Assembly (NCBI RefSeq): GCF_002795805.1
Contig: NZ_CP018799.1
Coordinates: 489,001-553,000, forward strand
Length of the DNA: 64,000 nucleotides
Direction of reading: 5' to 3'
From: Mariprofundus aestuarium
Lineage (GTDB): Bacteria > Pseudomonadota > Zetaproteobacteria > Mariprofundales > Mariprofundaceae
Under the pieces are notes generated by a model. That model worked only from the letters and a program-made list of their open reading frames with translations. It did not search any database and was not told where the DNA came from. How positions within the stretch are numbered: the stretch's first letter is position 1; each line of letters begins with the position of its first letter. Shown here piece after piece: positions 1 to 64,000 of the stretch. The position numbers were made by a program, and so were the translations under genes.

Positions 1-438
1 GGGGAAGTGCAATGAGGAAGGGAGGGTTACCTCGCCCTTCCATACTTTCTTGTAAATATCGCCAAGGGTCTCGATCTCACTCCGGGTTGGTTCCGTCCGG
101 ATCGAGATATAACCGGAAATTTCACCATCCTTGTATTCCGGTGAGGCATCGGCCTTTACCCAGTAATAGTCTCCATTTTTAGCCCTGTTCTTCACAAAAC
201 CTGTCCATGGCCTTCCTGCTTGGATTGTCTCCCAGAGGTCGGCAAACGCAGATGGAGGCATATCCGGGTGGCGCACCAGATTGTGCGCTTGACCGATCAG
301 CTCTTCGCGGGAGTAACCACTGATATCAACAAAGGCCTGATTTACATATGTGATCCGGCCCTTGAGATCAGTCTTGGATGCCACAATCCTGCTATCCAAT
401 GAGATTTCATGGTCCGTAACCGGCAGGTTCTTTTTCAT
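1..438 (-). CDS. Aer-like PAS-domain receptor, N-terminal part (cut by window edge)
   Basis: The first 146 codons of a gene reading leftward off the window. The N-terminus is a PAS sensor domain: it begins MKKNLPVTDHEI and carries the GYSREELIG and NLVRHPDMP segments, followed by W-x-G-x-V-K-N-R. This order is characteristic of aerotaxis receptor Aer and related PAS-containing methyl-accepting chemotaxis proteins, in which the PAS domain usually binds FAD or heme and reports redox or oxygen. The ATG has a good Shine-Dalgarno sequence (AAGGAG). A sigma-28 type promoter lies about 260 bases upstream, which supports membership of the motility/chemotaxis regulon. The transmembrane and signalling domains would lie outside the window, so a PAS-containing cyclase or kinase is not excluded. 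Confidence 0.8.
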   Translation of the reverse strand, partial: MKKNLPVTDHEISLDSRIVASKTDLKGRITYVNQAFVDISGYSREELIGQAHNLVRHPDMPPSAFADLWETIQAGRPWTGFVKNRAKNGDYYWVKADASPEYKDGEISGYISIRTEPTRSEIETLGDIYKKVWKGEVTLPSSLHFP

Positions 439-547
439 CGAGACTCACTCCTTGTTGAGTTAAAACCTCTGGGTCTGCCTGTAGGTCAATGCACAAGCAG
501 GGATGTTACAATGGGTGGCGGTATTATGGAGATCTTATACGTGATTC

Positions 548-628
548 TCACGGCACTCTGGTGCCGTAAATATCAGGACAATTCCTTTGCTCTGAATCCA
601 TATCAAGAGACAGATCAACGACCATCAT
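548..628 (-). CDS. Possible 26-aa leader peptide in the receptor mRNA
   Basis: A short reading frame inside the leader between the sigma-28 promoter (698-724) and the receptor start (438). It starts with tandem ATG codons at 628 and 625, seven bases after an AAAGGAG Shine-Dalgarno sequence, and ends with TGA at 548-550. The peptide begins MMVVDLSLDMDS and shows no domain or membrane segment. The stop lies in a 7-bp stem hairpin (550-567, ACGGCAC/GTGCCGT). The ribosome-binding site is better than expected by chance, but the frame is short and could be spurious or a decayed gene start. Confidence 0.25.
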   Translation of the reverse strand: MMVVDLSLDMDSEQRNCPDIYGTRVP

Positions 629-697
629 CCATGGTCTCCTTTACAAGCAACCGTATTTATTCATCATCAGAGTCCCTCTTCCCCAGAGATAGCCTAT

Positions 698-724
698 TTA
701 TCGGCGAGATATATAAATACTTTA
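698..724 (-). promoter_or_regulatory. Sigma-28 (FliA) promoter for the PAS receptor
   Basis: On the minus strand the sequence reads TAAA, a 15-base spacer, then GCCGATAA. This matches the enterobacterial/pseudomonad FliA consensus (TAAA-N15-GCCGATAA) exactly. It points at the receptor gene starting at 438 and predicts a leader of roughly 250 bases. Confidence 0.75.
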
Positions 725-937
725 ACGAAAATAATGACGATTTATGGGTGTCCGGAAAAATAACTTTAACAGCCCAATTTCTAGGCGTTACTGAAGGCTG
801 TTTTATTCATAGAGAACCTCCTTTAAACACTCTGGTAGACGCCTGAGTGGTGGTCTTACAGTTTGCGCTATCCTTGATCCTGCAAGCTCAAGACCTCGCC
901 AAGAATATTGTGCAGGAATCAGAATCTGTGCCGTTAC

Positions 938-949
938 CGCTTCGAAGCG
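938..949. promoter_or_regulatory. 12-bp palindrome upstream of atpI
   Basis: CGCTTCGAAGCG is a perfect palindrome 32 bases before the atpI start. It could be an operator or a small hairpin. No regulator can be assigned from the sequence. Confidence 0.25.
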
Positions 950-980
950 ATTTGTGTTAAACTATGAGTGAGGAATAGAT

Positions 981-1223
981 ATGCCCAAGCTGAAACATGA
1001 AGAGCAGCATCACGGCCATCAGTGGGGGTTACGGGTGGGCACGGAGATTGTCGCTTCGACGATGATCGGACTCGGTATTGGTTTCTTTTTAGATCGCTGG
1101 CTTGATACACGCCCGGTATTCCTTATTGTGTTTGCTATCTTTGGTTTGGCCGCAGGCTTCCTCAATCTCTACCAATTGATGGTCGTTGATCTGCAGAAGA
1201 AAAAAGAGCCTGACAAATCATGA
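981..1223 (+). CDS. atpI: ATP synthase accessory protein AtpI/AtpZ-like
   Basis: An 80-residue protein with two hydrophobic helices, the first glycine-rich (TMIGLGIGFFLDRWL) and the second around residues 46-66. This fits the AtpI/AtpZ family of F0F1 accessory proteins, which assist c-ring assembly or divalent cation uptake in other bacteria. The N-terminus is polar and His-rich (HEEQHHGHQ). It is the first gene of the operon, with AGGA upstream of the ATG, and its end overlaps the start of atpB by four bases (ATGA), implying translational coupling. Naming between AtpI and AtpZ/AtpQ is uncertain at this length. Confidence 0.75.
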   Translation: MPKLKHEEQHHGHQWGLRVGTEIVASTMIGLGIGFFLDRWLDTRPVFLIVFAIFGLAAGFLNLYQLMVVDLQKKKEPDKS

Positions 1224-1957
1224 GTTTGGATATGAGCGGGCCACTGGAGCATTTCAAGGTGATCATCTATCACGATCTTCACCTTGGCCCTCTTGATGTC
1301 TCAATCTCCAATACCGCCCTGTTTATGTGGCTTGCCGTTATCCTGATTATTGTGGCGCTGCATCTGATGCTGCTGCGCCCGAAAATTGTGCCTGGAGTGG
1401 GGCAGTTACTGGTTGAGATGCTTTACGGGTTTGTTGCCCGACAGACGCGGTTGAATATCCACGGAGAGGGTGAGAAATATGTTCCGCTGATGTTTACCCT
1501 TTTCACTTTTATTCTCAGCTGCAACCTTGTTGGACTTATTCCCGGGGCATTTACCCCAACCTCACAACTGGCGGTTACCGGGACACTTGCTGTCGGTATC
1601 TTCCTGTTTGCTGTTGGGCTTCGTTTTTACAGGCATGGCTGGGGGTTCTTCCATGCCTTTGCACCTCAAGGTGTGCCGAAAATCATGTTGCCGTTGATGG
1701 TTCCGATTGAACTTCTCTCATTTCTTGCCCGGCCTGTCACGCTGGCTCTGCGACTGTTTGCAAACATGACGGCTGGGCATATGGCACTTGGTGTACTTGC
1801 CGTTTTAGGGCTTGCCGCCCCCTGGTTTTTACAATGGCTTCCATTGGGTTTTACTGTGGTGCAAATTGCACTGGAGATGATTATTGCCTTTATTCAGGCC
1901 TATATTTTTGTAGTGTTATCATGTGTTTATATTGATGATGCTTTAGTCGATCACTAA
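1220..1957 (+). CDS. atpB: ATP synthase F0 subunit a
   Basis: A 245-residue polytopic membrane protein, the stator subunit that forms the two proton half-channels against the c-ring. The family signature around the essential arginine is visible in LALRLFANMTAGH (about residue 176 onward). The usual conserved end follows, with an amphipathic helix and a final QAYIFVVLSCVYI segment. Length is normal for proteobacterial subunit a. It overlaps atpI by four bases and is followed ten bases later by atpE. Confidence 0.95.
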   Translation: MSLDMSGPLEHFKVIIYHDLHLGPLDVSISNTALFMWLAVILIIVALHLMLLRPKIVPGVGQLLVEMLYGFVARQTRLNIHGEGEKYVPLMFTLFTFILSCNLVGLIPGAFTPTSQLAVTGTLAVGIFLFAVGLRFYRHGWGFFHAFAPQGVPKIMLPLMVPIELLSFLARPVTLALRLFANMTAGHMALGVLAVLGLAAPWFLQWLPLGFTVVQIALEMIIAFIQAYIFVVLSCVYIDDALVDH

Positions 1958-1967
1958 GGAGAGACGT

Positions 1968-2195
1968 ATGGATGCAGCAGCAATGATTCCAATTGGTATG
2001 GGTTTAGCAGCACTCGGCATGGCGGGTGCTGCAGTTGGTATCGGCATGATCTTCAGTAAAATGATTGAGGCGGTTGCTCGGCAGCCTGAGGCTGAGCCGA
2101 CACTCGCCAAGTATGCATGGATCGGTTTTGCACTGGTTGAGACGATTGCGCTCTATGCTCTTGTCATCGCATTCATTATCATGGGGCAAGGATAG
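1968..2195 (+). CDS. atpE: ATP synthase F0 subunit c
   Basis: A 75-residue hairpin of two transmembrane helices joined by the polar loop ARQPEAEP, as in all c subunits. The ion-carrying carboxylate is the Glu in GFALVETIALY in helix 2. Helix 1 has Ile (VGIG) where sodium-coupled c-rings have Gln, so the ring is predicted to be proton-coupled. A Shine-Dalgarno sequence (AAGGAGA) precedes the ATG. It lies between atpB and atpF. Confidence 0.95.
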   Translation: MDAAAMIPIGMGLAALGMAGAAVGIGMIFSKMIEAVARQPEAEPTLAKYAWIGFALVETIALYALVIAFIIMGQG

Positions 2196-2218
2196 GAACT
2201 TAGGAGAAGGACACCTTC

Positions 2219-2731
2219 ATGCCACAATTTGATACTACATTTTTCTCATCACAGATATTCTGGACGATTATTTCATTTGTCCTGCTGTATGTTGTGCTTG
2301 GTCGCTGGCTTTTGCCACGTATTGCCACGATTCTGCAGCAGCGTACAAACCTGATTAAAGCAGAGATCGAAGAGGCGCGTCAGCAGCGTGAAGAGGTTGA
2401 GGAGATTAAGCTCGATTATGCAGAGAAGCTCTCCAATATCGACAGTGAGGCGAAAAAACTGTTCGATGAGTCAGAGAAGCGGATTGTTGAGCGCCGTAGC
2501 CAGCTGATGGGTGAATGGAAGGATGAAATGGAGCGCAAAAAACAGGATTTTCGAGAAGAGGCCGAGGTGGCGCGCCAGCAGGCGATTCGTGATATCCGCG
2601 CCCAGTCATCCGATCTGATTGTGGCGGCTGCCGAAAAGGTTATTCACCAGCGGCTCGACAAGTCTCAGGCTCAGCAGGTTCTGGAAGAGGCCATTGAGGA
2701 CCTTGAGAAGCACCCTATAAAAAAGGATTAA
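2219..2731 (+). CDS. atpF: ATP synthase F0 subunit b (b'-like)
   Basis: A 170-residue protein with one N-terminal membrane helix (residues about 9-28) followed by a long charged coiled coil, the peripheral stalk of the enzyme. The N-terminus (MPQFDTTFFSSQIFW) resembles the b' type found where b and b' are separate. It is the last atp gene here: no atpH, atpA, atpG, atpD or atpC follows. Instead its stop codon overlaps by three bases the stop codon of a convergent gene, so the F1 genes must be elsewhere. Confidence 0.9.
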   Translation: MPQFDTTFFSSQIFWTIISFVLLYVVLGRWLLPRIATILQQRTNLIKAEIEEARQQREEVEEIKLDYAEKLSNIDSEAKKLFDESEKRIVERRSQLMGEWKDEMERKKQDFREEAEVARQQAIRDIRAQSSDLIVAAAEKVIHQRLDKSQAQQVLEEAIEDLEKHPIKKD

Positions 2732-3084
2732 CCCTCCAGATACATCGATTTACCATCCAAAAGAGACAGCCAGCCTTTGGCTATACGGTAGATGACCCAC
2801 ACGGCAGTGCCCATGAGAATGAAGTAGCCCACCCCTAGGATAAAGGTGATGACGCCAATGAAGCACCAGAGCAGGCCAAACCAGAAGGTTCTGATCTGCC
2901 AGCGGAAGTGTGATGCCACCCATGTGCCCGCGACATCATCTTTTTTGACATAATTAACGATTACAGCAGCGATAAATGTAACAGCCAGAAGGAATGATGC
3001 GGCCTGCAGGGCGTAGACAATGGTGGCGGCTTTCTTTGCCGATTCGATTGATGGATCCGGCACGAGTTCAGGCTGATTATCCAT
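2728..3084 (-). CDS. Small membrane protein, DUF4870-like
   Basis: A 118-residue protein with three predicted membrane helices: residues about 18-44, about 62-85 and about 88-105 by eye. It resembles DUF4870-type membrane proteins, which have no assigned function. The chosen ATG at 3084 follows an excellent ribosome-binding site (GAGGAGGAG). An upstream in-frame ATG at 3100 would extend further into the preceding gene. Its 5' end overlaps the quinone-reductase gene by eight bases, suggesting co-transcription; its 3' end overlaps convergent atpF. Confidence 0.65.
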   Translation of the reverse strand: MDNQPELVPDPSIESAKKAATIVYALQAASFLLAVTFIAAVIVNYVKKDDVAGTWVASHFRWQIRTFWFGLLWCFIGVITFILGVGYFILMGTAVWVIYRIAKGWLSLLDGKSMYLEG

Positions 3085-4102
3085 CCTGCTTCTCCTCCTC
3101 ATCCATCTGCTGCACTTCCAGCACCAGTTTTCCGCTCATTCCTCCGGCTTCAATTCTGCGATGTGCCTCAGCGGCTTGCTCAAGCGGCAGGATATCTGAT
3201 ACGAATATGGAGAGCTTCTGCTGGTCAAAAAACTGCCCACACTGCTCGAGAATATCGCCATGATGTTCTGCCGCCTCATCCATGCCGAGCAACATCGGTG
3301 TGAGCATCAACTCCTGTGAGATACGGATATTGCGCAGGCGTATGTTTTTCCAGTCAGCATCGGTTGGGACCTGAAGGATTGTGACGATATCGCCGTAGAC
3401 CTTGGTGGCTGCTACGAGTTGATTGAAGGCATCGCCGCCAACGGTATCAAATGCTGTATCCACTCCTTGATTGTCACTCCACTCAAGCAGGGCTTCTGTG
3501 ACATTCTGGGTGCGGTAGTTGATTACCAGGTCTGCTCCCAGTTGTTTAACCAGATCAGCCTTCTCATCGGAGCTGACACTGGTTGCGACCTCGCAACCGG
3601 CAAGCTTGGCTAGCTGGATGGCTACATGGCCAACGCCACCTGCACCGGCGTGGATGAATACCTTGTTTCCTGATCCGGTTCGGGCGCGGTCGAAAAGTGC
3701 CTCCCACGCGGTGATCAGTACCAACGGGGCTGCTGCCGCATCAATGAAATCGAGGCAGTCGGGTTTCATCGCCGCATAGGCTTCGGGAACGGCAATATAT
3801 TCTGCGTAGTTGCCGGCCTTCTGGCCAAGGCCTCCATAGCAGTAGTAGACCGGATCCCCCGGTTCAAAGCGTGTGATATCTGCACCAACTGCCTCGACAA
3901 TGCCTGCACCGTCGCAGCCGAGAATGGCGGGAAAGCCATCGGCAATAAAGAGGCCATTCGCACGCACTTTGGTATCGACCGGATTAATGCCAGCTGCAAC
4001 CACCTGAACCAGAATTTCACCGGCTCCACATGCCGGTTTGTCCGCTTCCCCGATACTCAATAGATCAGGATTTCCTGGTTGTTGCATCAAAACTGCCCGC
4101 AT
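3077..4102 (-). CDS. Zinc-independent alcohol dehydrogenase / NADPH:quinone reductase-like
   Basis: A 341-residue medium-chain dehydrogenase/reductase. It has the N-terminal GroES-like domain (GEILVQVVAAGINPVD, GCDGAGIVEAVG) and a Rossmann NAD(P)H site with VFIHAGAGGVGHVAIQLAK. The structural and catalytic zinc cysteines of true alcohol dehydrogenases are absent, which fits the quinone oxidoreductase/zeta-crystallin group. These reduce quinones or enoyl substrates in the cytoplasm; the substrate here is unknown. The start at 4102 is preceded by GCAGGAGA. It is divergent from cimA. Confidence 0.8.
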   Translation of the reverse strand: MRAVLMQQPGNPDLLSIGEADKPACGAGEILVQVVAAGINPVDTKVRANGLFIADGFPAILGCDGAGIVEAVGADITRFEPGDPVYYCYGGLGQKAGNYAEYIAVPEAYAAMKPDCLDFIDAAAAPLVLITAWEALFDRARTGSGNKVFIHAGAGGVGHVAIQLAKLAGCEVATSVSSDEKADLVKQLGADLVINYRTQNVTEALLEWSDNQGVDTAFDTVGGDAFNQLVAATKVYGDIVTILQVPTDADWKNIRLRNIRISQELMLTPMLLGMDEAAEHHGDILEQCGQFFDQQKLSIFVSDILPLEQAAEAHRRIEAGGMSGKLVLEVQQMDEEEKQDG

Positions 4103-4236
4103 GACTTTTCTCCTGCTATTCATAAATATCGAAGGGCAGATTTCAGCACAGTTCGATGATCATTGAAAGCCACTGACATTTGATCACTCTAGGTCTAAAA
4201 TTGCGTGTCCCTCCATTGAAGGTAAAGGCTCTACTC

Positions 4237-5850
4237 ATGAAAGCTTCTCAGCAGGTTGAACTTTTCGACACCACACTCCGCGACGGTGCCCAGACAGCGG
4301 GTATCTCATTTTCTATTGAAGATAAGATGCGCATTGCAAATCGCCTTGCCGATTTCGGTATCGATTGGATTGAAGGTGGTTGGCCGGGAGCAAGCCCCAA
4401 GGACGATCTTTTCTTTGAACAGGTGCGGCATCGCCAGTGGCCGAACAGCAGCCTTGTGGCGTTTGGTTCGACTGCTCGACCCGGTCATGCGGTGGAGAAG
4501 GATCGCGGCCTCAATAATCTTGCCGAATCGGGCGCTGACGCGGCCTGTATCTTCGGAAAAAGCTGGGATATCCATGTCACCAAGGCGCTGGGTATTACAC
4601 TGGATGAGAACCTGGAATTGGTTTCGGGCTCTGTTGCCTACCTGAAGCAAAATCTTGGAACGGTGATGTTCGATGCCGAACATTTTTTCGATGGCTATCA
4701 GGCTAATCCGGATTATGCATTGCAGGTGTTGCAGGCTGCGGCCAATGGCGGCGCGGATGTTCTGGTTCTCTGTGACACCAATGGCGGCTCGATACCATCG
4801 AGAGTATTTGATGTGGTCAGGGAGGTGGTGGCACGATTCCCGGATATCATCATCGGTATCCATGCCCATAACGACAGTGAGCTTGCGGTTTCCAATAGTG
4901 TAGCTGCGGTGCAGGCGGGAGCCCGGCAGGTGCAGGGAACGATTAATGGCATAGGCGAGCGCTGCGGCAATGCCAATCTGGTCTCTGTGATCCCGATTCT
5001 TAAATTGAAATTGAAAATCGACTGCGATGTGTCAGGCGATGAGCTGAAACAGCTTTCATCGCTCTCCAGTTTTGTCAATGAGATGGCCAATCGGCTGCCA
5101 TGGAAACATCAGCCGTTTATCGGCCAGAACGCCTTTGCGCACAAAGGGGGCATCCATGTCTCGGCGATCCGCAAGCAGAGTAGCCTCTATGAACATGTTG
5201 ATCCGGCGCTGGTTGGTAATGAACAGCGCATACTGGTCTCTGATCAGGCTGGACGCAGTAATATCCTGAGCAAGATGCAGCTGCTTGAGCCAGAGGCAGG
5301 GCTTGCAGCTGATGACCCTGGGGTGGCCGAAGCGGTGAAACGTATCAAGGAGCTGGAGTCGGCTGGCTATGCTTTTGAGGGTGCTGATGCTTCATTCCAG
5401 TTGCTGCTGCGCCGGGCTATGGGGCGATTTAAACGCCATTTCGAACTGGTGCGTTTCCGTGTCTATGATGAGAAGCGTGGGCATGATGATAAACCTGAGG
5501 CTGAGGCTACGGTGCAGGTACGCGTGGGAGGCAAACTGAAGCACTCTGCCGCTCTTGGTAATGGACCTGTGAATGCGATGGATAAGGCGCTCAGGGCAGC
5601 GCTTGTCGATGCCTATCCGAACTTAAGTTCGATGCAGCTGAGTGATTTTAAGGTGCGCGTTCTCTCGACCAGGCAGGCTACCGAGGCGATGGTGCGTGTG
5701 CTCATCGAGTCCAGTGATGGGCATCGCAAGTGGAGTACCGTGGGTGTTTCTACAGATGTTCTTGAGGCAACATACCGGGCGCTCAATGATGCGATCGAGT
5801 ATAAGCTGGTTATCGATCAGGTGCCGCCGCCAGATGAGTTGCTCGATTGA
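4237..5850 (+). CDS. cimA: (R)-citramalate synthase
   Basis: A 537-residue enzyme of the HMG-CoA lyase-like/LeuA family. The N-terminal TIM barrel carries FDTTLRDGAQTAG, GGWPGASPKDD and the metal-binding HAHNDSELAVSNS. The catalytic segment GTINGIGERCGNANL follows, and the C-terminal third (about residues 390-537) is a LeuA-type regulatory dimer domain. The TLRDGAQ-TAG variant and length fit the citramalate synthase group, which condenses pyruvate and acetyl-CoA as a threonine-independent entry to isoleucine synthesis. The ATG at 4237 was preferred over a start at 4180 because the barrel begins just after it and AAGG lies upstream. Confidence 0.9.
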   Translation: MKASQQVELFDTTLRDGAQTAGISFSIEDKMRIANRLADFGIDWIEGGWPGASPKDDLFFEQVRHRQWPNSSLVAFGSTARPGHAVEKDRGLNNLAESGADAACIFGKSWDIHVTKALGITLDENLELVSGSVAYLKQNLGTVMFDAEHFFDGYQANPDYALQVLQAAANGGADVLVLCDTNGGSIPSRVFDVVREVVARFPDIIIGIHAHNDSELAVSNSVAAVQAGARQVQGTINGIGERCGNANLVSVIPILKLKLKIDCDVSGDELKQLSSLSSFVNEMANRLPWKHQPFIGQNAFAHKGGIHVSAIRKQSSLYEHVDPALVGNEQRILVSDQAGRSNILSKMQLLEPEAGLAADDPGVAEAVKRIKELESAGYAFEGADASFQLLLRRAMGRFKRHFELVRFRVYDEKRGHDDKPEAEATVQVRVGGKLKHSAALGNGPVNAMDKALRAALVDAYPNLSSMQLSDFKVRVLSTRQATEAMVRVLIESSDGHRKWSTVGVSTDVLEATYRALNDAIEYKLVIDQVPPPDELLD

Positions 5851-5894
5851 AAAGCATATGTGTTCTCAGCTTCTCTCCATGCCCCCTAGAGAGC

Positions 5895-5934
5895 TACCTC
5901 TTGCATAGAGGTAACGCGCCTTGTCTGCTATAAT
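5895..5934 (+). promoter_or_regulatory. Extended -10 promoter with upstream inverted repeat (phhB)
   Basis: TGCTATAAT at 5926-5934 is an extended -10 element (TGN-TATAAT). A perfect 7-bp inverted repeat (TACCTCT-N5-AGAGGTA, 5895-5913) covers the place where a -35 box would lie and could be an operator. phhB starts 26 bases downstream. Confidence 0.45.
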
Positions 5935-5959
5935 CTGTTGAGGATGCAGGAGGTGGTTG

Positions 5960-6298
5960 ATGAATCCTGACCAGTTGAAAGATAGAAGATGCAAGCCGTG
6001 CCAGGGTGGCGTTGCCCCGATGGGGCCTGAGGAGGCCCAGCGGCTGCTGGTTGCTACTCCTGGTTGGGATCTTTGCGAAGATGCCCGGCAATTGCGGCGC
6101 AGCTTCACATTTAACAGCTTTGTCGATGCCCAGTTGTTTGCTGTCGCGGTGGGCGAGGTGTCAGAGGAAGAGGGCCATCATCCGGACATTACCTATGGCT
6201 GGGGCTACTGCACCGTCACATTTTATACGCACAAAATTGGTGGTCTGCATGAGAATGATTATATTATGGCAGCCAAAGTGAACCAGCTGGAGCGTTAG
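5960..6298 (+). CDS. phhB: Pterin-4a-carbinolamine dehydratase
   Basis: A 112-residue protein of the PCD/DCoH family, which dehydrates 4a-hydroxytetrahydropterin. The active-site motif EEEGHHPDI, followed by Y-x-x-V-x-x-x-x-x-T-H, is intact. The ATG is preceded by GGAGG. No aromatic amino acid hydroxylase gene is adjacent, so the physiological partner is unknown; in bacteria lacking phhA these proteins have been linked to molybdopterin or other pterin roles. An unusually Cys-containing N-terminus (RRCKPCQGG) precedes the fold. Confidence 0.88.
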   Translation: MNPDQLKDRRCKPCQGGVAPMGPEEAQRLLVATPGWDLCEDARQLRRSFTFNSFVDAQLFAVAVGEVSEEEGHHPDITYGWGYCTVTFYTHKIGGLHENDYIMAAKVNQLER

Positions 6299-6324
6299 GC
6301 TCTGGGAGCATCTGCTCCCATATC

Positions 6325-8757
6325 CTACAAGCCCAGTTCGAAGAAACCTGCATCCTCTTTCGGTTGCTGGTCTAGCCGCCTTTCCAGGGCAGGAGTCTCT
6401 TCAGTCGGCGCGGTGCCGCTTCGGAACGCTTCAAGGAACACCTCTTCAGTGTCTGGACCGGGCAGCAAACCGGTTTTTTGATCAATGACTACCCATTCGA
6501 CGCCTTCGGGAGGTGTGAAGTCCTTCACTGGCCGATCTTCATGAAAGGCCTGCATTGCCTCCAGCCATGCAGGCAGGGCTGCGCGAGCACCGGTTTCACT
6601 GCGTCCCATCGGGGTGGGGGTGTCACGACCTGTCCAGACTCCGGTCATGACCTGTGGCGTGTAACCCATGAACCAGGCATCAACCTGTTTGTTGGTGGTG
6701 CCGGTTTTTCCTGCTGCCGGGCGGTTCAGGGCAAGTGCTCGCTGGCCTGTTCCGCGCTGGATAACACCCCTCATCATGTTGGTGATAAGAAAGCTATCTA
6801 CGGGATTAAGCGCCTGCTCGGCCGGGCGCATCGTATCGCTGGCCGACATTACTGGGTTCACATGACAGACCTGACAGCGGTTGCCCGAAACGGAGCGGTG
6901 AAGCGTGTTGCCGGTGCGGTCCTGCACCTGCTGGATGGAAACAGGAGTCCACTTCTGCCCCTGGTTCGCCATGATGGTGTAGGAGTTGGTGAGGGCCTCA
7001 AGCGAGACCTCGGTTGCACCGAGAGATATGGCCAGCTGCTGAGGGAACTCGCGCTCCAGAGGGAAGGTTTTAAGGTCGCCCAAGAAACGCCTGATACCGA
7101 TGTTCTGTAACACCTTGATCGAGGCGAGATTGCGTGAGTGCTCCAGTGCATTGCGCAGTGGCACGGGGCCCGCAAAATTGTCTTTATAGTTCTCCGGACG
7201 CCAGAAATCATCGCTCTGATCGCTATCGAAAATCACTGGAGTGTCCATGACAATCGTGGCCGGTGTTGAACCGTTTATCAGCGCAGAGGTGTAGAGGAAC
7301 GGTTTAAAGGCACTGCCTGGCTGGCGCATTGCCTGATGTACGCGGTCGAAGCCTGAGGTCTGGTGTTGGTAGCCGCCAACGCGTGCAAGCACGGTGCCTC
7401 GCTCCATATCAATGGCGTAGAGTGCCGACTCGATAGAAGGCTCCTGTGCCAGTCGTACACCTTGATTTTCTGTGCCCTGAAGGCGAATTTCATCCCCCTT
7501 TATCCAGGTGCGCGGACGCTTATTCAGTTCGGCTAACTTCTCTGCGGAAGCTCCGTCTTTTTTATAATCTGAAAGCGATTTCCATGTCCACTTAGGCTTG
7601 CTTAATTTCCACTGTCTGATGCCGTCATCAACGGTCAGGTCACCATTGGAATGCGTTTTGATGACCAGTGCATGAACCAATTCATCTGTTCTGATTAATG
7701 GCGCAGGGATTGCTTCGTTTGTTGCCGAAATATCAGGTCGGGGTTCACGGGCCTTCTTCCATGTCTCAAGCAGCTCTGGCCAGCTCTCAGGGGCATGGTT
7801 TGTTGGATAGCGGTAGTACTGGCGCTGTTCTATATCCAGTACGCCATGGCGAACCGCACTGATGGCTGCTTCCTGTGCTTTCGGATCGAACGGAACTGTG
7901 ATGGTCAGCCCCTGCCTGCGTAGGGTTTTCAGCCCGAATCGGTCGGTCAGCTGGCGCAGCACAAGATCAGCGTAGGCATCGTTAAGTTTGGGTGCATCCA
8001 GTTCCGCAACCTGCATCGGTTCGCTCAGAGCAGCCTTAACCTCATGTTCACTGGCGTAGCCACTTCCCTGCATCAGGCGCAGCACAGTATTACGCCGCTG
8101 TGTAGCCTTTTCCGGATTGATATGCGGTGCATATTTGCCCGGCGATTTTGGCATGCCTGCAATGGTGGCGCACTCTGCAAGGGTCAGCTCACCCAGGGGC
8201 TTGTGGAAATAGCGCCATGCCGCCGAAGCGACGCCATATGATCCCCGCCCAAGATAAATATGGTTCAGGTAGAGATAGAGGATGTCATTCTTGGAGAGTG
8301 CCTCTTCAATTCGGTAGGCAAGAATCGCTTCGCGAATCTTACGGGTGTAGGAGCGCTCAGAGGTGAGAAGGAAGTTCTTTGCCACCTGCTGGGTGATGGT
8401 CGAGCCACCCTGTACAGTGTGGCCAGCGCGTAGGTTGGCCAGAGCAGCCGAGAGGATACGGGCAGGGTTGATGCCCGGATGTTCGTAAAACTGCTGGTCT
8501 TCTGCTGCCAGGAAGGCCATTCTAAGTTTTTCTGGAATCTGCTCGAACGGCACAAGGATACGGTGTTCATCTGCATACTCGGCAATCAGTTCGCCTTCCG
8601 TGTTGTAAACACGTGATGCCAGTGGCGGTTGATAATCGGAGAGCGCGGTGAGCTTGGGCAGGTTGCTGGAGAAGATAAGATACCCTATTGTAATGCCCAT
8701 CACTGCAAGCAGGCTTAAGGAGAGTAAGATTTTCGCGATAATGGATAGGATGCGCAT
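6325..8757 (-). CDS. mrcA: Penicillin-binding protein 1A (bifunctional murein synthase)
   Basis: An 810-residue class A PBP. It has a membrane anchor at residues about 5-28, then a GT51 glycosyltransferase domain (AAEDQQFYEHPG, VQGGSTITQQVAKNF), an OB-like insert and a transpeptidase domain with SAFKP (SxxK nucleophile), SRN and KTGTT. It builds and cross-links peptidoglycan in the periplasm. The region between the SRN and KTG motifs contains CQVCH (6862-6876): many PBP1A proteins have a CxxC pair here, and the following His makes a c-type heme motif. The ATG at 8757 has no clear ribosome-binding site and lies only 22 bases from divergent fimT. Confidence 0.93.
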   Translation of the reverse strand: MRILSIIAKILLSLSLLAVMGITIGYLIFSSNLPKLTALSDYQPPLASRVYNTEGELIAEYADEHRILVPFEQIPEKLRMAFLAAEDQQFYEHPGINPARILSAALANLRAGHTVQGGSTITQQVAKNFLLTSERSYTRKIREAILAYRIEEALSKNDILYLYLNHIYLGRGSYGVASAAWRYFHKPLGELTLAECATIAGMPKSPGKYAPHINPEKATQRRNTVLRLMQGSGYASEHEVKAALSEPMQVAELDAPKLNDAYADLVLRQLTDRFGLKTLRRQGLTITVPFDPKAQEAAISAVRHGVLDIEQRQYYRYPTNHAPESWPELLETWKKAREPRPDISATNEAIPAPLIRTDELVHALVIKTHSNGDLTVDDGIRQWKLSKPKWTWKSLSDYKKDGASAEKLAELNKRPRTWIKGDEIRLQGTENQGVRLAQEPSIESALYAIDMERGTVLARVGGYQHQTSGFDRVHQAMRQPGSAFKPFLYTSALINGSTPATIVMDTPVIFDSDQSDDFWRPENYKDNFAGPVPLRNALEHSRNLASIKVLQNIGIRRFLGDLKTFPLEREFPQQLAISLGATEVSLEALTNSYTIMANQGQKWTPVSIQQVQDRTGNTLHRSVSGNRCQVCHVNPVMSASDTMRPAEQALNPVDSFLITNMMRGVIQRGTGQRALALNRPAAGKTGTTNKQVDAWFMGYTPQVMTGVWTGRDTPTPMGRSETGARAALPAWLEAMQAFHEDRPVKDFTPPEGVEWVVIDQKTGLLPGPDTEEVFLEAFRSGTAPTEETPALERRLDQQPKEDAGFFELGL

Positions 8758-8779
8758 TAACCCGAATTCAAGCGGAACC

Positions 8780-9253
8780 ATGGAACTCAGGCAAGCTGTA
8801 GTTTCTGGTGATGAAAAGGATATTCCAACCCAGCGAGGTTTCACTCTGGTGGAGGTGCTGATTGTTGTTGTCATTATCGGCGTAATGAGCGCGATCGCAC
8901 TCCCCTCTTTTTCCAGCTGGCGTGAGAAACAGGCTGTTCGCGGTGCCGCGCAAACGCTGCTCTCTCACCTGAAGCAGGCGCGTGTATTGGCTATTGCGGA
9001 AAACCGGAGTGTGAGCATTACTTTTACATCGACCAGTTATACCTATGATGCCGATCTATCGGGAAGTTGTGGGGCGTGCCGTTCGCAGGTGATCAGCTAT
9101 GATGAGTTTTCCAGCAACCTCTCTATTTCGCCTACCACAACCCGTACATTCACCAGTCGGGGCACGTCCAATTCTGGAACTATGACATTAACTGTGGGCG
9201 GCACTAGCCGGTCGATTACCCAGAATGTAATTGGAAGGTCATATCTTCAATGA
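8780..9253 (+). CDS. fimT: Type IV minor pilin, FimT/GspH-like
   Basis: A 157-residue pseudopilin. The leader MELRQAVVSGDEKDIPTQRG ends at the prepilin peptidase site G/FTLVEV, followed by the hydrophobic helix. The C-terminal beta domain has Cys residues (GSCGAC). It is a priming minor pilin by family. The start at 8780 lies beside the divergent PBP1A start, with AGCGGA as a weak ribosome-binding site. Its last codons overlap pilV by four bases, so the minor pilins form one operon. Confidence 0.8.
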   Translation: MELRQAVVSGDEKDIPTQRGFTLVEVLIVVVIIGVMSAIALPSFSSWREKQAVRGAAQTLLSHLKQARVLAIAENRSVSITFTSTSYTYDADLSGSCGACRSQVISYDEFSSNLSISPTTTRTFTSRGTSNSGTMTLTVGGTSRSITQNVIGRSYLQ

Positions 9254-9744
9254 AAACGCAACGAGTTGAATCTTCTGCTGGATTTACCCTTATCGAGATA
9301 CTGGTTGCGTTTGTAGTTATCTCCGTGGGCGCGCTTGCACTGGGAAGCTTTGGCCTCACTACGATGAGTAGCGGTCAGACGTCTCGCGAGCGGTTAACTG
9401 CGGTACACCTGGCCGAGCAGGTGTTGGAGCACTGGCAGCAGGATGCAAATGATTATGCACCGACGATTGCAGCCGACTGCACCATGAGCGCGGCCTCTGC
9501 AGCTCCTTCATATCCCACCAGTGACACCTGTAATCCTGCTACAGGTGTCGGAATCGCATTTACTATTGCGGCCAATACAACCAATGCGACTGGGCCTCTC
9601 GCATCAAATCTGACCGGCATGCAGAACTTCACCCAGCCTACGGGCTACCTGAATACGCCAATGACAAAGCTTGTGACGGTTTCATGGACCCGCAGGGGGA
9701 AGAGCCGCACAGTCTACCTTACCCACTTGTCGAAGGTGTACTGA
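9250..9744 (+). CDS. pilV: Type IV minor pilin PilV-like
   Basis: A 164-residue prepilin with leader ending at G/FTLIEILVAF and a hydrophobic N-terminal helix, followed by a variable domain with a Cys pair (DCTMS, DTCN). The fimT-pilV-pilW-pilX order is the usual minor pilin order and supports the name. Overlaps at both ends (ATGA with fimT, TGATG with pilW) indicate translational coupling. Confidence 0.8.
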   Translation: MKTQRVESSAGFTLIEILVAFVVISVGALALGSFGLTTMSSGQTSRERLTAVHLAEQVLEHWQQDANDYAPTIAADCTMSAASAAPSYPTSDTCNPATGVGIAFTIAANTTNATGPLASNLTGMQNFTQPTGYLNTPMTKLVTVSWTRRGKSRTVYLTHLSKVY

Positions 9745-10364
9745 TGCTTTTCTCTGGCTTTCAAGGTGTATATTGTGAGGGTAACCCTGGGGAGAAGGGT
9801 TTTACCCTGATCGAGATGTTGATCGGCATGACCATTGGGTTGATTCTTCTTGCCGGCCTGACAGCGCTGTTTGTCTCTTTTAACGATGCTGGCAGGTCCG
9901 TGGCCTCTCGAACCGAGCGCATGGCAGATCTCTATCTCGCATCTCATTTGATGCAAGCGGAGCTTCGTCAGTCACTCAGTGCGCCTCTGGCAACCAAAAG
10001 TGTGCTGACAGATTTGAGCGGGCGGGGTGTCAGTAATCCCACAAACTACCCTACCAATGACGCCGACTTTGCCGTTCTGCCGTTCTGGCATGCAGCGAGC
10101 AAAACGCTCACTTATCAGGATCTGGAGGGTAATGTCGGAATTGTTCAGTATCAGAAGACGAGCAATGACAGAATCTACTGGTTGCGGCCTGAAGCTACGG
10201 CTTCGACCTTTCAGGAGCTGATGCGGGATCTTGATACGACAAGCGGCATGGTGGTGACTACAGCTGGCGGGGTGGCGACAGTGACTTTGAGCTCCAGTTA
10301 TATCAATGAAAACAAAGAGACGAAAACATTGAGCCTGACGTTCAAAACATGGCCGAGGAATTGA
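9744..10364 (+). CDS. pilW: Type IV minor pilin PilW-like
   Basis: A 206-residue prepilin. The leader is longer than usual (about 20 residues) and ends at KG/FTLIEMLIGM, the prepilin peptidase site, followed by a hydrophobic helix. PilW helps build the initiation complex at the pilus tip in characterised species. The ATG at 9744 overlaps the pilV stop. Confidence 0.78.
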   Translation: MLFSGFQGVYCEGNPGEKGFTLIEMLIGMTIGLILLAGLTALFVSFNDAGRSVASRTERMADLYLASHLMQAELRQSLSAPLATKSVLTDLSGRGVSNPTNYPTNDADFAVLPFWHAASKTLTYQDLEGNVGIVQYQKTSNDRIYWLRPEATASTFQELMRDLDTTSGMVVTTAGGVATVTLSSSYINENKETKTLSLTFKTWPRN

Positions 10365-10365
10365 G

Positions 10366-11346
10366 ATGATGGCGAACTGTTCAGGATGCGCTGACCGGGA
10401 AAAAGGTTTTGTGCTGGTAACGGCAGTGATTATGCTCGGTCTGCTGACGATGCTATCTCTGGCGATGTTCTTCTCTTCAAGAACTGCAACGCAGACCAGC
10501 ACCTCTGCCCAGACCTCGACTGAGGCCTATTATTATGCCGAAACCGCGATCAACTATATTGCATGGGCATTGGCCAACGATGCCGAGTTCGATTCATATG
10601 CGAGTTACCCCGGCTCCTATGATCATGCCGGGTTTGCTGAGCCTCCGCTTCCTACAGGGTTTACTACGGGCTACTACGCTACAGTTGGAGATTACAATGA
10701 GTGGGGGGCGTATCGATACCACCCCGGCCCCACGGCCATCAGTGATTCAGGCGCTGGTGTCACTGGGCAGGTGATGTATTTCGATAATACGCCGATGGGT
10801 AACCGGACGATCTGCTTTGAAGACGATGCCATCTTTTCAAACTGTATCGATGTTGCAACCGATCCAGCATCACGCGTCGCACCAACCATGTATCATATTA
10901 GTGTGAATCTGCCGCGTTACATCAAGCTGAATATTGCATCCGACGGTACGATTACGCCATCCATGCCGCAGTTACCGCATCAAAATCCACCGGTGGTAGG
11001 AGAAGATATCCCCGAAAATGGCGCTGTTGTCTGGATTACTGCGGGTGATTCGAACAACCTTGAGAGAGACATCGAGATTTTTCCACTGGACCCGGATTTG
11101 TCGGCAATCTATTCGGGTGATGGAATACTTGCGCCTTCAACCTGTAGCGGAGGCCTTGCACCTGCTGCATGCCCCTGTACTGCACCTATGCCTGCTACTG
11201 CGGCAGCATGTGAGACTCATGCCAATGGTGATGCTACTGCCAGTGCAAACATGGGGGCATGGATTACAAGCTACAGGATTGTGGCTTATGCTGTCGGTTA
11301 TGTGAACGGAAGAGCATCCCACCTGATTCGGGCGGTCGTACGATAA
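10366..11346 (+). CDS. pilX: PilX-like minor pilin / pilus assembly protein
   Basis: A 326-residue protein with an N-terminal PilX-type segment: KGFVLVTAVIMLGLLTMLSLA (a G/FVL processing-like site and one hydrophobic helix), then the S-x-E-A-Y-Y-Y-A-E-T region typical of PilX_N. The C-terminal part is Cys-rich (CSGG...CPCTAP, with CETHANGD near residue 285). It starts two bases after pilW. No pilY1 follows; the next genes are the tandem CH/HGD secreted proteins. Confidence 0.75.
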   Translation: MMANCSGCADREKGFVLVTAVIMLGLLTMLSLAMFFSSRTATQTSTSAQTSTEAYYYAETAINYIAWALANDAEFDSYASYPGSYDHAGFAEPPLPTGFTTGYYATVGDYNEWGAYRYHPGPTAISDSGAGVTGQVMYFDNTPMGNRTICFEDDAIFSNCIDVATDPASRVAPTMYHISVNLPRYIKLNIASDGTITPSMPQLPHQNPPVVGEDIPENGAVVWITAGDSNNLERDIEIFPLDPDLSAIYSGDGILAPSTCSGGLAPAACPCTAPMPATAAACETHANGDATASANMGAWITSYRIVAYAVGYVNGRASHLIRAVVR

Positions 11347-11430
11347 TAGTCACGGGCACTGGCTCATTTTCTAGTTGTCGTGGGTAAGTGTGATTCCAGT
11401 CACTTCCTAGCATGAACACACCGCATACAA

Positions 11431-11522
11431 TTGCCATGTTAAAGGTGTTTTAATTTTAGTGGCCGGAGTCCTCTTAAGGGTACATCGGAACTGGTTGATT
11501 ATGTAGATGGGTTTTTTCCGAT
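11431..11522 (+). promoter_or_regulatory. Putative promoter and leader of the tandem secreted family
   Basis: TTGCCA at 11431 with an 18-base gap to TTTAGT at 11455 is a weak promoter candidate. The leader then contains a 7-bp perfect inverted repeat (ATCGGAA at 11484-11490, TTCCGAT at 11516-11522). I do not recognise a known riboswitch in it. Confidence 0.25.
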
Positions 11523-11550
11523 CCATGATGGAACCGTAACAGGAGAAAAG

Positions 11551-12093
11551 ATGAAGAAAAATATATTGATGATGGCCGTGTTCGCAGCCTTCCTTTCATT
11601 CTCTGTCGTTAAGATTGGCGATGGCGTAACAGTGGCTGTTCCAGCTGTGGAAGCTAAAGCTGAAGCCAAGGTGACGATTTGTCATATACCACCAGGCAAT
11701 CCGTCAAACACTCAAACCCTTTCGGTTGGAGAGTCGGCTGTCGCTGCGCATCTGGCGGAGCATGGAGATTACCTGGGGGCGTGCGGTTCTGCTGTGACGA
11801 ATGACAACGACAACGCGTCGAACAGCAATGACAACGCGTCGAACAACAACGACAACGAGTCCAAAGACAACGACAACGAGTCCAAAGACAACGACAGCGA
11901 GTCCAAAGACAACGACAACGAGTCCAAAGACAACGACAACGAGTCCAGCGGTGGCGGATCTTTATCTTCATGTGACTGCCCTCCGGGTATACCATCATGT
12001 GTCTGCCCTGATGGGGCAGCAGGCAACCCGATTACTGCAACTCCATTGTCAAATGCCAATGTGCAATCACTGCGCTCGATTCACGGCGAGTAA
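11551..12093 (+). CDS. Secreted CH/HGD-motif protein 1 with Asn/Asp repeat linker
   Basis: A 180-residue exported protein, function unknown. Layout: signal peptide (hydrophobic to about residue 20, probable cleavage after VEA near 35); a CH/HGD core (KVTICHIPPGNP ... SAVAAHLAEHGDYLGAC, about residues 40-79); seven 7-residue repeats of DNDNESK type (85-133); a Cys cluster (CDCPPG, CVCPDG); and a terminal RSIHGE. The paired Cys and His residues suggest metal binding or disulphides. The acidic/amide-rich repeat resembles linkers in secreted matrix proteins. It is preceded by AGGAG and belongs to a family of four tandem paralogs. Similar CH...PPGN...HGD segments occur, to my recollection, in uncharacterised secreted proteins of many phyla. 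Confidence 0.85.
   Translation: MKKNILMMAVFAAFLSFSVVKIGDGVTVAVPAVEAKAEAKVTICHIPPGNPSNTQTLSVGESAVAAHLAEHGDYLGACGSAVTNDNDNASNSNDNASNNNDNESKDNDNESKDNDSESKDNDNESKDNDNESSGGGSLSSCDCPPGIPSCVCPDGAAGNPITATPLSNANVQSLRSIHGE
11803..11949 (+). repeat. Seven 21-bp tandem repeats (DNDNESK codons)
   Basis: Seven in-frame units of the form GACAACGACAACGAGTCCAA(A), with variation at codons 1, 4, 5 and 7 (first units encode A-S-N, later ones E-S-K). The later units are nearly identical, which suggests recent slippage expansion. Confidence 0.95.
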
Positions 12094-12103
12094 TTGGGGC
12101 TGT

Positions 12104-12131
12104 GCTGGCGCTGAAATAGTGCTAGCGTTTT
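12104..12131 (+). terminator. Possible weak terminator/attenuator between paralogs 1 and 2
   Basis: A 9-bp stem including G-U pairs (CTGGCGCT with AGTGCTAG, closed by G104-C126) around a GAAAT loop, followed by CGTTTT. The T tract is short, so partial read-through into the next gene is likely. Confidence 0.35.
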
Positions 12132-12174
12132 CCAATGGATTGCTCAATTGGAGTGGTCCTTTGGAGGTAGTGTG

Positions 12175-12963
12175 ATGAGAAATATGTTGTTGCTGGCCGC
12201 TTTTGCAGTCTTGTTTTCATTCTCTGTCGTTCATGTTGGCGATGGTCTATCAGTGGCTGTCCCAGCTGCAGAGGCAAAAAAAGCGCATAAAGTGGATGTC
12301 TGTCATATCCCGCCGGGAAACCCGTCCAATGCACATACGATCAATATTGATCAGTCGGCTGTCGATGCGCATCTGGCTCACGGAGATTATCTGGGGGAGT
12401 GTGGCGCTGTAGTTGTTGAAGACAACAGCAATGACAACGAGTCAAATAGCAATGACAACGAGTCAAATAGCAATGACAACGAGTCAAATAGCAATGACAA
12501 TGAGTCAAATAGCAATGACAATGAGTCAAATAGCAATGACAATGAGTCCAAGGACAATGACAATGAGTCACAGGATAAGGTGACCGTTTGCCATGTGAGC
12601 AAAGGTGGCGGCAGCGACAACGAGTCCAAGGACAACAGCAGTGACAACGAGTCCAAGGACAACAGCAGCGACAACGAGTCCAAGGACAACAGCAACGACA
12701 ACGAGTCCAAGGATAGCGGTAGCAGTCAAACGACTTCAGTCCAGGCCCTTGAGATAAGCGCGTCGGCGCTGGATGCACATCTGGCTCACGGTGATATTGA
12801 AGGTGCTTGCCCAACAACACCAACCTGTTTCTTGTGCGGTACCGGTGGCCCTGGTGATGGAACATGCATATGTCCAGATGGTAAGCCTGGTTCATTTGTT
12901 TCCGGTCCTGTTTCTGGTCCTGCAGCAACGCCGGAGAGGATTCGTTCGATCCAGGGTGAATGA
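12175..12963 (+). CDS. Secreted CH/HGD-motif protein 2, two cores and two repeat blocks
   Basis: A 262-residue paralog of the previous gene, exported by a similar signal peptide (cleavage probably after AAEA near residue 35). First core: KVDVCHIPPGNP ... SAVDAHLAHGDYLGEC. Then seven SNDNESN-type repeats. A second core starts as KVTVCHV but is interrupted by four 9-residue DNESKDNSS-type units before it resumes as SASALDAHLAHGDIEGAC. The C-terminus has CFLCG, CICPDG and RSIQGE. The ATG at 12175 follows GGAGG. Function unknown; metal binding or surface/matrix scaffolding are possibilities, not conclusions. Confidence 0.85.
   Translation: MRNMLLLAAFAVLFSFSVVHVGDGLSVAVPAAEAKKAHKVDVCHIPPGNPSNAHTINIDQSAVDAHLAHGDYLGECGAVVVEDNSNDNESNSNDNESNSNDNESNSNDNESNSNDNESNSNDNESKDNDNESQDKVTVCHVSKGGGSDNESKDNSSDNESKDNSSDNESKDNSNDNESKDSGSSQTTSVQALEISASALDAHLAHGDIEGACPTTPTCFLCGTGGPGDGTCICPDGKPGSFVSGPVSGPAATPERIRSIQGE
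12427..12573 (+). repeat. Seven 21-bp tandem repeats (SNDNESN codons)
   Basis: Seven units based on AGCAATGACAACGAGTCAAA(T), the last two drifting to KDNDNESQ. Same length and copy number as the block in paralog 1 but different codon choice (AGC AAT, TCA), so the two arrays have probably expanded independently. Confidence 0.95.
12613..12720 (+). repeat. Four 27-bp tandem repeats inside the second CH/HGD core
   Basis: Four units encoding (S/N)DNESKDNS, last unit ending SG. This array separates KVTVCH from the SALDAHLAHGD half of the second core. Confidence 0.93.
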
Positions 12964-13011
12964 TTAATCTGAACCATTGATGACTCTGGTTCATGGAGTA
13001 GGAGGTAAGTT

Positions 13012-13482
13012 ATGAAAAACATTCGAATGATGATCTATGCCACGTTGGTTGTGTTTGGCATGCCTGCCTCAGTGGCTTTTGCTGATGCAGTTGGATTCTG
13101 TGATTGCAGTGCTGTCGATACCGGGGATAAGGTGGTGATTTGCCATGTTCCAAAGGGCAATCCAGATAATGCTCATACCATATCGGTTGCTGAATCCGCG
13201 GTGAAAGCCCATGTTAAACAGCATGGTGATACGATGGGGCCATGTCCGACTTATGTGGCTAACGACAATGAGTCCAGCGATGGTAAGGACAATGTGGCTA
13301 ACGACAATGCAGCCAACATGTCCAATGAGTATGGCGACGATAAGGATAATGTGTCCAATGTGTCCAATGAGAATGAGGCGGAGGCTGGGGCTCCTTGCGT
13401 CTGTTCCGATGGTTCGGTTGGAGAGTGGATGCACGGTGAGGTGAAAGGGCCTCAATCCACCCGAGAGGTTCATGGAAAGTAG
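13012..13482 (+). CDS. Secreted CH/HGD-motif protein 3
   Basis: A 156-residue exported paralog. Signal peptide to about AFA/DA at residue 25; then FCDC; the core KVVICHVPKGNP ... SAVKAHVKQHGDTMGPC; a degenerate Asn/Asp-rich linker (DNESSDGKDN, SNEYGDDKDN) without clean DNA repeats; then CVCSDGSVG and a terminal REVHGK. It resembles paralog 4 more than paralogs 1-2 (shared AFAD signal end, FCDC, HGEVKGP). A Shine-Dalgarno sequence (AGGAGG) precedes the ATG, and a strong terminator follows. Confidence 0.85.
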   Translation: MKNIRMMIYATLVVFGMPASVAFADAVGFCDCSAVDTGDKVVICHVPKGNPDNAHTISVAESAVKAHVKQHGDTMGPCPTYVANDNESSDGKDNVANDNAANMSNEYGDDKDNVSNVSNENEAEAGAPCVCSDGSVGEWMHGEVKGPQSTREVHGK

Positions 13483-13503
13483 CTGTTAAATAAAAGCTAT
13501 GAG

Positions 13504-13536
13504 AAAAGCCACTTTCTAAGAAAGTGGCTTTTTTTT
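13504..13536 (+). terminator. Rho-independent terminator after paralog 3
   Basis: AAAGCCACTTTC-TAAG-AAAGTGGC stem-loop followed by eight T residues. Confidence 0.9.
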
Positions 13537-13562
13537 GCCCGGTCTCCGGCGGTGTTTCCATG

Positions 13563-13690
13563 AGAAGCTGTTTGAACAATAGTGGCATTCTTTTTCTTTT
13601 ATCGGTACCGGTGGTCATGGTGATTGGAGCTGTACATGTCTGAATGGTACTAAAGGTTATTCCTGAGAGTCCGTTCGAGTGAGGGTGGTG
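13563..13690 (+). pseudogene. Decayed C-terminal remnant of a fifth family member
   Basis: Frame 13583-13663 reads WHSFSFIGTGGHGDWSCTCL then NGTKGYS and a stop. This aligns with the C-terminal CFLCGTGGPGDGTCICPDG region of paralog 2. DNA similarity runs further: GGTACCGGTGG is identical, the upstream bases GAAGCTGTTTG match GAAGGTGCTTG, and GAGAGTCCGTTCGAG resembles the codons for ERIRSI of paralog 2. Stops, a deletion and the lack of a start show it is a relic of a lost copy. Confidence 0.6.
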
Positions 13691-13749
13691 GAAACTGATT
13701 GGGAGGACTATACTGATAGTATTCAGCTCAATCGAATAGGAGGTGAAGC

Positions 13750-14112
13750 ATGAGAAAGTTTCGAGTTCTGATCTATGCTGTATTAATTGCATTTAGTGTG
13801 CCTGCTTCTGCGGCTTTTGCGGATGTTTCCGGTTTTTGTGACTGTAGTGCTGCTGAAGAAAATGGGGGCAAAGTAAAAATATGCCACTTCCCTCCAGGTA
13901 ACCAGGAGAATGCTCATACCATTGAGGTAGGTGCGCCGGCAGTAAAAGCTCACCTGAAACATGGCGATCTCTTGGGTGAATGTGAGGGTGATGAGGTGGT
14001 CGTTCCACTGGAGACTGGAACACCTTGTATTTGTGCCGATGGCTCGGTTGGTGTCTGGGTTCATGGGGAAGTGAAAGGGCCAGCCTCTATGCGCGAGGTT
14101 CATGGAAAGTAG
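13750..14112 (+). CDS. Secreted CH/HGD-motif protein 4 (short form, no repeats)
   Basis: A 120-residue exported protein, the minimal family member. Signal peptide to AFA/DV (about residue 25), FCDC, the core KVKICHFPPGNQ ... APAVKAHLKHGDLLGEC, a short linker, CICADGSVG and terminal REVHGK. The absence of the repeat linker shows that the linker is dispensable and that the conserved parts are the CH/HGD core and the CxCxDG tail. The ribosome-binding site is AGGAGG. A terminator lies 25 bases downstream, so it is probably its own transcription unit. Confidence 0.85.
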   Translation: MRKFRVLIYAVLIAFSVPASAAFADVSGFCDCSAAEENGGKVKICHFPPGNQENAHTIEVGAPAVKAHLKHGDLLGECEGDEVVVPLETGTPCICADGSVGVWVHGEVKGPASMREVHGK

Positions 14113-14134
14113 ACGCTAAATAACAGCTGGAAAA

Positions 14135-14164
14135 GGGCTGCTTCCACGGGAAGCGGCCTTTTTT
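14135..14164 (+). terminator. Rho-independent terminator after paralog 4
   Basis: GGGCTGCTTCC-ACG-GGAAGCGGCC stem (one G-U pair) followed by six T residues. Confidence 0.88.
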
Positions 14165-14178
14165 GTTCGGTTGCTTCT

Positions 14179-15711
14179 ATGGTGCTATTTGCCTTACTAT
14201 ATATGGATATGCGCACGCTTCTGATTAAATACTGGGAAATGGCTGTTGCCTTTCTTGTGGCGATGACCGTTGTCGGCTTCATCCTGTTTTCCAGCCCCGG
14301 TATGGCTGGCAATGACGGATATTATCATATCTCTATTGCTTCAATCATTTGGGAGCAGGGGCTTATCTTTGAGTTTCCTTATCTCGAATTTACGTTGCTG
14401 GATTCTGAGCATTATGTCGATATGCATATGCTGTTTCATCTGCTGCAGTCACCGTTCACTGCCTGGCTGGATCTTGAATCGGCGGCAAAGCTTGCATCGG
14501 CTACATTTATAGCCCTGACATTTGTGCTGTTTGTATGGTTGCTGAAACAATATAAAATTCGATACCCTCTGTTCTGGGTCTTTATTCTTTTGATCCTGTC
14601 TGAGTCGTTTCTTTATCGTATGATGATGCCTCGCCCGCCAATTTTTGCTCTGGCCTATACCTGGTTGGCTTTTCATTTTCTGCTGCAGAAGCGTTTTGTT
14701 GCACTTACAGTGGTGGCCTGCCTGTTTGCATGGACCTACAAGGTTTTCCCCATTTTATTGCCGATGGCCGTTATTGCTATGGCTGTTTATTATCTGTGTG
14801 AGCAAAAGGTCACTGTCAAACCACTATTTGCTGTATTGGCGGGGATTGCAGCGGGCATGATCATCACCCCCTATTTTCCTGACAATGTCGAATTTTTATA
14901 TCATGCAATTCAGGCGAAAATCCTTTCGGATGGTTATGTCGCAGGGGTAGGTAATGAGTGGTATCCACTTAAAACACTGGCTTTGCTTAAGGATGCGTAT
15001 ATCCCGCTTGGTTTATACCTTGCCGGCATTCTTATGACTAACCGGGAAGAGTGGAGGTCTGATCCTGCAAGGCTGTTCTGGTTCTTGCTCGCCAGTATGT
15101 GGCTGGTGATGTTGTTTAAGTCACGGCGCTTTATTGAGTTCTTTCCACCTGCAGCACTTTTCTTTTTTCTGTTCTCAATCAGGTCGCATCTGGACCGCTT
15201 TTCAGTGACAAGTGTCTTAACGACGATGCGAGGCAGGTTTGCAGCATTTGCTCTTGTTTCTGCAGTGATATTATCCGGTGTTACGATGCTTTCAGGCACC
15301 TATGAGTGGCTGCAGCGGAGGATGCCGGTTGAGGCCTATCATGGTGGCAGTCAGTGGCTGGCGGAAAACACACCTGAAGGCAGCACCATTTTTCATACAG
15401 ACTGGGATGATTTCCCCAGGATGTTTTTTCATAATCGACATAACCGTTATATTGTCGGCCTAGATCCCGATTATATGCGCTTGAAAGATGCGGATATGTA
15501 TAGTGACTGGCGAAAAATAAGCAGGGGTAAAATCAATCACCCGGAAGATATGATCCTCAACAAATTTGGCGCTGAGTATGTGTTTACAGACACGCGCCAC
15601 AAGCGCTTCATCAAGGCTGCAGATAATAATATGCGAATGAAACGGATGTTTTTTGATAAATATACAGTCGTTTACAGGGTGCTTCCGTCTCCTGATTTGC
15701 CGTCACTGTAA
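14179..15711 (+). CDS. Polytopic membrane protein, GT-C glycosyltransferase-like
   Basis: A 510-residue protein with about eleven hydrophobic segments through residue 380, then a soluble tail. The first periplasmic loop has GNDGYYHIS, resembling the D-x-Y-Y-H style motif of GT-C enzymes (oligosaccharyltransferase and lipid-linked sugar transferases). The tail pattern SQWLAENTPEGSTIFHTDWDDFP and GAEYVFTDTRH is also common in such transferases. Those enzymes move sugars from polyprenyl donors in the periplasm. The acceptor is unknown; a pilus or secreted protein is possible given the location. The start could be 14179, 14203 or 14209, none with a clear ribosome-binding site. Confidence 0.6.
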   Translation: MVLFALLYMDMRTLLIKYWEMAVAFLVAMTVVGFILFSSPGMAGNDGYYHISIASIIWEQGLIFEFPYLEFTLLDSEHYVDMHMLFHLLQSPFTAWLDLESAAKLASATFIALTFVLFVWLLKQYKIRYPLFWVFILLILSESFLYRMMMPRPPIFALAYTWLAFHFLLQKRFVALTVVACLFAWTYKVFPILLPMAVIAMAVYYLCEQKVTVKPLFAVLAGIAAGMIITPYFPDNVEFLYHAIQAKILSDGYVAGVGNEWYPLKTLALLKDAYIPLGLYLAGILMTNREEWRSDPARLFWFLLASMWLVMLFKSRRFIEFFPPAALFFFLFSIRSHLDRFSVTSVLTTMRGRFAAFALVSAVILSGVTMLSGTYEWLQRRMPVEAYHGGSQWLAENTPEGSTIFHTDWDDFPRMFFHNRHNRYIVGLDPDYMRLKDADMYSDWRKISRGKINHPEDMILNKFGAEYVFTDTRHKRFIKAADNNMRMKRMFFDKYTVVYRVLPSPDLPSL

Positions 15712-15740
15712 TACAAGCTGTAAGCTCGTATAGTGCAGGC

Positions 15741-18548
15741 ATGAAGCGTAATGTTTTTTCCATGCTTATGCTGGCATCCGGGCTGGCGGGCATCTCTTAC
15801 GAGATTCTCTACGGCAGGATTCTCGGAAACCTGATAGGCGATCAGTTTGCGGTTTCTGCGGCAATTCTTATCACCTTCCTCCTAGGTATCGGAATTGGCT
15901 CCCGTTATGCGTGGAGACTGTGGCCATGGTTGTGGTTGATTGAAGCTGCTATCGGCATTTGCGGTGCTGCCTTTGCGCTCGGCACAGATGCCCTTGATCG
16001 CTTGCTTTATGTGGGGCTTCCTGTTTTTCAGTCTCAACTGGGTGGAACTGTCCTGATAGCGATGCTGTTGCTGATTTTACCCGCATTTCTAATAGGCTGC
16101 AGTGTGCCGCTGTTTGCAGGTTATATGAGCCGGATGTTCCCGGGGGCTGCCTTCTCCGGAGTCTATGCGGTCTACAATTTAGGCGCTGCATTGACAGCAC
16201 TGCTCATCGAGTACCTGCTGATTCGGTGGTTTGGAATTCAGGGGGCGACGCTTGGCTTTGTCGTGCTGAATTTACTGATTGCCATCATTCTTAAAGGTTG
16301 GTTTTCGGATATTTCTCACCCCGTGGAACCGTCTGGTAAGCGTGCATTTAAAATATCGTCGCGTCGCTGGCTTGCGCTGATTCCAGTCAGCATGGCTTCT
16401 GCAGCATTTCAACTATTTATGATCAAATTGGCCGAAATGCTGTTGGGGCCATTTCGCGAATCATTCGCGCTGGTGCTCTCAATTATTCTACTTGGCATTG
16501 CTGTTGGCTCGATGCTGGTGCGTTTTTATGCCATACGTTTCCAGATTCTGGTGTTGGCAGGCATGGCTGGATTGGTGTTGCTTATGGCATCAATTGAACC
16601 GGTGGCATATCTCTATGCCATGCTATACGGGGTGGCATCAGAGCATTATATAACATCGGTACTGCTGAAGTGGACAGTGTTGGCCCTGCTGATGGGGATT
16701 CCGGCTATCGCTTTCGGAGCAACGATTCCGGCACTGCTGGGAAAGAGGTGCGGTGATGTGAGTCGCGAATCCGGTCAGCTTCTCTATGTTGCCTCACTTG
16801 CCAATGTGGGTGGATTTCTGCTGATGGTATTGCTGTTGCATCGGTATCTGGATTATGGCGTGCAGCTTGTGGTGATATGTGCTCTGGCCTCGCTATCCTG
16901 GTTGATCTATGCCGGGAGAACCGTGCGAGCATCAATGGTTGTCCTGCTATTCCTCATGCCCATGGTGGCGATTGAGCAGGGTCAATGGGATGAGGATCTA
17001 CTCTACGTCAGTTACACCAAATTTCGCGATGCCGAAAAGCTGGGGCGGGCCCGCAAAGCGTTCGATTTCCCGGAAAAGTACAAAGGTTATCAGGATGTGT
17101 TCTCAATCAACTGGATCAATGGAACGCCATACTTTTTTATTAATGGCTACACCAGTATTCCACTGAACAGTCCATCGGAAAAGGTGGTAGGTGCACTGTC
17201 ATCGATTCATGCACCAGCGTTGGATCGCGCGCTGGTCCTGGGTCTTGGGAGTGGTGCAACGGCATCGGTGGTCGGGGAGATGTTTGATTCAACCGATGTG
17301 GTCGAGATCAATCCAGTGGTTCGTGAAAACCTGTTCCGGATGCGGAAGTGGAATCTTGATATCGAGTCGAATCCAAAGGTTAATATTATTGTCGATGACG
17401 CGATTCATTACAGTAAGGTGTCTGACAAATCGTATGATCTGATTCTCAATACTGTAACCACACCGCTCTATTTCAGTTCTGCCAAGCTCTACACGCAGGA
17501 TTTTTTTGAGGTGATGAAAAAGAGGCTGCAGCCGGATGGTGTTTATGTGACCTGGATGGACGGGCGAGTGGGAGATCGGGGGGTCGATATCATCCTCAAT
17601 ACGATTGCGGCCAGCTTTCAGTATTGTGCTATCTTCTATATCAAGTCTTCCTATTTTATGCTGATCTGCTCGGATCGACCGGTCTTGCCTGCCCAGATAG
17701 AGAAGGTTGCCTCCCATGAGAAGTTGCGCGGCCATTTTTTAAGTGAGTATGGCCTGCTTGTTGAATGGATGCCTTACCAGCAGTTAAACAGTCGTGCCTT
17801 TGATCTGATTGCTGATACTGAGCTGCCTCTGAACCGGGCCGATTTTCCTGCGCTTGAATTTGAGATGGCCAAGCTCAGCGGTCGCGGTATTGGATTGTTT
17901 AAATCGAGGCTGCTGGATGAGATGGGGTTTCACCATTTTGATGGTTCAGTTCTCGGAGGGGCGAAGCTATTGCCTGCAGCAGTGGTCAAAAATGCCTCTG
18001 TCATGCTTGGGGAATCCTCAATTACGCGAAGGTGGAGAGCAATTACTGAAGGTGGGGTGGGGGATTTACTACAGCAGGATATGAATGCCCATCACTATTA
18101 TGTGCAGGCGCTTGTGGAGGCGGGCAATGTAAATGCGCTGCATAAATATGGATCTAAACTGATGCGGCAGAAGCGCTATGGCTTGGCACTGCAGGTGTTT
18201 CATCAGGCTATATTTATGGATGGAAGGCATAATAACACCCATTTCAATATGGGGGCATGCTATGAGTACCTTGGTAACTATCCGGTTGCTCTGAAGTATT
18301 ATGAGAAAGAGATCGAGGTGGACCCGACAGATATTGACGCATTTTATCGCATTGGTCGGGTATATGTGAAGATGAAGCGTTATACTGAAGCGGTCGGCCA
18401 GTTGCAGGCGGTGTTAAAGCTTGAGGGTGGCACCTCTAAAGGGCAGGTTTATCGTTACCTTGGGCGGGCATTCGAGGGTTTGGGGCTAACTGAAGATGCA
18501 AAAAAAGCCTTTCGGCAGGCGAAGGCATTTAAGGAGAACAATGGCTGA
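15741..18548 (+). CDS. Membrane protein with spermidine synthase-like and TPR domains
   Basis: A 935-residue three-part protein. Residues 1-410 are about twelve membrane helices of the kind fused to SpeE-like domains. Residues about 430-690 are a class I methyltransferase/aminopropyltransferase fold with ALVLGLGSGATASVV and DVVEINP (SAM site) and DDAIHYSK. Residues about 790-935 hold TPR-like repeats (ALKYYEKEIEVDPTDIDAFYRIG). Such fusions occur in many proteobacteria without a proven substrate, and the membrane context argues against plain spermidine synthesis. It starts 30 bases after the GT-C-like gene, on the same strand, so the two probably work together. Confidence 0.7.
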   Translation: MKRNVFSMLMLASGLAGISYEILYGRILGNLIGDQFAVSAAILITFLLGIGIGSRYAWRLWPWLWLIEAAIGICGAAFALGTDALDRLLYVGLPVFQSQLGGTVLIAMLLLILPAFLIGCSVPLFAGYMSRMFPGAAFSGVYAVYNLGAALTALLIEYLLIRWFGIQGATLGFVVLNLLIAIILKGWFSDISHPVEPSGKRAFKISSRRWLALIPVSMASAAFQLFMIKLAEMLLGPFRESFALVLSIILLGIAVGSMLVRFYAIRFQILVLAGMAGLVLLMASIEPVAYLYAMLYGVASEHYITSVLLKWTVLALLMGIPAIAFGATIPALLGKRCGDVSRESGQLLYVASLANVGGFLLMVLLLHRYLDYGVQLVVICALASLSWLIYAGRTVRASMVVLLFLMPMVAIEQGQWDEDLLYVSYTKFRDAEKLGRARKAFDFPEKYKGYQDVFSINWINGTPYFFINGYTSIPLNSPSEKVVGALSSIHAPALDRALVLGLGSGATASVVGEMFDSTDVVEINPVVRENLFRMRKWNLDIESNPKVNIIVDDAIHYSKVSDKSYDLILNTVTTPLYFSSAKLYTQDFFEVMKKRLQPDGVYVTWMDGRVGDRGVDIILNTIAASFQYCAIFYIKSSYFMLICSDRPVLPAQIEKVASHEKLRGHFLSEYGLLVEWMPYQQLNSRAFDLIADTELPLNRADFPALEFEMAKLSGRGIGLFKSRLLDEMGFHHFDGSVLGGAKLLPAAVVKNASVMLGESSITRRWRAITEGGVGDLLQQDMNAHHYYVQALVEAGNVNALHKYGSKLMRQKRYGLALQVFHQAIFMDGRHNNTHFNMGACYEYLGNYPVALKYYEKEIEVDPTDIDAFYRIGRVYVKMKRYTEAVGQLQAVLKLEGGTSKGQVYRYLGRAFEGLGLTEDAKKAFRQAKAFKENNG

Positions 18549-18605
18549 TACCTTGGCGCGATGTTTGCTTCAAACGCCAGTAGATAAAGTTGGCTCACTT
18601 TGATG

Positions 18606-18634
18606 TTAGTGAACTTGACTTTATTGCTTATAAT
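18606..18634 (+). promoter_or_regulatory. Putative promoter of the pilMNOQ operon
   Basis: A perfect TATAAT at 18629-18634 lies 52 bases before the pilM start; the -35 candidate 17 bases upstream (TTAGTG) is poor. A TTGACT lies only eight bases before the -10 and is wrongly spaced. Confidence 0.35.
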
Positions 18635-18685
18635 AAGGTACTTTGCACAAGGATATGCCAGTAAAGCTTAAGCTGCGGAGGGTGA

Positions 18686-19768
18686 GTGTCTTTTTTTTCA
18701 AACAGGTCTGAAGGGGTTGTTGGTGTAGATATTAGTTCGACCGGAATCAAGCTGGTTGAATTATCGCACTCCGGTTCAGGATATGAGCTTACCTCCCTGG
18801 CAACAGTTCCATTGCCGCGAGATGCTATTGTGGAAAATACGATCATTGACTCCACTGCTGTTTCGCAAGCGCTTATCGAGGCGGTAAATACAGCTAAGCC
18901 GTCCACTAAAAATGTGGCGTTGGCTGTGTCCGGGAATGCTGTGATTATCAAAACAATTGCCATTCCAACAGTCAGTGAGTTTGAACTTGAAGCTCAGATC
19001 CAGTTTGAGGCTGATGAACATATTCCTTACGATATCGACGATGTGTTTCTGGATTTTTCTATTCAGGGCATGACAGCGGATAACCCTGAGTTGATGGATG
19101 TGGTGCTTGTAGCCTGTAAGCGTGAGGTTGTGGAAGACTATCAAATGGTTCTTGCTGAGGCGGGATTGACCGCAAAGTGTGTTGATTGTGCTGTGTTTGC
19201 GCTGGAAAATGCAGCTGAGGAAACGGGTGGCTATGCTGCTTCCAAGGGTGGAGCCCAGCTGCTGGAAGACGAAGATGCGGATGTTCATGCATTGATTAAT
19301 ATCGGCGCCAATATGATGAACATCAATGTACTTATTAACGGGCAGATGGCATTTGTTCGAGACCAGTATTATGGCGGCCAGAACCTGACTGAAGAGATTC
19401 AAAAAGAGCATGGCATCAGCCATCATGCAGCAGAACAGTTGAAAACAGATGATTTCGACAGTATCCATCCCGAGGCTTTGGAGCGCTTTTACGTGGGGCT
19501 TACTTCCGAATTGGTGCGCTCTCTCGATTTCTACTCTGCCAGCAAAGCTGAGTTTCCTGTGCGTAAGCTTTTGCTATCCGGTGGTTGTGCGTTGATTCCG
19601 AATATCGCGACAGAGCTTGAGCAGCGTCTGGGAATCGATACTGCGGTTCTCAATCCACTGGATAATATTAAGATTTCAACACGAAAATTTGATGAGCAGC
19701 ATTTGCGGAGGATCGGACCGATGTTGATGGTGCCAATAGGTCTTGCGATGCGGAGCTTTGACTCATGA
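18686..19768 (+). CDS. pilM: Type IV pilus inner-membrane platform protein PilM
   Basis: A 360-residue actin-like cytoplasmic protein. The ATPase-fold phosphate loop is VGVDISSTGIKLVEL near the N-terminus, and the second is LLLSGGCALIPNIA near residue 295. PilM binds the N-terminus of PilN and links the pilus motor to the periplasmic alignment complex. Start codon is GTG, preceded by GGAGGG. The stop overlaps pilN by four bases. Confidence 0.93.
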   Translation: MSFFSNRSEGVVGVDISSTGIKLVELSHSGSGYELTSLATVPLPRDAIVENTIIDSTAVSQALIEAVNTAKPSTKNVALAVSGNAVIIKTIAIPTVSEFELEAQIQFEADEHIPYDIDDVFLDFSIQGMTADNPELMDVVLVACKREVVEDYQMVLAEAGLTAKCVDCAVFALENAAEETGGYAASKGGAQLLEDEDADVHALINIGANMMNINVLINGQMAFVRDQYYGGQNLTEEIQKEHGISHHAAEQLKTDDFDSIHPEALERFYVGLTSELVRSLDFYSASKAEFPVRKLLLSGGCALIPNIATELEQRLGIDTAVLNPLDNIKISTRKFDEQHLRRIGPMLMVPIGLAMRSFDS

Positions 19769-20358
19769 TTCGTATTAACCTGATTCCCTACCGTAATGCC
19801 AGGCGTCAGCAGAAGATTATGCAGCACGTGGGTATATTCTTCGCGGTAATTGTAGTTGCTTTGTTACTTACCCTAGGAGTCCATTCAACCATCTCAATGC
19901 AGCTTTACGACCTCAAAGAGGAGACGCTTAGCCTGCAGCAACAGAACGCTGAGTTGAAGAAGAAAATCGGCAAAATCAAGGATTTAGCCAGCCTTCGCGC
20001 AGATGTTGAGCGCAAACTTGCTATCATCGACAGGTTGCAGGCAGGACGTTTCCGCTCTCTGAACACACTGCATGAGATTGCTAAGGTCATACCCGACAAT
20101 GTGTGGATCAAGTCGATCAAAGATCGTGGAGAAAACATTGAACTTTCAGGCCTTGGCGAAAGTAATAAAGCGGTTGCCAACTTCATGCGAAAGTTGGATA
20201 GCTCCCCTCTGTTCTCCAATATACAGTTGCTTGTGATCAGCCGGGTTGCGGTAGATGGTCGTGCAGTCAGGGAGTTCAGTCTGAATTTGAGTCGTACCGA
20301 GGAGTTATCTGAGAGCAGCAATGCTGAAGCGGCTGCCAACAAGGGAGGGAGGGGCTGA
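19765..20358 (+). CDS. pilN: Type IV pilus assembly protein PilN
   Basis: A 197-residue bitopic protein starting MIRINLIPYRNARR, the conserved PilM-binding peptide (INLLPYR type). One membrane helix follows (residues about 22-45), then a coiled coil and a small periplasmic domain. It overlaps pilM and its stop overlaps the pilO start. Confidence 0.93.
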   Translation: MIRINLIPYRNARRQQKIMQHVGIFFAVIVVALLLTLGVHSTISMQLYDLKEETLSLQQQNAELKKKIGKIKDLASLRADVERKLAIIDRLQAGRFRSLNTLHEIAKVIPDNVWIKSIKDRGENIELSGLGESNKAVANFMRKLDSSPLFSNIQLLVISRVAVDGRAVREFSLNLSRTEELSESSNAEAAANKGGRG

Positions 20359-20975
20359 TGTTTGATTCTCTGAAAGCTTCTCTGAGCGAGGCTCTGCGCC
20401 CCATACTTCCGCTGCCAATGTGGCAGAAGATGGTTGTGCTGGCTTCTACATTTTTCGTGATTGTTGCCGCCTACCTCTATATGGGGTTTATGCCGATTCA
20501 GGATGAGATTGCGCAGCAGGAGTCGCAAGTAAAACTGGAGAAGGTTCTGCTGGCTAAAAATCAGAAGTTGGCGCAAGACATTCCGCGCAAGCAGAAAGAG
20601 TATGCCAAGCTGGAAAAGCAGTTGAAAGTGGCATTGAATATGCTGCCGAAGAAATCTCAAATTCCGGACCTTCTGGAAAATGTTTCATGGGCGGGTAAAG
20701 ACTCCGGCCTTGAGTTCAGTGTTTTTAAGCCGGAAAGGGAAGTGGCTAAACAGATTTATGCTGAGGTTCCTGTGGCACTCGATGTTACTGGTAGTTTTCG
20801 CCAGCTGCTGACATTTTTGAAGCGGGTCGGAGAGATGCCGCGTATTGTTGATATCAAAAATTTAACGCTGTCACAGGCGAGTAACAATGCGTTGATTGTG
20901 AAAGGTCAGGCAGTTACATACAGGTTTGTTGAAGAGGTTCCCAAAAGCACGCGCACGACGGGCCGGGTAAGATAG
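20358..20975 (+). CDS. pilO: Type IV pilus assembly protein PilO
   Basis: A 205-residue inner membrane protein with one N-terminal helix (residues about 24-46), a coiled coil (about 50-95) and a ferredoxin-like periplasmic domain. It forms heterodimers with PilN. The operon then passes directly to pilQ two bases later, with no pilP lipoprotein gene between. Confidence 0.9.
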   Translation: MFDSLKASLSEALRPILPLPMWQKMVVLASTFFVIVAAYLYMGFMPIQDEIAQQESQVKLEKVLLAKNQKLAQDIPRKQKEYAKLEKQLKVALNMLPKKSQIPDLLENVSWAGKDSGLEFSVFKPEREVAKQIYAEVPVALDVTGSFRQLLTFLKRVGEMPRIVDIKNLTLSQASNNALIVKGQAVTYRFVEEVPKSTRTTGRVR

Positions 20976-20977
20976 GC

Positions 20978-23458
20978 ATGCGCATTTCAACCGGGAGACA
21001 GATGATGGGGTATATCATGAAACATTGGAATGAATGCAGACTGATGCGTTTGCCCGGAAAATTATTGGGCATGATTGCTCTGCTGGGACTGCTGAGTGCA
21101 AACATAACTCAGGTTGAGGCAGCCACAATTAATGGATTACACCTGCTTTCAGACAGGGATGGCCAGCGTTTGAATATTGCCATGGATGAAGCGTCCGAGT
21201 ATCAGGTGTTCAATCTTGAGGGGCCGGCCAGACTGGTGCTGAGTTTTCCCAATGCTTCCATGGTTGATGGTGTTGCCGAGGTTGCAGGTGATGGTGCCGT
21301 AGAGCGCGTTATCCCTTCACAGGATAGTAACGGGGTTCGTATTGAAGTCGCTTTGGCGAAGGGAGCCAAATATAATATTTCTGAAAAAGGGAATGACCTG
21401 CTGATCAATTTCACCGAAGAAGGCAAAAATGTGGATAGCCAGCTTGAAGGGGCGGTGCTACAGGATATTTCAGTTAAGGATAAAGGCAAAACCACCGAGT
21501 TGACTCTTCGTGGTTTGCGCATGGACTCAAATCACAATGCTCTAATTACCAACGATGGTAAAACAATGGTGCTCGATTTCTGGGGCGGTAGTTCGAAGCT
21601 CCCGAAGGAGCATTATACATATTCGGCATTGCGCCTGAACGATGTGACAGTCGGTTCTGCCGAGGGTCGTCTGCGACTGGTGGTATCGTTGCGTCCCGGC
21701 GCAGGCTCCAACCACCAAATCGATGCTGATGCTAACAGCATGGTATTGCGGTTTGGCCAGATTGAGTCGAAAAAGAGAATCAGCGGCCTTACTGTCGAAG
21801 CGGTCGATTTTCAGCCAGATGACAGAATTGCACGCCTGGTTGTCCGTACGAATGAGGCCAATCCGATCATCAACATTAAGGAAGATGACGGCAAAGTGAC
21901 GCTTGATCTTAAAAATGCGACCCTAGCTTCAGGTCAGGAGCGTTCGCAAGATCTGAGTGCCTTCTCAGGGCCTGTCAAACAGGTGGACAGCTATGGGGTG
22001 AGCAAGGATGTTCGGATAGTAGCGCGCCTGCGTCAGAAAGCGGTGGTCTCCTCCTATCAGAGTGGCAATGTGCTTACCTTGACAATGATGCCGCAGGATA
22101 TGGTTGCTGTTTCAGCAGCAGACCAGGCTTTGGCAAGGAATGAAAAACTCTATACCGGCCAGAAGGTGACCTTCAACTACAAGGATATTGATATTCGCAA
22201 TGCCCTTCAGCTGATCGCCGAGATGAGTGATTTCAATATTATTATGTCGGACGATGTTTCCGGGGTGCTGACTATGCGCCTTGTTGATGTTCCATGGGAT
22301 CAGGCGTTGGATCTGATTCTGCAGGCGCGAGGGCTTGGCAAGGAGCAGAGCGGTAATGTGGTTCGTATTGCACCGCTTGGCGTGCTTAAGAGTGACGCTG
22401 ATGCTCGAAAGGATGCAAAGGCCAGTGCCGAAGAGGTCGCGCCGCTGGAGACCGAATTTATTACGCTCGGTTATGCTTCGGTAAATGATGTCCAAACCAT
22501 TTTACAGGGGGGGTCAGTCAAGGCCGACACGCCTGCCGGAAATGCTTCTGGGAGTCAGAATGCTTCAGATACAGGGGGCAGCGGTGAATTGAAACTTCTC
22601 TCCAGCCGAGGTTCCATCCTGCTGGATGAACGTAGTAATACGATGATTATTACCGATACGCGTGAGCGCTTGAACAATATCAAACGGCTGGTGGCTGTGA
22701 TTGATAAGCCTACCAAGCAGGTGTTAATTGAGGCTCGGATTGTGGAGGCGACGGACACCTTTTCACGTGATCTGGGCTTAAAGTGGGGTGGAACTGCCAT
22801 AAGAAACACAACCAATTATACCCAGACACTCACTGGTGCGGCCGCTGGCACTAATGTCGTTGATTTAGGTGCTGCCGTGGGTGCAGGAGCCGGAGGTGCA
22901 ATCGGTTATACGCTTGCTAAGCTGGGTGGAAACTTGAATTTAAACTTGGAGCTCTCTGCTGCCGAACAGGTAGGTGATATCAAGGTGGTTTCAAGTCCGC
23001 GCGTGTTCACCAGTAATCTGCAGGAGGCACTGATTGAACAGGATAAGCAGATCCCGTTTCTTGTTACTACAGTAAGTGCAGGAGGAACAACAACTGCCTC
23101 TGAAATGAAAAGTTCCCTTCTGTCGCTGAAAGTGACGCCACAGATCACAGCTGATGGGCGGATTATTATGATTCTAGAGGTGAACAAGGATACGCCGATT
23201 GCGGATGCGGCAGGTGGCCCTCCGTCGATCGACAAGAAAAAAGTACTGACCAAGCTGCTGGTGAAAAATGGAGAAACTGTGGTTTTGGGTGGTATCTATT
23301 CTCAAACTGAATCCGAGACAGTTAATGGTGTGCCCGGCCTGATGAATATTCCACTTTTAGGCAATCTGTTCAAACGTAAGCAGAAAGTAAGTGATCGTAA
23401 CGAGCTGCTGATATTTATTACGCCGACGATTGTTGGCGATGAAGTCTCCATCCAGTAA
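20978..23458 (+). CDS. pilQ: Type IV pilus outer membrane secretin PilQ
   Basis: An 826-residue secretin, the outer membrane gate for the pilus. Order: signal peptide (from MRLPGKLLGMIALLG, ending about QVEA/A); AMIN-like peptidoglycan-binding domains in the first half (LHLLSDRDGQRLNI, VEAVDFQPDDRIARLVV); STN/N0 (NYKDIDIRNALQLIAEMSDFN) and N1 domains; and the C-terminal secretin barrel (VPGLMNIPLLGNLFKRK near the end). Starts at 20978, 21002 and 21017 are all in frame. GGGAGA before 21002 and the signal peptide position favour a start later than the first ATG. Confidence 0.93.
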   Translation: MRISTGRQMMGYIMKHWNECRLMRLPGKLLGMIALLGLLSANITQVEAATINGLHLLSDRDGQRLNIAMDEASEYQVFNLEGPARLVLSFPNASMVDGVAEVAGDGAVERVIPSQDSNGVRIEVALAKGAKYNISEKGNDLLINFTEEGKNVDSQLEGAVLQDISVKDKGKTTELTLRGLRMDSNHNALITNDGKTMVLDFWGGSSKLPKEHYTYSALRLNDVTVGSAEGRLRLVVSLRPGAGSNHQIDADANSMVLRFGQIESKKRISGLTVEAVDFQPDDRIARLVVRTNEANPIINIKEDDGKVTLDLKNATLASGQERSQDLSAFSGPVKQVDSYGVSKDVRIVARLRQKAVVSSYQSGNVLTLTMMPQDMVAVSAADQALARNEKLYTGQKVTFNYKDIDIRNALQLIAEMSDFNIIMSDDVSGVLTMRLVDVPWDQALDLILQARGLGKEQSGNVVRIAPLGVLKSDADARKDAKASAEEVAPLETEFITLGYASVNDVQTILQGGSVKADTPAGNASGSQNASDTGGSGELKLLSSRGSILLDERSNTMIITDTRERLNNIKRLVAVIDKPTKQVLIEARIVEATDTFSRDLGLKWGGTAIRNTTNYTQTLTGAAAGTNVVDLGAAVGAGAGGAIGYTLAKLGGNLNLNLELSAAEQVGDIKVVSSPRVFTSNLQEALIEQDKQIPFLVTTVSAGGTTTASEMKSSLLSLKVTPQITADGRIIMILEVNKDTPIADAAGGPPSIDKKKVLTKLLVKNGETVVLGGIYSQTESETVNGVPGLMNIPLLGNLFKRKQKVSDRNELLIFITPTIVGDEVSIQ

Positions 23459-23484
23459 TCGGTAAGGGTGTTAAAGAAACAACA

Positions 23485-23515
23485 ACAGGCGACCTTATAA
23501 GGTCGCCTGTTTTAT
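23485..23515. terminator. Bidirectional terminator between pilQ and hemW
   Basis: ACAGGCGACC-TTATAA-GGTCGCCTGT stem-loop followed by TTTTATTT; A-rich on the left side, so it can serve both convergent genes. Confidence 0.85.
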
Positions 23516-24697
23516 TTACAGGACAGACTCTGAGATGGAATCGGCCAGAGTAATGCCACTATCAGTCAAAAACAGTGCCGTGTCGGAAACTTCTAGCATC
23601 TTCTCTTTGTGCCATGGGTTTAGCTGTGTAGAGAAGTGCTCCCAGGCATCGAAACCAAATCGGTTAAGGAAAGCCTTCCTGTCTATGCCATGTGCCCGGC
23701 GAAGTGCAAGCCAGACAGCCTCTCCGGCCGCCTGCTGGATGCTTAGTGACTCCTGACTGTTGATTGCAACTGTACACTCAGCCACAGCATTGATGTAGGC
23801 CTCCGGTCTGCGGATGTTGCTGTAGCGCGTGATACCGTCAAAACTGTCTGAGCTCCGTTCATCCCACTTGCCTGCAGCACCAGCACCAATACCGATATAA
23901 TCGTGATACTTCCAGTAGCCGTCATTATGGCGGCATTTGAATCCAGATTTTGCAAAGTTAGAGATCTCATATGCTTCGTATCCAGCCAACCGCAATCGAT
24001 GTCGTGTTTCTGTGAACATGGAAATAGCCAGCTCATCATCCGGTACATTGATAGGATTTACCGCATGGGTTGTGGCCAGTTTTGTGTGCGGTTCGATTGT
24101 GAGCTGGTAGCAGGAGAGGTGTTCCGAACCAAGGGCGATGGCCGTTTGAAGAGAGCTAAGCCATTGATCCAGTGACTGATTCGGAAGCCCGTAGATCAGG
24201 TCCAGGTTGATATTGTCGAATCCTGCTTTTCTGGCAGTTTCGAAGGCTGCGAGCGCCTGTTTACTGTCATGAATACGTTCCAGCCAGCGCAACTCCTTAT
24301 CATCCAGGCTCTGAACCCCCATGGAGAGGCGATTGACCCCAGCCTGTCGATAGGCGGAAAAGTGATCGGCATCCACGGTTCCCGGATTGGCCTCTATGCT
24401 GATCTCAATGTTATCTTCAAATCCAAGTAGTTTTTCTGCGCCCTGAAGTACACTGTCGATCAGTTCTGGCGGAGCCAGTGAAGGCGTACCGCCGCCTATA
24501 AATATCGATGAGAGTTTTCTGCCAGAAAATACCGAGTTACCTGCCCAATGCTTTAGTTCTGTGGTTAGTGCCTGCTGATAACTGCTCCAGTCGGGATTGG
24601 ATCGCTCGTGAGAATTAAAGTCACAGTAGTGGCATTTATGAACACAGAAAGGAATATGCACATAGAGCAACAGCGGCGAACGAAAGGGTTCAGTCAT
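23516..24697 (-). CDS. hemW: Heme chaperone HemW (radical SAM, CPDH-like)
   Basis: A 393-residue radical SAM protein. The cluster motif is CVHKCHYCDF, the CxxxCxYCDF form of HemW rather than the CxxxCxxCxC of HemN. IGGGTPS and the HemN C-terminal domain follow. HemW binds heme and inserts it into target proteins; older annotation is oxygen-independent coproporphyrinogen III oxidase. The ATG at 24697 begins MTEPFRSPLLLYVHIPFC, the normal family start. It lies ten bases after rng in a maf-rng-hemW operon. Confidence 0.9.
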   Translation of the reverse strand: MTEPFRSPLLLYVHIPFCVHKCHYCDFNSHERSNPDWSSYQQALTTELKHWAGNSVFSGRKLSSIFIGGGTPSLAPPELIDSVLQGAEKLLGFEDNIEISIEANPGTVDADHFSAYRQAGVNRLSMGVQSLDDKELRWLERIHDSKQALAAFETARKAGFDNINLDLIYGLPNQSLDQWLSSLQTAIALGSEHLSCYQLTIEPHTKLATTHAVNPINVPDDELAISMFTETRHRLRLAGYEAYEISNFAKSGFKCRHNDGYWKYHDYIGIGAGAAGKWDERSSDSFDGITRYSNIRRPEAYINAVAECTVAINSQESLSIQQAAGEAVWLALRRAHGIDRKAFLNRFGFDAWEHFSTQLNPWHKEKMLEVSDTALFLTDSGITLADSISESVL

Positions 24698-24707
24698 GGG
24701 GCACAGA

Positions 24708-26234
24708 TTACTGCAGGATGACTTCGTAATGGTCCGGCTCAAACTGCTCGTTACTCTCCAGCGTAATCTCTTTGCCGAGGAATTTTTCAAGCTGTTCAAC
24801 GCCCTTGTTTTCCTCACCTAGCATCAGATCGATAATCTTCGGGTGTGCGATCACCATCAGTTTTTCACAAGGATAAGCGCGGCCCTCTGCAACAACCTCA
24901 CGGAAGAGCTGGTAGCAGATCGTGGTAGGGCTTTTGACGCTTCCAACACCGTGACAGCCATGGCACTCATTCAACAGGATACGGCCAAGCGACTCCCTTG
25001 TGCGTTTGCGGGTCATCTCGACAAGCCCCAGTTCTGAAAGCTGGACAACGTGAGTTTTAGCCACGTCGCGCTTGAGTGCTTCATTCAGCACTTCCATCAA
25101 GCGCTGCTTGTTCTCATCCTCTTCCATGTCAATAAAATCAACGACAATGATGCCGCCCAGGTTACGCAGCCTTAGCTGATGGACGATCTCATGCACTGCC
25201 TCAAGGTTGGTCTTAAAGCCAGTCTCCTCCATATTGCGGGAACCGACAAAAGAACCTGAGTTGACGTCGATGGCGATCAACGCCTCAGTCTGGTCGATAA
25301 TGATATGACCACCGGATTTAAGTGGTACGCGACGTTTAAGAGCGCGTTCAATCGCTTCTTCTACCCCGTACACATCGAAGATCGGACGTTGACCAGGGTA
25401 GTAATAGAGCTTCTTGGCAACCTCGGGCATAAAGCGCCGAGCAAACTTTTTCATGCTCTCATACGCTTCTTTGGAGTCGATGTGGATCTTCTCGACATCG
25501 CTGTCGACATAATCACGCATGACCCGCAGGTAGAGGTTAAGCTCTTTATGGATGATTGACCCCAGGTTAGAACTTTTTGAGCGCTTCTCAATATCGGCCC
25601 AGAGGCGCAGCAGGAATTCAAGATCCTGACGCATCTCCGTTTCACCCCGTCCCTCCGCGACTGTGCGGATAATTAGGCCACCTTGCTTTGGGCTGAGGGA
25701 TTTGCCGATTGCAAGCAGGCGGTCACGTTCTTTCGGGTCTTCAAGCCGGCGTGCGATACCGATATGGTCGAGATGCGGCAGATAGACAAGGTAGCGCCCT
25801 GCAAGGCCGATCTGGGTCGTTAGACGAGGGCCTTTGGATGCAATCGGCTCTCGGGAAACCTGCACCATCAACTCCTGCCCATCTTTGATCAGGCTGTCTA
25901 TTGGAGGGGCGTTGCGGCGTGAATAGTTTGACTCGGGTGTTTCATTGCTGCTCTCAGAGTCATCGCCACTTTCGATCTCATCTGGAATAGCATCGACATC
26001 CTGTTTGGCGGTAGCAATGTCACCAGCATAGAGGAATCCCGCTTTCTCCATGCCGATATCTACGAACGCTGCCTGAATGCCGGGCAGAACCCGCTGCACG
26101 CGGCCTTTGTAGATATTGCCTTTCAGACCGCGATCACTTTCGCGCTCAATATAGACCTCTTCAGCAAGGTTGTTCTCGATTCTGGCGATCCGTGTTTCAA
26201 ACGGGGCCACGTTGACCAATAGCTCGATACTCAT
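24708..26234 (-). CDS. rng: Ribonuclease G
   Basis: A 508-residue RNase E/G family endonuclease. Features: the N-terminal S1 domain (GNIYKGRVQRVLPGIQAAFVDIG), the catalytic region with metal-binding aspartates (IAIDVNSGSFVG, GGIIVVDFIDM), the zinc-link CHGCHG and a short C-terminus. The absence of the long RNase E scaffold makes RNase G the better name; it processes 16S rRNA 5' ends and some mRNAs. Its start overlaps the maf stop by four bases. Confidence 0.93.
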   Translation of the reverse strand: MSIELLVNVAPFETRIARIENNLAEEVYIERESDRGLKGNIYKGRVQRVLPGIQAAFVDIGMEKAGFLYAGDIATAKQDVDAIPDEIESGDDSESSNETPESNYSRRNAPPIDSLIKDGQELMVQVSREPIASKGPRLTTQIGLAGRYLVYLPHLDHIGIARRLEDPKERDRLLAIGKSLSPKQGGLIIRTVAEGRGETEMRQDLEFLLRLWADIEKRSKSSNLGSIIHKELNLYLRVMRDYVDSDVEKIHIDSKEAYESMKKFARRFMPEVAKKLYYYPGQRPIFDVYGVEEAIERALKRRVPLKSGGHIIIDQTEALIAIDVNSGSFVGSRNMEETGFKTNLEAVHEIVHQLRLRNLGGIIVVDFIDMEEDENKQRLMEVLNEALKRDVAKTHVVQLSELGLVEMTRKRTRESLGRILLNECHGCHGVGSVKSPTTICYQLFREVVAEGRAYPCEKLMVIAHPKIIDLMLGEENKGVEQLEKFLGKEITLESNEQFEPDHYEVILQ

Positions 26235-26791
26235 TGCGCTTCCTTCATTTGAGCAATCATATGCAGGGTTGTAGCAACCGGCAAACCGATTACATTATCC
26301 AGCGGCCCCTCAATCGCTTCGATAAAGGAGGCTGCACCTCCCTGAATGGCATAACTGCCAGCTTTATCCAGTATTTCATTATGGAGCAGGTAGGTGTCAA
26401 TCTCATCACTGCTGATATGACGAAACTTCACACGGGTCTTAACACAGTCACTGAGTATCTGTTCTCCCAGGCGTACACATACCGCTGTTAACACCTGATG
26501 CTCATGCCCCGAGAGTTGCAATAACATCTCTTTTGCATGCGCCAGATCGCGTGGTTGCCCCAGCGCTTTGCCGTGAATAGCAACCAGTGTATCTGCGGCA
26601 ATTACGGGGATATCAGCTGCTGCCTTGCAGGCCATGGCCTTTTCCCGACATAACCGTTGAACAGTATCGGATACACTTTCTTTCGGTAGTGGCGTTTCAT
26701 CGATATGCGAAGGGCGCACTTCAACGGCAAGGCCTGCCGCCTGCAGCAGAAAGAGGCGACGGGGAGAGCGGGAGGCGAGTATAATTTCCAT
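26231..26791 (-). CDS. maf: Maf-family nucleoside triphosphate pyrophosphatase
   Basis: A 186-residue protein starting MEIILASRSPRRLFLL, the family's conserved S-x-S-P-R-R signature, with VIAADTLV and the QGGAASFIE segment. Maf proteins hydrolyse non-canonical or canonical NTPs (YhdE-type dTTP/UTP or YceF-type m7GTP). The subtype cannot be settled by eye. It is the first gene of the maf-rng-hemW operon, divergent from ispB. Confidence 0.9.
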   Translation of the reverse strand: MEIILASRSPRRLFLLQAAGLAVEVRPSHIDETPLPKESVSDTVQRLCREKAMACKAAADIPVIAADTLVAIHGKALGQPRDLAHAKEMLLQLSGHEHQVLTAVCVRLGEQILSDCVKTRVKFRHISSDEIDTYLLHNEILDKAGSYAIQGGAASFIEAIEGPLDNVIGLPVATTLHMIAQMKEAQ

Positions 26792-26853
26792 TTGCGCATC
26801 ATAGCTTGCCTGAGGCTTGACGGCACGAACATCGCGCTTACGATGCACAGCCC

Positions 26854-27843
26854 GTGAGTGATGCAATGATTTCTCCACTGGAGCGTGCAACGGATCTATG
26901 CAGGGTGGATATGGAGCGGGTGGATGCCTGTATCCATGAGAACCTGCAATCCGATATCATGATGATTCCAGCTATCGGCCACTATATTGTAAATAGTGGC
27001 GGTAAGCGCCTGCGCCCGCTTCTCTCTCTTCTGATTGCACGCCTCTTCGATTACAAAGGCGATCGCCATATCCCGCTCTCGGTTGTTGTAGAGTTTATTC
27101 ATACTGCATCTCTGCTGCACGATGATGTCGTTGACTCATCCGACCAGCGCCGCGGTTCTCCTTCCGCAAATGGAGTATGGGGGAATCAGGCCAGTGTGCT
27201 TGTGGGGGACTACCTCTTCTCAAGGGCCTTTCAGATGATGGTGGCCGATGGCGACATGACGATGTTAAAGCTGATGAGTGATGTTACCAATGCACTGGCA
27301 GAGGGGGAGGTTTTGCAACTTTCTCGTACCTTCCATCTGGAGATGGTCGAAGCCGAGTGCCTTGAGGTGATTGAGCGTAAGACCGCTGTATTGTTCAAGG
27401 CTGCCAGTGAAGTGGGGGCCCATGTTTCCGGCCAGCCTGCGGATGTTGTTGCTAATCTTGCTGATTACGGCATGTGTCTTGGTGTTGCTTTTCAGCTGAT
27501 GGATGATGCACTCGACTACCTTGCCGAGGCGGAAGAGGCGGGTAAACCGGTAGGTCATGACCTGGAAGAGGGTAAAATCACCCTACCGCTGATTCATGCG
27601 ATGCAGTGCGATGCCGAACTGACGAAACGGGTCGAAGAGATTTCCGAACGCGGCTGCTATCAGAGCGGGGATCGCGAATGGGTGCGTGAACGCGTGCTGG
27701 CACAGAATGGTGCTGATTATGCGATGCAACGCGCTAGGGATTATGCAGAGCGGGCAAAAAAACGGCTTCCTGAAAATACAAATGATGAAATCAGGGCATT
27801 GCTGGCCGAGTTGGCTGATTTCTCCGCCCATAGGCCGTTTTAA
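26854..27843 (+). CDS. ispB: Octaprenyl (polyprenyl) diphosphate synthase
   Basis: A 329-residue trans-prenyltransferase. Both aspartate-rich motifs are present: LLHDDVVD (first) and LMDDALDY (second), with GGKRLRPLL at the isopentenyl diphosphate site and the KITLPLIHA segment. It makes the isoprenoid tail of ubiquinone or menaquinone. The start is GTG at 26854, with ATG at 26866 as an alternative. A tRNA-Pro gene follows after 88 bases. Confidence 0.9.
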   Translation: MSDAMISPLERATDLCRVDMERVDACIHENLQSDIMMIPAIGHYIVNSGGKRLRPLLSLLIARLFDYKGDRHIPLSVVVEFIHTASLLHDDVVDSSDQRRGSPSANGVWGNQASVLVGDYLFSRAFQMMVADGDMTMLKLMSDVTNALAEGEVLQLSRTFHLEMVEAECLEVIERKTAVLFKAASEVGAHVSGQPADVVANLADYGMCLGVAFQLMDDALDYLAEAEEAGKPVGHDLEEGKITLPLIHAMQCDAELTKRVEEISERGCYQSGDREWVRERVLAQNGADYAMQRARDYAERAKKRLPENTNDEIRALLAELADFSAHRPF

Positions 27844-27931
27844 GAAAAAAATCGGTAAGGTTTTCTTAACCTGTCTCAGCACCCTTGATGCGCTTATTTC
27901 AGCACTTTAAAATGCACCCTCTTCAAATAGG

Positions 27932-28008
27932 CGGGGTGTGGCGCAGCCTGGTAGCGCGTACCGTTCGGGACGGTAAGGCCGGAGGTTCGAATCCTCTCAC
28001 CCCGACCA
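27932..28008 (+). tRNA. tRNA-Pro (anticodon CGG)
   Basis: 77 bases fold as a cloverleaf: acceptor CGGGGTG/CACCCCG, anticodon stem TACCG/CGGTA around TTCGGGA with anticodon CGG at 27966-27968, T arm GGAGG-TTCGAAT-CCTCT, and encoded CCA. Confidence 0.97.
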
Positions 28009-28153
28009 TTTCTTTTATATTATCAATAGTTATAGCCCTCAAGTCGCCATGGTTAGCATCCATACGAACTTTTTTTTGCGATTCAGGTCACAGATTCAAA
28101 GAGCACTATCTTTAAGCATTGCGGTAATCTAGGAGCAATGTTGGAGGTTCATG

Positions 28154-28981
28154 ATGAGTGCAGTGAGAAAGACGCAGGCAAACAAGAACGAGGTAAAGGT
28201 TCTCTCTATCCCGAAAACCTCTGCCAGCCGGAAACGGGCTGACAGGGATAGTGCTGTCGATCTGGTTGTCTCCTCAGGTGATTTGGCTGTCGTACCTCAA
28301 CTGGTCGCTTCACGCCCCGCCAGTCGAGTCGATGCCAAGCCTCTGGATCTTGATGAGATTATCGAAGAGGTGGCACGGGCGATCGCGACCACTCAGGATC
28401 ATTACAAGTGTATTATGTTTACAGACTTGGAGAGTTCGACTGAGTACAAGCGCTCTATGGGCCACACCAAGGGGTACATGCGCAACCGCCTGTTCTGCGA
28501 TATATGCGAGCGTGCGGTAGAGCGTTATGACGGCCATGTCGTGAAAAGGCTGGGTGATGGCGTCATGGTCGTATTCGAGCGTGCAATTGATGCGGTGATG
28601 GCATCACTGATGATCAAAAACAGTATTTCCGACGGCCGTAAAAAGTTGAAGAAAATTGTAGGTCCGATGAATTACCGGATAGGCATTACCTGCGGATATG
28701 TGAAAGAGATTCCGGGTGAAGCGAAGGATTATATTGGCCATGCCATGGATAAGGGTGCGCGTATCCAGAGTAGTGCGCTGCGTAATCAGATTCTGATCGA
28801 TGAGATCGTTTACGGTCTGATTCACACCAAGATTCGCGACTATTCAGGGGATATCCTGATCGGTTCGCCGAAGAATATGACACTCAAGGGTGTTGGCGTA
28901 AGTACACTCTACGAGGTTTCACCGAAGAAGATGGGTCTTGAGTCCAGTATCGGTACCCGCATGAAGAACATGTTGCGCTAA
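28154..28981 (+). CDS. Class III adenylate/guanylate cyclase domain protein
   Basis: A 275-residue soluble protein. Residues 1-70 are a charged, probably disordered N-terminus. From about 85 a class III cyclase catalytic domain follows: the metal-binding aspartates are in IMFTDLESST and RLGDGVMVVF, and GHAMDKGARIQ occupies the position of the conserved Asn/Arg region. The product (cAMP or cGMP), if active, cannot be predicted. No sensor domain is fused. The second ATG at 28154 is better spaced from GGAGG than the first. A terminator follows. Confidence 0.8.
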   Translation: MSAVRKTQANKNEVKVLSIPKTSASRKRADRDSAVDLVVSSGDLAVVPQLVASRPASRVDAKPLDLDEIIEEVARAIATTQDHYKCIMFTDLESSTEYKRSMGHTKGYMRNRLFCDICERAVERYDGHVVKRLGDGVMVVFERAIDAVMASLMIKNSISDGRKKLKKIVGPMNYRIGITCGYVKEIPGEAKDYIGHAMDKGARIQSSALRNQILIDEIVYGLIHTKIRDYSGDILIGSPKNMTLKGVGVSTLYEVSPKKMGLESSIGTRMKNMLR

Positions 28982-29004
28982 GCAGCGCTTCTACCTTTGA
29001 GATT

Positions 29005-29040
29005 AGCCTCTGCAGTTTAAATTTTGCGGGGGCTTTTTTC
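29005..29040 (+). terminator. Terminator after the cyclase gene
   Basis: AGCCTCTGCA pairs with TGCGGGGGCT (two G-U pairs), with an AT-rich loop and six T residues. Confidence 0.75.
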
Positions 29041-29120
29041 TGCATTAATGACCGGAGTCACATTCTCTTGTTCACCAGCGACTTAAGCTGGCTGGAAAAG
29101 GGAAAGCAAAGGAGCCCACC

Positions 29121-29366
29121 ATGAAGTCCATCATTTTACTGGTATCATCGCTGTTGCTGCTATCGGGGTCTGCTATAGCCCAGGATTATGCGGCGACGCG
29201 CGGGGCATCCAAAGCTGGCCCCACTTTTTCGGAACGCAGCAAGGTTGTCGAAGTCACTATGAGAGACAATAGTCGATCAAGTTATAAACAATCAGCTGCA
29301 TACTATTCTCACCAAAATAAATTTGACGATGACGCATATCTGCGCCGCATCTCTTACAGACCCTAA
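29121..29366 (+). CDS. Small exported protein of unknown function
   Basis: An 81-residue protein with a clear signal peptide (MKSIILLVSSLLLLSGSAIA/QDYAA), preceded by AAAGGAG. The mature part of about 60 residues is polar, rich in Ser, Tyr and Arg, with no recognised domain. Its stop overlaps the stop of convergent rsuA by two bases. Confidence 0.65.
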   Translation: MKSIILLVSSLLLLSGSAIAQDYAATRGASKAGPTFSERSKVVEVTMRDNSRSSYKQSAAYYSHQNKFDDDAYLRRISYRP

Positions 29367-30097
29367 TCTGAATCCGCTAAGATAAGTTCCAGCAGCGCCT
29401 CTGGGGTGACGACTTTGTAACTTCCTGCAGCGAGGCTGCATGCATCCAAAGAGAGTGCGCCTATATGGGTTCGGGTAAGTCCGCTTACGTGATTACCTAC
29501 GGCTGCAAACATACGGCGTACCTGATGGTAGCGCCCCTCATGCAGTACAAGTACGGCCTCTTTTTCGCCCTGTACTGTAAGTTCTGCCGGCAGGCATGGT
29601 TTCTCATCCCCCTCCAGCAGCAGTTTTCCTTCGGCAAAGATCTCAGCCTCATTGCCTGCAAGCGGTCGATCCAGTGTAACCGCATAGGTTTTGGAGATAT
29701 GTTTTTTCGGGCTGGTCAGCTGGTGATTCAGCTGTCCATCATCGGTCACGATCAACAACCCGGATGTCTCTTTATCCAGTCTTCCAACACCAGAGAGTGG
29801 CGGCTTTCGGTCGATCCATCGTTCCGGGAAGTCGGCATAGATCAGGCGCCCTGCCTCCTTGCGTGAGCAAACCGTTCCGAGCGGCTTATGATAGATCACG
29901 GTTAAGCCATTTGGGTGATCCAGCGGTTTTCCATCAAGAAGTACCAGGTCAGCCAGCACCTTCTGGGCAGGGGAGGTGGCCGGTTTTCCATCTACCGTTA
30001 TCCACCCCTCCTTAATCCAGTAGCGGACATCATTTCTGGCACCGTAGCCGAGATTGGAGAGTAGTTTGTCCAGCCTTTCAGCTTTCTGATTGTTCAT
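29363..30097 (-). CDS. rsuA: 16S rRNA pseudouridine synthase RsuA-like
   Basis: A 244-residue protein with an N-terminal S4 RNA-binding domain (RLDKLLSNLGYGARNDVRYW) and the RluB/RsuA catalytic domain (SGVGRLDKETSGLLIVTDDG, where the Asp is catalytic, and EGRYHQVRRMF). The length and ending fit RsuA, which makes pseudouridine 516 in 16S rRNA. Its start overlaps the stop of the RsmC-like gene, so both rRNA modification genes are in one operon. Confidence 0.88.
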   Translation of the reverse strand: MNNQKAERLDKLLSNLGYGARNDVRYWIKEGWITVDGKPATSPAQKVLADLVLLDGKPLDHPNGLTVIYHKPLGTVCSRKEAGRLIYADFPERWIDRKPPLSGVGRLDKETSGLLIVTDDGQLNHQLTSPKKHISKTYAVTLDRPLAGNEAEIFAEGKLLLEGDEKPCLPAELTVQGEKEAVLVLHEGRYHQVRRMFAAVGNHVSGLTRTHIGALSLDACSLAAGSYKVVTPEALLELILADSD

Positions 30098-31098
30098 CGA
30101 ATTCCTCTTATCACCTTGAAGCCTTCAGCTTCAATCAGTGTTTGGGATGTTTTCAGGCCCGATTGCAGTACAGCCTCGTACGGCAGCTTACGGTTGGCTA
30201 CCAGGTAAAGCAGACCGCCCGGTTTCAGGGCGCGACAGGCGTTGATAATGATCTGCTGGCCAAGATCAATATCGCGATCCTGACCGGTATGAAAGGGCGG
30301 GTTGCAGGCGATCCACGCCATATTTTCGGGCAACGGTTGGCTGGCAGCATCCAGCCAGTGGTATTCTGTTTTATCTGACCAGGCTGTGCAGTTCATCGCG
30401 GCGCAATCGAGTGCCAGATGGTCTGCCTCAACCAGATGCAGACGATCAACCTGTTTGGAAGAGCGAAGGATCTTCTCGCTCAGCAGTCCGTAGCCACAGC
30501 ATAGATCCACACCGGTGCCGGAAAGTTCGGGTAGTTGTTCCAGCAGTAGCAGTGAGCCCCGGTCCGGCCGATCCCAGCTGAACAGGCCTGGCTGTGAAAT
30601 CAGCCCGTGTGACTCGACGCGCTGTTGCTTGCCAGCATTCAACCACTGTGTGGCCAGGTGACCATCTAATGCAGCTGTTTTTCGGGCGGAAAAAATACGA
30701 CACTTGGACTTGGAGGATGAGCTTATTTTTCCTGCCAGCTTTTTCAGGGCATCCTCATAACTTTTTGCGCCATGATTATTGGCGCAGGCAACCAGTAGCC
30801 GCCCTTGATCAGTAAGCTGCTGCATCGCTGTCGCCATCCATGCAAGTGTCTGCTGTTTGTTTTTTGCAGGTAACAGCAGGATCAAATCGTATGGAGTGCC
30901 AGCAGAAGGCAATGCGGGAGAGACAGCCATACCCATGCCTTTAAGGGCATCATATCCGGGTTTGAACTGCTGCCAGAGTTCAAGTTGGGCCTGTTCATTC
31001 AACGCTGTTAATAGCTCATGGGCCTGCGCGTTGATGATCAGGGTGCGTGTCGCGGGAGTCCCGAGTGCGGCACGATATAAAAGTTCAATGGCTGACAT
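30094..31098 (-). CDS. RsmC/RlmG-like rRNA guanine N2-methyltransferase
   Basis: A 334-residue protein with two methyltransferase-like halves. The N-terminal half is degenerate; the C-terminal half has the SAM site GVDLCCGYGLLSEKI and the catalytic NPPFHTG motif of N2-guanine methyltransferases. RsmC (16S G1207) and RlmG (23S G1835) share this layout, and the choice is open. The ATG at 31098 starts the recognisable fold. Confidence 0.82.
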   Translation of the reverse strand: MSAIELLYRAALGTPATRTLIINAQAHELLTALNEQAQLELWQQFKPGYDALKGMGMAVSPALPSAGTPYDLILLLPAKNKQQTLAWMATAMQQLTDQGRLLVACANNHGAKSYEDALKKLAGKISSSSKSKCRIFSARKTAALDGHLATQWLNAGKQQRVESHGLISQPGLFSWDRPDRGSLLLLEQLPELSGTGVDLCCGYGLLSEKILRSSKQVDRLHLVEADHLALDCAAMNCTAWSDKTEYHWLDAASQPLPENMAWIACNPPFHTGQDRDIDLGQQIIINACRALKPGGLLYLVANRKLPYEAVLQSGLKTSQTLIEAEGFKVIRGIR

Positions 31099-31155
31099 GG
31101 TTTGAGACTGTATGAAGTGAGCCAACTGCTGTCCAATGGTTGAGTAGATATAAAC

Positions 31156-31188
31156 AAAAAAAAGGAGCTGCGATTTCTCGCAACTCCT
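31156..31188 (-). terminator. Terminator downstream of tRNA-Phe
   Basis: On the minus strand, AGGAGTTGCGA-GAAA-TCGCAGCTCCT (GNRA tetraloop, one G-U pair) followed by seven T residues, eight bases after the tRNA end. Confidence 0.88.
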
Positions 31189-31195
31189 TTTCATG

Positions 31196-31271
31196 TGGTG
31201 GGCAGGGAGGGAATCGAACCCCCGACACGTGGATTTTCAGTCCACTGCTCTACCGACTGAGCTACCTGCCC
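31196..31271 (-). tRNA. tRNA-Phe (anticodon GAA)
   Basis: 76 bases with acceptor GGGCAGG/CCTGCCC, D arm GCTC-AGTCGGTA-GAGC, anticodon loop CTGAAAA (GAA), T loop GGTTCGATTCC and encoded CCA. Confidence 0.97.
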
Positions 31272-31456
31272 AAGTGCCCCTTTCGGAACGGGGCGGATTA
31301 TGGTTCAAAAGTGATCAGATGCAAGTCCAAATTATCAGCCAGTTGAGCAAATCAGTGTGTGATCGGGTTTGTGCGCTCGCTTCAGTAAAGGAAAAGCAAA
31401 TAACTTAAGGCCATCATAATCCAGATCAGCATAATAGTTCCCGACCTGTTGTTTGC

Positions 31457-32164
31457 TTACAGTAAAAATAGGCCTTCGAAAGTTTGTGATACAGGACCTT
31501 CCAATTTGATGTTTTTCGGGCAGCCGGAAACAGTGACCGTGCCGCCGGGCATCTCAATGGTCAGCGGGCGAACCTCACCTTCAGTAGACCAAATCGCAGC
31601 GGCAGTGGCACAGGCACCACTCCCGCATGCAAGTGTGTGACCTGCACCTCGCTCAATAATGTCGATATAGACATGGCTGGCAATCTGGCCGGTAACAATC
31701 TCAACATTACGGTCAGTAGGGAACGCTTCAATGGCTTCAAAGAAAACGCGATGTTTATTGCCGATATTGATATCGACATGTGACTCTGTGGAATCGGTAA
31801 CGGTAGCCGCTCCCATGTCTACGCAGATGCCATTAATGGTAGTTTCTGCATAAGCATTGCGGTCAGCTAGAGCAATGGAGACATACTCTTTTCCTAGCTG
31901 CTTCATGAGCAGGTGACCCACGCAACGCAGGCCATTGCCGCAGTTGGCAGCTTCGCTTCCATCACTGTTGAAGATGCGCATGGCGGCATCAGCAGTCTCA
32001 GATTTTTCAAGCACCAGCAGCTGATCACAGCCAATGCCGTAGCGGCGCTCGGTAATGCGGCGTACAAACTCTGTGGTCAGGGTTGGGATCTCTGTGGTCA
32101 GGCCGTTAAGCACGATAAAGTCGTTGCCCTGTGCCTGCATCTTGGTGAAGGGGAGGCTGCTCAC
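31457..32164 (-). CDS. dapF: Diaminopimelate epimerase (short form)
   Basis: A 235-residue enzyme converting LL- to meso-diaminopimelate. Both catalytic cysteines are present (NCGNGLRC and ACGSGACA), as are [11 protein letters not shown] at the start and the conserved Asn in IGNKHRVFF. It is about 40 residues shorter than typical DapF: the segment between the Asn site and ERGAG is condensed. The gene overlaps queF by four bases and is last in the dapE-queF-dapF operon. Confidence 0.9.
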
Positions 32165-32535
32165 TTGCGGTGCTCGACTTCAACCGTGGTGTAAACACCT
32201 CCGCGTACGTTGAATATGGCCTGAACCTTGATGTAACGCGGGTCGAGCAGTTCAATCAGGTCATTGGCGATCATGTTGGTCACCTTCTCATGGAAGTGGC
32301 CCTCATCCCGGAAGCTCCAGTAGTAGAACTTCAACGATTTCAGCTCCACGCAGGACTGATCTGGAATGTAATCAAGCTTGATCTCAGCGAAGTCTGGCTG
32401 GCCGGTTTTAGGACAGAGACAGGTGAACTCAGGTGAATCGATGCGGACATGGTAGTCGCGCTCCGGATTTGGGTTTTCAAATGTTTCCAGATACCGGGTC
32501 GGCTTGTTGATTACGGTGCCAAGTTTCTCAGTCAT
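32161..32535 (-). CDS. queF: NADPH-dependent preQ0 reductase, short QueF
   Basis: A 124-residue unimodular QueF. The nucleophilic Cys lies in [12 protein letters not shown] and the NADPH-binding pattern is ELKSLKFY. It reduces 7-cyano-7-deazaguanine to preQ1 for queuosine synthesis. It sits between dapE (two bases upstream) and dapF (overlapping), an arrangement with no obvious pathway logic. No preQ1 riboswitch was seen. Confidence 0.93.
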
Positions 32536-32537
32536 GT

Positions 32538-33662
32538 TTAAACCTCAAAATTTTCAATAATATCGGTGTAGATCGCAGTCAGCGTTGCCAGTTCACGCAC
32601 GGCGACACATTCACCCACCTGATGGATGGTGCTGTTAGTCGTACCAAGCTCCACTACAGGTACACCCGCTGCAGCAAGGAAACGGCCATCGGAGGTGCCG
32701 CCACCTGTGTCGCGCACCGTTTTGATGCCGGTTATGCTTTTAATGCTGTTGCAGACCAGCTCCAGAAAGGGGCCGTCGGCTGTCGAAAAGGCAGTGGCAG
32801 AGTGGTCGAACTCCAGTGTTACATCGCACCCCGCGCAGGCGGCCTCTAGCGCACTCTTGATGCCGTCAAAATTGTTTCCTGGGTTATAACGGATATCGAT
32901 CAGTGCTTCGCAGTGTCCGGGGATCACGTTGGTAGCACCTGTGCCACCGTTCACATTGGTGATCTGGCAACTGGTCGGCGGGAATCCCTCTGTCGGTTCA
33001 CCCCAGTTGATCTCTGCAATCCTGGCCAGTGCGGGAGCCGCATGATGAATGGCATTATCGGCATCCTGTGGGTAGGCTGAATGCCCCTGCTTGCCGTGGA
33101 ATGTGACTTTGACCTGTACCACGCCGCGACGACCGCGCCGGATTGTGTCACCGACATGTTTAAAGCTGGATGGCTCACCGACGATTGCGGCATCGGGGAG
33201 TGTTCCGTTTGCCTGCATATGCTCGATAATGCGGATGGTTCCGTCGATCGAGTCACCCTCCTCATCGGAGGTGATCAACAGCTGAATGGTTGGCAGCGGG
33301 GTGTATTCACTGCAGAGCTTGCCGACTGCTGCAATCCAGCAGGCGATACCGCCCTTCATATCCTGCGCGCCGCGCCCGTGCAAAATGCCATCGATAATCT
33401 CACCGGAGAATGGAGCATGTGCCCACTTCTCAACAGGGCCGGTTGGCACCACGTCGGTATGCCCAGCAAATGCCAGCGTACCTTTCAGCTCTCCCTGGCG
33501 GGAGTAGATGCTGTTGGTGATGCCTCCGGCATCTACAGCGGTACGGACGAAACCGAGTGGAGCCAGCAGCGTTTTAATGTAGTTCTGGCAACCGCCATCA
33601 TCCGGCGTAATAGATTCACGTTGAATCAGTTTTACAGCAATATTTGTAGCGATTTCAGACAT
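32538..33662 (-). CDS. dapE: Succinyl-diaminopimelate desuccinylase
   Basis: A 374-residue M20-family di-zinc hydrolase. Metal ligands are visible in [17 protein letters not shown] and the catalytic SDEEGDS. It removes succinate in the succinylase branch of lysine and peptidoglycan-precursor synthesis, two steps before meso-DAP, which fits dapF in the same operon. Confidence 0.93.
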
Positions 33663-33665
33663 TCG

Positions 33666-33726
33666 GCAACCCTAATCAAAAGGTACTGCTGGTGGTACTG
33701 CGAATTATTCGAATAGCTAGGGTTGC
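33666..33726. repeat. Long-loop inverted repeat upstream of dapE
   Basis: GCAACCCTA at 33666-33674 is repeated inverted as TAGGGTTGC at 33718-33726, around a 43-base loop containing two copies of GGTACTG. It could form a hairpin at the end of the DUF4936 transcript or be an operator before dapE. Confidence 0.3.
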
Positions 33727-33733
33727 TTGCGGC

Positions 33734-33997
33734 TCAGAGTTTATCGACTCTCTGGAAGCTTTCGCAGCGGCGTTCGATATTAGCAAATAGTGGGTTTCCG
33801 GAAGCCAGCCTTTCGATGCGTTTGATCGTGGCGCTAGTCACATCACTATAGGTTTCCATGAACGTGGTTTGTTCATTCCCCTTGCGTACAAATAGGTTGC
33901 CTCGTACGCCGGCATGTTCTTCGGCCTCGTCAAGCCACTCTATTAACTTAGGCTCCAGTTTTTCGTCAGCGTGGTACCAGATGAAGGCATCAGGCAT
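33734..33997 (-). CDS. DUF4936-like small protein
   Basis: An 87-residue soluble protein starting MPDAFIWYHADEKLEPKL, resembling the DUF4936 family of beta- and related proteobacteria (function unknown; ferredoxin-like fold predicted there). It overlaps the end of ygfZ by eight bases, so it is translated with the iron-sulphur repair gene. Confidence 0.65.
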   Translation of the reverse strand: MPDAFIWYHADEKLEPKLIEWLDEAEEHAGVRGNLFVRKGNEQTTFMETYSDVTSATIKRIERLASGNPLFANIERRCESFQRVDKL

Positions 33998-34946
33998 GGC
34001 ACGCCTCCAGAATTGTTACGGTAACGTCATTTTCCAGTGAAAGGGGGGCGCCTGCTTCGGCAACCTCGATTGGCAGGAGAGCGATGCCGAAGCAGCAATT
34101 CTCATGATCAATGGCTGCGGATTTCAGTTCGCCAATCTTTACTGTTGATTGAATCGGGCAGGGGAACGAATCTGGTCGGCCGTCGATAGATACACGATAG
34201 AGCTTCTTCTTGATGCCACCACGCCAGTTCATGCGGGCGGTGACCTCCTGACCGACATAACACCCTTTTTCAAAGGATACGCCATTGAATTCAATTAGGT
34301 TGGCATTCAGCGGGTGCATGCTTTCATCCCATTCGGTGCCGAAATCGGGAAAGCCACGGATAATGCGCATCGCTTCAAACTCATCTTCATTTACCGGTTC
34401 GTAACTGCCGAGAGCCTTATCTATTTTCTCTCTGCTACTGATGATCCAGAAGCCACGCGGGCTCTCAGGCATCACCAGCGCAAAGGTGTCTTCGGAACTC
34501 TTGCGGCTGCATGCTAGCCACCCATTTTCCGGTTCCGGCAGATCGAAATCATTTATTGTTGCTGCGGCATTAGCACCCTGTATCGAGCATATGGCGAGGT
34601 CATCGACCACGCCGATGCGAATTTCGTGGCCGAGCGCGAACTGGCGCAGGCGAGAGACAGTAGCGACAGCATGCGAGCCAGGGGTAAGAAGTATTAGTTC
34701 GTCACGGTTGCCTTCTAATATATATAGCTCAGAGGCCGCTTTACCCTGCGGGGTGAGCAGGCAGGCGTGGATGCCCTGACCTGGCGTAAGCTTCTCTAAA
34801 TCCTGTGTGACCTGCCCCTGCAGGTAATCGCGCACGGTAGGGCCCGAAGCTTTCAAAACTGCCCAGCGACTGCGCGGAGCAACCACGGATGATTGTAGCA
34901 GTCGCTCTGCAGTGGCTGCGGATAAGCGGGGAAGGGTTGTTGTCAT
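33990..34946 (-). CDS. ygfZ: tRNA-modifying/iron-sulphur protein YgfZ
   Basis: A 318-residue GcvT-like folate-binding protein with the diagnostic KGCYVGQEVTAR motif (functional Cys). YgfZ supports repair or assembly of iron-sulphur enzymes such as MiaB in a folate-dependent way. It is divergent from thiC, whose product is itself a radical SAM iron-sulphur enzyme. Confidence 0.9.
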   Translation of the reverse strand: MTTTLPRLSAATAERLLQSSVVAPRSRWAVLKASGPTVRDYLQGQVTQDLEKLTPGQGIHACLLTPQGKAASELYILEGNRDELILLTPGSHAVATVSRLRQFALGHEIRIGVVDDLAICSIQGANAAATINDFDLPEPENGWLACSRKSSEDTFALVMPESPRGFWIISSREKIDKALGSYEPVNEDEFEAMRIIRGFPDFGTEWDESMHPLNANLIEFNGVSFEKGCYVGQEVTARMNWRGGIKKKLYRVSIDGRPDSFPCPIQSTVKIGELKSAAIDHENCCFGIALLPIEVAEAGAPLSLENDVTVTILEACHA

Positions 34947-35048
34947 GGGGCTATTCTAGCAGTTATCCGGAAAAGTCCATCCTCACTCCTGCAATGGTTT
35001 TCAGTATAGTGGCTATGCCCTACGATGCGAGTCCGTTATAGTTCCGCC

Positions 35049-35067
35049 CCGCGGAATGTTACCGCGG
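35049..35067 (+). promoter_or_regulatory. Hairpin in the thiC leader
   Basis: CCGCGG-AATGTTA-CCGCGG perfect 6-bp stem, ending five bases before the GGAGG of thiC. No THI-box (TPP riboswitch) sequence such as CTGAGA or ACCTGATCTGG is present upstream, so this hairpin is the only leader structure seen. Confidence 0.4.
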
Positions 35068-35081
35068 TTCTGGAGGAATGA

Positions 35082-36947
<1,866 letters not shown>

Positions 36948-36962
36948 GGAGGGTGCACCCAA

Positions 36963-37058
36963 ATGGAGCTGGCGTGGTTTGTCGTGTGCTTCATTGTTGT
37001 TTTGGTTTTCAAGCTGATTTTTCTTAAAGCAAGGCGCGCCTTGGGTGTGCCTGCTTAG
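36963..37058 (+). CDS. 31-aa single-span membrane peptide downstream of thiC
   Basis: ATG at 36963 is preceded by AGGAGGGTG and encodes MELAWFVVCFIVVLVFKLIF, then a basic tail and stop at 37056-37058. One membrane helix with positive cytoplasmic end. It begins 15 bases after thiC and is probably co-transcribed. Small size keeps confidence moderate; function unknown. Confidence 0.5.
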   Translation: MELAWFVVCFIVVLVFKLIFLKARRALGVPA

Positions 37059-37102
37059 GACGCAAATCCATTATCATTGAAATATTCTGATTCGCCATTG
37101 CA

Positions 37103-37134
37103 CCATTTGGAGCAGCACCCGTTGCTCCAAATGG
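37103..37134. promoter_or_regulatory. 12-bp perfect inverted repeat
   Basis: CCATTTGGAGCA-N8-TGCTCCAAATGG between the thiC unit and the CBS-domain gene. No T tract follows, so it is either a Rho-type or processing hairpin or a dyad operator. Confidence 0.5.
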
Positions 37135-37187
37135 CTTGCCCTTGCCGGGTTCAGAAGATAAATATCGCTTTATAAGCCGTACTGCAG

Positions 37188-37216
37188 TTTAATCATGGCA
37201 CGATCCGGTCTATAAT
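37188..37216 (+). promoter_or_regulatory. Putative sigma-70 promoter of the CBS gene
   Basis: Perfect TATAAT at 37211-37216, 17 bases after a weak TTTAAT -35 box; AGGAG follows before the ATG. Confidence 0.45.
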
Positions 37217-37236
37217 AAGGCTATCAGGAGAATGCC

Positions 37237-37701
37237 ATGCCTAATTCGAAAGTTCTTGCTCGCGATATCATGAATGCCAATCCCCCTTATTGTCAGTTGG
37301 ACAGTTCTATAGATGAGATAGCCAGGCGTTTTGCCGAGGAAGATCTGAGCGGCATGCTGGTTGTCGATGATGACAAGCGGTTGCTCGGTGTGATTACAGA
37401 AAGTGACCTGATTGATCAGCAGAAAAACCTGCATCTGCCGACCGCTGTAGCCCTGTTCGACATGGTGATCCCAATGGGGGAGTCACAGTTTGAGGAGGAG
37501 CTTTCCCGCATGCAGGCTATGACAGCCGAGGATCTGGTGAATGCCGATGTAACGACCGTGGCTGTCGATACCGACCTGAATAGGGTTGCCTCACTTATGG
37601 CAGATCAGCAGATACATCACCTGCCTGTGCTGGATGGAGAATCGGTAGTCGGGATGATCTGTAAACACGATGTCATCAAGGCGCTTGTCAGCGCCAGGTA
37701 A
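37237..37701 (+). CDS. CBS-domain pair protein
   Basis: A 154-residue protein made of two CBS domains (residues about 8-65 and about 95-152), each with the L-G-V-I-T-E-S-D-L or V-G-M-I-C-K-H-D-V segment that closes an adenosyl-nucleotide site. Stand-alone CBS pairs sense AMP/ATP or SAM and regulate partners. It lies five bases before tsaE. Confidence 0.88.
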   Translation: MPNSKVLARDIMNANPPYCQLDSSIDEIARRFAEEDLSGMLVVDDDKRLLGVITESDLIDQQKNLHLPTAVALFDMVIPMGESQFEEELSRMQAMTAEDLVNADVTTVAVDTDLNRVASLMADQQIHHLPVLDGESVVGMICKHDVIKALVSAR

Positions 37702-37706
37702 TACGC

Positions 37707-38135
37707 TTGAAAATCGCCTGTAACAGTGAAGCGGAAACCGTTGCGGTTGCGCAACGGTTTGCCGCCACCCTCAAACCGGGAGATGTGGTGGCGCTTTTCG
37801 GGGATCTTGGTGCGGGTAAAAGTTTTTTCTCACGTGCGGTGATGCGTGCGCTGGGCGTAACAGATGCAGCACTACCGAGCCCCACCTTTGCCATTATCCA
37901 GGAGTATGAGGCAGCCAGCTGCCGGGTCGCACATATGGATTGGTACCGACTTGAAGATGCCGATGAGATCGAGATGTTGGGTGTACGCGATTATTTCCAG
38001 CCGCCATGGGTCACCCTGATCGAATGGCCTGAACGGGCGAAACATGCACTGCCGAATGAGGTGGTTCGGGTATCGTTCAGAACGACAGGTATCGAATCAA
38101 GGGAGGTTGAGTTTGGAAACAGTACCTTCGACTAA
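37707..38135 (+). CDS. tsaE: tRNA t6A biosynthesis ATPase TsaE
   Basis: A 142-residue ATPase with Walker A FGDLGAGKS, SPTFAIIQEY and HMDWYRL (family H-x-D-x-Y-R). TsaE works with TsaB and TsaD to make threonylcarbamoyl-adenosine in ANN-decoding tRNAs. The start is probably TTG at 37707. Its 3' end overlaps the next gene by 23 bases. Confidence 0.9.
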   Translation: MKIACNSEAETVAVAQRFAATLKPGDVVALFGDLGAGKSFFSRAVMRALGVTDAALPSPTFAIIQEYEAASCRVAHMDWYRLEDADEIEMLGVRDYFQPPWVTLIEWPERAKHALPNEVVRVSFRTTGIESREVEFGNSTFD

Positions 38136-40662
38136 TACAGATAACGCTCTGCCTGAACCCAAAATAAGAAGAGTCCGGCGCAGGTTTATTGTCCTTTATC
38201 TGTTGGTAGCGCTGGTCTCAGTGCTACTGACGATGTTGCCACTGATCGTACATCAGGTCGCAACCTCCTGGTTGGAAGATCACGGTGTAAAAGAGGCGCG
38301 CATCGAGAATATCGACATCAATGTTTTTGTCGGAGCCATTGTGATCGAGGGGCTGCGTGCAGGAGAGGGTTTAAAAGTTGATCGACTGGGGCTCGTGATC
38401 GACTGGTGGCCACTGACGAGAAACCATCTGCATGTTGCCGACCTGAATATTACTGGCTCTACCATTCACCTGCAGCAGAATGAGATTGGCGCATGGCAGC
38501 TGGGTGAGCTCAGTATTCCTGCCGCTGCACCGGAGGAGCCGGCTGCCAAGAGCACTGCGACTGAGCCCTGGTATGCAGTTATCGATAAACTAACGCTCGA
38601 AGATGTGACAGTGAAGGTTAACGGCAAACAGTTCGCACTGACCCTGCCGGTCAAACAGTTAGAGCTGCACCTCTCTGCTCCAGAGAAGGGGAAGGAAGAT
38701 CAGGTGTTAGCCAAGAGCCTGCAGGCTGGCAATGTGTACTTCTCCGGTTTCGGTTACAAAGCAGGATTACAGGCGATCGATTTTTCAGGCGAACTCTCTT
38801 TTGCTGCAACAGCTGATGACATCATTGAATCACTGGTAGTGAGCCATGGCGCGCTTGGGCTCAGAGGTATTGGGCTGACGGATGAGAAGGGCAAACAGCT
38901 TCTCTCACTCTCTGATTTTAACCTTAGCGGCTTTAGTGCCGAGCAGCTGAAAAAGTTGGTGATTTCAGGCATATCGCTGGAGCAACTCGCTGTTGAGCCT
39001 GCGCTCACCGGAACTGCCCGTTTGTCCCTGGGGGCTATGCATGCAGGTGGGATTTCAGCCACGCTTGAAGCAGACAGAACGCCCGCAACGATCACGCTTG
39101 GAGATTTGAAACTGAGAAGGTTCGATGTTGTGCAGGAGCCGGGCTCGACTGCTGCAGAGCAGATCTCATTTGGCTCACTGCATACAAGTGGGCTGGTCAC
39201 GAAATTCGGTGCCACCTCAGCGCCGGAATCAGTCAAGCTGGCCTTGATGGAGCTTCGGGAGTTGGCCATCCGCCAGCAGAAAGGGGCAGAACCTCTCGGG
39301 GCGATTGATCTGATTGCGTTAAAACAGTTTGCCATGCAAGGCAGCGATCGTGGCGCGTTTGAGTCGCTGAAGCTGCAGCAGGTCTCGCTGCCCTCAACGG
39401 GTAAGCGGGCGCTCGGTTCGATCGGTTCAATGACGGCCTCGAAAGCTGAATTTGATGGCGAGAATGGATATCGATTGCAGTTACTTGAGTTTGATCGGAT
39501 GCAGATCGACCTGTTGAAACGGAAAAACGGGAAAATGGCCGTGCTGGATGAGCTGGAAAGTAAACCATCTGCGGTGAAACCAGCGGCTGCCAAACAAGCA
39601 GCTAAAGCAGGAGCTGCGAAAAAGGATCCGGTGGTGATCATTGAACGGGTGCAGGTGAATGCCGGAAGTTATATCAATTTCAGGGATGAGTCTGTTTCGC
39701 CTGCGATGGATACACGCCTGACTGTCAGCCGGTTAACTTTTTCACCGCTGGACCTCTCAGGGAAACGCAGTGGCAGGCTTGATCTAAGAACCAGAGTTGG
39801 TAAAGCGGGTCGCCTGAATGTGGGCGGAAAAATTAACCCCTCCGAACGCAGGTTTCAAACAGATTTGAAGGTTTCGCTGAAAAGCTTCGATATGCCTCGC
39901 CTGACTGGTTATCTAGAAGGTGATTTCGGCAAGACCATCGATACTGGCCAGCTCTCGATTGAGAGTGAAATAGGCATTAATAAGAGTAAAATTGATGCAA
40001 AGAACAAGCTGATGATACGAAAGCTTACGCTGGGCAACTCCGACAAGAAGGGTGAAATGGCGGAGGGGATGGGTATGCCGGTTGATATGGCGCTGGATAT
40101 GCTGCGTGATGACCGCGGTGATATCGAGATGGATGTGCCGATAACTGGTGACTTAAATGACCCCAATATCAATATAAATGATGCGATTAACAAGGCACTT
40201 GCTTCTGCGCTCTCTGCCGGCGCGATGACCTATGCGACGATGCTTCTGCAGCCCTACGGAGCCATTATTATGGCTGCCAATATGGCCGGTGATGCGATGA
40301 CGAGCGCATCCAGGCCAAAGCTCACACCGATCTATTTCGTGCCGATGGAGATATCCCTGAGTGCAGAGATGAACGACTATGTTGGCAAGATCGGCGAGCT
40401 GTTGAAGAGTAAGAATTTGCGTTTGCAGCTCTGCGGTTTTGCAACGCGTTCCGAGGGTGCACAGATTGCTGAAAAGCGCAAAGCACTGTCTGCTGATGAT
40501 ATTAATGCCAAGCTCCTTGAAATGGCTGAGGCACGTTCAGATTTGGTGATGAACATGCTGTTGGGCAAGGGGATTGATTCGGAGCGGTTGTTCAACTGCC
40601 GGGCACAGATTGATGATAAAGTGAAACAAGCGCAGCCCCGGGTTGATCTGCTTCTCGATTAA
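38113..40662 (+). CDS. DUF748 / AsmA-like envelope protein
   Basis: An 849-residue protein with one N-terminal membrane helix (about residues 22-45) and a long periplasmic beta-rich region of AsmA/DUF748 type (ARIENIDINVFVGAIVIEGL). Near the C-terminus is GDLNDPNININDAINKALA, the usual AsmA-family ending, and then a small LRLQLCGFATRSEGA domain of OmpA-like appearance. AsmA-like proteins are thought to move phospholipids between membranes. The TTG at 38113, preceded by GGGAGG, is the best start. It lies inside the end of tsaE, indicating coupling. Confidence 0.78.
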   Translation: METVPSTNTDNALPEPKIRRVRRRFIVLYLLVALVSVLLTMLPLIVHQVATSWLEDHGVKEARIENIDINVFVGAIVIEGLRAGEGLKVDRLGLVIDWWPLTRNHLHVADLNITGSTIHLQQNEIGAWQLGELSIPAAAPEEPAAKSTATEPWYAVIDKLTLEDVTVKVNGKQFALTLPVKQLELHLSAPEKGKEDQVLAKSLQAGNVYFSGFGYKAGLQAIDFSGELSFAATADDIIESLVVSHGALGLRGIGLTDEKGKQLLSLSDFNLSGFSAEQLKKLVISGISLEQLAVEPALTGTARLSLGAMHAGGISATLEADRTPATITLGDLKLRRFDVVQEPGSTAAEQISFGSLHTSGLVTKFGATSAPESVKLALMELRELAIRQQKGAEPLGAIDLIALKQFAMQGSDRGAFESLKLQQVSLPSTGKRALGSIGSMTASKAEFDGENGYRLQLLEFDRMQIDLLKRKNGKMAVLDELESKPSAVKPAAAKQAAKAGAAKKDPVVIIERVQVNAGSYINFRDESVSPAMDTRLTVSRLTFSPLDLSGKRSGRLDLRTRVGKAGRLNVGGKINPSERRFQTDLKVSLKSFDMPRLTGYLEGDFGKTIDTGQLSIESEIGINKSKIDAKNKLMIRKLTLGNSDKKGEMAEGMGMPVDMALDMLRDDRGDIEMDVPITGDLNDPNININDAINKALASALSAGAMTYATMLLQPYGAIIMAANMAGDAMTSASRPKLTPIYFVPMEISLSAEMNDYVGKIGELLKSKNLRLQLCGFATRSEGAQIAEKRKALSADDINAKLLEMAEARSDLVMNMLLGKGIDSERLFNCRAQIDDKVKQAQPRVDLLLD

Positions 40663-40677
40663 CAGCGGCCTATGGAA

Positions 40678-41844
40678 TTAGATAGATAGTTCGATCCCGT
40701 CGTCATCATCTCTGGAGCCCTTCTGTAAAATCTCATCGACGCCTGCTTTTCCACCATCACCCTTGGAGTCGTCAATATTTTTCATTTTCATTTTCAGGCG
40801 CAGGTTATTGGCTGAGTCGGCGTTTCTGAGCGCCTCGATCTCGGAAATGGTGCCATCCTGCCAGAGTTGAAACAGTGCCTGGTCAAAGGTGTGCATGCCG
40901 TGCTGCTCGCCGCCCTCCATCGCCTCTTTGATGGTGCTGATATCTCCCTTGAGGATCAGGTCGGCAATGCGCGGGGTATTGATCAGAACCTCAATGGCTG
41001 CAACACGACTACCGCCGGCGGTTTTAACCAGTCGTTGCGAAAGAATGGCACGCAGGTTCATGGCAAGGTTCATGTAGACCTGTTGATGCTGCTCCTCAGG
41101 GAAGAAGTTAATGATGCGCTCCAGTGCCTGATTGGAGTTATTGGCATGCAGTGTAGCCATGGCGAGGTGACCGGTCTCGGCAAAGGCGATGGCGTGCTCC
41201 ATGGTGTCACGTTCGCGAATTTCACCGAGCAGAATGACGTCGGGCGCCTGTCGCAGGGTGTTTTTCAGGGCGGCCTGAAATGAGACGGTATCGGAGCCGA
41301 CCTCGCGCTGGGTGACGAAGCACTTTTTATGTTGATGCATGAACTCGACCGGATCCTCAATGGTGATGATATGGCCTGCCTGATTCGTGTTGCGCCAGTC
41401 CACCATGGCAGCTAGCGAGGTTGACTTACCTGAACCTGTGGCTCCAACCATCAGAACCAGTCCGCGCTTGGTCATGGAGATATCCTTGAATACATCGGGA
41501 AGATTGAGTTCATCGATGGTGGGAATGTCGGTGGTAATCTGGCGGATCACCATGCCCACTGTGCCACGTTGGCGATAGATATTGACGCGGAACCGCCCTA
41601 GTCCCGGATAGGCAGAGGAGAGGTTCATCTCCATGTTTGAGGAGAAGTCCGCCTTCTGTTTCTCGCTCATCAGTTCACCTGCGAGACGCTCAACGGTAAC
41701 CGGGTCAAGTTGCATTTCACCGAGCCTGTGGATTGTGCCGTTAATGCGATAACCCGGAGGGGTTCCTGCCATCAGGTAGAGGTCGGAGGCGCTTTTATCC
41801 ACCATGACCTTTAACAGCTGGCGAATCGAGATATTTTCGGTCAT
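40678..41844 (-). CDS. pilU: Type IV pilus retraction ATPase PilU
   Basis: A 388-residue GspE/PilT-family ATPase. It has Walker A GATGSGKSTS, the Asp box TIEDPVEF, Walker B VILLGEIRE and the His box HLAMATLHANNS. The extended acidic C-terminus (SRDDDDGIELSI) and the Q-R-G-T-V-G-M-V-I-R-Q region match PilU, the accessory retraction motor. The usual pilT neighbour is not present. A convergent arrangement with the DUF748 gene leaves only 15 bases. Confidence 0.9.
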   Translation of the reverse strand: MTENISIRQLLKVMVDKSASDLYLMAGTPPGYRINGTIHRLGEMQLDPVTVERLAGELMSEKQKADFSSNMEMNLSSAYPGLGRFRVNIYRQRGTVGMVIRQITTDIPTIDELNLPDVFKDISMTKRGLVLMVGATGSGKSTSLAAMVDWRNTNQAGHIITIEDPVEFMHQHKKCFVTQREVGSDTVSFQAALKNTLRQAPDVILLGEIRERDTMEHAIAFAETGHLAMATLHANNSNQALERIINFFPEEQHQQVYMNLAMNLRAILSQRLVKTAGGSRVAAIEVLINTPRIADLILKGDISTIKEAMEGGEQHGMHTFDQALFQLWQDGTISEIEALRNADSANNLRLKMKMKNIDDSKGDGGKAGVDEILQKGSRDDDDGIELSI

Positions 41845-41985
41845 GTTGTCTTCCCCGGTAGAAAGGTTTCAACCCAATTATAGAGGTAAATCGCCTCTCA
41901 TCAAACTGCATGATATCCTGTCGCAGGATTATTGAATCTGATATATGATTTTGCGCGAGTATGATGGTGTTTAAAAGGAAGGGGA

Positions 41986-42540
41986 ATGGTCAAATTAATC
42001 GATAAACAGTCGCATATATATCCGATTCTTATCGGTCTGATGGGGTCTGGGAAAACCAGTATCGGAAAGCTCCTCTCCAAAGAACTTGGCGTGCCATTTG
42101 TCGATCTGGATCACTATATCGTTGATAAGGCGGGTAAAACCATCCCTGAAATCTTTGCTGAACAGGGCGAGGAGGGGTTTCGCGAGATTGAGCGTGAAGC
42201 ACTGCGCGAGGTGATCGGCAAACCCGTGGTCTTATCAACCGGTGGCGGAGCTGTCATGCGTGAGGAGAACAGAGTTCTGTTAGAGGCTCACGCTCCGGTC
42301 ATCTGGTTGAAGTCATCCCTTGAATTTCTCGCTGGTCGCATCGATGGCGACCCAAACCGCCCCATGATTGCCGGCCGCGATACATTGAAAACCCTGCAGG
42401 AGCTGGCAGAGATTCGCTATCCCTATTACACACAGTGCGCCGACTATATTTTACATCGCGGAAAGATGAATAAAGCTGCATCGCTACAGGCGGTTCTTGA
42501 GTATCTGAGACAGTGGCAGCATGAGCATGCATATGATTGA
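41986..42540 (+). CDS. aroK: Shikimate kinase
   Basis: A 184-residue P-loop kinase: GLMGSGKTSIGK (Walker A), VDLDHYI, FREIER and STGGGAV (shikimate site), and R-P-M in the lid region. It phosphorylates shikimate in aromatic amino acid synthesis. aroB, its frequent partner, does not follow; the next gene is on the opposite strand. Confidence 0.95.
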   Translation: MVKLIDKQSHIYPILIGLMGSGKTSIGKLLSKELGVPFVDLDHYIVDKAGKTIPEIFAEQGEEGFREIEREALREVIGKPVVLSTGGGAVMREENRVLLEAHAPVIWLKSSLEFLAGRIDGDPNRPMIAGRDTLKTLQELAEIRYPYYTQCADYILHRGKMNKAASLQAVLEYLRQWQHEHAYD

Positions 42541-42574
42541 TTGCCTCTCAGGTGATGAGACTTTTAGCGTAGCC

Positions 42575-42838
42575 TTATAACATCATCCTGACTTCAGGGT
42601 GTGCATGCACTGCCCTGTAGATTTCATCAATCTGGGCCTTGCTCTGGGCAGAGAATGTGATTGTGACCGAAAGGTACTTCCCTGTTTTGCTTGGTCTGGA
42701 TTTGACCGCGGCCTCTCCGAGCTGAGGAATATGGCGGCGGACAATCATGACAATCTCATTTTCAAAGTTAGCGCTGTTATTTCCCATTACCTTGATCGGG
42801 AACTGGCAGGGGAACTCCAGAAGGGTATCTTCATTCAT
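42575..42838 (-). CDS. DUF493 (YbeD-like) protein
   Basis: An 87-residue protein matching the YbeD/DUF493 family: LLEFPCQFPIKVMG at the start, SRPSKTGKYLSVTITF in the middle and IDEIYRAVHAHPEVRMML at the end. The fold is ACT-like and the function is unresolved (a lipoate regulation role was proposed). It lies 18 bases downstream of the DUF3616 gene. Confidence 0.88.
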   Translation of the reverse strand: MNEDTLLEFPCQFPIKVMGNNSANFENEIVMIVRRHIPQLGEAAVKSRPSKTGKYLSVTITFSAQSKAQIDEIYRAVHAHPEVRMML

Positions 42839-42856
42839 GGTGCCGGACTCTAGCGC

Positions 42857-43837
42857 TCATCTGTTGATTGTGTAGCGCCGGGGGGCGCCGCCCTTGATGC
42901 CATCAAACATAATGATGATGTTGTAAAACAGATCTGTTGCGCCTTCCACGGCAATTGCCTCTGCTCTACCGCCAGCAGGCGGCCTGATCCCTGAGATCAA
43001 TTTCAACGTCCCATTACGGCTTCCGGGCAAGGTGTCGAGACCATTCCAGTGGTAGAGGCGATACTCATTCGGTAGTTCTACAACAGGGCCTGCAAGCAGG
43101 ATGAAGCCGTCAGGGACACTCACCATACCCCGAATGCCAAGCCCTCCAAGATTGAGGTAGAGCAGTCGATAGCTCTTTTCGGGGTTGTCGAAATCCAGCT
43201 GCATAACCGCTACGAAGCCGCCTCGAAGCACAGGGCCCCGGAAACCGAGGTAGAGCTGTCCGTTTTTTGCTGCGATAGCTTCGATATCGACGCCGTTCTC
43301 CTTGGATGGGATGGCGGAAAAAGGGGCGAGAATGGGGTCGTTGCTTATGATCTTGGCGAGAGAGATCTGTTTGCGTTCGGTCACGTTGTTCATGCTATCC
43401 AGTGTTAATCGAAAGAGTTGCTTGCGCCCCGGTTCCATTTTAATCGTAGCCAGCCGATTCAGGTTCTTTTTGTACTCTGTTTCAGGCTTGATTTGTTTTC
43501 TGGCCAGTGCGTGTGAGCCGTTTACGTAGATGCGGTTTTCCTCGACAGCAAGTCCCTCGATATCGAGTTCGCGCCCATGTTCCTTGTCACCCCTGTAGAC
43601 GAGTATGTTGCTGCTGACGCGGTAGTTGTCACCTTCGCGCTTAAGCAGCTGGATGTAATTTTCATTTTTGTCATGACCAACAGCTTCATCGGCACCGATC
43701 ACAAGAATATCGCCCAGAAAAGCGGCTGCACTGATATCGTGCTCAGCATGAATTGCGCCGTGCAGGTTGATCTCATCAAATGCCATGGCCGGGGGGGCGA
43801 ACAGCAACAGGGATAAAAGGTAGGATGCGACTCTCAT
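42857..43837 (-). CDS. Exported DUF3616-like protein
   Basis: A 326-residue protein with signal peptide MRVASYLLSLLLFAPPAMA. Its beta-propeller-like sequence contains DIEGLAVEENRIYVNGSHA, DIEAIAAKNGQLYLGFRGP and GRAEAIAVEG, three related blade-like segments typical of DUF3616. Function is unknown; the phytase-like propellers of similar proteins suggest an extracytoplasmic role. Confidence 0.72.
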   Translation of the reverse strand: MRVASYLLSLLLFAPPAMAFDEINLHGAIHAEHDISAAAFLGDILVIGADEAVGHDKNENYIQLLKREGDNYRVSSNILVYRGDKEHGRELDIEGLAVEENRIYVNGSHALARKQIKPETEYKKNLNRLATIKMEPGRKQLFRLTLDSMNNVTERKQISLAKIISNDPILAPFSAIPSKENGVDIEAIAAKNGQLYLGFRGPVLRGGFVAVMQLDFDNPEKSYRLLYLNLGGLGIRGMVSVPDGFILLAGPVVELPNEYRLYHWNGLDTLPGSRNGTLKLISGIRPPAGGRAEAIAVEGATDLFYNIIIMFDGIKGGAPRRYTINR

Positions 43838-43941
43838 TGGTAACAGCCTAGTTGCCCCGTTCAGGCAGGCAAGAAAAACGGGCCGCCGATCCTGCTATCA
43901 ATCACAGACGGAAGGGCGACCCGTGGGTTTAACAAACGCGC

Positions 43942-44439
43942 CTATTTCTTGTCGGAGAACTTGCACTCTTTCTTTTTGCCATAACGTGCCTGTTTTGCGG
44001 CGGCATACTCCTCTTTGCTCAGTGTACCATCTTTATTGGTGTCTGCTGCTGTAAATGAGTCGTCTATGCGTTTGGCTTTGCGCAGATCACTGTCCGCATC
44101 GGTCAGGAAACCATCACCGTTGGCATCAAGGTACTCAAACTTCTTCTTCATGCGGTCATTGTGTGCAGCGGTGAACTCTTTCAGAGAGACCTTGCCGTCT
44201 TTGTTGCTGTCCAGGTTAGCCGTGCCTTTGCCACAATCATGCTTGCCGAGAGGGCAGTTTTTGTGGTTTTCGCAATCCTTGTGGCCAAGCGGACAGGCAG
44301 CTTTGCTGTCACATTTATGGGCGCCCAGCGGGCAGTCGGCATGAGGACCACCTTGCCCGTGATGACCATGGCCGGCCAGTGCTGCGGTGGGCAGCGATAG
44401 AGCTGCTACAGCAAAAATTGACAATAGAATGCGCTTCAT
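43942..44439 (-). CDS. Exported EF-hand protein with Cys/His repeats
   Basis: A 165-residue protein: signal peptide ending AALA/GHGHH, then three Cys-His units (DCPLGAHKC, ACPLGHKDC, NCPLGKHDC), then three calcium-type EF-hand loops (DSNKDGKVSLKEF, DANGDGFLTDADS, DTNKDGTLSKEEY). Predicted to bind calcium and, through the CPLG units, a soft or transition metal in the periplasm or outside the cell. The ATG at 44439 follows GGAGG. It is divergent from the rnf operon. EF-hand function is well supported; the role of the Cys repeats is not known. Confidence 0.85.
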   Translation of the reverse strand: MKRILLSIFAVAALSLPTAALAGHGHHGQGGPHADCPLGAHKCDSKAACPLGHKDCENHKNCPLGKHDCGKGTANLDSNKDGKVSLKEFTAAHNDRMKKKFEYLDANGDGFLTDADSDLRKAKRIDDSFTAADTNKDGTLSKEEYAAAKQARYGKKKECKFSDKK

Positions 44440-44656
44440 AATTCCTCCAGATGGTGTTGTGAAATAATCAGGTGCGACGATAGAAGAGAGAAGGTTAATG
44501 TTCAATGAAGCATGCAATGCCTCTTAATATTGCTCCCTGAACATAGAATCCTTCCCAAGTTTGGTGATTAACCGGGCTTAAATGACTCGAATTCGGTAAA
44601 AGTGTGGGTTTTATGCGGTGTACGCAGATGGCGCATCCCCCTATACTCCCGCGCCT

Positions 44657-45238
44657 ATGACTGAAATTGCACTGATTCTGCTCTCGGCTGTACTGGTGAA
44701 TAACTATGTGCTGACCAAGTTCCTTGGTATCTGCCCGTTTCTTGGCACCTCAGGTAAGGTGGAGACTGCCGTAGGCATGTCCTTTGCCGTGATGTTCGTG
44801 ATGACGCTGGCATCGACCGCCTCATGGCTGGTGCAGAAGTATGTGCTGGTCCCACTTGATCTCGAATACCTGCAGACCATCTTCTTTATCCTGATCATCG
44901 CCTCGCTGGTGCAGTTTATTGAGATGATGATCCACAAAACCAGCCCGGTTCTCTATCAGGGTCTGGGCATCTTCCTGCCGTTGATTACCACCAACTGTGC
45001 AGTGCTCGGTGTGGCGATCCTTAATGTTCAGCAGGAGCAGACCTTTCTGACCTCCGCGCTCTATGGCTTTGGTGCAGCCCTTGGCTTTGCACTGGTGCTG
45101 ATCCTCTTTTCCGGCATTCGCGAGCGTATCGAGATTGCGCCGGTTCCCAAGCTGTTCAAAGGTTCACCGCTGGCGCTGATTACCGCCGGCATGATGAGCC
45201 TGGCATTTATGGGCTTCTCTGGCCTCGTGAAGATTTAA
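44657..45238 (+). CDS. rnfA: Rnf complex subunit A
   Basis: A 193-residue six-helix membrane protein ([32 protein letters not shown]). It forms with RnfE the central membrane module that holds a 2Fe-2S cluster in characterised complexes; each half contributes a Cys such as the one in ICPF and that in TTNCAVLG. First gene of the rnf operon, with six bases to rnfB. No clear ribosome-binding site for the chosen ATG, which is the family start. Confidence 0.95.
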
Positions 45239-45244
45239 GTTTCG

Positions 45245-45829
45245 ATGACACAGCTATTGTATGCACTGCTCAGTCTGGGCGCGTTTGCTCTGCTGGCCGG
45301 AATTGTTCTGGCCGTGGCGCAGAAAGTTTTCCATGTCGAGGGCGATCCGATGGTCGACAAGGTCGATGCGCTACTGCCGCAGACCCAGTGTGGTCAGTGC
45401 GGTTATCCCGGCTGCAAACCCTATGCTGAGGCAGTGTCCAGCGGTGCGGCTGATGTGAACCACTGTGTTCCCGGTGGTGAGCGTACCATGCTGGCCATCG
45501 CCGACCTGATGGGCGTGGAGCCCAAGGATCTCGAGCAGGAGGCGAGCGCGCCAATGACCGCTTTTGTACGCGAGGATGAGTGCATAGGTTGCACACTCTG
45601 CATCAAGGCCTGTCCAGTTGATGCGATTGTCGGTGCGCCGAAGCAGTATCACACCGTGATTTCCGATCACTGCACCGGCTGCACACTCTGTATTGAGCCC
45701 TGCCCGGTGGATTGCATTGATATGTTGATGAAACCTGAGTTGATTGAACACTGGTCCTGGCCGCTGCCGGACACCACCCGTGCACAACTGGGTCACGAAA
45801 GGCGGGACACCCATGCCGGCCATGCTTAG
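45245..45829 (+). CDS. rnfB: Rnf complex subunit B (ferredoxin-like)
   Basis: A 194-residue subunit: N-terminal membrane helix, the first 4Fe-4S site (TQCGQCGYPGCKPYAEA) and two ferredoxin clusters (CIGCTLCIKACP and CTGCTLCIEPCP). RnfB is the likely entry point for electrons from ferredoxin. It overlaps rnfC by 17 bases. Confidence 0.95.
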   Translation: MTQLLYALLSLGAFALLAGIVLAVAQKVFHVEGDPMVDKVDALLPQTQCGQCGYPGCKPYAEAVSSGAADVNHCVPGGERTMLAIADLMGVEPKDLEQEASAPMTAFVREDECIGCTLCIKACPVDAIVGAPKQYHTVISDHCTGCTLCIEPCPVDCIDMLMKPELIEHWSWPLPDTTRAQLGHERRDTHAGHA

Positions 45830-47360
45830 AAAACTTGCCCAGAGACTCGGTATGCTGCAGCACAGCTTTGCTGGTGGTGTGCATCCCGAGATGTTTAAGG
45901 TGACAGCCGGCTTGCCGATTGAGGTGGCTCCGATTGCGCCTGTTCATATTCTGCCGATGAAACAGCATATCGGCGAGGCCTGCTCGCCACTGGTGAAGGT
46001 TGGAGACCGGGTGCTGCGTGGCCAGAAGATCGCCAAATCAGAAGGCTATCTCTCCGTACCGGTACATGCGCCGACCTCAGGGCGCGTGGTGAGGATCGAA
46101 GAGCATGCAATTCCGCACCCATCGGGTATGGGACTGCCATGTATTTTTGTTGAATCTGATGGTCTGGATGAGGTGGATGAGAGCCTTGAGCCAATGGCCG
46201 ACTGGCGTGAAATTAACCCCGCCATTCTGCGGGAGAGAGTCCGTATGTGTGGCCTTGCCGGCCTTGGCGGTGCGGTATTCCCGACCTTTATCAAGCTGAT
46301 TCAGGATAAGCGCTTTCCTATTGAAACACTGGTTCTCAATGGTATCGAGTGTGAGCCCTGGCTGACCAACGATCATCGAATGATGCTCGAGAACCCCGAT
46401 GATATTTTAAGTGGCATGGCGATTGTCATGCATATGGTGGGTGCAAAATCCGGCATCATCGCGATTGAGGACAACAAACCTGATGCAGCTACTGCTATGC
46501 GCGAGGCTCTCTCCAGAGCCTCGGACATGGAGAACGTGCGAGTTGTTGTGCTGCCGACCCGTTATCCGCAGGGCAGTGAAAAGCAGCTGATCTATTCGCT
46601 GACCGGCAAAGAGGTGGCGGCTGGGCGGCTGCCGATGCATATCGGCGTTGTCTGTCAGAACGTGGGTACCAGCAAGGCTGTTCACGATGCTGTGATGCTG
46701 GGGCGCACACTTACCGAGAGGCTTGTTACCGTCAGTGGTGATGCCTGTGACAACCCGGCCACCATGTCAGTACGCCTGGGTATGCCGGTACGCACACTTT
46801 TTGCCCAGCGTGGGCTGGATGACCTCAGTGGTCTGCACCTGCTGCATGGTGGCCCGATGATGGGTGAACGGTTGAAGAACGTTGATGTGCCGGTGATTAA
46901 ATCGACCACCGGACTCCTGGCGATGTCGAATGCAACGATGCAGCAGGCGCATACCGAAGAGCAGCCCTGTATTCGCTGCGGCCACTGCAGTGAGGCGTGC
47001 CCGGTTCATCTGGTGCCAAACCTGCTGGCTGATGCCTGTCGCAGTGATCAGTTCGACAAGGCTGAAAACTACCATCTTTTTGACTGTATTGAGTGCGGCA
47101 GCTGCTCTTATGTCTGCCCATCCAATATTCCGCTGGTTCACTATTTCCGCTACGGCAAAGGGCAGATCGCCCAGACCCGACGCGAACAGATCTTCGCTGA
47201 GGCATCGCGCAAACGTTCGGAGGCGCGTGATGCGCGTATCGAGGCGGAAAAGGCTGAGAAGGCTGCGCGTCGATCAAGGGTGCGGCAGGAACATGCACCT
47301 GTGAAAACAGGTGAAACAGTGGAACCAGAAGCAAAAGATGCAACACAGGAGAAGAGCTGA
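45813..47360 (+). CDS. rnfC: Rnf complex subunit C (NADH-binding)
   Basis: A 515-residue soluble subunit that carries FMN and binds NAD(H). The glycine-rich nucleotide site lies in MCGLAGLGGAVFPTFIK, and two 4Fe-4S motifs are CIRCGHCSEACP and CIECGSCSYVCP. The start at 45813 (MPAMLRK) is preceded by GGCGGG. A charged, Lys/Glu-rich C-terminal tail follows, shorter than the long Ala-rich tail of some gammaproteobacteria. Confidence 0.95.
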   Translation: MPAMLRKLAQRLGMLQHSFAGGVHPEMFKVTAGLPIEVAPIAPVHILPMKQHIGEACSPLVKVGDRVLRGQKIAKSEGYLSVPVHAPTSGRVVRIEEHAIPHPSGMGLPCIFVESDGLDEVDESLEPMADWREINPAILRERVRMCGLAGLGGAVFPTFIKLIQDKRFPIETLVLNGIECEPWLTNDHRMMLENPDDILSGMAIVMHMVGAKSGIIAIEDNKPDAATAMREALSRASDMENVRVVVLPTRYPQGSEKQLIYSLTGKEVAAGRLPMHIGVVCQNVGTSKAVHDAVMLGRTLTERLVTVSGDACDNPATMSVRLGMPVRTLFAQRGLDDLSGLHLLHGGPMMGERLKNVDVPVIKSTTGLLAMSNATMQQAHTEEQPCIRCGHCSEACPVHLVPNLLADACRSDQFDKAENYHLFDCIECGSCSYVCPSNIPLVHYFRYGKGQIAQTRREQIFAEASRKRSEARDARIEAEKAEKAARRSRVRQEHAPVKTGETVEPEAKDATQEKS

Positions 47361-48427
47361 TGCCGGTGATGCTTAGTCCGCCGCATGCCCATGGCGGCGA
47401 TTCAATCCGCATGACCATGCTGACGGTCATCCTGGCGCTGCTTCCTGCGACGGCGATCAGTGTCTACCTGTTCGGCTGGCTGGCGGTTCTGCTGATTGTT
47501 ACATGCATGGGTACGGCACTGTTAACCGAAGCGCTCTGTCTGAAATGGATGAAGCGCCCACTCTCTACGTTGCTTGATAATTCAGCCGCGCTTACCGGCC
47601 TCTTCCTGGCACTTACGCTGCCTGCAGCGGTACCGTGGTGGATGGCGGTGCTCGCCTCTGTCTTTGCTATTGTGCTTGGCAAGCAGATCTATGGTGGCCT
47701 GGGCTATAACATCTTCAATCCGGCACTCTCGGCACGCATTATCCTGCTGATCTCATTTCCGCTGCATATGACAACGTGGATTATGCCGATGTCAGCTGTA
47801 GAGCCTGCGCTGAACCTCTACGACTTCTCGCTCTGCCTCAGCTTTTTCCTAGTAGGTCCCGATGCGCTGAAGGTTGGCTTTGATGCCATATCAATGGCCT
47901 CTCCGCTGGGTTATGTGAAGACCGAAGCGACTCTCGGCGTTCCTGTGAGTGAGGCGCTTAATGCTTACAACTACAGTTACCTGAACGCTTTCCTCGGGTT
48001 TGAGGCAGGAAGTATCGGTGAAACCAGTGCACTGGCGCTGTTGATTGGCGGCATCTTTCTGCTCGCACGCCACACCATCACCTGGCATATCCCATTCTCC
48101 TATATTGCCACAGTACTGCTTTTGGCGGGGCTGTTTAATGCGCTTTATCCCGAGCAGTTTACGCCGCCGCTGTTTCATCTATTCGCTGGTGGCCTGATTC
48201 TCTGTGCCTTTTTCATGGCTACCGATCCGGTCTCTTCGCCTGTGACGCCGCTCGGCCAGATTGTTTTCGGTATCGGTTGCGGTGTGCTGACCTGGAGCAT
48301 TCGCAGCTTTGGTGGCTATCCGGAAGGTGCGATGTTTGCCGTGCTGCTGATGAACTGCGCCGTGCCACTGATCGACCACTACTTCAGGCCACGCGTTTAC
48401 GGTTACAAAAGTGGGGGCAGATCATGA
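47360..48427 (+). CDS. rnfD: Rnf complex subunit D
   Basis: A 355-residue membrane subunit with about ten helices; NqrB-like. In this family an FMN is bound covalently to the Thr of a D-x-x-(S/T)-G-A-T motif. Here the matching segment is [10 protein letters not shown] (residues 175-184): Ser-181 replaces the acceptor Thr and Met replaces Gly, so attachment must be to Ser or may be altered. Overlaps: one base with rnfC, four bases with rnfG. Confidence 0.93.
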
Positions 48428-49074
48428 TGTTTGATCGTGATCAGGGGCGCATGGTGCTGGCGATTTTTGTCGTGGCTCTGCTGGCTGCGGCGATTGTGGG
48501 GCTGACAGATATCTTCACCCGCGAACCGATCGCCAGAGCTCAAAAAGAGGCGCTGCACAAGGCGCTGGTGCAGGTGCTTCCCAAGCATGCCAATGATGCG
48601 CAGGCTGATCTTCTTATGATTGGTGATGCGACCATCTATCCCGGCAAGGATGCACTTGGCAATGTGCGTGGTTTTGCTTGGGAGGTCATCGCGCCCGATG
48701 GCTATTCAGGTTCAATCCGTACCCTGGTTGGTGTGCGGCCGGATGGGGAGATCCATGCGGTTCGTGTCACCAATCATCTTGAAACCCCCGGTCTGGGTGA
48801 TGGCATTGTTAGGAATCACGCCTGGTTACAGAGTTTTGCAGGGCGAATGCTGGAGGGAACCCGCTGGAAGGTGAAAAAAGATGGCGGTGACTTCGATCAG
48901 TTCACCGGTGCTACGATTACGCCGCGGGCGGTTGTGAAGGCGGTTAAGGGTGCGCTGGAGTTTTACAACAGCCATCGACAGGCTATTCTAGATGCAGTGG
49001 ATGAGCAGAATGCCAAACCACGCGGAGCTGAAGTGTCGGGGCATGGGATGAAGCTGGAGACGAAGATTGACTAA
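48424..49074 (+). CDS. rnfG: Rnf complex subunit G
   Basis: A 216-residue periplasm-facing subunit with one N-terminal helix and the covalent FMN motif [13 protein letters not shown] (Thr acceptor intact). It begins within the rnfD stop (ATGA). Electrons pass through this flavin across the membrane in current models. Confidence 0.95.
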
Positions 49075-49714
49075 ATCGGAAGTATTTTACGACGGGTTCT
49101 GGCACAACAATACCATCTTTGCCCAGTTGCTCGGCATGTGTCCGCTACTCGGTGTGACCACGTCGGCGGAGAACGGTTTCTGGATGGGGGCAGCCACGCT
49201 GCTGGTGCTGCTGGGCTCCAATCTGGTGGTATCTCTGGTGCGCGACATGATCCCGAAGAATGTGCGTATCCCCGCCTATATTACGATCATCGCAGCCTTT
49301 GTGACGGTGGTGGGGATGGCGATGAATGCCTGGATGCACGAGATGTATCTGATACTTGGCCTGTTTATCCCGTTGATTGTGGTGAACTGTGCGATTCTTG
49401 GGCGCGCCGAGGCATTTGCCAGCAAGAATTCAGTCTCCGATTCGGTTGTGGATGCGCTGGCTGTCAGTGCAGGTTTTACCTTTGCGCTGGTTGTGCTCGG
49501 TGGTGTGCGTGAACTGTTAGGGCAGGGCGAGCTGTTTGGCTTTGTTATCTTCGGCGACTCGTATCCGGATGTGCTGATGTTTATCCTGCCACCGGGAGCG
49601 TTTATCGCACTGGGCTTTATCCTGGCTGGTGTAAACCTTATCAATCACAAGCTTAAACAGCGGGCAGAAGCGTCGGTGGCAGTGGCTACTGCAGAAACTG
49701 CGGAGGCAAAATGA
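49067..49714 (+). CDS. rnfE: Rnf complex subunit E
   Basis: A 215-residue six-helix partner of RnfA ([32 protein letters not shown]). Start codon is TTG at 49067, overlapping the rnfG end by eight bases. The operon order A-B-C-D-G-E is standard. Confidence 0.93.
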
Positions 49715-49896
49715 GCGGATTAACCTTTTGGCTGATTGTACTGGCGGTCGGCATTTTTCTCTGGTGGCTTGCCTATGTTGCAACAGCCCAGATGCGCGTG
49801 GGCAAGAACCTGGAGCGCGAAGAACAGGCACGCAGGAACCTTGAGATGCATGCCAAAAAGCTGGCTGAAGAGGCTGCCGAAAAAGAGGAGAGCTGA
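49711..49896 (+). CDS. Small membrane protein in the rnf operon
   Basis: A 61-residue protein with a single N-terminal helix (LTFWLIVLAVGIFLWWLAYV) and a charged Lys/Glu-rich cytoplasmic helix. It is translationally coupled both upstream (ATGA with rnfE) and downstream (one-base overlap with the tautomerase). It is not RnfH, which is soluble and ubiquitin-like. It may be a small accessory subunit of Rnf; this is inferred from position only. Confidence 0.75.
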   Translation: MSGLTFWLIVLAVGIFLWWLAYVATAQMRVGKNLEREEQARRNLEMHAKKLAEEAAEKEES

Positions 49897-50234
49897 TGCC
49901 CTATCTTCATATTCATACCAATGTGACAGTTGAAAACCCTGCTGGTTTTCTGGCTCACTTCTCCCACGCTATTGCGGTAACGCTGGAGAAGCCGGAGTCC
50001 TATGTGATGGTTGAGCTCTCCGACCGGCGTTTGATGTCCTTTGCCGGTTCAGATTTGCCGCTGGCTTTTATTGAGCTTAAAAGCATTGGCCTTTCGCCCG
50101 CTGACACAGCGCACGTATCGGCCAAGCTTTCAAAGCTGATTCATCAGCAACTGGATATCGATATGTCGCGCATCTACATTGAGTTCGAGTCGCCGGATCG
50201 TGATATGTTCGGCTGGAAAGGTGGTACATTTTAA
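49896..50234 (+). CDS. MIF/tautomerase-superfamily protein
   Basis: A 112-residue protein starting MPYLHIHTNV. The N-terminal Pro, exposed after Met removal, is the catalytic base of the tautomerase superfamily. The pattern K-P-E-S-Y-V-M-V and the ending DMSRIYIEFESPDRDMFGWKGGTF resemble macrophage migration inhibitory factor homologs (phenylpyruvate tautomerase). Substrate unknown. It is wedged between the rnf genes and def with one-base junctions. Confidence 0.8.
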   Translation: MPYLHIHTNVTVENPAGFLAHFSHAIAVTLEKPESYVMVELSDRRLMSFAGSDLPLAFIELKSIGLSPADTAHVSAKLSKLIHQQLDIDMSRIYIEFESPDRDMFGWKGGTF

Positions 50235-50783
50235 GTGGCTGTTCGAGAAATCCTGATCCATCCCGATGATCGTCTGCGTGAGATTGCCGAGCCAGTCGAA
50301 TTTCCACTCACTGATGAGGTGAAGCAGGTTATCCGGGATATGGCCGAAACCATGTACGACGCCCCAGGCGTCGGCCTTGCCGCCACACAGGTTGGCGTGG
50401 CATTAAAAATAGCTGTTACCGATACCGTCTGGCGCAAGGAAGAGGTGCATCACGATAGTGATGAGCCGGGTGGCAGACGGGAGCTGAATGTGTGGATCAA
50501 TCCCGAGTTCACATGGAAGTCTGATGAGATGGCTTCATGGGAAGAGGGGTGCCTCTCCGTTCCGGAGGTCTATGGTGATGTATCACGCCCAGCTGCCGTA
50601 ACCCTGCGCTGGCAGGATATGGACGGGACGACGCATGAGAAAGATTTCGAAGGCTTTGAAGCTGTGGCACTGCAGCACGAGTTCGATCACCTGATAGGTA
50701 AACTCTTTATCGATTACCTCTCCCCACTCAAGCGTACGATGATCACCAAGAAGATGAAAAAGCTGTATAAGCAAGGAAATTAA
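50235..50783 (+). CDS. def: Peptide deformylase
   Basis: A 182-residue metalloenzyme with all three motifs: GVGLAATQ, EGCLSVPE and HEFDH. It removes the formyl group from nascent proteins. GTG start directly follows the tautomerase stop. fmt, its usual partner, follows 102 bases later, after a hairpin and a short direct repeat. Confidence 0.95.
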   Translation: MAVREILIHPDDRLREIAEPVEFPLTDEVKQVIRDMAETMYDAPGVGLAATQVGVALKIAVTDTVWRKEEVHHDSDEPGGRRELNVWINPEFTWKSDEMASWEEGCLSVPEVYGDVSRPAAVTLRWQDMDGTTHEKDFEGFEAVALQHEFDHLIGKLFIDYLSPLKRTMITKKMKKLYKQGN

Positions 50784-50861
50784 AGCAATGGGTATTGCTT
50801 TAATTTCCGCGATAGTCAAAACGAACAAATTAATGGCTGTTAGTTCAATTTCCGCGATAGT
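50781..50861. repeat. Hairpin and 15-bp direct repeat between def and fmt
   Basis: A 9-bp perfect stem TAAAGCAAT-GGGT-ATTGCTTTA begins at the def stop (50781-50802). It is followed by two copies of AATTTCCGCGATAGT at 50802-50816 and 50847-50861, 45 bases apart. It could be a weak terminator plus a duplicated binding site. Confidence 0.55.
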
Positions 50862-50885
50862 GAAAAAGGACAATAGGTTTATCTG

Positions 50886-51818
50886 ATGCGCGTAGTGTTT
50901 GCCGGAACCCCCGGCTTTTCTGTTCCCTGTCTTCAGGCATTGATCGAGGCCGAAGGCATCGAGGTGGTTGGCGTGGTATCGCAGCCGGATCGCAAGGCAG
51001 GGCGTGGCATGAAGCTAACCCCGTCGCCTGTGAAGCAGGCGGCACTGGATGCCGGGATCGACGTCATTACCCCTGAGCGATTGCGCAATAATGATGAAGT
51101 ACTTCTCTGGCTGCATGATAAAGCGCCCGACCTACTGGTCGTGGTCGCTTTCGGCATGATTCTTCCCAAATCGTGGCTCGATGCTGCGTCTATTGCTCCG
51201 ATCAATGTGCACGCCTCGCTTCTGCCTCGCTGGCGCGGGGCAGCACCGATCGAGCGCAGCCTTCTGGCTGGCGATAGTGAAACAGGTGTTTGCATCATGC
51301 AGATGGAGGAGGGGCTTGATACCGGTGGTATCTATGCCTGTAAAACCCTGCCAATCACCGACAATACGACCGGTTCAGACCTTTGGTTTGCACTCTCCCC
51401 ACTTGGGGCGGAACTGTTGATCGATACACTCCCGAAGATTGCGGCAGGGCTGACGCCTGAACCGCAGCCCGAAGCTGGTATTACCTACGCCCAGAAGATC
51501 AGCAATGAAGAGCGCATCCTCGACTGGTCGCTCACTGCTGCTTCCATCGACAGGCTGGTACGCTGTTTCTCACCGCGCCCTGGCGTGCGCACACAGGTAA
51601 CAGGCAAGTGGCTGAAGGTTATTGCCGGTAGTGTCACTGCGGGATCGCACAAGCTTGAACCCGGCCAGATTGTTGCTACGGCTGGTGGCCTTGATGTCGC
51701 CTGTGGCGAGGGTTCGATCTATCGCATTTCAGAGCTGCAGCCGGAAGGTAAAAAAGCGATGCCGGCAGCCGACTTCCTGCGCGGCGCACAACTGCAAACA
51801 GGTGATTCCCTCTCCTGA
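50886..51818 (+). CDS. fmt: Methionyl-tRNA formyltransferase
   Basis: A 310-residue enzyme that formylates initiator Met-tRNA. It starts MRVVFAGTPGFSVPCL, has the formyl-transfer loop INVHASLLPRWRGAAP and the C-terminal OB domain. It pairs functionally with def upstream. Confidence 0.95.
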   Translation: MRVVFAGTPGFSVPCLQALIEAEGIEVVGVVSQPDRKAGRGMKLTPSPVKQAALDAGIDVITPERLRNNDEVLLWLHDKAPDLLVVVAFGMILPKSWLDAASIAPINVHASLLPRWRGAAPIERSLLAGDSETGVCIMQMEEGLDTGGIYACKTLPITDNTTGSDLWFALSPLGAELLIDTLPKIAAGLTPEPQPEAGITYAQKISNEERILDWSLTAASIDRLVRCFSPRPGVRTQVTGKWLKVIAGSVTAGSHKLEPGQIVATAGGLDVACGEGSIYRISELQPEGKKAMPAADFLRGAQLQTGDSLS

Positions 51819-51868
51819 TCAGCGTCGGGGCGGATACCAAAGCCCCCCGTTTGCGCTATGCTTGATCC

Positions 51869-52711
51869 ATGTTTGTTCTCAAACGAGCGTTTCTGATAAT
51901 GCTCCTCAGCTTTGCAGGGGCATCGGGCTATATGGCGCTGTTTGAAGATAACTATATCTATTTCCCCGCCCGGGAGGTCAGCAGCACACCTGCTTATTTT
52001 GGCATGCAGTTTGAAGAGCTGCATGTTACTACGACCGACGGCATTACTTTGCATGGCTGGTATATGCCGGTTCCCTCCTCCCGATTCACCGTCCTCCACT
52101 TGCATGGCAATGCGGGCAATATCAGCCACAGGTTATCGCTTTACAGGCAGTGGCAGGCAATGGGCCTTTCTGTCTATGCCATCGATTACCGCGGCTATGG
52201 AAAGAGTGAGGGTGAACCGGGTGAGGCAGGTCTCTATGCGGATGCTCGCGCTGCCTGGCGCGATGCAACGACTCGCCTGGGGTTGAAGCCGGAATCGGTG
52301 ATCATCGCAGGGCGAAGCCTTGGCGCTGCCGTGGCAGCAAAGCTTGCCCGTGAAGTAAAGGCAGCAGGTCTTGCGCTGGAGACGCCGTTTTCCAATATCC
52401 CCGACATGGCATCGTTTCACTACCCGTGGCTGCCACTGCGCTGGCTGGCAAAAAGCCGCTTTGATGCGATGGAGTCGGTGAAGGATGTATATCTTCCGCT
52501 GCTACTGATTGCTGCGCGTGATGATTCGATTGCGCCAGCGTGGATGGCTGAGAAGGTTTTTGCTGCAGCGAATGAGCCGAAGAAAAAGGTGGAACTTGCC
52601 GGCGGCCATAATGATTTCGATCACTACTCCTTCATGGCATATGCCGTGGCGTGGCGTGAATGGATTGGAACTCTCGGTACGGGTGGGGCTGGGGATATTC
52701 CGCGTCTCTGA
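51869..52711 (+). CDS. Membrane-anchored alpha/beta hydrolase
   Basis: A 280-residue hydrolase with an N-terminal hydrophobic anchor (residues about 5-24). Oxyanion region LHLHGNAGN, nucleophile elbow GRSLG (Ser), acid in AARDDSIAP and base in GGHNDF form a complete triad. It resembles the BEM46/ABHD13 group of unknown substrate. Convergent with the P-type ATPase gene. Confidence 0.85.
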   Translation: MFVLKRAFLIMLLSFAGASGYMALFEDNYIYFPAREVSSTPAYFGMQFEELHVTTTDGITLHGWYMPVPSSRFTVLHLHGNAGNISHRLSLYRQWQAMGLSVYAIDYRGYGKSEGEPGEAGLYADARAAWRDATTRLGLKPESVIIAGRSLGAAVAAKLAREVKAAGLALETPFSNIPDMASFHYPWLPLRWLAKSRFDAMESVKDVYLPLLLIAARDDSIAPAWMAEKVFAAANEPKKKVELAGGHNDFDHYSFMAYAVAWREWIGTLGTGGAGDIPRL

Positions 52712-52762
52712 AGCGGGCTAGGCCTGCCATTGCAATACTTTGGCAATTATACTGGCGAAACG

Positions 52763-55489
52763 TCAGGCTTGGCTAGAAGAGTTCCTGTCCTTCTGCATGG
52801 CTCTGCGCAGTACCCACTTCTCGATCTCAACCAGAAACAGCACACTGCTGGCCACGGCAACGATCCTGATCCATGCATCCAGACCGATATCTGCGGTTCC
52901 GAACATCAATTGCATCGGGCCGGCATAGGTGAAGGCGATCTGAAACAGCAGCAACAGTCCGATGGCATAGAATATATACCTGTTGCCACCGATTCCCTCT
53001 CTGGTCAGTGAGGGGGCATGCATATAGCGGGCATTGAAGAGATAGAAGATTTCGAACATCACCAGTGTGTTAACCGCTATGCTGCGTGCGACGGCTAGAT
53101 CTGCACCCTGAGTTCGCTCCCATAGAAATAGACCGAATGTACCTGTCACGATTATCAGGGAGACAAAAAGGATTCGCCAGATCAAAAAGCTTGAAAGGAT
53201 AGGTTCCGTCGGCTTGCGCGGTGGTCTACGCATAACATCGCTCTCCGGCGGTTCGAAGGCCAGCGTCAGGGCCAGTGTGACTGCCGTGATCATGTTCACC
53301 CAGAGAATCTGTGCAGCAGTTATGGGCAGTGCTTTGCCCATGAAAATGGCTGCAACAATGATAAAGGCTTCGCCGCCATTAGTCGGCAGGATAAACATGA
53401 TCGATTTCTTCAGGTTGTCATAAACCGTGCGACCCTCTTCGACAGCTTTGGCGATGGAGGCGAAGTTATCATCGGCTAGCACCATTTCTGATGCCTCTTT
53501 TGCTACTTCCGTGCCGTTGATTCCCATCGCGACACCGACATCGGCACGTTTAAGGGCGGGGGCGTCGTTCACGCCGTCCCCGGTCATCGACACGACCTCG
53601 CCGTTCGCCTGCAGGGCAGTTACCAGTAGCAGTTTCTGTTCAGGTGACACGCGGGCAAAAATATCGTGCTGGTAGGCCACTTTCTGCAATTCGGTGTTAT
53701 TAAGCTCACGCATATCCACACCGTTGATGACAGACCTGCCACAGCCAATACCCATCTGTTCCCCGATGGCGGCAGCGGTAATGCTATGGTCGCCGGTAAT
53801 CATTTTTACTCGGATACCGGCCTGCTGACAGGCCTGTACCGATGCGGTCGCCTCGCTGCGAGGCGGGTCGATAATGCCGACAATGCCAAGTAGCGTAAGT
53901 CCCGATTGCACATCATCGAAAGTGAGCATCTGCTGTTCACTGGGAGTGGCTCGAAATGCGATGGCAAGAAGACGCTCTCCCCGACTGGCCATCTGGTGCA
54001 TCTCCTCCTCCCAGTATTGGCGATTCAGTGGTGCATCCTCACCGAACCGGCGTTGCATATGACACATCTCAAGTACTGATTCGGGAGCACCTTTCAGGTA
54101 GATAAACCCATGCCCTGTATGATCATGGTGCAGGGTGGCCATAAAGCGGTGTTCCGATTCGAATGGAATGGCATCGATTCGCGGAAACTGTCTCTGCATC
54201 AGCTCCTGATTCAGGCCGGCTTTCAGGGCCAGTGTTACAAGCGCCCCCTCGGTAGGATCTCCGTGCATCTGCCAAGTGCCATTCTTCTCTTTCAGGCTTG
54301 CATCGTTGCAGAGCAGAGAAGCCTGTGCCAACTCTCGCAACTGGGGGTGCTGCTCAAGGCTGATCTCTTCACCATTCTTGATAAAGGTGCCGTGCGGGTC
54401 GTATCCGCTGCCGCCTACTTCGACTACGCCGGTGGCTGTGATGACGCTTTTCACGGTCATCTCGTTACGGGTCAGCGTGCCGGTTTTATCCGAGCAGATG
54501 ACCGTAACCGAACCCAGTGTTTCGACCGCCGGCAGACGGCGAATGATGGCATTGTTTCTGGCCATGCGCTGTACGCCGATAGCCAGCGTGATGGTCATAA
54601 TGGCCGGCAATCCCTCCGGTATACCTGCTACGGCAAGGCCCACAGCGGCCAGAAACATGTCACTGGCTGTATAGTTCCGGAAGAGAACGCCGAATGCGAA
54701 GGTAAGCATGGCCAGCACGCCGATGCCAATGGAGAGCCATCGGCCAAACTGATCCATCTGTTTGAGCAGAGGCGTGGTCAGTGTTTGTACCGTTTGCAAC
54801 AGCCCGCTAATGCGCCCGATTTCAGTGGCATCACCTGTTGCAACCACAATGCCAAGTCCCTGACCATAGGTAACAAGCGTACTGGAGTAGGCCAGACTCT
54901 TTCTATCGCCGATGGCGGCGTTTTCGACGACCTTACCGGTCATCTTCTCTGCCGGAATCGATTCGCCTGTGAGCATCGCCTCCTCAATACGCAGTTCGCG
55001 TACTTTGAACAGGCGCAGGTCTGCCGGCACCTTGTCGCCCGATTGAAGCGATACCACATCGCCCGGCACCAGTTGTTCAGCAGGCAAATTAATAAAGTGG
55101 CCGTCTCGTTTTACCATCGCATGCTGAGAGAGCATGTTACGGATGGCATCCAGTGCCTTTTCCGCCTTGCCCTCCTGAATGTGGCCGATAATGGCATTGA
55201 TGATCACCACGCCGAAGATCACCCCGCTGTCCACCCAGTGGCCCAGCAGACTGGTGATGATGCCTGCGCCGAGCAGCACGTAGATCAGCACATTGTGGAA
55301 CTGCATCAGGAAGCGCATGAACGGACTCTGTTTCGGCGGCGGCTTGAGCCGGTTGGCCCCGAAGCGGGTTAAACGCTCGGCAGCAGCTTCGGAGCTCAGC
55401 CCATCGATGCTGGAAGCCATGGCAAGAAATGCAACATCGGCATCGACTGAATGCCATGAAAGATGCTGTTCGATCTCAGGTACGTTCAC
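52763..55489 (-). CDS. P-type cation-transporting ATPase (P2 type)
   Basis: A 908-residue pump. Motifs: actuator MLTGESIPAE, phosphorylation site SDKTGTLTRNE, hinge MTGDGVNDAPALKRADVGVAMG, and M4 AGIPEGLPAIM, which matches Ca/Na/K-type P2 ATPases. M6 reads WVNMITAVTLALTLAFEP, lacking the Asp of SERCA/PMR1 calcium site II. Ion specificity is therefore uncertain; Ca, Na or K are candidates. The ATG starts MNVPEIEQHLSWHS, a typical cation ATPase N-terminal domain. Confidence 0.9.
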   Translation of the reverse strand: MNVPEIEQHLSWHSVDADVAFLAMASSIDGLSSEAAAERLTRFGANRLKPPPKQSPFMRFLMQFHNVLIYVLLGAGIITSLLGHWVDSGVIFGVVIINAIIGHIQEGKAEKALDAIRNMLSQHAMVKRDGHFINLPAEQLVPGDVVSLQSGDKVPADLRLFKVRELRIEEAMLTGESIPAEKMTGKVVENAAIGDRKSLAYSSTLVTYGQGLGIVVATGDATEIGRISGLLQTVQTLTTPLLKQMDQFGRWLSIGIGVLAMLTFAFGVLFRNYTASDMFLAAVGLAVAGIPEGLPAIMTITLAIGVQRMARNNAIIRRLPAVETLGSVTVICSDKTGTLTRNEMTVKSVITATGVVEVGGSGYDPHGTFIKNGEEISLEQHPQLRELAQASLLCNDASLKEKNGTWQMHGDPTEGALVTLALKAGLNQELMQRQFPRIDAIPFESEHRFMATLHHDHTGHGFIYLKGAPESVLEMCHMQRRFGEDAPLNRQYWEEEMHQMASRGERLLAIAFRATPSEQQMLTFDDVQSGLTLLGIVGIIDPPRSEATASVQACQQAGIRVKMITGDHSITAAAIGEQMGIGCGRSVINGVDMRELNNTELQKVAYQHDIFARVSPEQKLLLVTALQANGEVVSMTGDGVNDAPALKRADVGVAMGINGTEVAKEASEMVLADDNFASIAKAVEEGRTVYDNLKKSIMFILPTNGGEAFIIVAAIFMGKALPITAAQILWVNMITAVTLALTLAFEPPESDVMRRPPRKPTEPILSSFLIWRILFVSLIIVTGTFGLFLWERTQGADLAVARSIAVNTLVMFEIFYLFNARYMHAPSLTREGIGGNRYIFYAIGLLLLFQIAFTYAGPMQLMFGTADIGLDAWIRIVAVASSVLFLVEIEKWVLRRAMQKDRNSSSQA

Positions 55490-55632
55490 ACTGTTGTCTC
55501 ATCAAAAATTTCAGGCATAGCTTGATCCTTTATCCTATTTGAGTATCGCATTGGCATTCCGGTTTGTCCAATCATGTCGGGGTGGCGTAACCTCTGGCTA
55601 GACTTGGCAATATTGAAATGAAGCCTTTAGTC

Positions 55633-55641
55633 TGTTATAAC
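55633..55641 (+). promoter_or_regulatory. Extended -10 promoter of the diguanylate cyclase gene
   Basis: TGTTATAAC: a TGN element joined to TATAAC, 43 bases before the ATG. Confidence 0.4.
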
Positions 55642-55683
55642 GTAGGGTGATACGCTCTGTTTCGTAGGAGTGCTGAAGGAGGC

Positions 55684-57546
55684 ATGAATATGCACCTGAA
55701 AACGAAGGGCCTTCTGATTACCTTTGTGGGAACGCTGACATTTGCCATTTTAATCTCAGCTGTTGCCATCTACGCCTTCACAACTTCATCAGAAACAGGC
55801 TTGAAGCTGCAGAGCCAGATGGCTTCTGAACTGATCCGCATGACCATCACCCATGAAATGAGTGAGGGAAGCCCGGATCATATGCGCCCCTAAATGAGGA
55901 ATCTGGCCAATGTGCCGGGCCTCAAACATGCTCATGTCGTACCGGCAGACTCGGTGATGAAGCAGTTTCAGCTTGACCCCAAAGCTTACGATCCCGTCGA
56001 AGCGCTTGAGAAAAAGGTGTTTGCCACAGGCAAGGGTGCGCAGGAGTTGATTGAGGGCGACACGCCGCTTTTCCACTATGCGCTTCCCTACATTGCCAGA
56101 GACAATCAGAACTGCCTGAAATGCCATGAAGGAACAGATGGCGACGTGCTCGGCGTGGTCAGTATTGAGATCGATATGAGCAAGCAGCGTCACGCCATGA
56201 TGCTCTCCGTTGCCGGCATGTTGCTGCTGTTTATGCTCTTTGGTGCGGTGATGAGCTATCTGCTGAGTCGTCTGCTGAAGCCGATGGTTGGCACTACAAA
56301 AGAGCTGCGACGTGCGGTTGAGAAGGCCGAGGGGGGTGACTTCTCCGCTCGCCTGAGCAGGCAGAGCGATGATGAGATCGGCGAGATCGCCGATCAGACC
56401 AACCACTTTATGCAGACGCTTGAAAGCACATTTGGCGGTATTTCGCAAAAAATTGAGACCCTGACCGGCACCTACCAGAGCGATGAGAGGAATCTTCTCA
56501 CCCGCACGGGTGAGGTGGTGAACAATCTGGTCGGAGCTGCACACTTCAAGCAGTCAATCGAAAATGACCGTGACCTGGAAGAGGTCTATGGGCGCTTGGT
56601 CAAAGTGCTCAAGCGGCAGTTCGGTTTCAAGCGCTTCTCCCTCTATGAGGCCGTGGCGGCAAAGAACAAGATGCAGCTGATCTCTGCAGAAGGGCTACCT
56701 GAAGAAGAGCTCTGGTGCGACCGGGAGATCACTGTGAATTGCGATGCCTGCCGTGCCAAACGAACAGGGCAAACGGTCTCATCTGTCGATGAAGAGGATA
56801 TCTGCAACTCCTATCGCGGCAATCATGTTCAGGATAGTGAACAGCTCTTGCATACATGTATCCCGTTTATGCTCTCGGGAAGTGTCGGTGGCGTGGTTCA
56901 GATTCTATTCACCAGAAAAGAGGAGAAGAAGGTAAGCGGACAGATCTCGATGCTGCGCACCTACCTTGCTGAGGCAGCACCCGTGATCGAAACCAAGCGC
57001 TTGATGCTTAGCCTTAAGGAACAGTCGATGCGCGATCCGATGACCAACCTCTACAATCGCCGCTTCCTTGAGGATTACCTCGATACGCTGCTTGCCTCTG
57101 CTGCAAGGCAGAAGGCTGGTGTCGGCATATTGATGTGTGATGTAGATTTCTTTAAGCAGGTCAATGACACCCTCGGCCATGAGGTCGGTGATGAGGTGCT
57201 GGTCACGGTATCGAAGATTTTGACCCAAGCGATCCGGGGTTCCGATCTTGCTATCCGTTTTGGTGGCGAGGAGTTTGTCGCCCTGCTGGTTGGTGCCGAT
57301 GAGAATAAGGCGATGGAAGTGGCCGAGCGAATCCGCAAGGCGATGGAGGATTATACCTTCAAGACTGCCAACGGGCCGCTGAAGAAAACGATCTCTGTCG
57401 GCGTGGCAGAGTTCCCGCAGGATAGCGATGCATTTTGGGAGTGTCTGAAATTTGCTGATGTGGCGATGTACGAGGCCAAGGAGACAGGGCGCAACAAGGT
57501 ACTGCGTTTCACCAAGGATATGTGGAAGGATGGTGAGAGCTACTGA
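55684..57546 (+). pseudogene. Heme-c sensor diguanylate cyclase, interrupted by an in-frame TAA
   Basis: One continuous reading frame of 621 codons broken by a single TAA at 55891-55893. Fragment 1 (69 residues) has the first membrane helix after a strong AAGGAGG site. Fragment 2 continues at once as MRNLANVPGLKHAHVV without its own ribosome-binding site. Downstream order: periplasmic domain with c-type heme motif CLKCH, second membrane helix, HAMP, a Cys-containing GAF-like domain, and GGDEF domain with intact RFGGEEF. The family makes c-di-GMP in response to redox or gas ligands. The stop is a nonsense mutation, a sequencing error or a read-through site; a product starting at 55894 would lack the export helix. 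Confidence 0.85.
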
Positions 57547-57580
57547 GTTCCCTTGCTATCGCGAACTGAAATAAAAAAAA

Positions 57581-57606
57581 AGGCCCCGCTGATGCGGGGC
57601 CTTTTT
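57581..57606. terminator. Bidirectional terminator after the diguanylate cyclase
   Basis: AGGCCCCGC-TGAT-GCGGGGCCT stem with an A tract on the left and a T tract on the right; it can serve both the cyclase and the convergent YebC-family gene. Confidence 0.93.
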
Positions 57607-57632
57607 CAATACTGCTGCTGAATCAGTCTCTA

Positions 57633-58355
57633 TTAATCTTCCAGTTCGGCGTTGTGGTAAACCTTCTGTACATCGTCACAATCATTCAGCGCATCAAGTA
57701 ACTGCTCAAAGGTTTCAGCATCGTCACCACTGAGGCTGACAGTGGTTTGAGGTTCATAAGAGATATCATCCACTTCAAATTCAATCCCCGGCATCGCTTC
57801 GTTCAGGGCTGTTTTGATCTTGAAAAACTCGGTGTGGGGAGCCAGCACGGTGATCATGCCATCTTCAGACTCGATATCGGTGACATCAACATCAGCCATC
57901 ATCAGTGTTTCCAGAACTGCATCTTCATCATCACCCTTGAACACGAACACAGCCTGATGATCAAACATGTGAGCCACTGTTCCTGGGCCGCCAAGCTTGG
58001 AACCATTCTTATTGAAGCAGACGCGCACATCATTGTATGTGCGGGTTCCATTGTCGGTTAGGCAATCGACAATCACCATGCAGCCGGCAGGGCCAAAACC
58101 TTCATAACGGGCTGTGGCATAATCTTCGCCACCACCACCACGCGCTTTTTCGAGCGCGCGTTCAATCACATGGCTTGGAACCTGGTCTTTCTTGGCATTA
58201 TCCATCAAGCGACGCAGTGAGAGGTTACCATTGGGATCATCACCACCATTTTTGGCGCAGACATAGATCTCCCTGCCATATTTGGAATAGACCTTGGTTT
58301 TGGCTCCGGCGGTCTTGGCCATGGATTCTTTGCGGTTCTGATACGCTCTTCCCAT
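57633..58355 (-). CDS. YebC/PmpR-family DNA-binding protein (YeeN-like)
   Basis: A 240-residue protein starting [19 protein letters not shown], with [19 protein letters not shown] and [17 protein letters not shown], the family hallmarks. YebC-type proteins act as transcription regulators or relieve ribosome stalling. The N-terminal variant (R-A-Y-Q-N-R-K-E-S) matches the YeeN subgroup. Confidence 0.92.
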
Positions 58356-58449
58356 TAGTTCACTCTCACTTCAATGCTATTAACTTTTCAACCGTAGGGG
58401 GGGGGTGGATACCCGACTCCACGGATTAGGCGCGATATGTTAATCGGGA

Positions 58450-58611
58450 ATGGACCAGGATGGTACCGAAGAGATTGATGCCCTCACTCTGTGGCAGAGC
58501 AAAGGATTTCCCAAAGCGTTAACAGGGTTGCCGGGCCCGATTGATGTCATCTGGTCGCGTTGGTCAGGGGGCGTGCATGTGAAATCTCTCCAGCTGGTCT
58601 ATAATAATTAA
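58450..58611 (+). CDS. Possible 53-aa protein abutting the HD-GYP gene
   Basis: A frame starting ATGGACCAGGATGG and ending TAA at 58609-58611, immediately followed by the GTG start of the next gene. The peptide (MDQDGTEEIDALTLWQSKGF at the start) is soluble and unrecognised. The exact junction suggests coupled translation, but the ribosome-binding site (CGGGA) is weak. Confidence 0.35.
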   Translation: MDQDGTEEIDALTLWQSKGFPKALTGLPGPIDVIWSRWSGGVHVKSLQLVYNN

Positions 58612-61605
58612 GTGATCTCTTCCCATGTATCCGACTTCAGCATTCCTGATAGCCAGGTTGCCAGATGGCAGCGCACTGCCGATTTGCTGGCCAAGAGTTC
58701 CGAGGTTCCTGCCGCCTTGATCATGCGAGCTGATTCTCAGGAGATAGAGGTGTTTATATCCAGTGACTCGGAAGGCAACCCGTACAGGCGGGGGGAACGT
58801 GCAAAACTGGATACCGGACTCTACTGCGAAATGGTGATGGCGAGCCGGGAGCCGCTGCTGGTTTCGGATGCAACGCAGTACCCCGAATGGGATCACAACC
58901 CCGATATCAAGCTCGGCATGATCTACTACCTTGGTTTCCCGCTTCTCTGGCCCGATGGCCAAGTCTTTGGAACCCTCTGCCTTCTGGATAGAAAGGATAA
59001 CCCCGAAGCCACTGCCAAACGCGAGCTTATGGCACTTCTCAAGGAGGTGATCGAGAGCGACCTTAAAGCGCTGTTTGAGAGCCAGAAGGCCACTGATGCG
59101 ATGATGGAAAGCGAAATGCAGTATCGCCAGCTGGCTGGAAATCTGAATGCGGGCCTTGTGGTGTATGCTTCGGACAGCACCATCATCTTCCATAATAAAA
59201 AGGCATCGGAGCTGCTGGGGTTAACTCATAAGCAGTTGCTAGGCAAAAGGGCGACCGACCCGGTATGGCAGTTTCTACGTGAGGACGGGAGCCCAATGCC
59301 GGTCGATGAGCACCCTGTTATCATGGTACTTTCCGGCAGGGAACCGCTGAATGACTATGTGGTAGGGATCGATCGCCCTGACAAAGAGGAGCCAGCCTGG
59401 GTGCTCTGCAATGGATTCCTCTCATCCGGCTACGGCGGTATCGAGGAAGCAGTTGTCACCTTTGTCGACATTTCCGATATGAAACGCGTTCAACACGAAT
59501 TGCTTTGGAAGACCAGGGTGTTCGAACATGCCATCACAGCCAACAGCATCTCTGGCGTTGATGGCACCATCACCTTCGCCAACGACACCTTTCGCAAGAT
59601 CTGGGGCTATCAGCATGTGGATGAGGTGGTCGGCAGGACGATCTCGGATTTTATTAAGTTTGAACATGAGGCAAAAGATATTGTCGATGCCCTGAATAAA
59701 ACCGGTCAATGGGAAGGGGAGTACACTGCCCTGAAAAAGGATGGCAGCACATTTGATGCCTATGGGTTGGCTACGGACATTAAGGATGCAGCAGGTAACA
59801 CTATCGGTTACCAGTCTTCAGTAGTGGATATCAGTGAGAAGAAACTGGCGGAAATACGGCTGATTGAAAACGAGTTTTTCTACAGATCGATTATCCAGAC
59901 CGCAATGGATGGCTACTGGCGAATTGATACGCAGGGGCAGCTGCAGGAGGTCAACGACGCCTATTGCAGGATGAGTGGCTACTCCATGGGTGAACTGCTC
60001 TTGATGAATGTGTCCGACCTGGAGTCAAACGATACGCCTGATGAAGTCGCAGAGCACATCAATACAATTTCAGAGCGTGGGGAAGCGCGCTTTGAAACGA
60101 AACACCGCCGCAAGGGTGGTGCGTATATAGATGTCGAAATAAGTGCCAAGAGAATAGGAGATAACAGTGGCGTCGCTTTTATTCACGACATTACTGAGCG
60201 TAAGCAGCTTGAACTTGAGAGGGAGCAGCTGATCCATGACATGGGTGAGCGGATCAAGGAGAGCGGGCTGCTCTATCAGGTCTCCAAATTGTGTCAGTCA
60301 GGGCAAGGGGTGGAGGAGCTGCTGCAGCAGGTTGCGGAATTGATCCCATCCGGTTGGCAATACCCTAAATACACCTGCTGTGTGATCAGCTTCAGCGGGG
60401 AAAAGTACCTCTCTGAGGGTTTTCGAGAATCACCCTGGCAACTTGAAAGCCGGATCGATATCAAGGGCATACCTCTTGGCTCGATTACGGTATTTTATAC
60501 CGGCAAGCACCCGGATGAGAGCCCTTTCCTTAAGGAGGAGCTCAACCTTATTGATGCGATTGCCCGTACCCTGGCTGGCGCAATCGGTCATAAAATATCC
60601 GAAGAGCAGGTTTGGGAGCGCGAGAGGGATATCCGGCTACTGCTCGACTCAACTGCAGAAGGAATCTACGGCCTGGATTTGCAGGGCAACTGCACGAGGG
60701 CTAATGCTGCCTGCCTGAAGATGCTCGGCTATGATGATGAATCCGAGCTGATCGGCCAGAATATGCATGAGTTGGTCCGTTACGCCCTTGCCGATGGTAT
60801 GCCGAACCCCCAAAAAGAGAGCCCTGCCATTCAGGCCGCCCGCAACAGTGAGACCATTCACAATGATGAGGAGGTGTTCTGGCGCAAAGATGGCTCGCAC
60901 TTCCCTGTCGCCTACTGGTCCTACCCGATGATAAGGGAGGGTCAGGTTGAGGGGGAGGTGGTCACCTTTATGGATATCAGTGAGCAGCTCCAGGCACGGG
61001 ATGCCTTGCAGGAGAGTCATGAGCAGCTGCAGCAGTCACTGGAAGGAACGGTTACAGCCGTTGCCAAAGCGGTTGAGGCAAGGGATCCCTATACGGCCGG
61101 TCATCAACGGCGTGTGGCAGATCTGGCTGCGGCCATTGCCGCTGAACTGGGGCTGGATGAGGAGCGGGTCAAAGGGATTCGTCTGGGCGCCACCATCCAC
61201 GATATCGGCAAGATCCAGCTGCCTGCGGAGATATTGAGTAAGCCGGGAAGATTAAGCAGTATCGAGTTCCAACTCATTCAGAGCCATCCGCAAGCCAGTT
61301 ACGAGATATTGAAGGATATTAGCTTCCCATGGCCTGTGGCTGAGGTTGCCCACCAGCATCATGAGCGCATTGATGGCTCCGGTTATCCGCAGGGACTGAA
61401 GGGTGAAGATATTTGTCTGGAGGCACGGATTGTTGCTGTCGCCGATGTGGTCGAAGCGATGAACAGCCACAGGCCGTATCGACCGGGGTTGGGTATAGAT
61501 AGCGCCCTTGAAGAGATTCGAGAAGGTAGGGGTAGCCGTTATGATGAAGCGGTGGTGGATGCTTGCCTGAAGCTGTTTGCCGGGAAGGGGTTTGAATTCT
61601 CCTGA
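58612..61605 (+). CDS. GAF/PAS multi-sensor HD-GYP phosphodiesterase
   Basis: A 997-residue cytoplasmic protein without membrane helices. Domains: GAF (about 15-160), PAS (170-290), PAS (295-415), PAS (425-545), a GAF-like region (550-660), PAS (665-795) and C-terminal HD-GYP (810-990) with TIHDIGKIQLP and HHERIDGSGYPQGL intact. HD-GYP domains hydrolyse c-di-GMP. The start is GTG. Its neighbour at 55.7-57.5 kb makes c-di-GMP, so the two may act on one output. Confidence 0.92.
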   Translation: MISSHVSDFSIPDSQVARWQRTADLLAKSSEVPAALIMRADSQEIEVFISSDSEGNPYRRGERAKLDTGLYCEMVMASREPLLVSDATQYPEWDHNPDIKLGMIYYLGFPLLWPDGQVFGTLCLLDRKDNPEATAKRELMALLKEVIESDLKALFESQKATDAMMESEMQYRQLAGNLNAGLVVYASDSTIIFHNKKASELLGLTHKQLLGKRATDPVWQFLREDGSPMPVDEHPVIMVLSGREPLNDYVVGIDRPDKEEPAWVLCNGFLSSGYGGIEEAVVTFVDISDMKRVQHELLWKTRVFEHAITANSISGVDGTITFANDTFRKIWGYQHVDEVVGRTISDFIKFEHEAKDIVDALNKTGQWEGEYTALKKDGSTFDAYGLATDIKDAAGNTIGYQSSVVDISEKKLAEIRLIENEFFYRSIIQTAMDGYWRIDTQGQLQEVNDAYCRMSGYSMGELLLMNVSDLESNDTPDEVAEHINTISERGEARFETKHRRKGGAYIDVEISAKRIGDNSGVAFIHDITERKQLELEREQLIHDMGERIKESGLLYQVSKLCQSGQGVEELLQQVAELIPSGWQYPKYTCCVISFSGEKYLSEGFRESPWQLESRIDIKGIPLGSITVFYTGKHPDESPFLKEELNLIDAIARTLAGAIGHKISEEQVWERERDIRLLLDSTAEGIYGLDLQGNCTRANAACLKMLGYDDESELIGQNMHELVRYALADGMPNPQKESPAIQAARNSETIHNDEEVFWRKDGSHFPVAYWSYPMIREGQVEGEVVTFMDISEQLQARDALQESHEQLQQSLEGTVTAVAKAVEARDPYTAGHQRRVADLAAAIAAELGLDEERVKGIRLGATIHDIGKIQLPAEILSKPGRLSSIEFQLIQSHPQASYEILKDISFPWPVAEVAHQHHERIDGSGYPQGLKGEDICLEARIVAVADVVEAMNSHRPYRPGLGIDSALEEIREGRGSRYDEAVVDACLKLFAGKGFEFS

Positions 61606-61758
61606 TTCAGTTTAATCAAGCTAAAGAACCCTGAAGTTACTATTTGTTTTGAACAGAGTTCGCACATCCACAGGCGCCTCATTGGCGAGTTTGACAGCCT
61701 CTGTCTGCCTTTGCTTCTGGAGCAATCCGAGCGGTTATGCTGAACTGTAGAGATGATC

Positions 61759-62235
61759 CTATGCCCCAGACACCAATGCAAGCCAGTGTGAGATGCCCTG
61801 AGTCTTGAGAAGTTTACGCGTGAACAGTGTCGCAGCATTGAGGTTGGCTGATGCCGCTTCACTCAGGGATTCACCCAGTTCGAACTGGTAGCCGCGGATG
61901 CGCAGCAGGAAGGCTGGCGGGGCATCCACGCCGAACACCTGTTTATAAGCATGCAAAACGGCATGCGGGGTCATGGCATGGGAGGTGTAGCTGTCATCCT
62001 TCTCTGCTGAAATCCGGGAGAAGTGGAAGGGGGGATCGCATGAGGCATCGGCATCGATGAAGAGGATCAGTTCGCGGTTCACAAGATCGGTGACATACTC
62101 CACCTGCAGCTGCATATCATGCTGGCACTCGATATCGGAAAAGCCGTCCTTTTGGACAGACTCAACCAGTTCCGGCCCCAGCGCGTCATCGCCGCGGCCG
62201 GGGTTACCGTAACCTAGGATCAGTAGTTTAGGCAT
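61759..62235 (-). CDS. hoxW: NiFe hydrogenase maturation protease (HoxW-like)
   Basis: A 158-residue HyaD/HycI-family endopeptidase starting MPKLLILGYGNPGRGDD; the Asp of GRGDD and a later Asp in FIDADAS and a His in MTPH are the usual nickel ligands. It removes the C-terminal tail of the large subunit after nickel insertion. The preceding TTG at 62241 overlaps the hoxH stop and is an alternative start. Immediately downstream of hoxH. Confidence 0.88.
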   Translation of the reverse strand: MPKLLILGYGNPGRGDDALGPELVESVQKDGFSDIECQHDMQLQVEYVTDLVNRELILFIDADASCDPPFHFSRISAEKDDSYTSHAMTPHAVLHAYKQVFGVDAPPAFLLRIRGYQFELGESLSEAASANLNAATLFTRKLLKTQGISHWLALVSGA

Positions 62236-62237
62236 GC

Positions 62238-63707
62238 TCAAACTGTGCGTTTGATAGCACCACTTGATGCTTTTTCAATGTGATCGACAGTTTCACCATC
62301 GGCACTGATCAGCTCCACCTCAAGTGGCATCTTGCCAAGCGCATGTGTTGCACATGAGAGGCATGGATCGTAGGCGCGGATTGCCACCTCAAGGTGATTG
62401 AGAAGCCCCTCGGTGATCTCGTTGCCGTCGAGATACTCGTTGGCTACCGAGCGCACCGATTCATTCATAGCCTGATTGTTGCTCGTGGTTGATACGATCA
62501 GGTTGGCCTTCTTGATCGTGCCATCCTCATTGACCTTGTAGTGGTGGAAGAGTGTGCCGCGCGGTGCTTCGATCACGCCGATGCCCTCCTCACGTTTTTC
62601 ACCCTTCACGACCAGATCGCTGCCAAGGATCTCCGGATCAAGCAGCAGGTCTCGGATCGCTTCAGCAGAGTGAAGCACCTCGATCATGCGCGCCCAGTGA
62701 TAGGCAAGCGTATCGTGAACGTAACCGCCATTACCGAATGCCTTGAAGCGCTGGCGCGCACTTTCTGCCATCGGTGTAGAGATGAAGTCGCAGCTGTTAA
62801 TGCGTGCAAGCGGACCAACACGGTACCAGCCATCATCACGACCGAGTTCCGTCAGGTAGGGGAACTTCATGTAGCTCCACGAACGAACCTCTTCGCGAAT
62901 GATGTTGTAGTAACCGCGATAATCGAACTGGTCGAATATCTTGCTGCCATCTGGACGGCTGGCGCGCAGGCCACCGTGATAGAGCTCCAGTTCGCCTTTG
63001 CCGCCAACCATGCTCAGGTAGTTGCTGTTGAGGCGGCCAAAGCCGTGATTCTCAGGATGTTCGGTATGAATCTTCTCATTGAGGTCAACGGCATCCTGGG
63101 ACCAGGCCAGAACATCGTTGATATCGCCCAGCAGGCGGTCTCGTTCAGCAATGGTAAGTCCCTTGTTCACGCCACCGGGAACCGTGGCAGCGCCATGCAC
63201 GCGTTTGCCGGAGATCACCTCGATCACCTGCTGACCATACTTGCGCAGCCTTACACCTTTCAGCGCCAGATCCGGGTAGTCCTCAATCACACCAACGATA
63301 TTGCGGTGCTCAAGATTGGAGCCGAAACCGAACAGCAGGTCGGGTGAGGAGAGGTGGAAGAAGTGCAGTGCATGAGACTGCATGGTCTGTCCGAAGTGAA
63401 GCAGCTTGCGCAGCTTGGTTGCCGTTGGCGTCAGTTCATCCACACCAACCAGTTGGTCAACCGCCTTGGCCGCAGCTAGGTGGTGGGAGACCGGGCAGAT
63501 ACCGCAGAGGCGCTGCACGAAGTAGGGCACCTCCCAGTAGGGACGGCCCTGAATGAACTTCTCAAAGCCGCGAAATTCGACGATATGAAAACGCGCTTCA
63601 CGCACGTGGTTCGCATCATCCAGCAGCAGTGTGATTTTGCCATGTCCTTCAACGCGGGTAACCGGATCGACAGCGACGCGGCGCAGGTTTGCTCTGTTCT
63701 GTTCCAT
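62238..63707 (-). CDS. hoxH: Bidirectional NiFe hydrogenase large subunit
   Basis: A 489-residue catalytic subunit with both nickel ligand motifs: RLCGICPVSH near the N-terminus and DPCLSCATH near the C-terminus. After the last His about 35 residues remain, the tail cleaved by the adjacent protease. The sequence style (VDPVTRVEGHGKI, FRGFEKFIQGRPYWEVP) fits group 3 (HoxH/MvhA-type) cytoplasmic enzymes, which couple H2 to NAD or another soluble carrier. The ATG at 63707 follows GGAGACG. Confidence 0.92.
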   Translation of the reverse strand: MEQNRANLRRVAVDPVTRVEGHGKITLLLDDANHVREARFHIVEFRGFEKFIQGRPYWEVPYFVQRLCGICPVSHHLAAAKAVDQLVGVDELTPTATKLRKLLHFGQTMQSHALHFFHLSSPDLLFGFGSNLEHRNIVGVIEDYPDLALKGVRLRKYGQQVIEVISGKRVHGAATVPGGVNKGLTIAERDRLLGDINDVLAWSQDAVDLNEKIHTEHPENHGFGRLNSNYLSMVGGKGELELYHGGLRASRPDGSKIFDQFDYRGYYNIIREEVRSWSYMKFPYLTELGRDDGWYRVGPLARINSCDFISTPMAESARQRFKAFGNGGYVHDTLAYHWARMIEVLHSAEAIRDLLLDPEILGSDLVVKGEKREEGIGVIEAPRGTLFHHYKVNEDGTIKKANLIVSTTSNNQAMNESVRSVANEYLDGNEITEGLLNHLEVAIRAYDPCLSCATHALGKMPLEVELISADGETVDHIEKASSGAIKRTV

Positions 63708-63718
63708 GTTCGTCTCCA

Positions 63719-64000
63719 TCAATCGTAGTGCAGCATTTCTTTCGGCAGGCTTGGTTCTTTGCCCTCAAGCAGATCGGTCAGGATCTTCAAAAAGGCATCA
63801 GCCGAGGGCGGACATCCGGGCAGGTAGTAATCAACCTTTACCACCTCATGGATCGGATGCACCTTGGAGAGTAGTAGTGGAATCTCAACATCATTGGGGA
63901 TATGCGGGTTATCAACACCGATCTCATCAAGGAACGCCTCTTCAAGGCACTCCTGCAGGGTGAAGTGGTTGCGCATCGCAGGCACGCCGCCATTGATGGC
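63719..64000 (-). CDS. hoxY: NiFe hydrogenase small subunit, C-terminal part (cut by window edge)
   Basis: The last 93 codons of a gene entering from the right. AINGGVPAMRNHF and VDYYLPGCPPSADAF are typical of HoxY/small subunits of group 3 hydrogenases; the GCPP cysteine ligates an iron-sulphur cluster. Its stop lies just before hoxH, so hoxY-hoxH-protease form one operon. Diaphorase genes (hoxF, hoxU) would be beyond the window. Confidence 0.88.
   Translation of the reverse strand, partial: AINGGVPAMRNHFTLQECLEEAFLDEIGVDNPHIPNDVEIPLLLSKVHPIHEVVKVDYYLPGCPPSADAFLKILTDLLEGKEPSLPKEMLHYD

What the first reader, a model, noticed from the sequence alone, without database searches (positions are those of the whole stretch)
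11551..14112. Tandem family of four secreted CH/HGD proteins of unknown function
Seen: four adjacent exported paralogs (180, 262, 156 and 120 residues) share a core K-V-x-(I/V)-C-H ... A-(V/L)-x-A-H-(L/V) ... H-G-D-x-x-G-x-C, then C-(I/V)-C-x-D-G-x-x-G, and end in R-(S/E)-(I/V)-(H/Q)-G-(E/K). The linker between them varies from none to long Asn/Asp/Glu/Ser arrays. Known: I recall similar CH..PPGN..HGD segments in uncharacterised secreted proteins but no assigned function. Inference: invariant Cys/His/Asp suggest a metal-binding or disulphide-stapled module on a flexible acidic linker, perhaps a matrix, surface or mineral-associated protein.
Basis: partly seen in the sequence, partly recalled or inferred. 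Interest (0 to 1): 0.82.

Follow-up and report, generated by a model that had tools for sequence, protein, structure and literature searches.

The report
PilX-linked secreted proteins replacing PilY1
These four small exported proteins sit where iron-oxidising Zetaproteobacteria would be expected to keep the pilus-tip protein PilY1, and they end in a short peptide resembling PilY1's docking end, so they are probably small swappable tips for type IV pili.

Summary
In detail: four tandem exported paralogs with a CH...HGD core, C-x-C-x-D-G-x-x-G and a C-terminal R-[SE]-[IV]-[HQ]-G-[EK]. A fifth lies elsewhere in the genome. The hexapeptide pattern occurs five times genome-wide, all on this family. 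No curated family or solved structure matches. The context gives the likely function. The genes lie between the minor-pilin operon (GspH-PilV-PilW-PilX) and pilM-N-O-Q in most related Zetaproteobacteria. No relative has PilY1, whose usual place is beside pilX. Where the CH/HGD core is missing, a different low-complexity exported protein with the same C-terminal module still follows pilX (module next to PilX in 19 of 26 loci checked). Real PilY1 proteins end in a similar peptide (S-W-R-[EQ]-[IL]), and published models dock PilY1 on PilX through a C-terminal beta-strand. The CH/HGD core is a portable domain found across phyla and repeatedly fused into pilins, including PilX-like ones. Best reading: a PilY1-less tip system, in which the conserved tail docks on PilX and the CH/HGD domain on its acidic linker is displayed outside. 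Shown: sequence, synteny, distribution, fusions. Inferred: docking, surface location, adhesive role. The ligand is unknown.

The parts
8648..9253 (+). GspH/FimT-type minor prepilin
   Evidence: Pfam N_methyl and GspH
9250..9744 (+). PilV-type minor prepilin
   Evidence: Pfam N_methyl; conserved in relatives
9684..10364 (+). PilW-type minor prepilin (true start probably further in than the listed ATG)
   Evidence: Pfam N_methyl at residues 37-59
10366..11346 (+). PilX-type (K-type) minor prepilin; GFVLVTAVIML... has Thr, not Glu, at position 5, as expected of a tip pilin; proposed docking partner
   Evidence: no Pfam hit; N-terminus; homologues at the same place in relatives
11551..12093 (+). 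CH/HGD protein 1 (180 aa)
11668..11784 (+). CH/HGD core of protein 1
   Evidence: profile A3 hit
11803..11947 (+). acidic low-complexity linker of protein 1 (21-base tandem repeat, 6.9 copies)
11989..12093 (+). C-terminal module of protein 1: CVCPDGAAG...SLRSIHGE
   Evidence: profile A8 hit; tail pattern
12175..12963 (+). CH/HGD protein 2 (262 aa), two cores
12289..12402 (+). first CH/HGD core of protein 2
12427..12570 (+). acidic linker of protein 2 (21-base repeat, 6.9 copies)
12611..12713 (+). 27-base repeat array inserted in the loop of the second, split core of protein 2
12739..12810 (+). AHLAHGD half of the second core of protein 2
12856..12963 (+). C-terminal module of protein 2: CICPDGKPG...RIRSIQGE
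13012..13482 (+). CH/HGD protein 3 (156 aa)
13129..13245 (+). CH/HGD core of protein 3
13387..13482 (+). C-terminal module of protein 3: CVCSDGSVG...TREVHGK
13598..13666 (+). decayed remnant of a C-terminal module (FIGTGGHGDWSCTCLNGTKGYS*)
   Evidence: translation
13750..14112 (+). CH/HGD protein 4 (120 aa), nearly linker-free short form
   Evidence: model
13870..13983 (+). CH/HGD core of protein 4; predicted beta-beta-alpha
14014..14112 (+). C-terminal module of protein 4: CICADGSVG...SMREVHGK
18686..23458 (+). pilM, pilN, pilO, pilQ: the other flank of the conserved pilus locus
   Evidence: PilM by Pfam; conserved order in relatives; the names pilN, pilO and pilQ are by position and were not run against a family library

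Best explanation
The four proteins are probably small, exchangeable type IVa pilus tip proteins that do the job of PilY1 in a class of bacteria lacking PilY1. Each is exported by the Sec route. Its conserved C-terminal end (C-x-[CT]-x-[DNG]-G-x-x-G, a spacer, then S-x-R-[ES]-[IV]-x-G-[QNKE]) docks on the Glu5-less tip pilin PilX, most likely by adding a beta-strand to PilX as modelled for the C-terminus of PilY1. The low-complexity acidic linker then holds the variable N-terminal part away from the tip. In Mariprofundus that part is the CH/HGD domain, a small beta-beta-alpha module with two Cys and conserved His/Asp that is also grafted directly onto pilins in other phyla; it is presumably the ligand-binding head. 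Tandem paralogs would compete for PilX and give different tips. Shown here: the gene set, the synteny, PilY1 absence, the tail's tie to this family and to the post-PilX slot, its likeness to PilY1 C-termini, and the pilin fusions. Inferred: docking, extracellular display, adhesive role. The ligand is unknown.
For: Synteny: GspH-PilV-PilW-PilX, then CH/HGD genes, then pilM-N-O-Q in most related genomes. A C-terminal module gene lies 0.5-1.9 kb downstream of PilX, same strand, in 19 of 26 PilX loci, including other genera and another family of the order. PilY1 (PF05567) is absent from all 41 Zetaproteobacteria searched but present in 7 of 20 other Pseudomonadota and in 65 of 249 of a wider sample. 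In genomes without the core, the post-PilX slot holds a core-less exported protein with the same tail. The module occurs in 35 of 299 phylum genomes, all in the window's own order. PilY1 C-termini carry S-W-R-[EQ]-[IL] near the end: a W-motif regex hits 26 of 37 PilY1 against 4 of 743 control ORFs, and the zeta-type regex hits 14 of 37 against 5 of 734 non-family controls. Published AlphaFold-Multimer models dock PilY1 on PilX by eight C-terminal PilY1 residues forming a beta-strand (PMC11046646; PMC13190605). Fusions: CH/HGD cores lie inside PilX-like pilins of other Pseudomonadota pil loci (L181, L177; L178) and inside prepilins of Omnitrophota, Planctomycetota and Acidimicrobiales.
Against: No protein complex was modelled and nothing was tested experimentally. 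The tail-PilY1 likeness is a short motif and could be convergent: zeta proteins lack the Trp, and most PilY1 lack the terminal G-[QN]. Seven of 26 PilX loci have no module gene next door; in several of these PilX is followed by an outer-membrane FadL-like gene and the tail gene lies elsewhere. The fifth paralog in this genome sits far from pilus genes, in a conserved fatty-acid-oxidation/protease neighbourhood. The CH/HGD domain also occurs in many non-pilus secreted proteins. Some of the pilin fusions are one Omnitrophota family and so not independent.
Confidence: 0.6

Rival explanations
1. They are soluble effectors secreted through the pilus machine, like TcpF and CofJ: the tail is an export peptide bound by the tip minor pilin, and the protein is released outside instead of staying as a tip.
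For: TcpF and CofJ are pilus-linked secreted proteins that bind a tip minor pilin through a short flexible peptide (PMC9565799). Low-complexity linkers and several copies per locus fit soluble products. The gene place and tail evidence apply equally.
Against: The TcpF/CofJ peptide is N-terminal and the systems are type IVb. The tail here resembles PilY1, which stays at the tip. CH/HGD heads fused directly to PilX-like pilins elsewhere argue for retention at the tip.
Confidence: 0.2
2. They are periplasmic or outer-membrane assembly factors that prime pilus assembly at PilX without being displayed.
For: PilY1 itself primes pilus assembly with the minor pilins (PMC8833165; title and abstract of PMC7541494). 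Core-less members show that the constant part is the tail module.
Against: Conserved binding-type heads, variable linkers and paralog expansion fit display better than a constant assembly role.
Confidence: 0.1
3. They are surface, stalk or mineral-binding matrix proteins of an iron oxidiser, unrelated to pili in function; the gene neighbourhood is incidental.
For: Acidic Asn/Asp/Glu/Ser linkers; an iron-oxidiser genus; the fifth paralog is not near pilus genes.
Against: Tight linkage to PilX across genera; core-less proteins with the same tail in the same slot; wide phyletic spread of the core without any link to iron.
Confidence: 0.08

Closest known systems
PilY1/PilC (PF05567), type IVa pilus tip adhesin
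   Same: encoded with fimU/pilV/pilW/pilX; exported; variable N-terminal part plus constant C-terminal part; C-terminal S-x-R-[EQS]-[ILV] peptide
   Different: no beta-propeller, 120-262 aa instead of about 1000-1700, low-complexity linkers, several tandem copies, ends G-[QNKE] and lacks the Trp
TcpF / CofJ, secreted proteins of type IVb pili
   Same: small soluble exported proteins encoded with the pilus that dock on the tip minor pilin by a short flexible peptide
   Different: their peptide is N-terminal and aromatic-based; the system is type IVb; no sequence comparison was made
Modular minor pilins with grafted heads (e.g. S. sanguinis PilB/PilC)
   Same: a portable head domain displayed at the pilus tip; CH/HGD heads are themselves grafted onto pilins in other bacteria
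   Different: the window proteins have no prepilin N-terminus; the head is on a separate exported protein

Membership tests
PilY1/PilC (PF05567) | C-terminal beta-propeller domain matching PF05567 | tested here: not met
   no Pfam match in any of the four proteins; no PF05567 in the genome or in any zeta genome, with positives in other genomes
PilY1/PilC (PF05567) | gene in or next to the minor pilin operon, by pilX | tested here: met
PilY1/PilC (PF05567) | C-terminal strand that adds to PilX | tested here: inconclusive
   sequence likeness only; no complex could be modelled
PilY1/PilC (PF05567) | Sec signal peptide | tested here: inconclusive
   typical by inspection; no predictor was available
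PilY1/PilC (PF05567) | Dx[DN]xDGxxD calcium site | tested here: not met
   absent on reading the four sequences; not universal in PilY1 either
TcpF/CofJ | N-terminal peptide after the signal sequence that binds the tip minor pilin | not tested
   the conserved peptide here is C-terminal
modular type IV pilins | prepilin N-terminus (N_methyl) | tested here: not met
   no Pfam N_methyl in the four proteins; met in CH/HGD proteins of other phyla

The most novel reading that the evidence does not exclude
Zetaproteobacteria lost PilY1 and replaced it with a family of miniature exported tip proteins that keep only a PilX-docking tail, onto which interchangeable heads such as a new, widespread, uncharacterised CH/HGD binding domain are mounted on acidic linkers; tandem copies give one cell several pilus tips.
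Probability: 0.5. Interest if true: 0.75.

Novelty: new variant of a known kind. Interest (0 to 1): 0.62.

Why it matters
It would show that the PilY1 tip adhesin can be reduced to a short docking tail plus any head. That would explain how iron-oxidising Zetaproteobacteria run type IVa pili without PilY1, and give a minimal, easily purified system for the proposed PilX strand-addition step. It also defines a small domain found in many bacterial and archaeal phyla, repeatedly grafted on pilins, that Pfam and NCBIfam do not cover.

Tried and rejected
Pfam, NCBIfam, PHROGs and PDB sequence searches gave nothing significant. The NCBIfam ExtJ hit (E 0.013) covers only the signal-peptide region and was rejected. 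Foldseek and VIA-align on the model gave no match worth naming (best VIA-align Z 2.3, ribosomal-protein chains); this does not show a new fold. The pilin-fusion model was folded, but its Foldseek search gave no usable match. The idea that the tail is a general sorting signal carried by unrelated proteins was tested with a looser pattern genome-wide: hits equal the reversed-pattern control, and six candidates checked are not ORF ends. PilY1 absence was first inconclusive because no control genome rang and was repeated with positives. The T2SSK search gave only a borderline hit in a long ORF and rang in genomes without a type II secretion system, so presence of that system is undecided. No paper contains the core motif strings, none was found on pili in Mariprofundus, and the preprint on strand complementation in tip complexes is not held.

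Full report
What is there. The window lies in a complete 2,537,610-base genome. Relatives labelled same genus include contigs whose lengths equal those of Mariprofundus ferrooxydans PV-1, M. micogutta ET2 and Mariprofundus sp. KV, so the source is a Mariprofundus (Zetaproteobacteria); the size recalls M. aestuarium CP-5, from memory only. The four ORFs are as reported and align as described. The second protein carries a second CH/HGD domain whose loop is filled by a repeat array. A fifth paralog lies near 1.7517 Mb, and a decayed C-terminal module lies between genes three and four.

The tail. The DNA pattern for R-x-[IV]-[HQ]-G-[EKQ]-stop hits the genome five times, all on this family. In the window plus 20 relative loci, 33 of 33 tail-bearing ORFs carry the CH/HGD core. 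Among 48 tail-bearing proteins collected later, the end is S-x-R-[ES]-[IV]-x-G-[QNKER], with Ser at -8 in 35 although it was not part of the selection.

The context. In most relatives with the family, the genes lie between GspH-PilV-PilW-PilX and pilM-N-O-Q. In genomes lacking the core, the gene after PilX encodes a different exported low-complexity protein that keeps C-x-[CT]-x-[DNG]-G-x-x-G and the tail (L162, L164, L165, L166; L189, L190, L192-L194). The constant part is therefore the C-terminal module and the CH/HGD core is optional. A profile of the module finds it in 31 of 41 zeta genomes and 0 of 20 others, and in 35 of 299 phylum genomes, all within the window's own order. In 19 of 26 PilX loci the module is 0.5-1.9 kb downstream on the same strand. 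The 7 exceptions include contigs where PilX is followed by a FadL-like gene or by unrelated genes.

PilY1. PF05567 is absent from every zeta genome searched and present in 7 of 20 other Pseudomonadota and in 65 of 249 of a wider sample. Reading PilY1 C-termini shows a conserved end: SWREIFF, SWRELTN, SWRQIFID, SWRVIGN and similar. A W-motif regex hits 26 of 37 PilY1 against 4 of 743 control ORFs (p about 1e-35). The zeta-type regex hits 14 of 37 against 5 of 734 (p about 2e-16; the five are the control hits left after removing family members by eye). The regexes were written after seeing the first PilY1 ends, so the p-values are descriptive. Treuner-Lange et al. [quoted passage not shown] A 2026 paper (PMC13190605) finds this in all four modelled complexes and says the C-terminal part keeps the complex together while the N-terminal part diversifies. 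The zeta proteins fit that description in miniature.

The core domain. A scan of 84,980 genomes with a strict pattern finds 374 loci in Bacteria and Archaea. The invariant residues are C-H, A-H, H-G-D, G and the final C; the PPGN loop varies and may be missing. AlphaFold gives beta-beta-alpha for the core. Of 69 CH/HGD proteins outside Zetaproteobacteria, 8 match N_methyl and 2 match T2SSG. By regex, 11 of 63 have a prepilin N-terminus against 2 of 174 other long ORFs in the same loci (p about 1e-5), but seven of the 11 are one Omnitrophota family. Independent fusions include PilX-like pilins in pil loci of two other Pseudomonadota genomes (L181, L177; L178).

Mechanism proposed. Sec export; C-terminal tail docks on PilX, perhaps by strand addition; linker; displayed head. 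Docking and display are inferred. The ligand is unknown, and neither iron nor a mineral is implicated by the evidence.

Limits. The tail likeness is short. The fifth paralog is not near pilus genes.

Noticed in passing
window 13598-13666: Decayed copy of a C-terminal module between the third and fourth genes, a sign of gene birth and death in the tandem array.
   Followed up: partly
window 15741-18548: 935-aa membrane protein with spermine-synthase and TPR domains travels with the pilus locus in zeta genomes, and in one non-zeta genome (L178) lies next to a CH/HGD-bearing PilX-like pilin.
   Followed up: no
L187 6664-7008: The fifth paralog (ends YSMRSIQGQ) sits in a conserved neighbourhood of fatty-acid-oxidation-like genes and an M50-type protease in Mariprofundus.
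   Followed up: partly
L064, L070, L094, L101, L129, L135, L088: Omnitrophota prepilins with the CH/HGD domain inserted within the globular head (long N-terminal helix plus sheet in the model).
   Followed up: partly
L143-L161; plasmid NZ_CP096660.1: The CH/HGD domain also occurs on 19 contigs of the viral collection and on a Halorussus plasmid.
   Followed up: no
window 14179-15711: 510-aa multi-helix membrane protein with no Pfam match, beside the post-PilX genes in several relatives.
   Followed up: no
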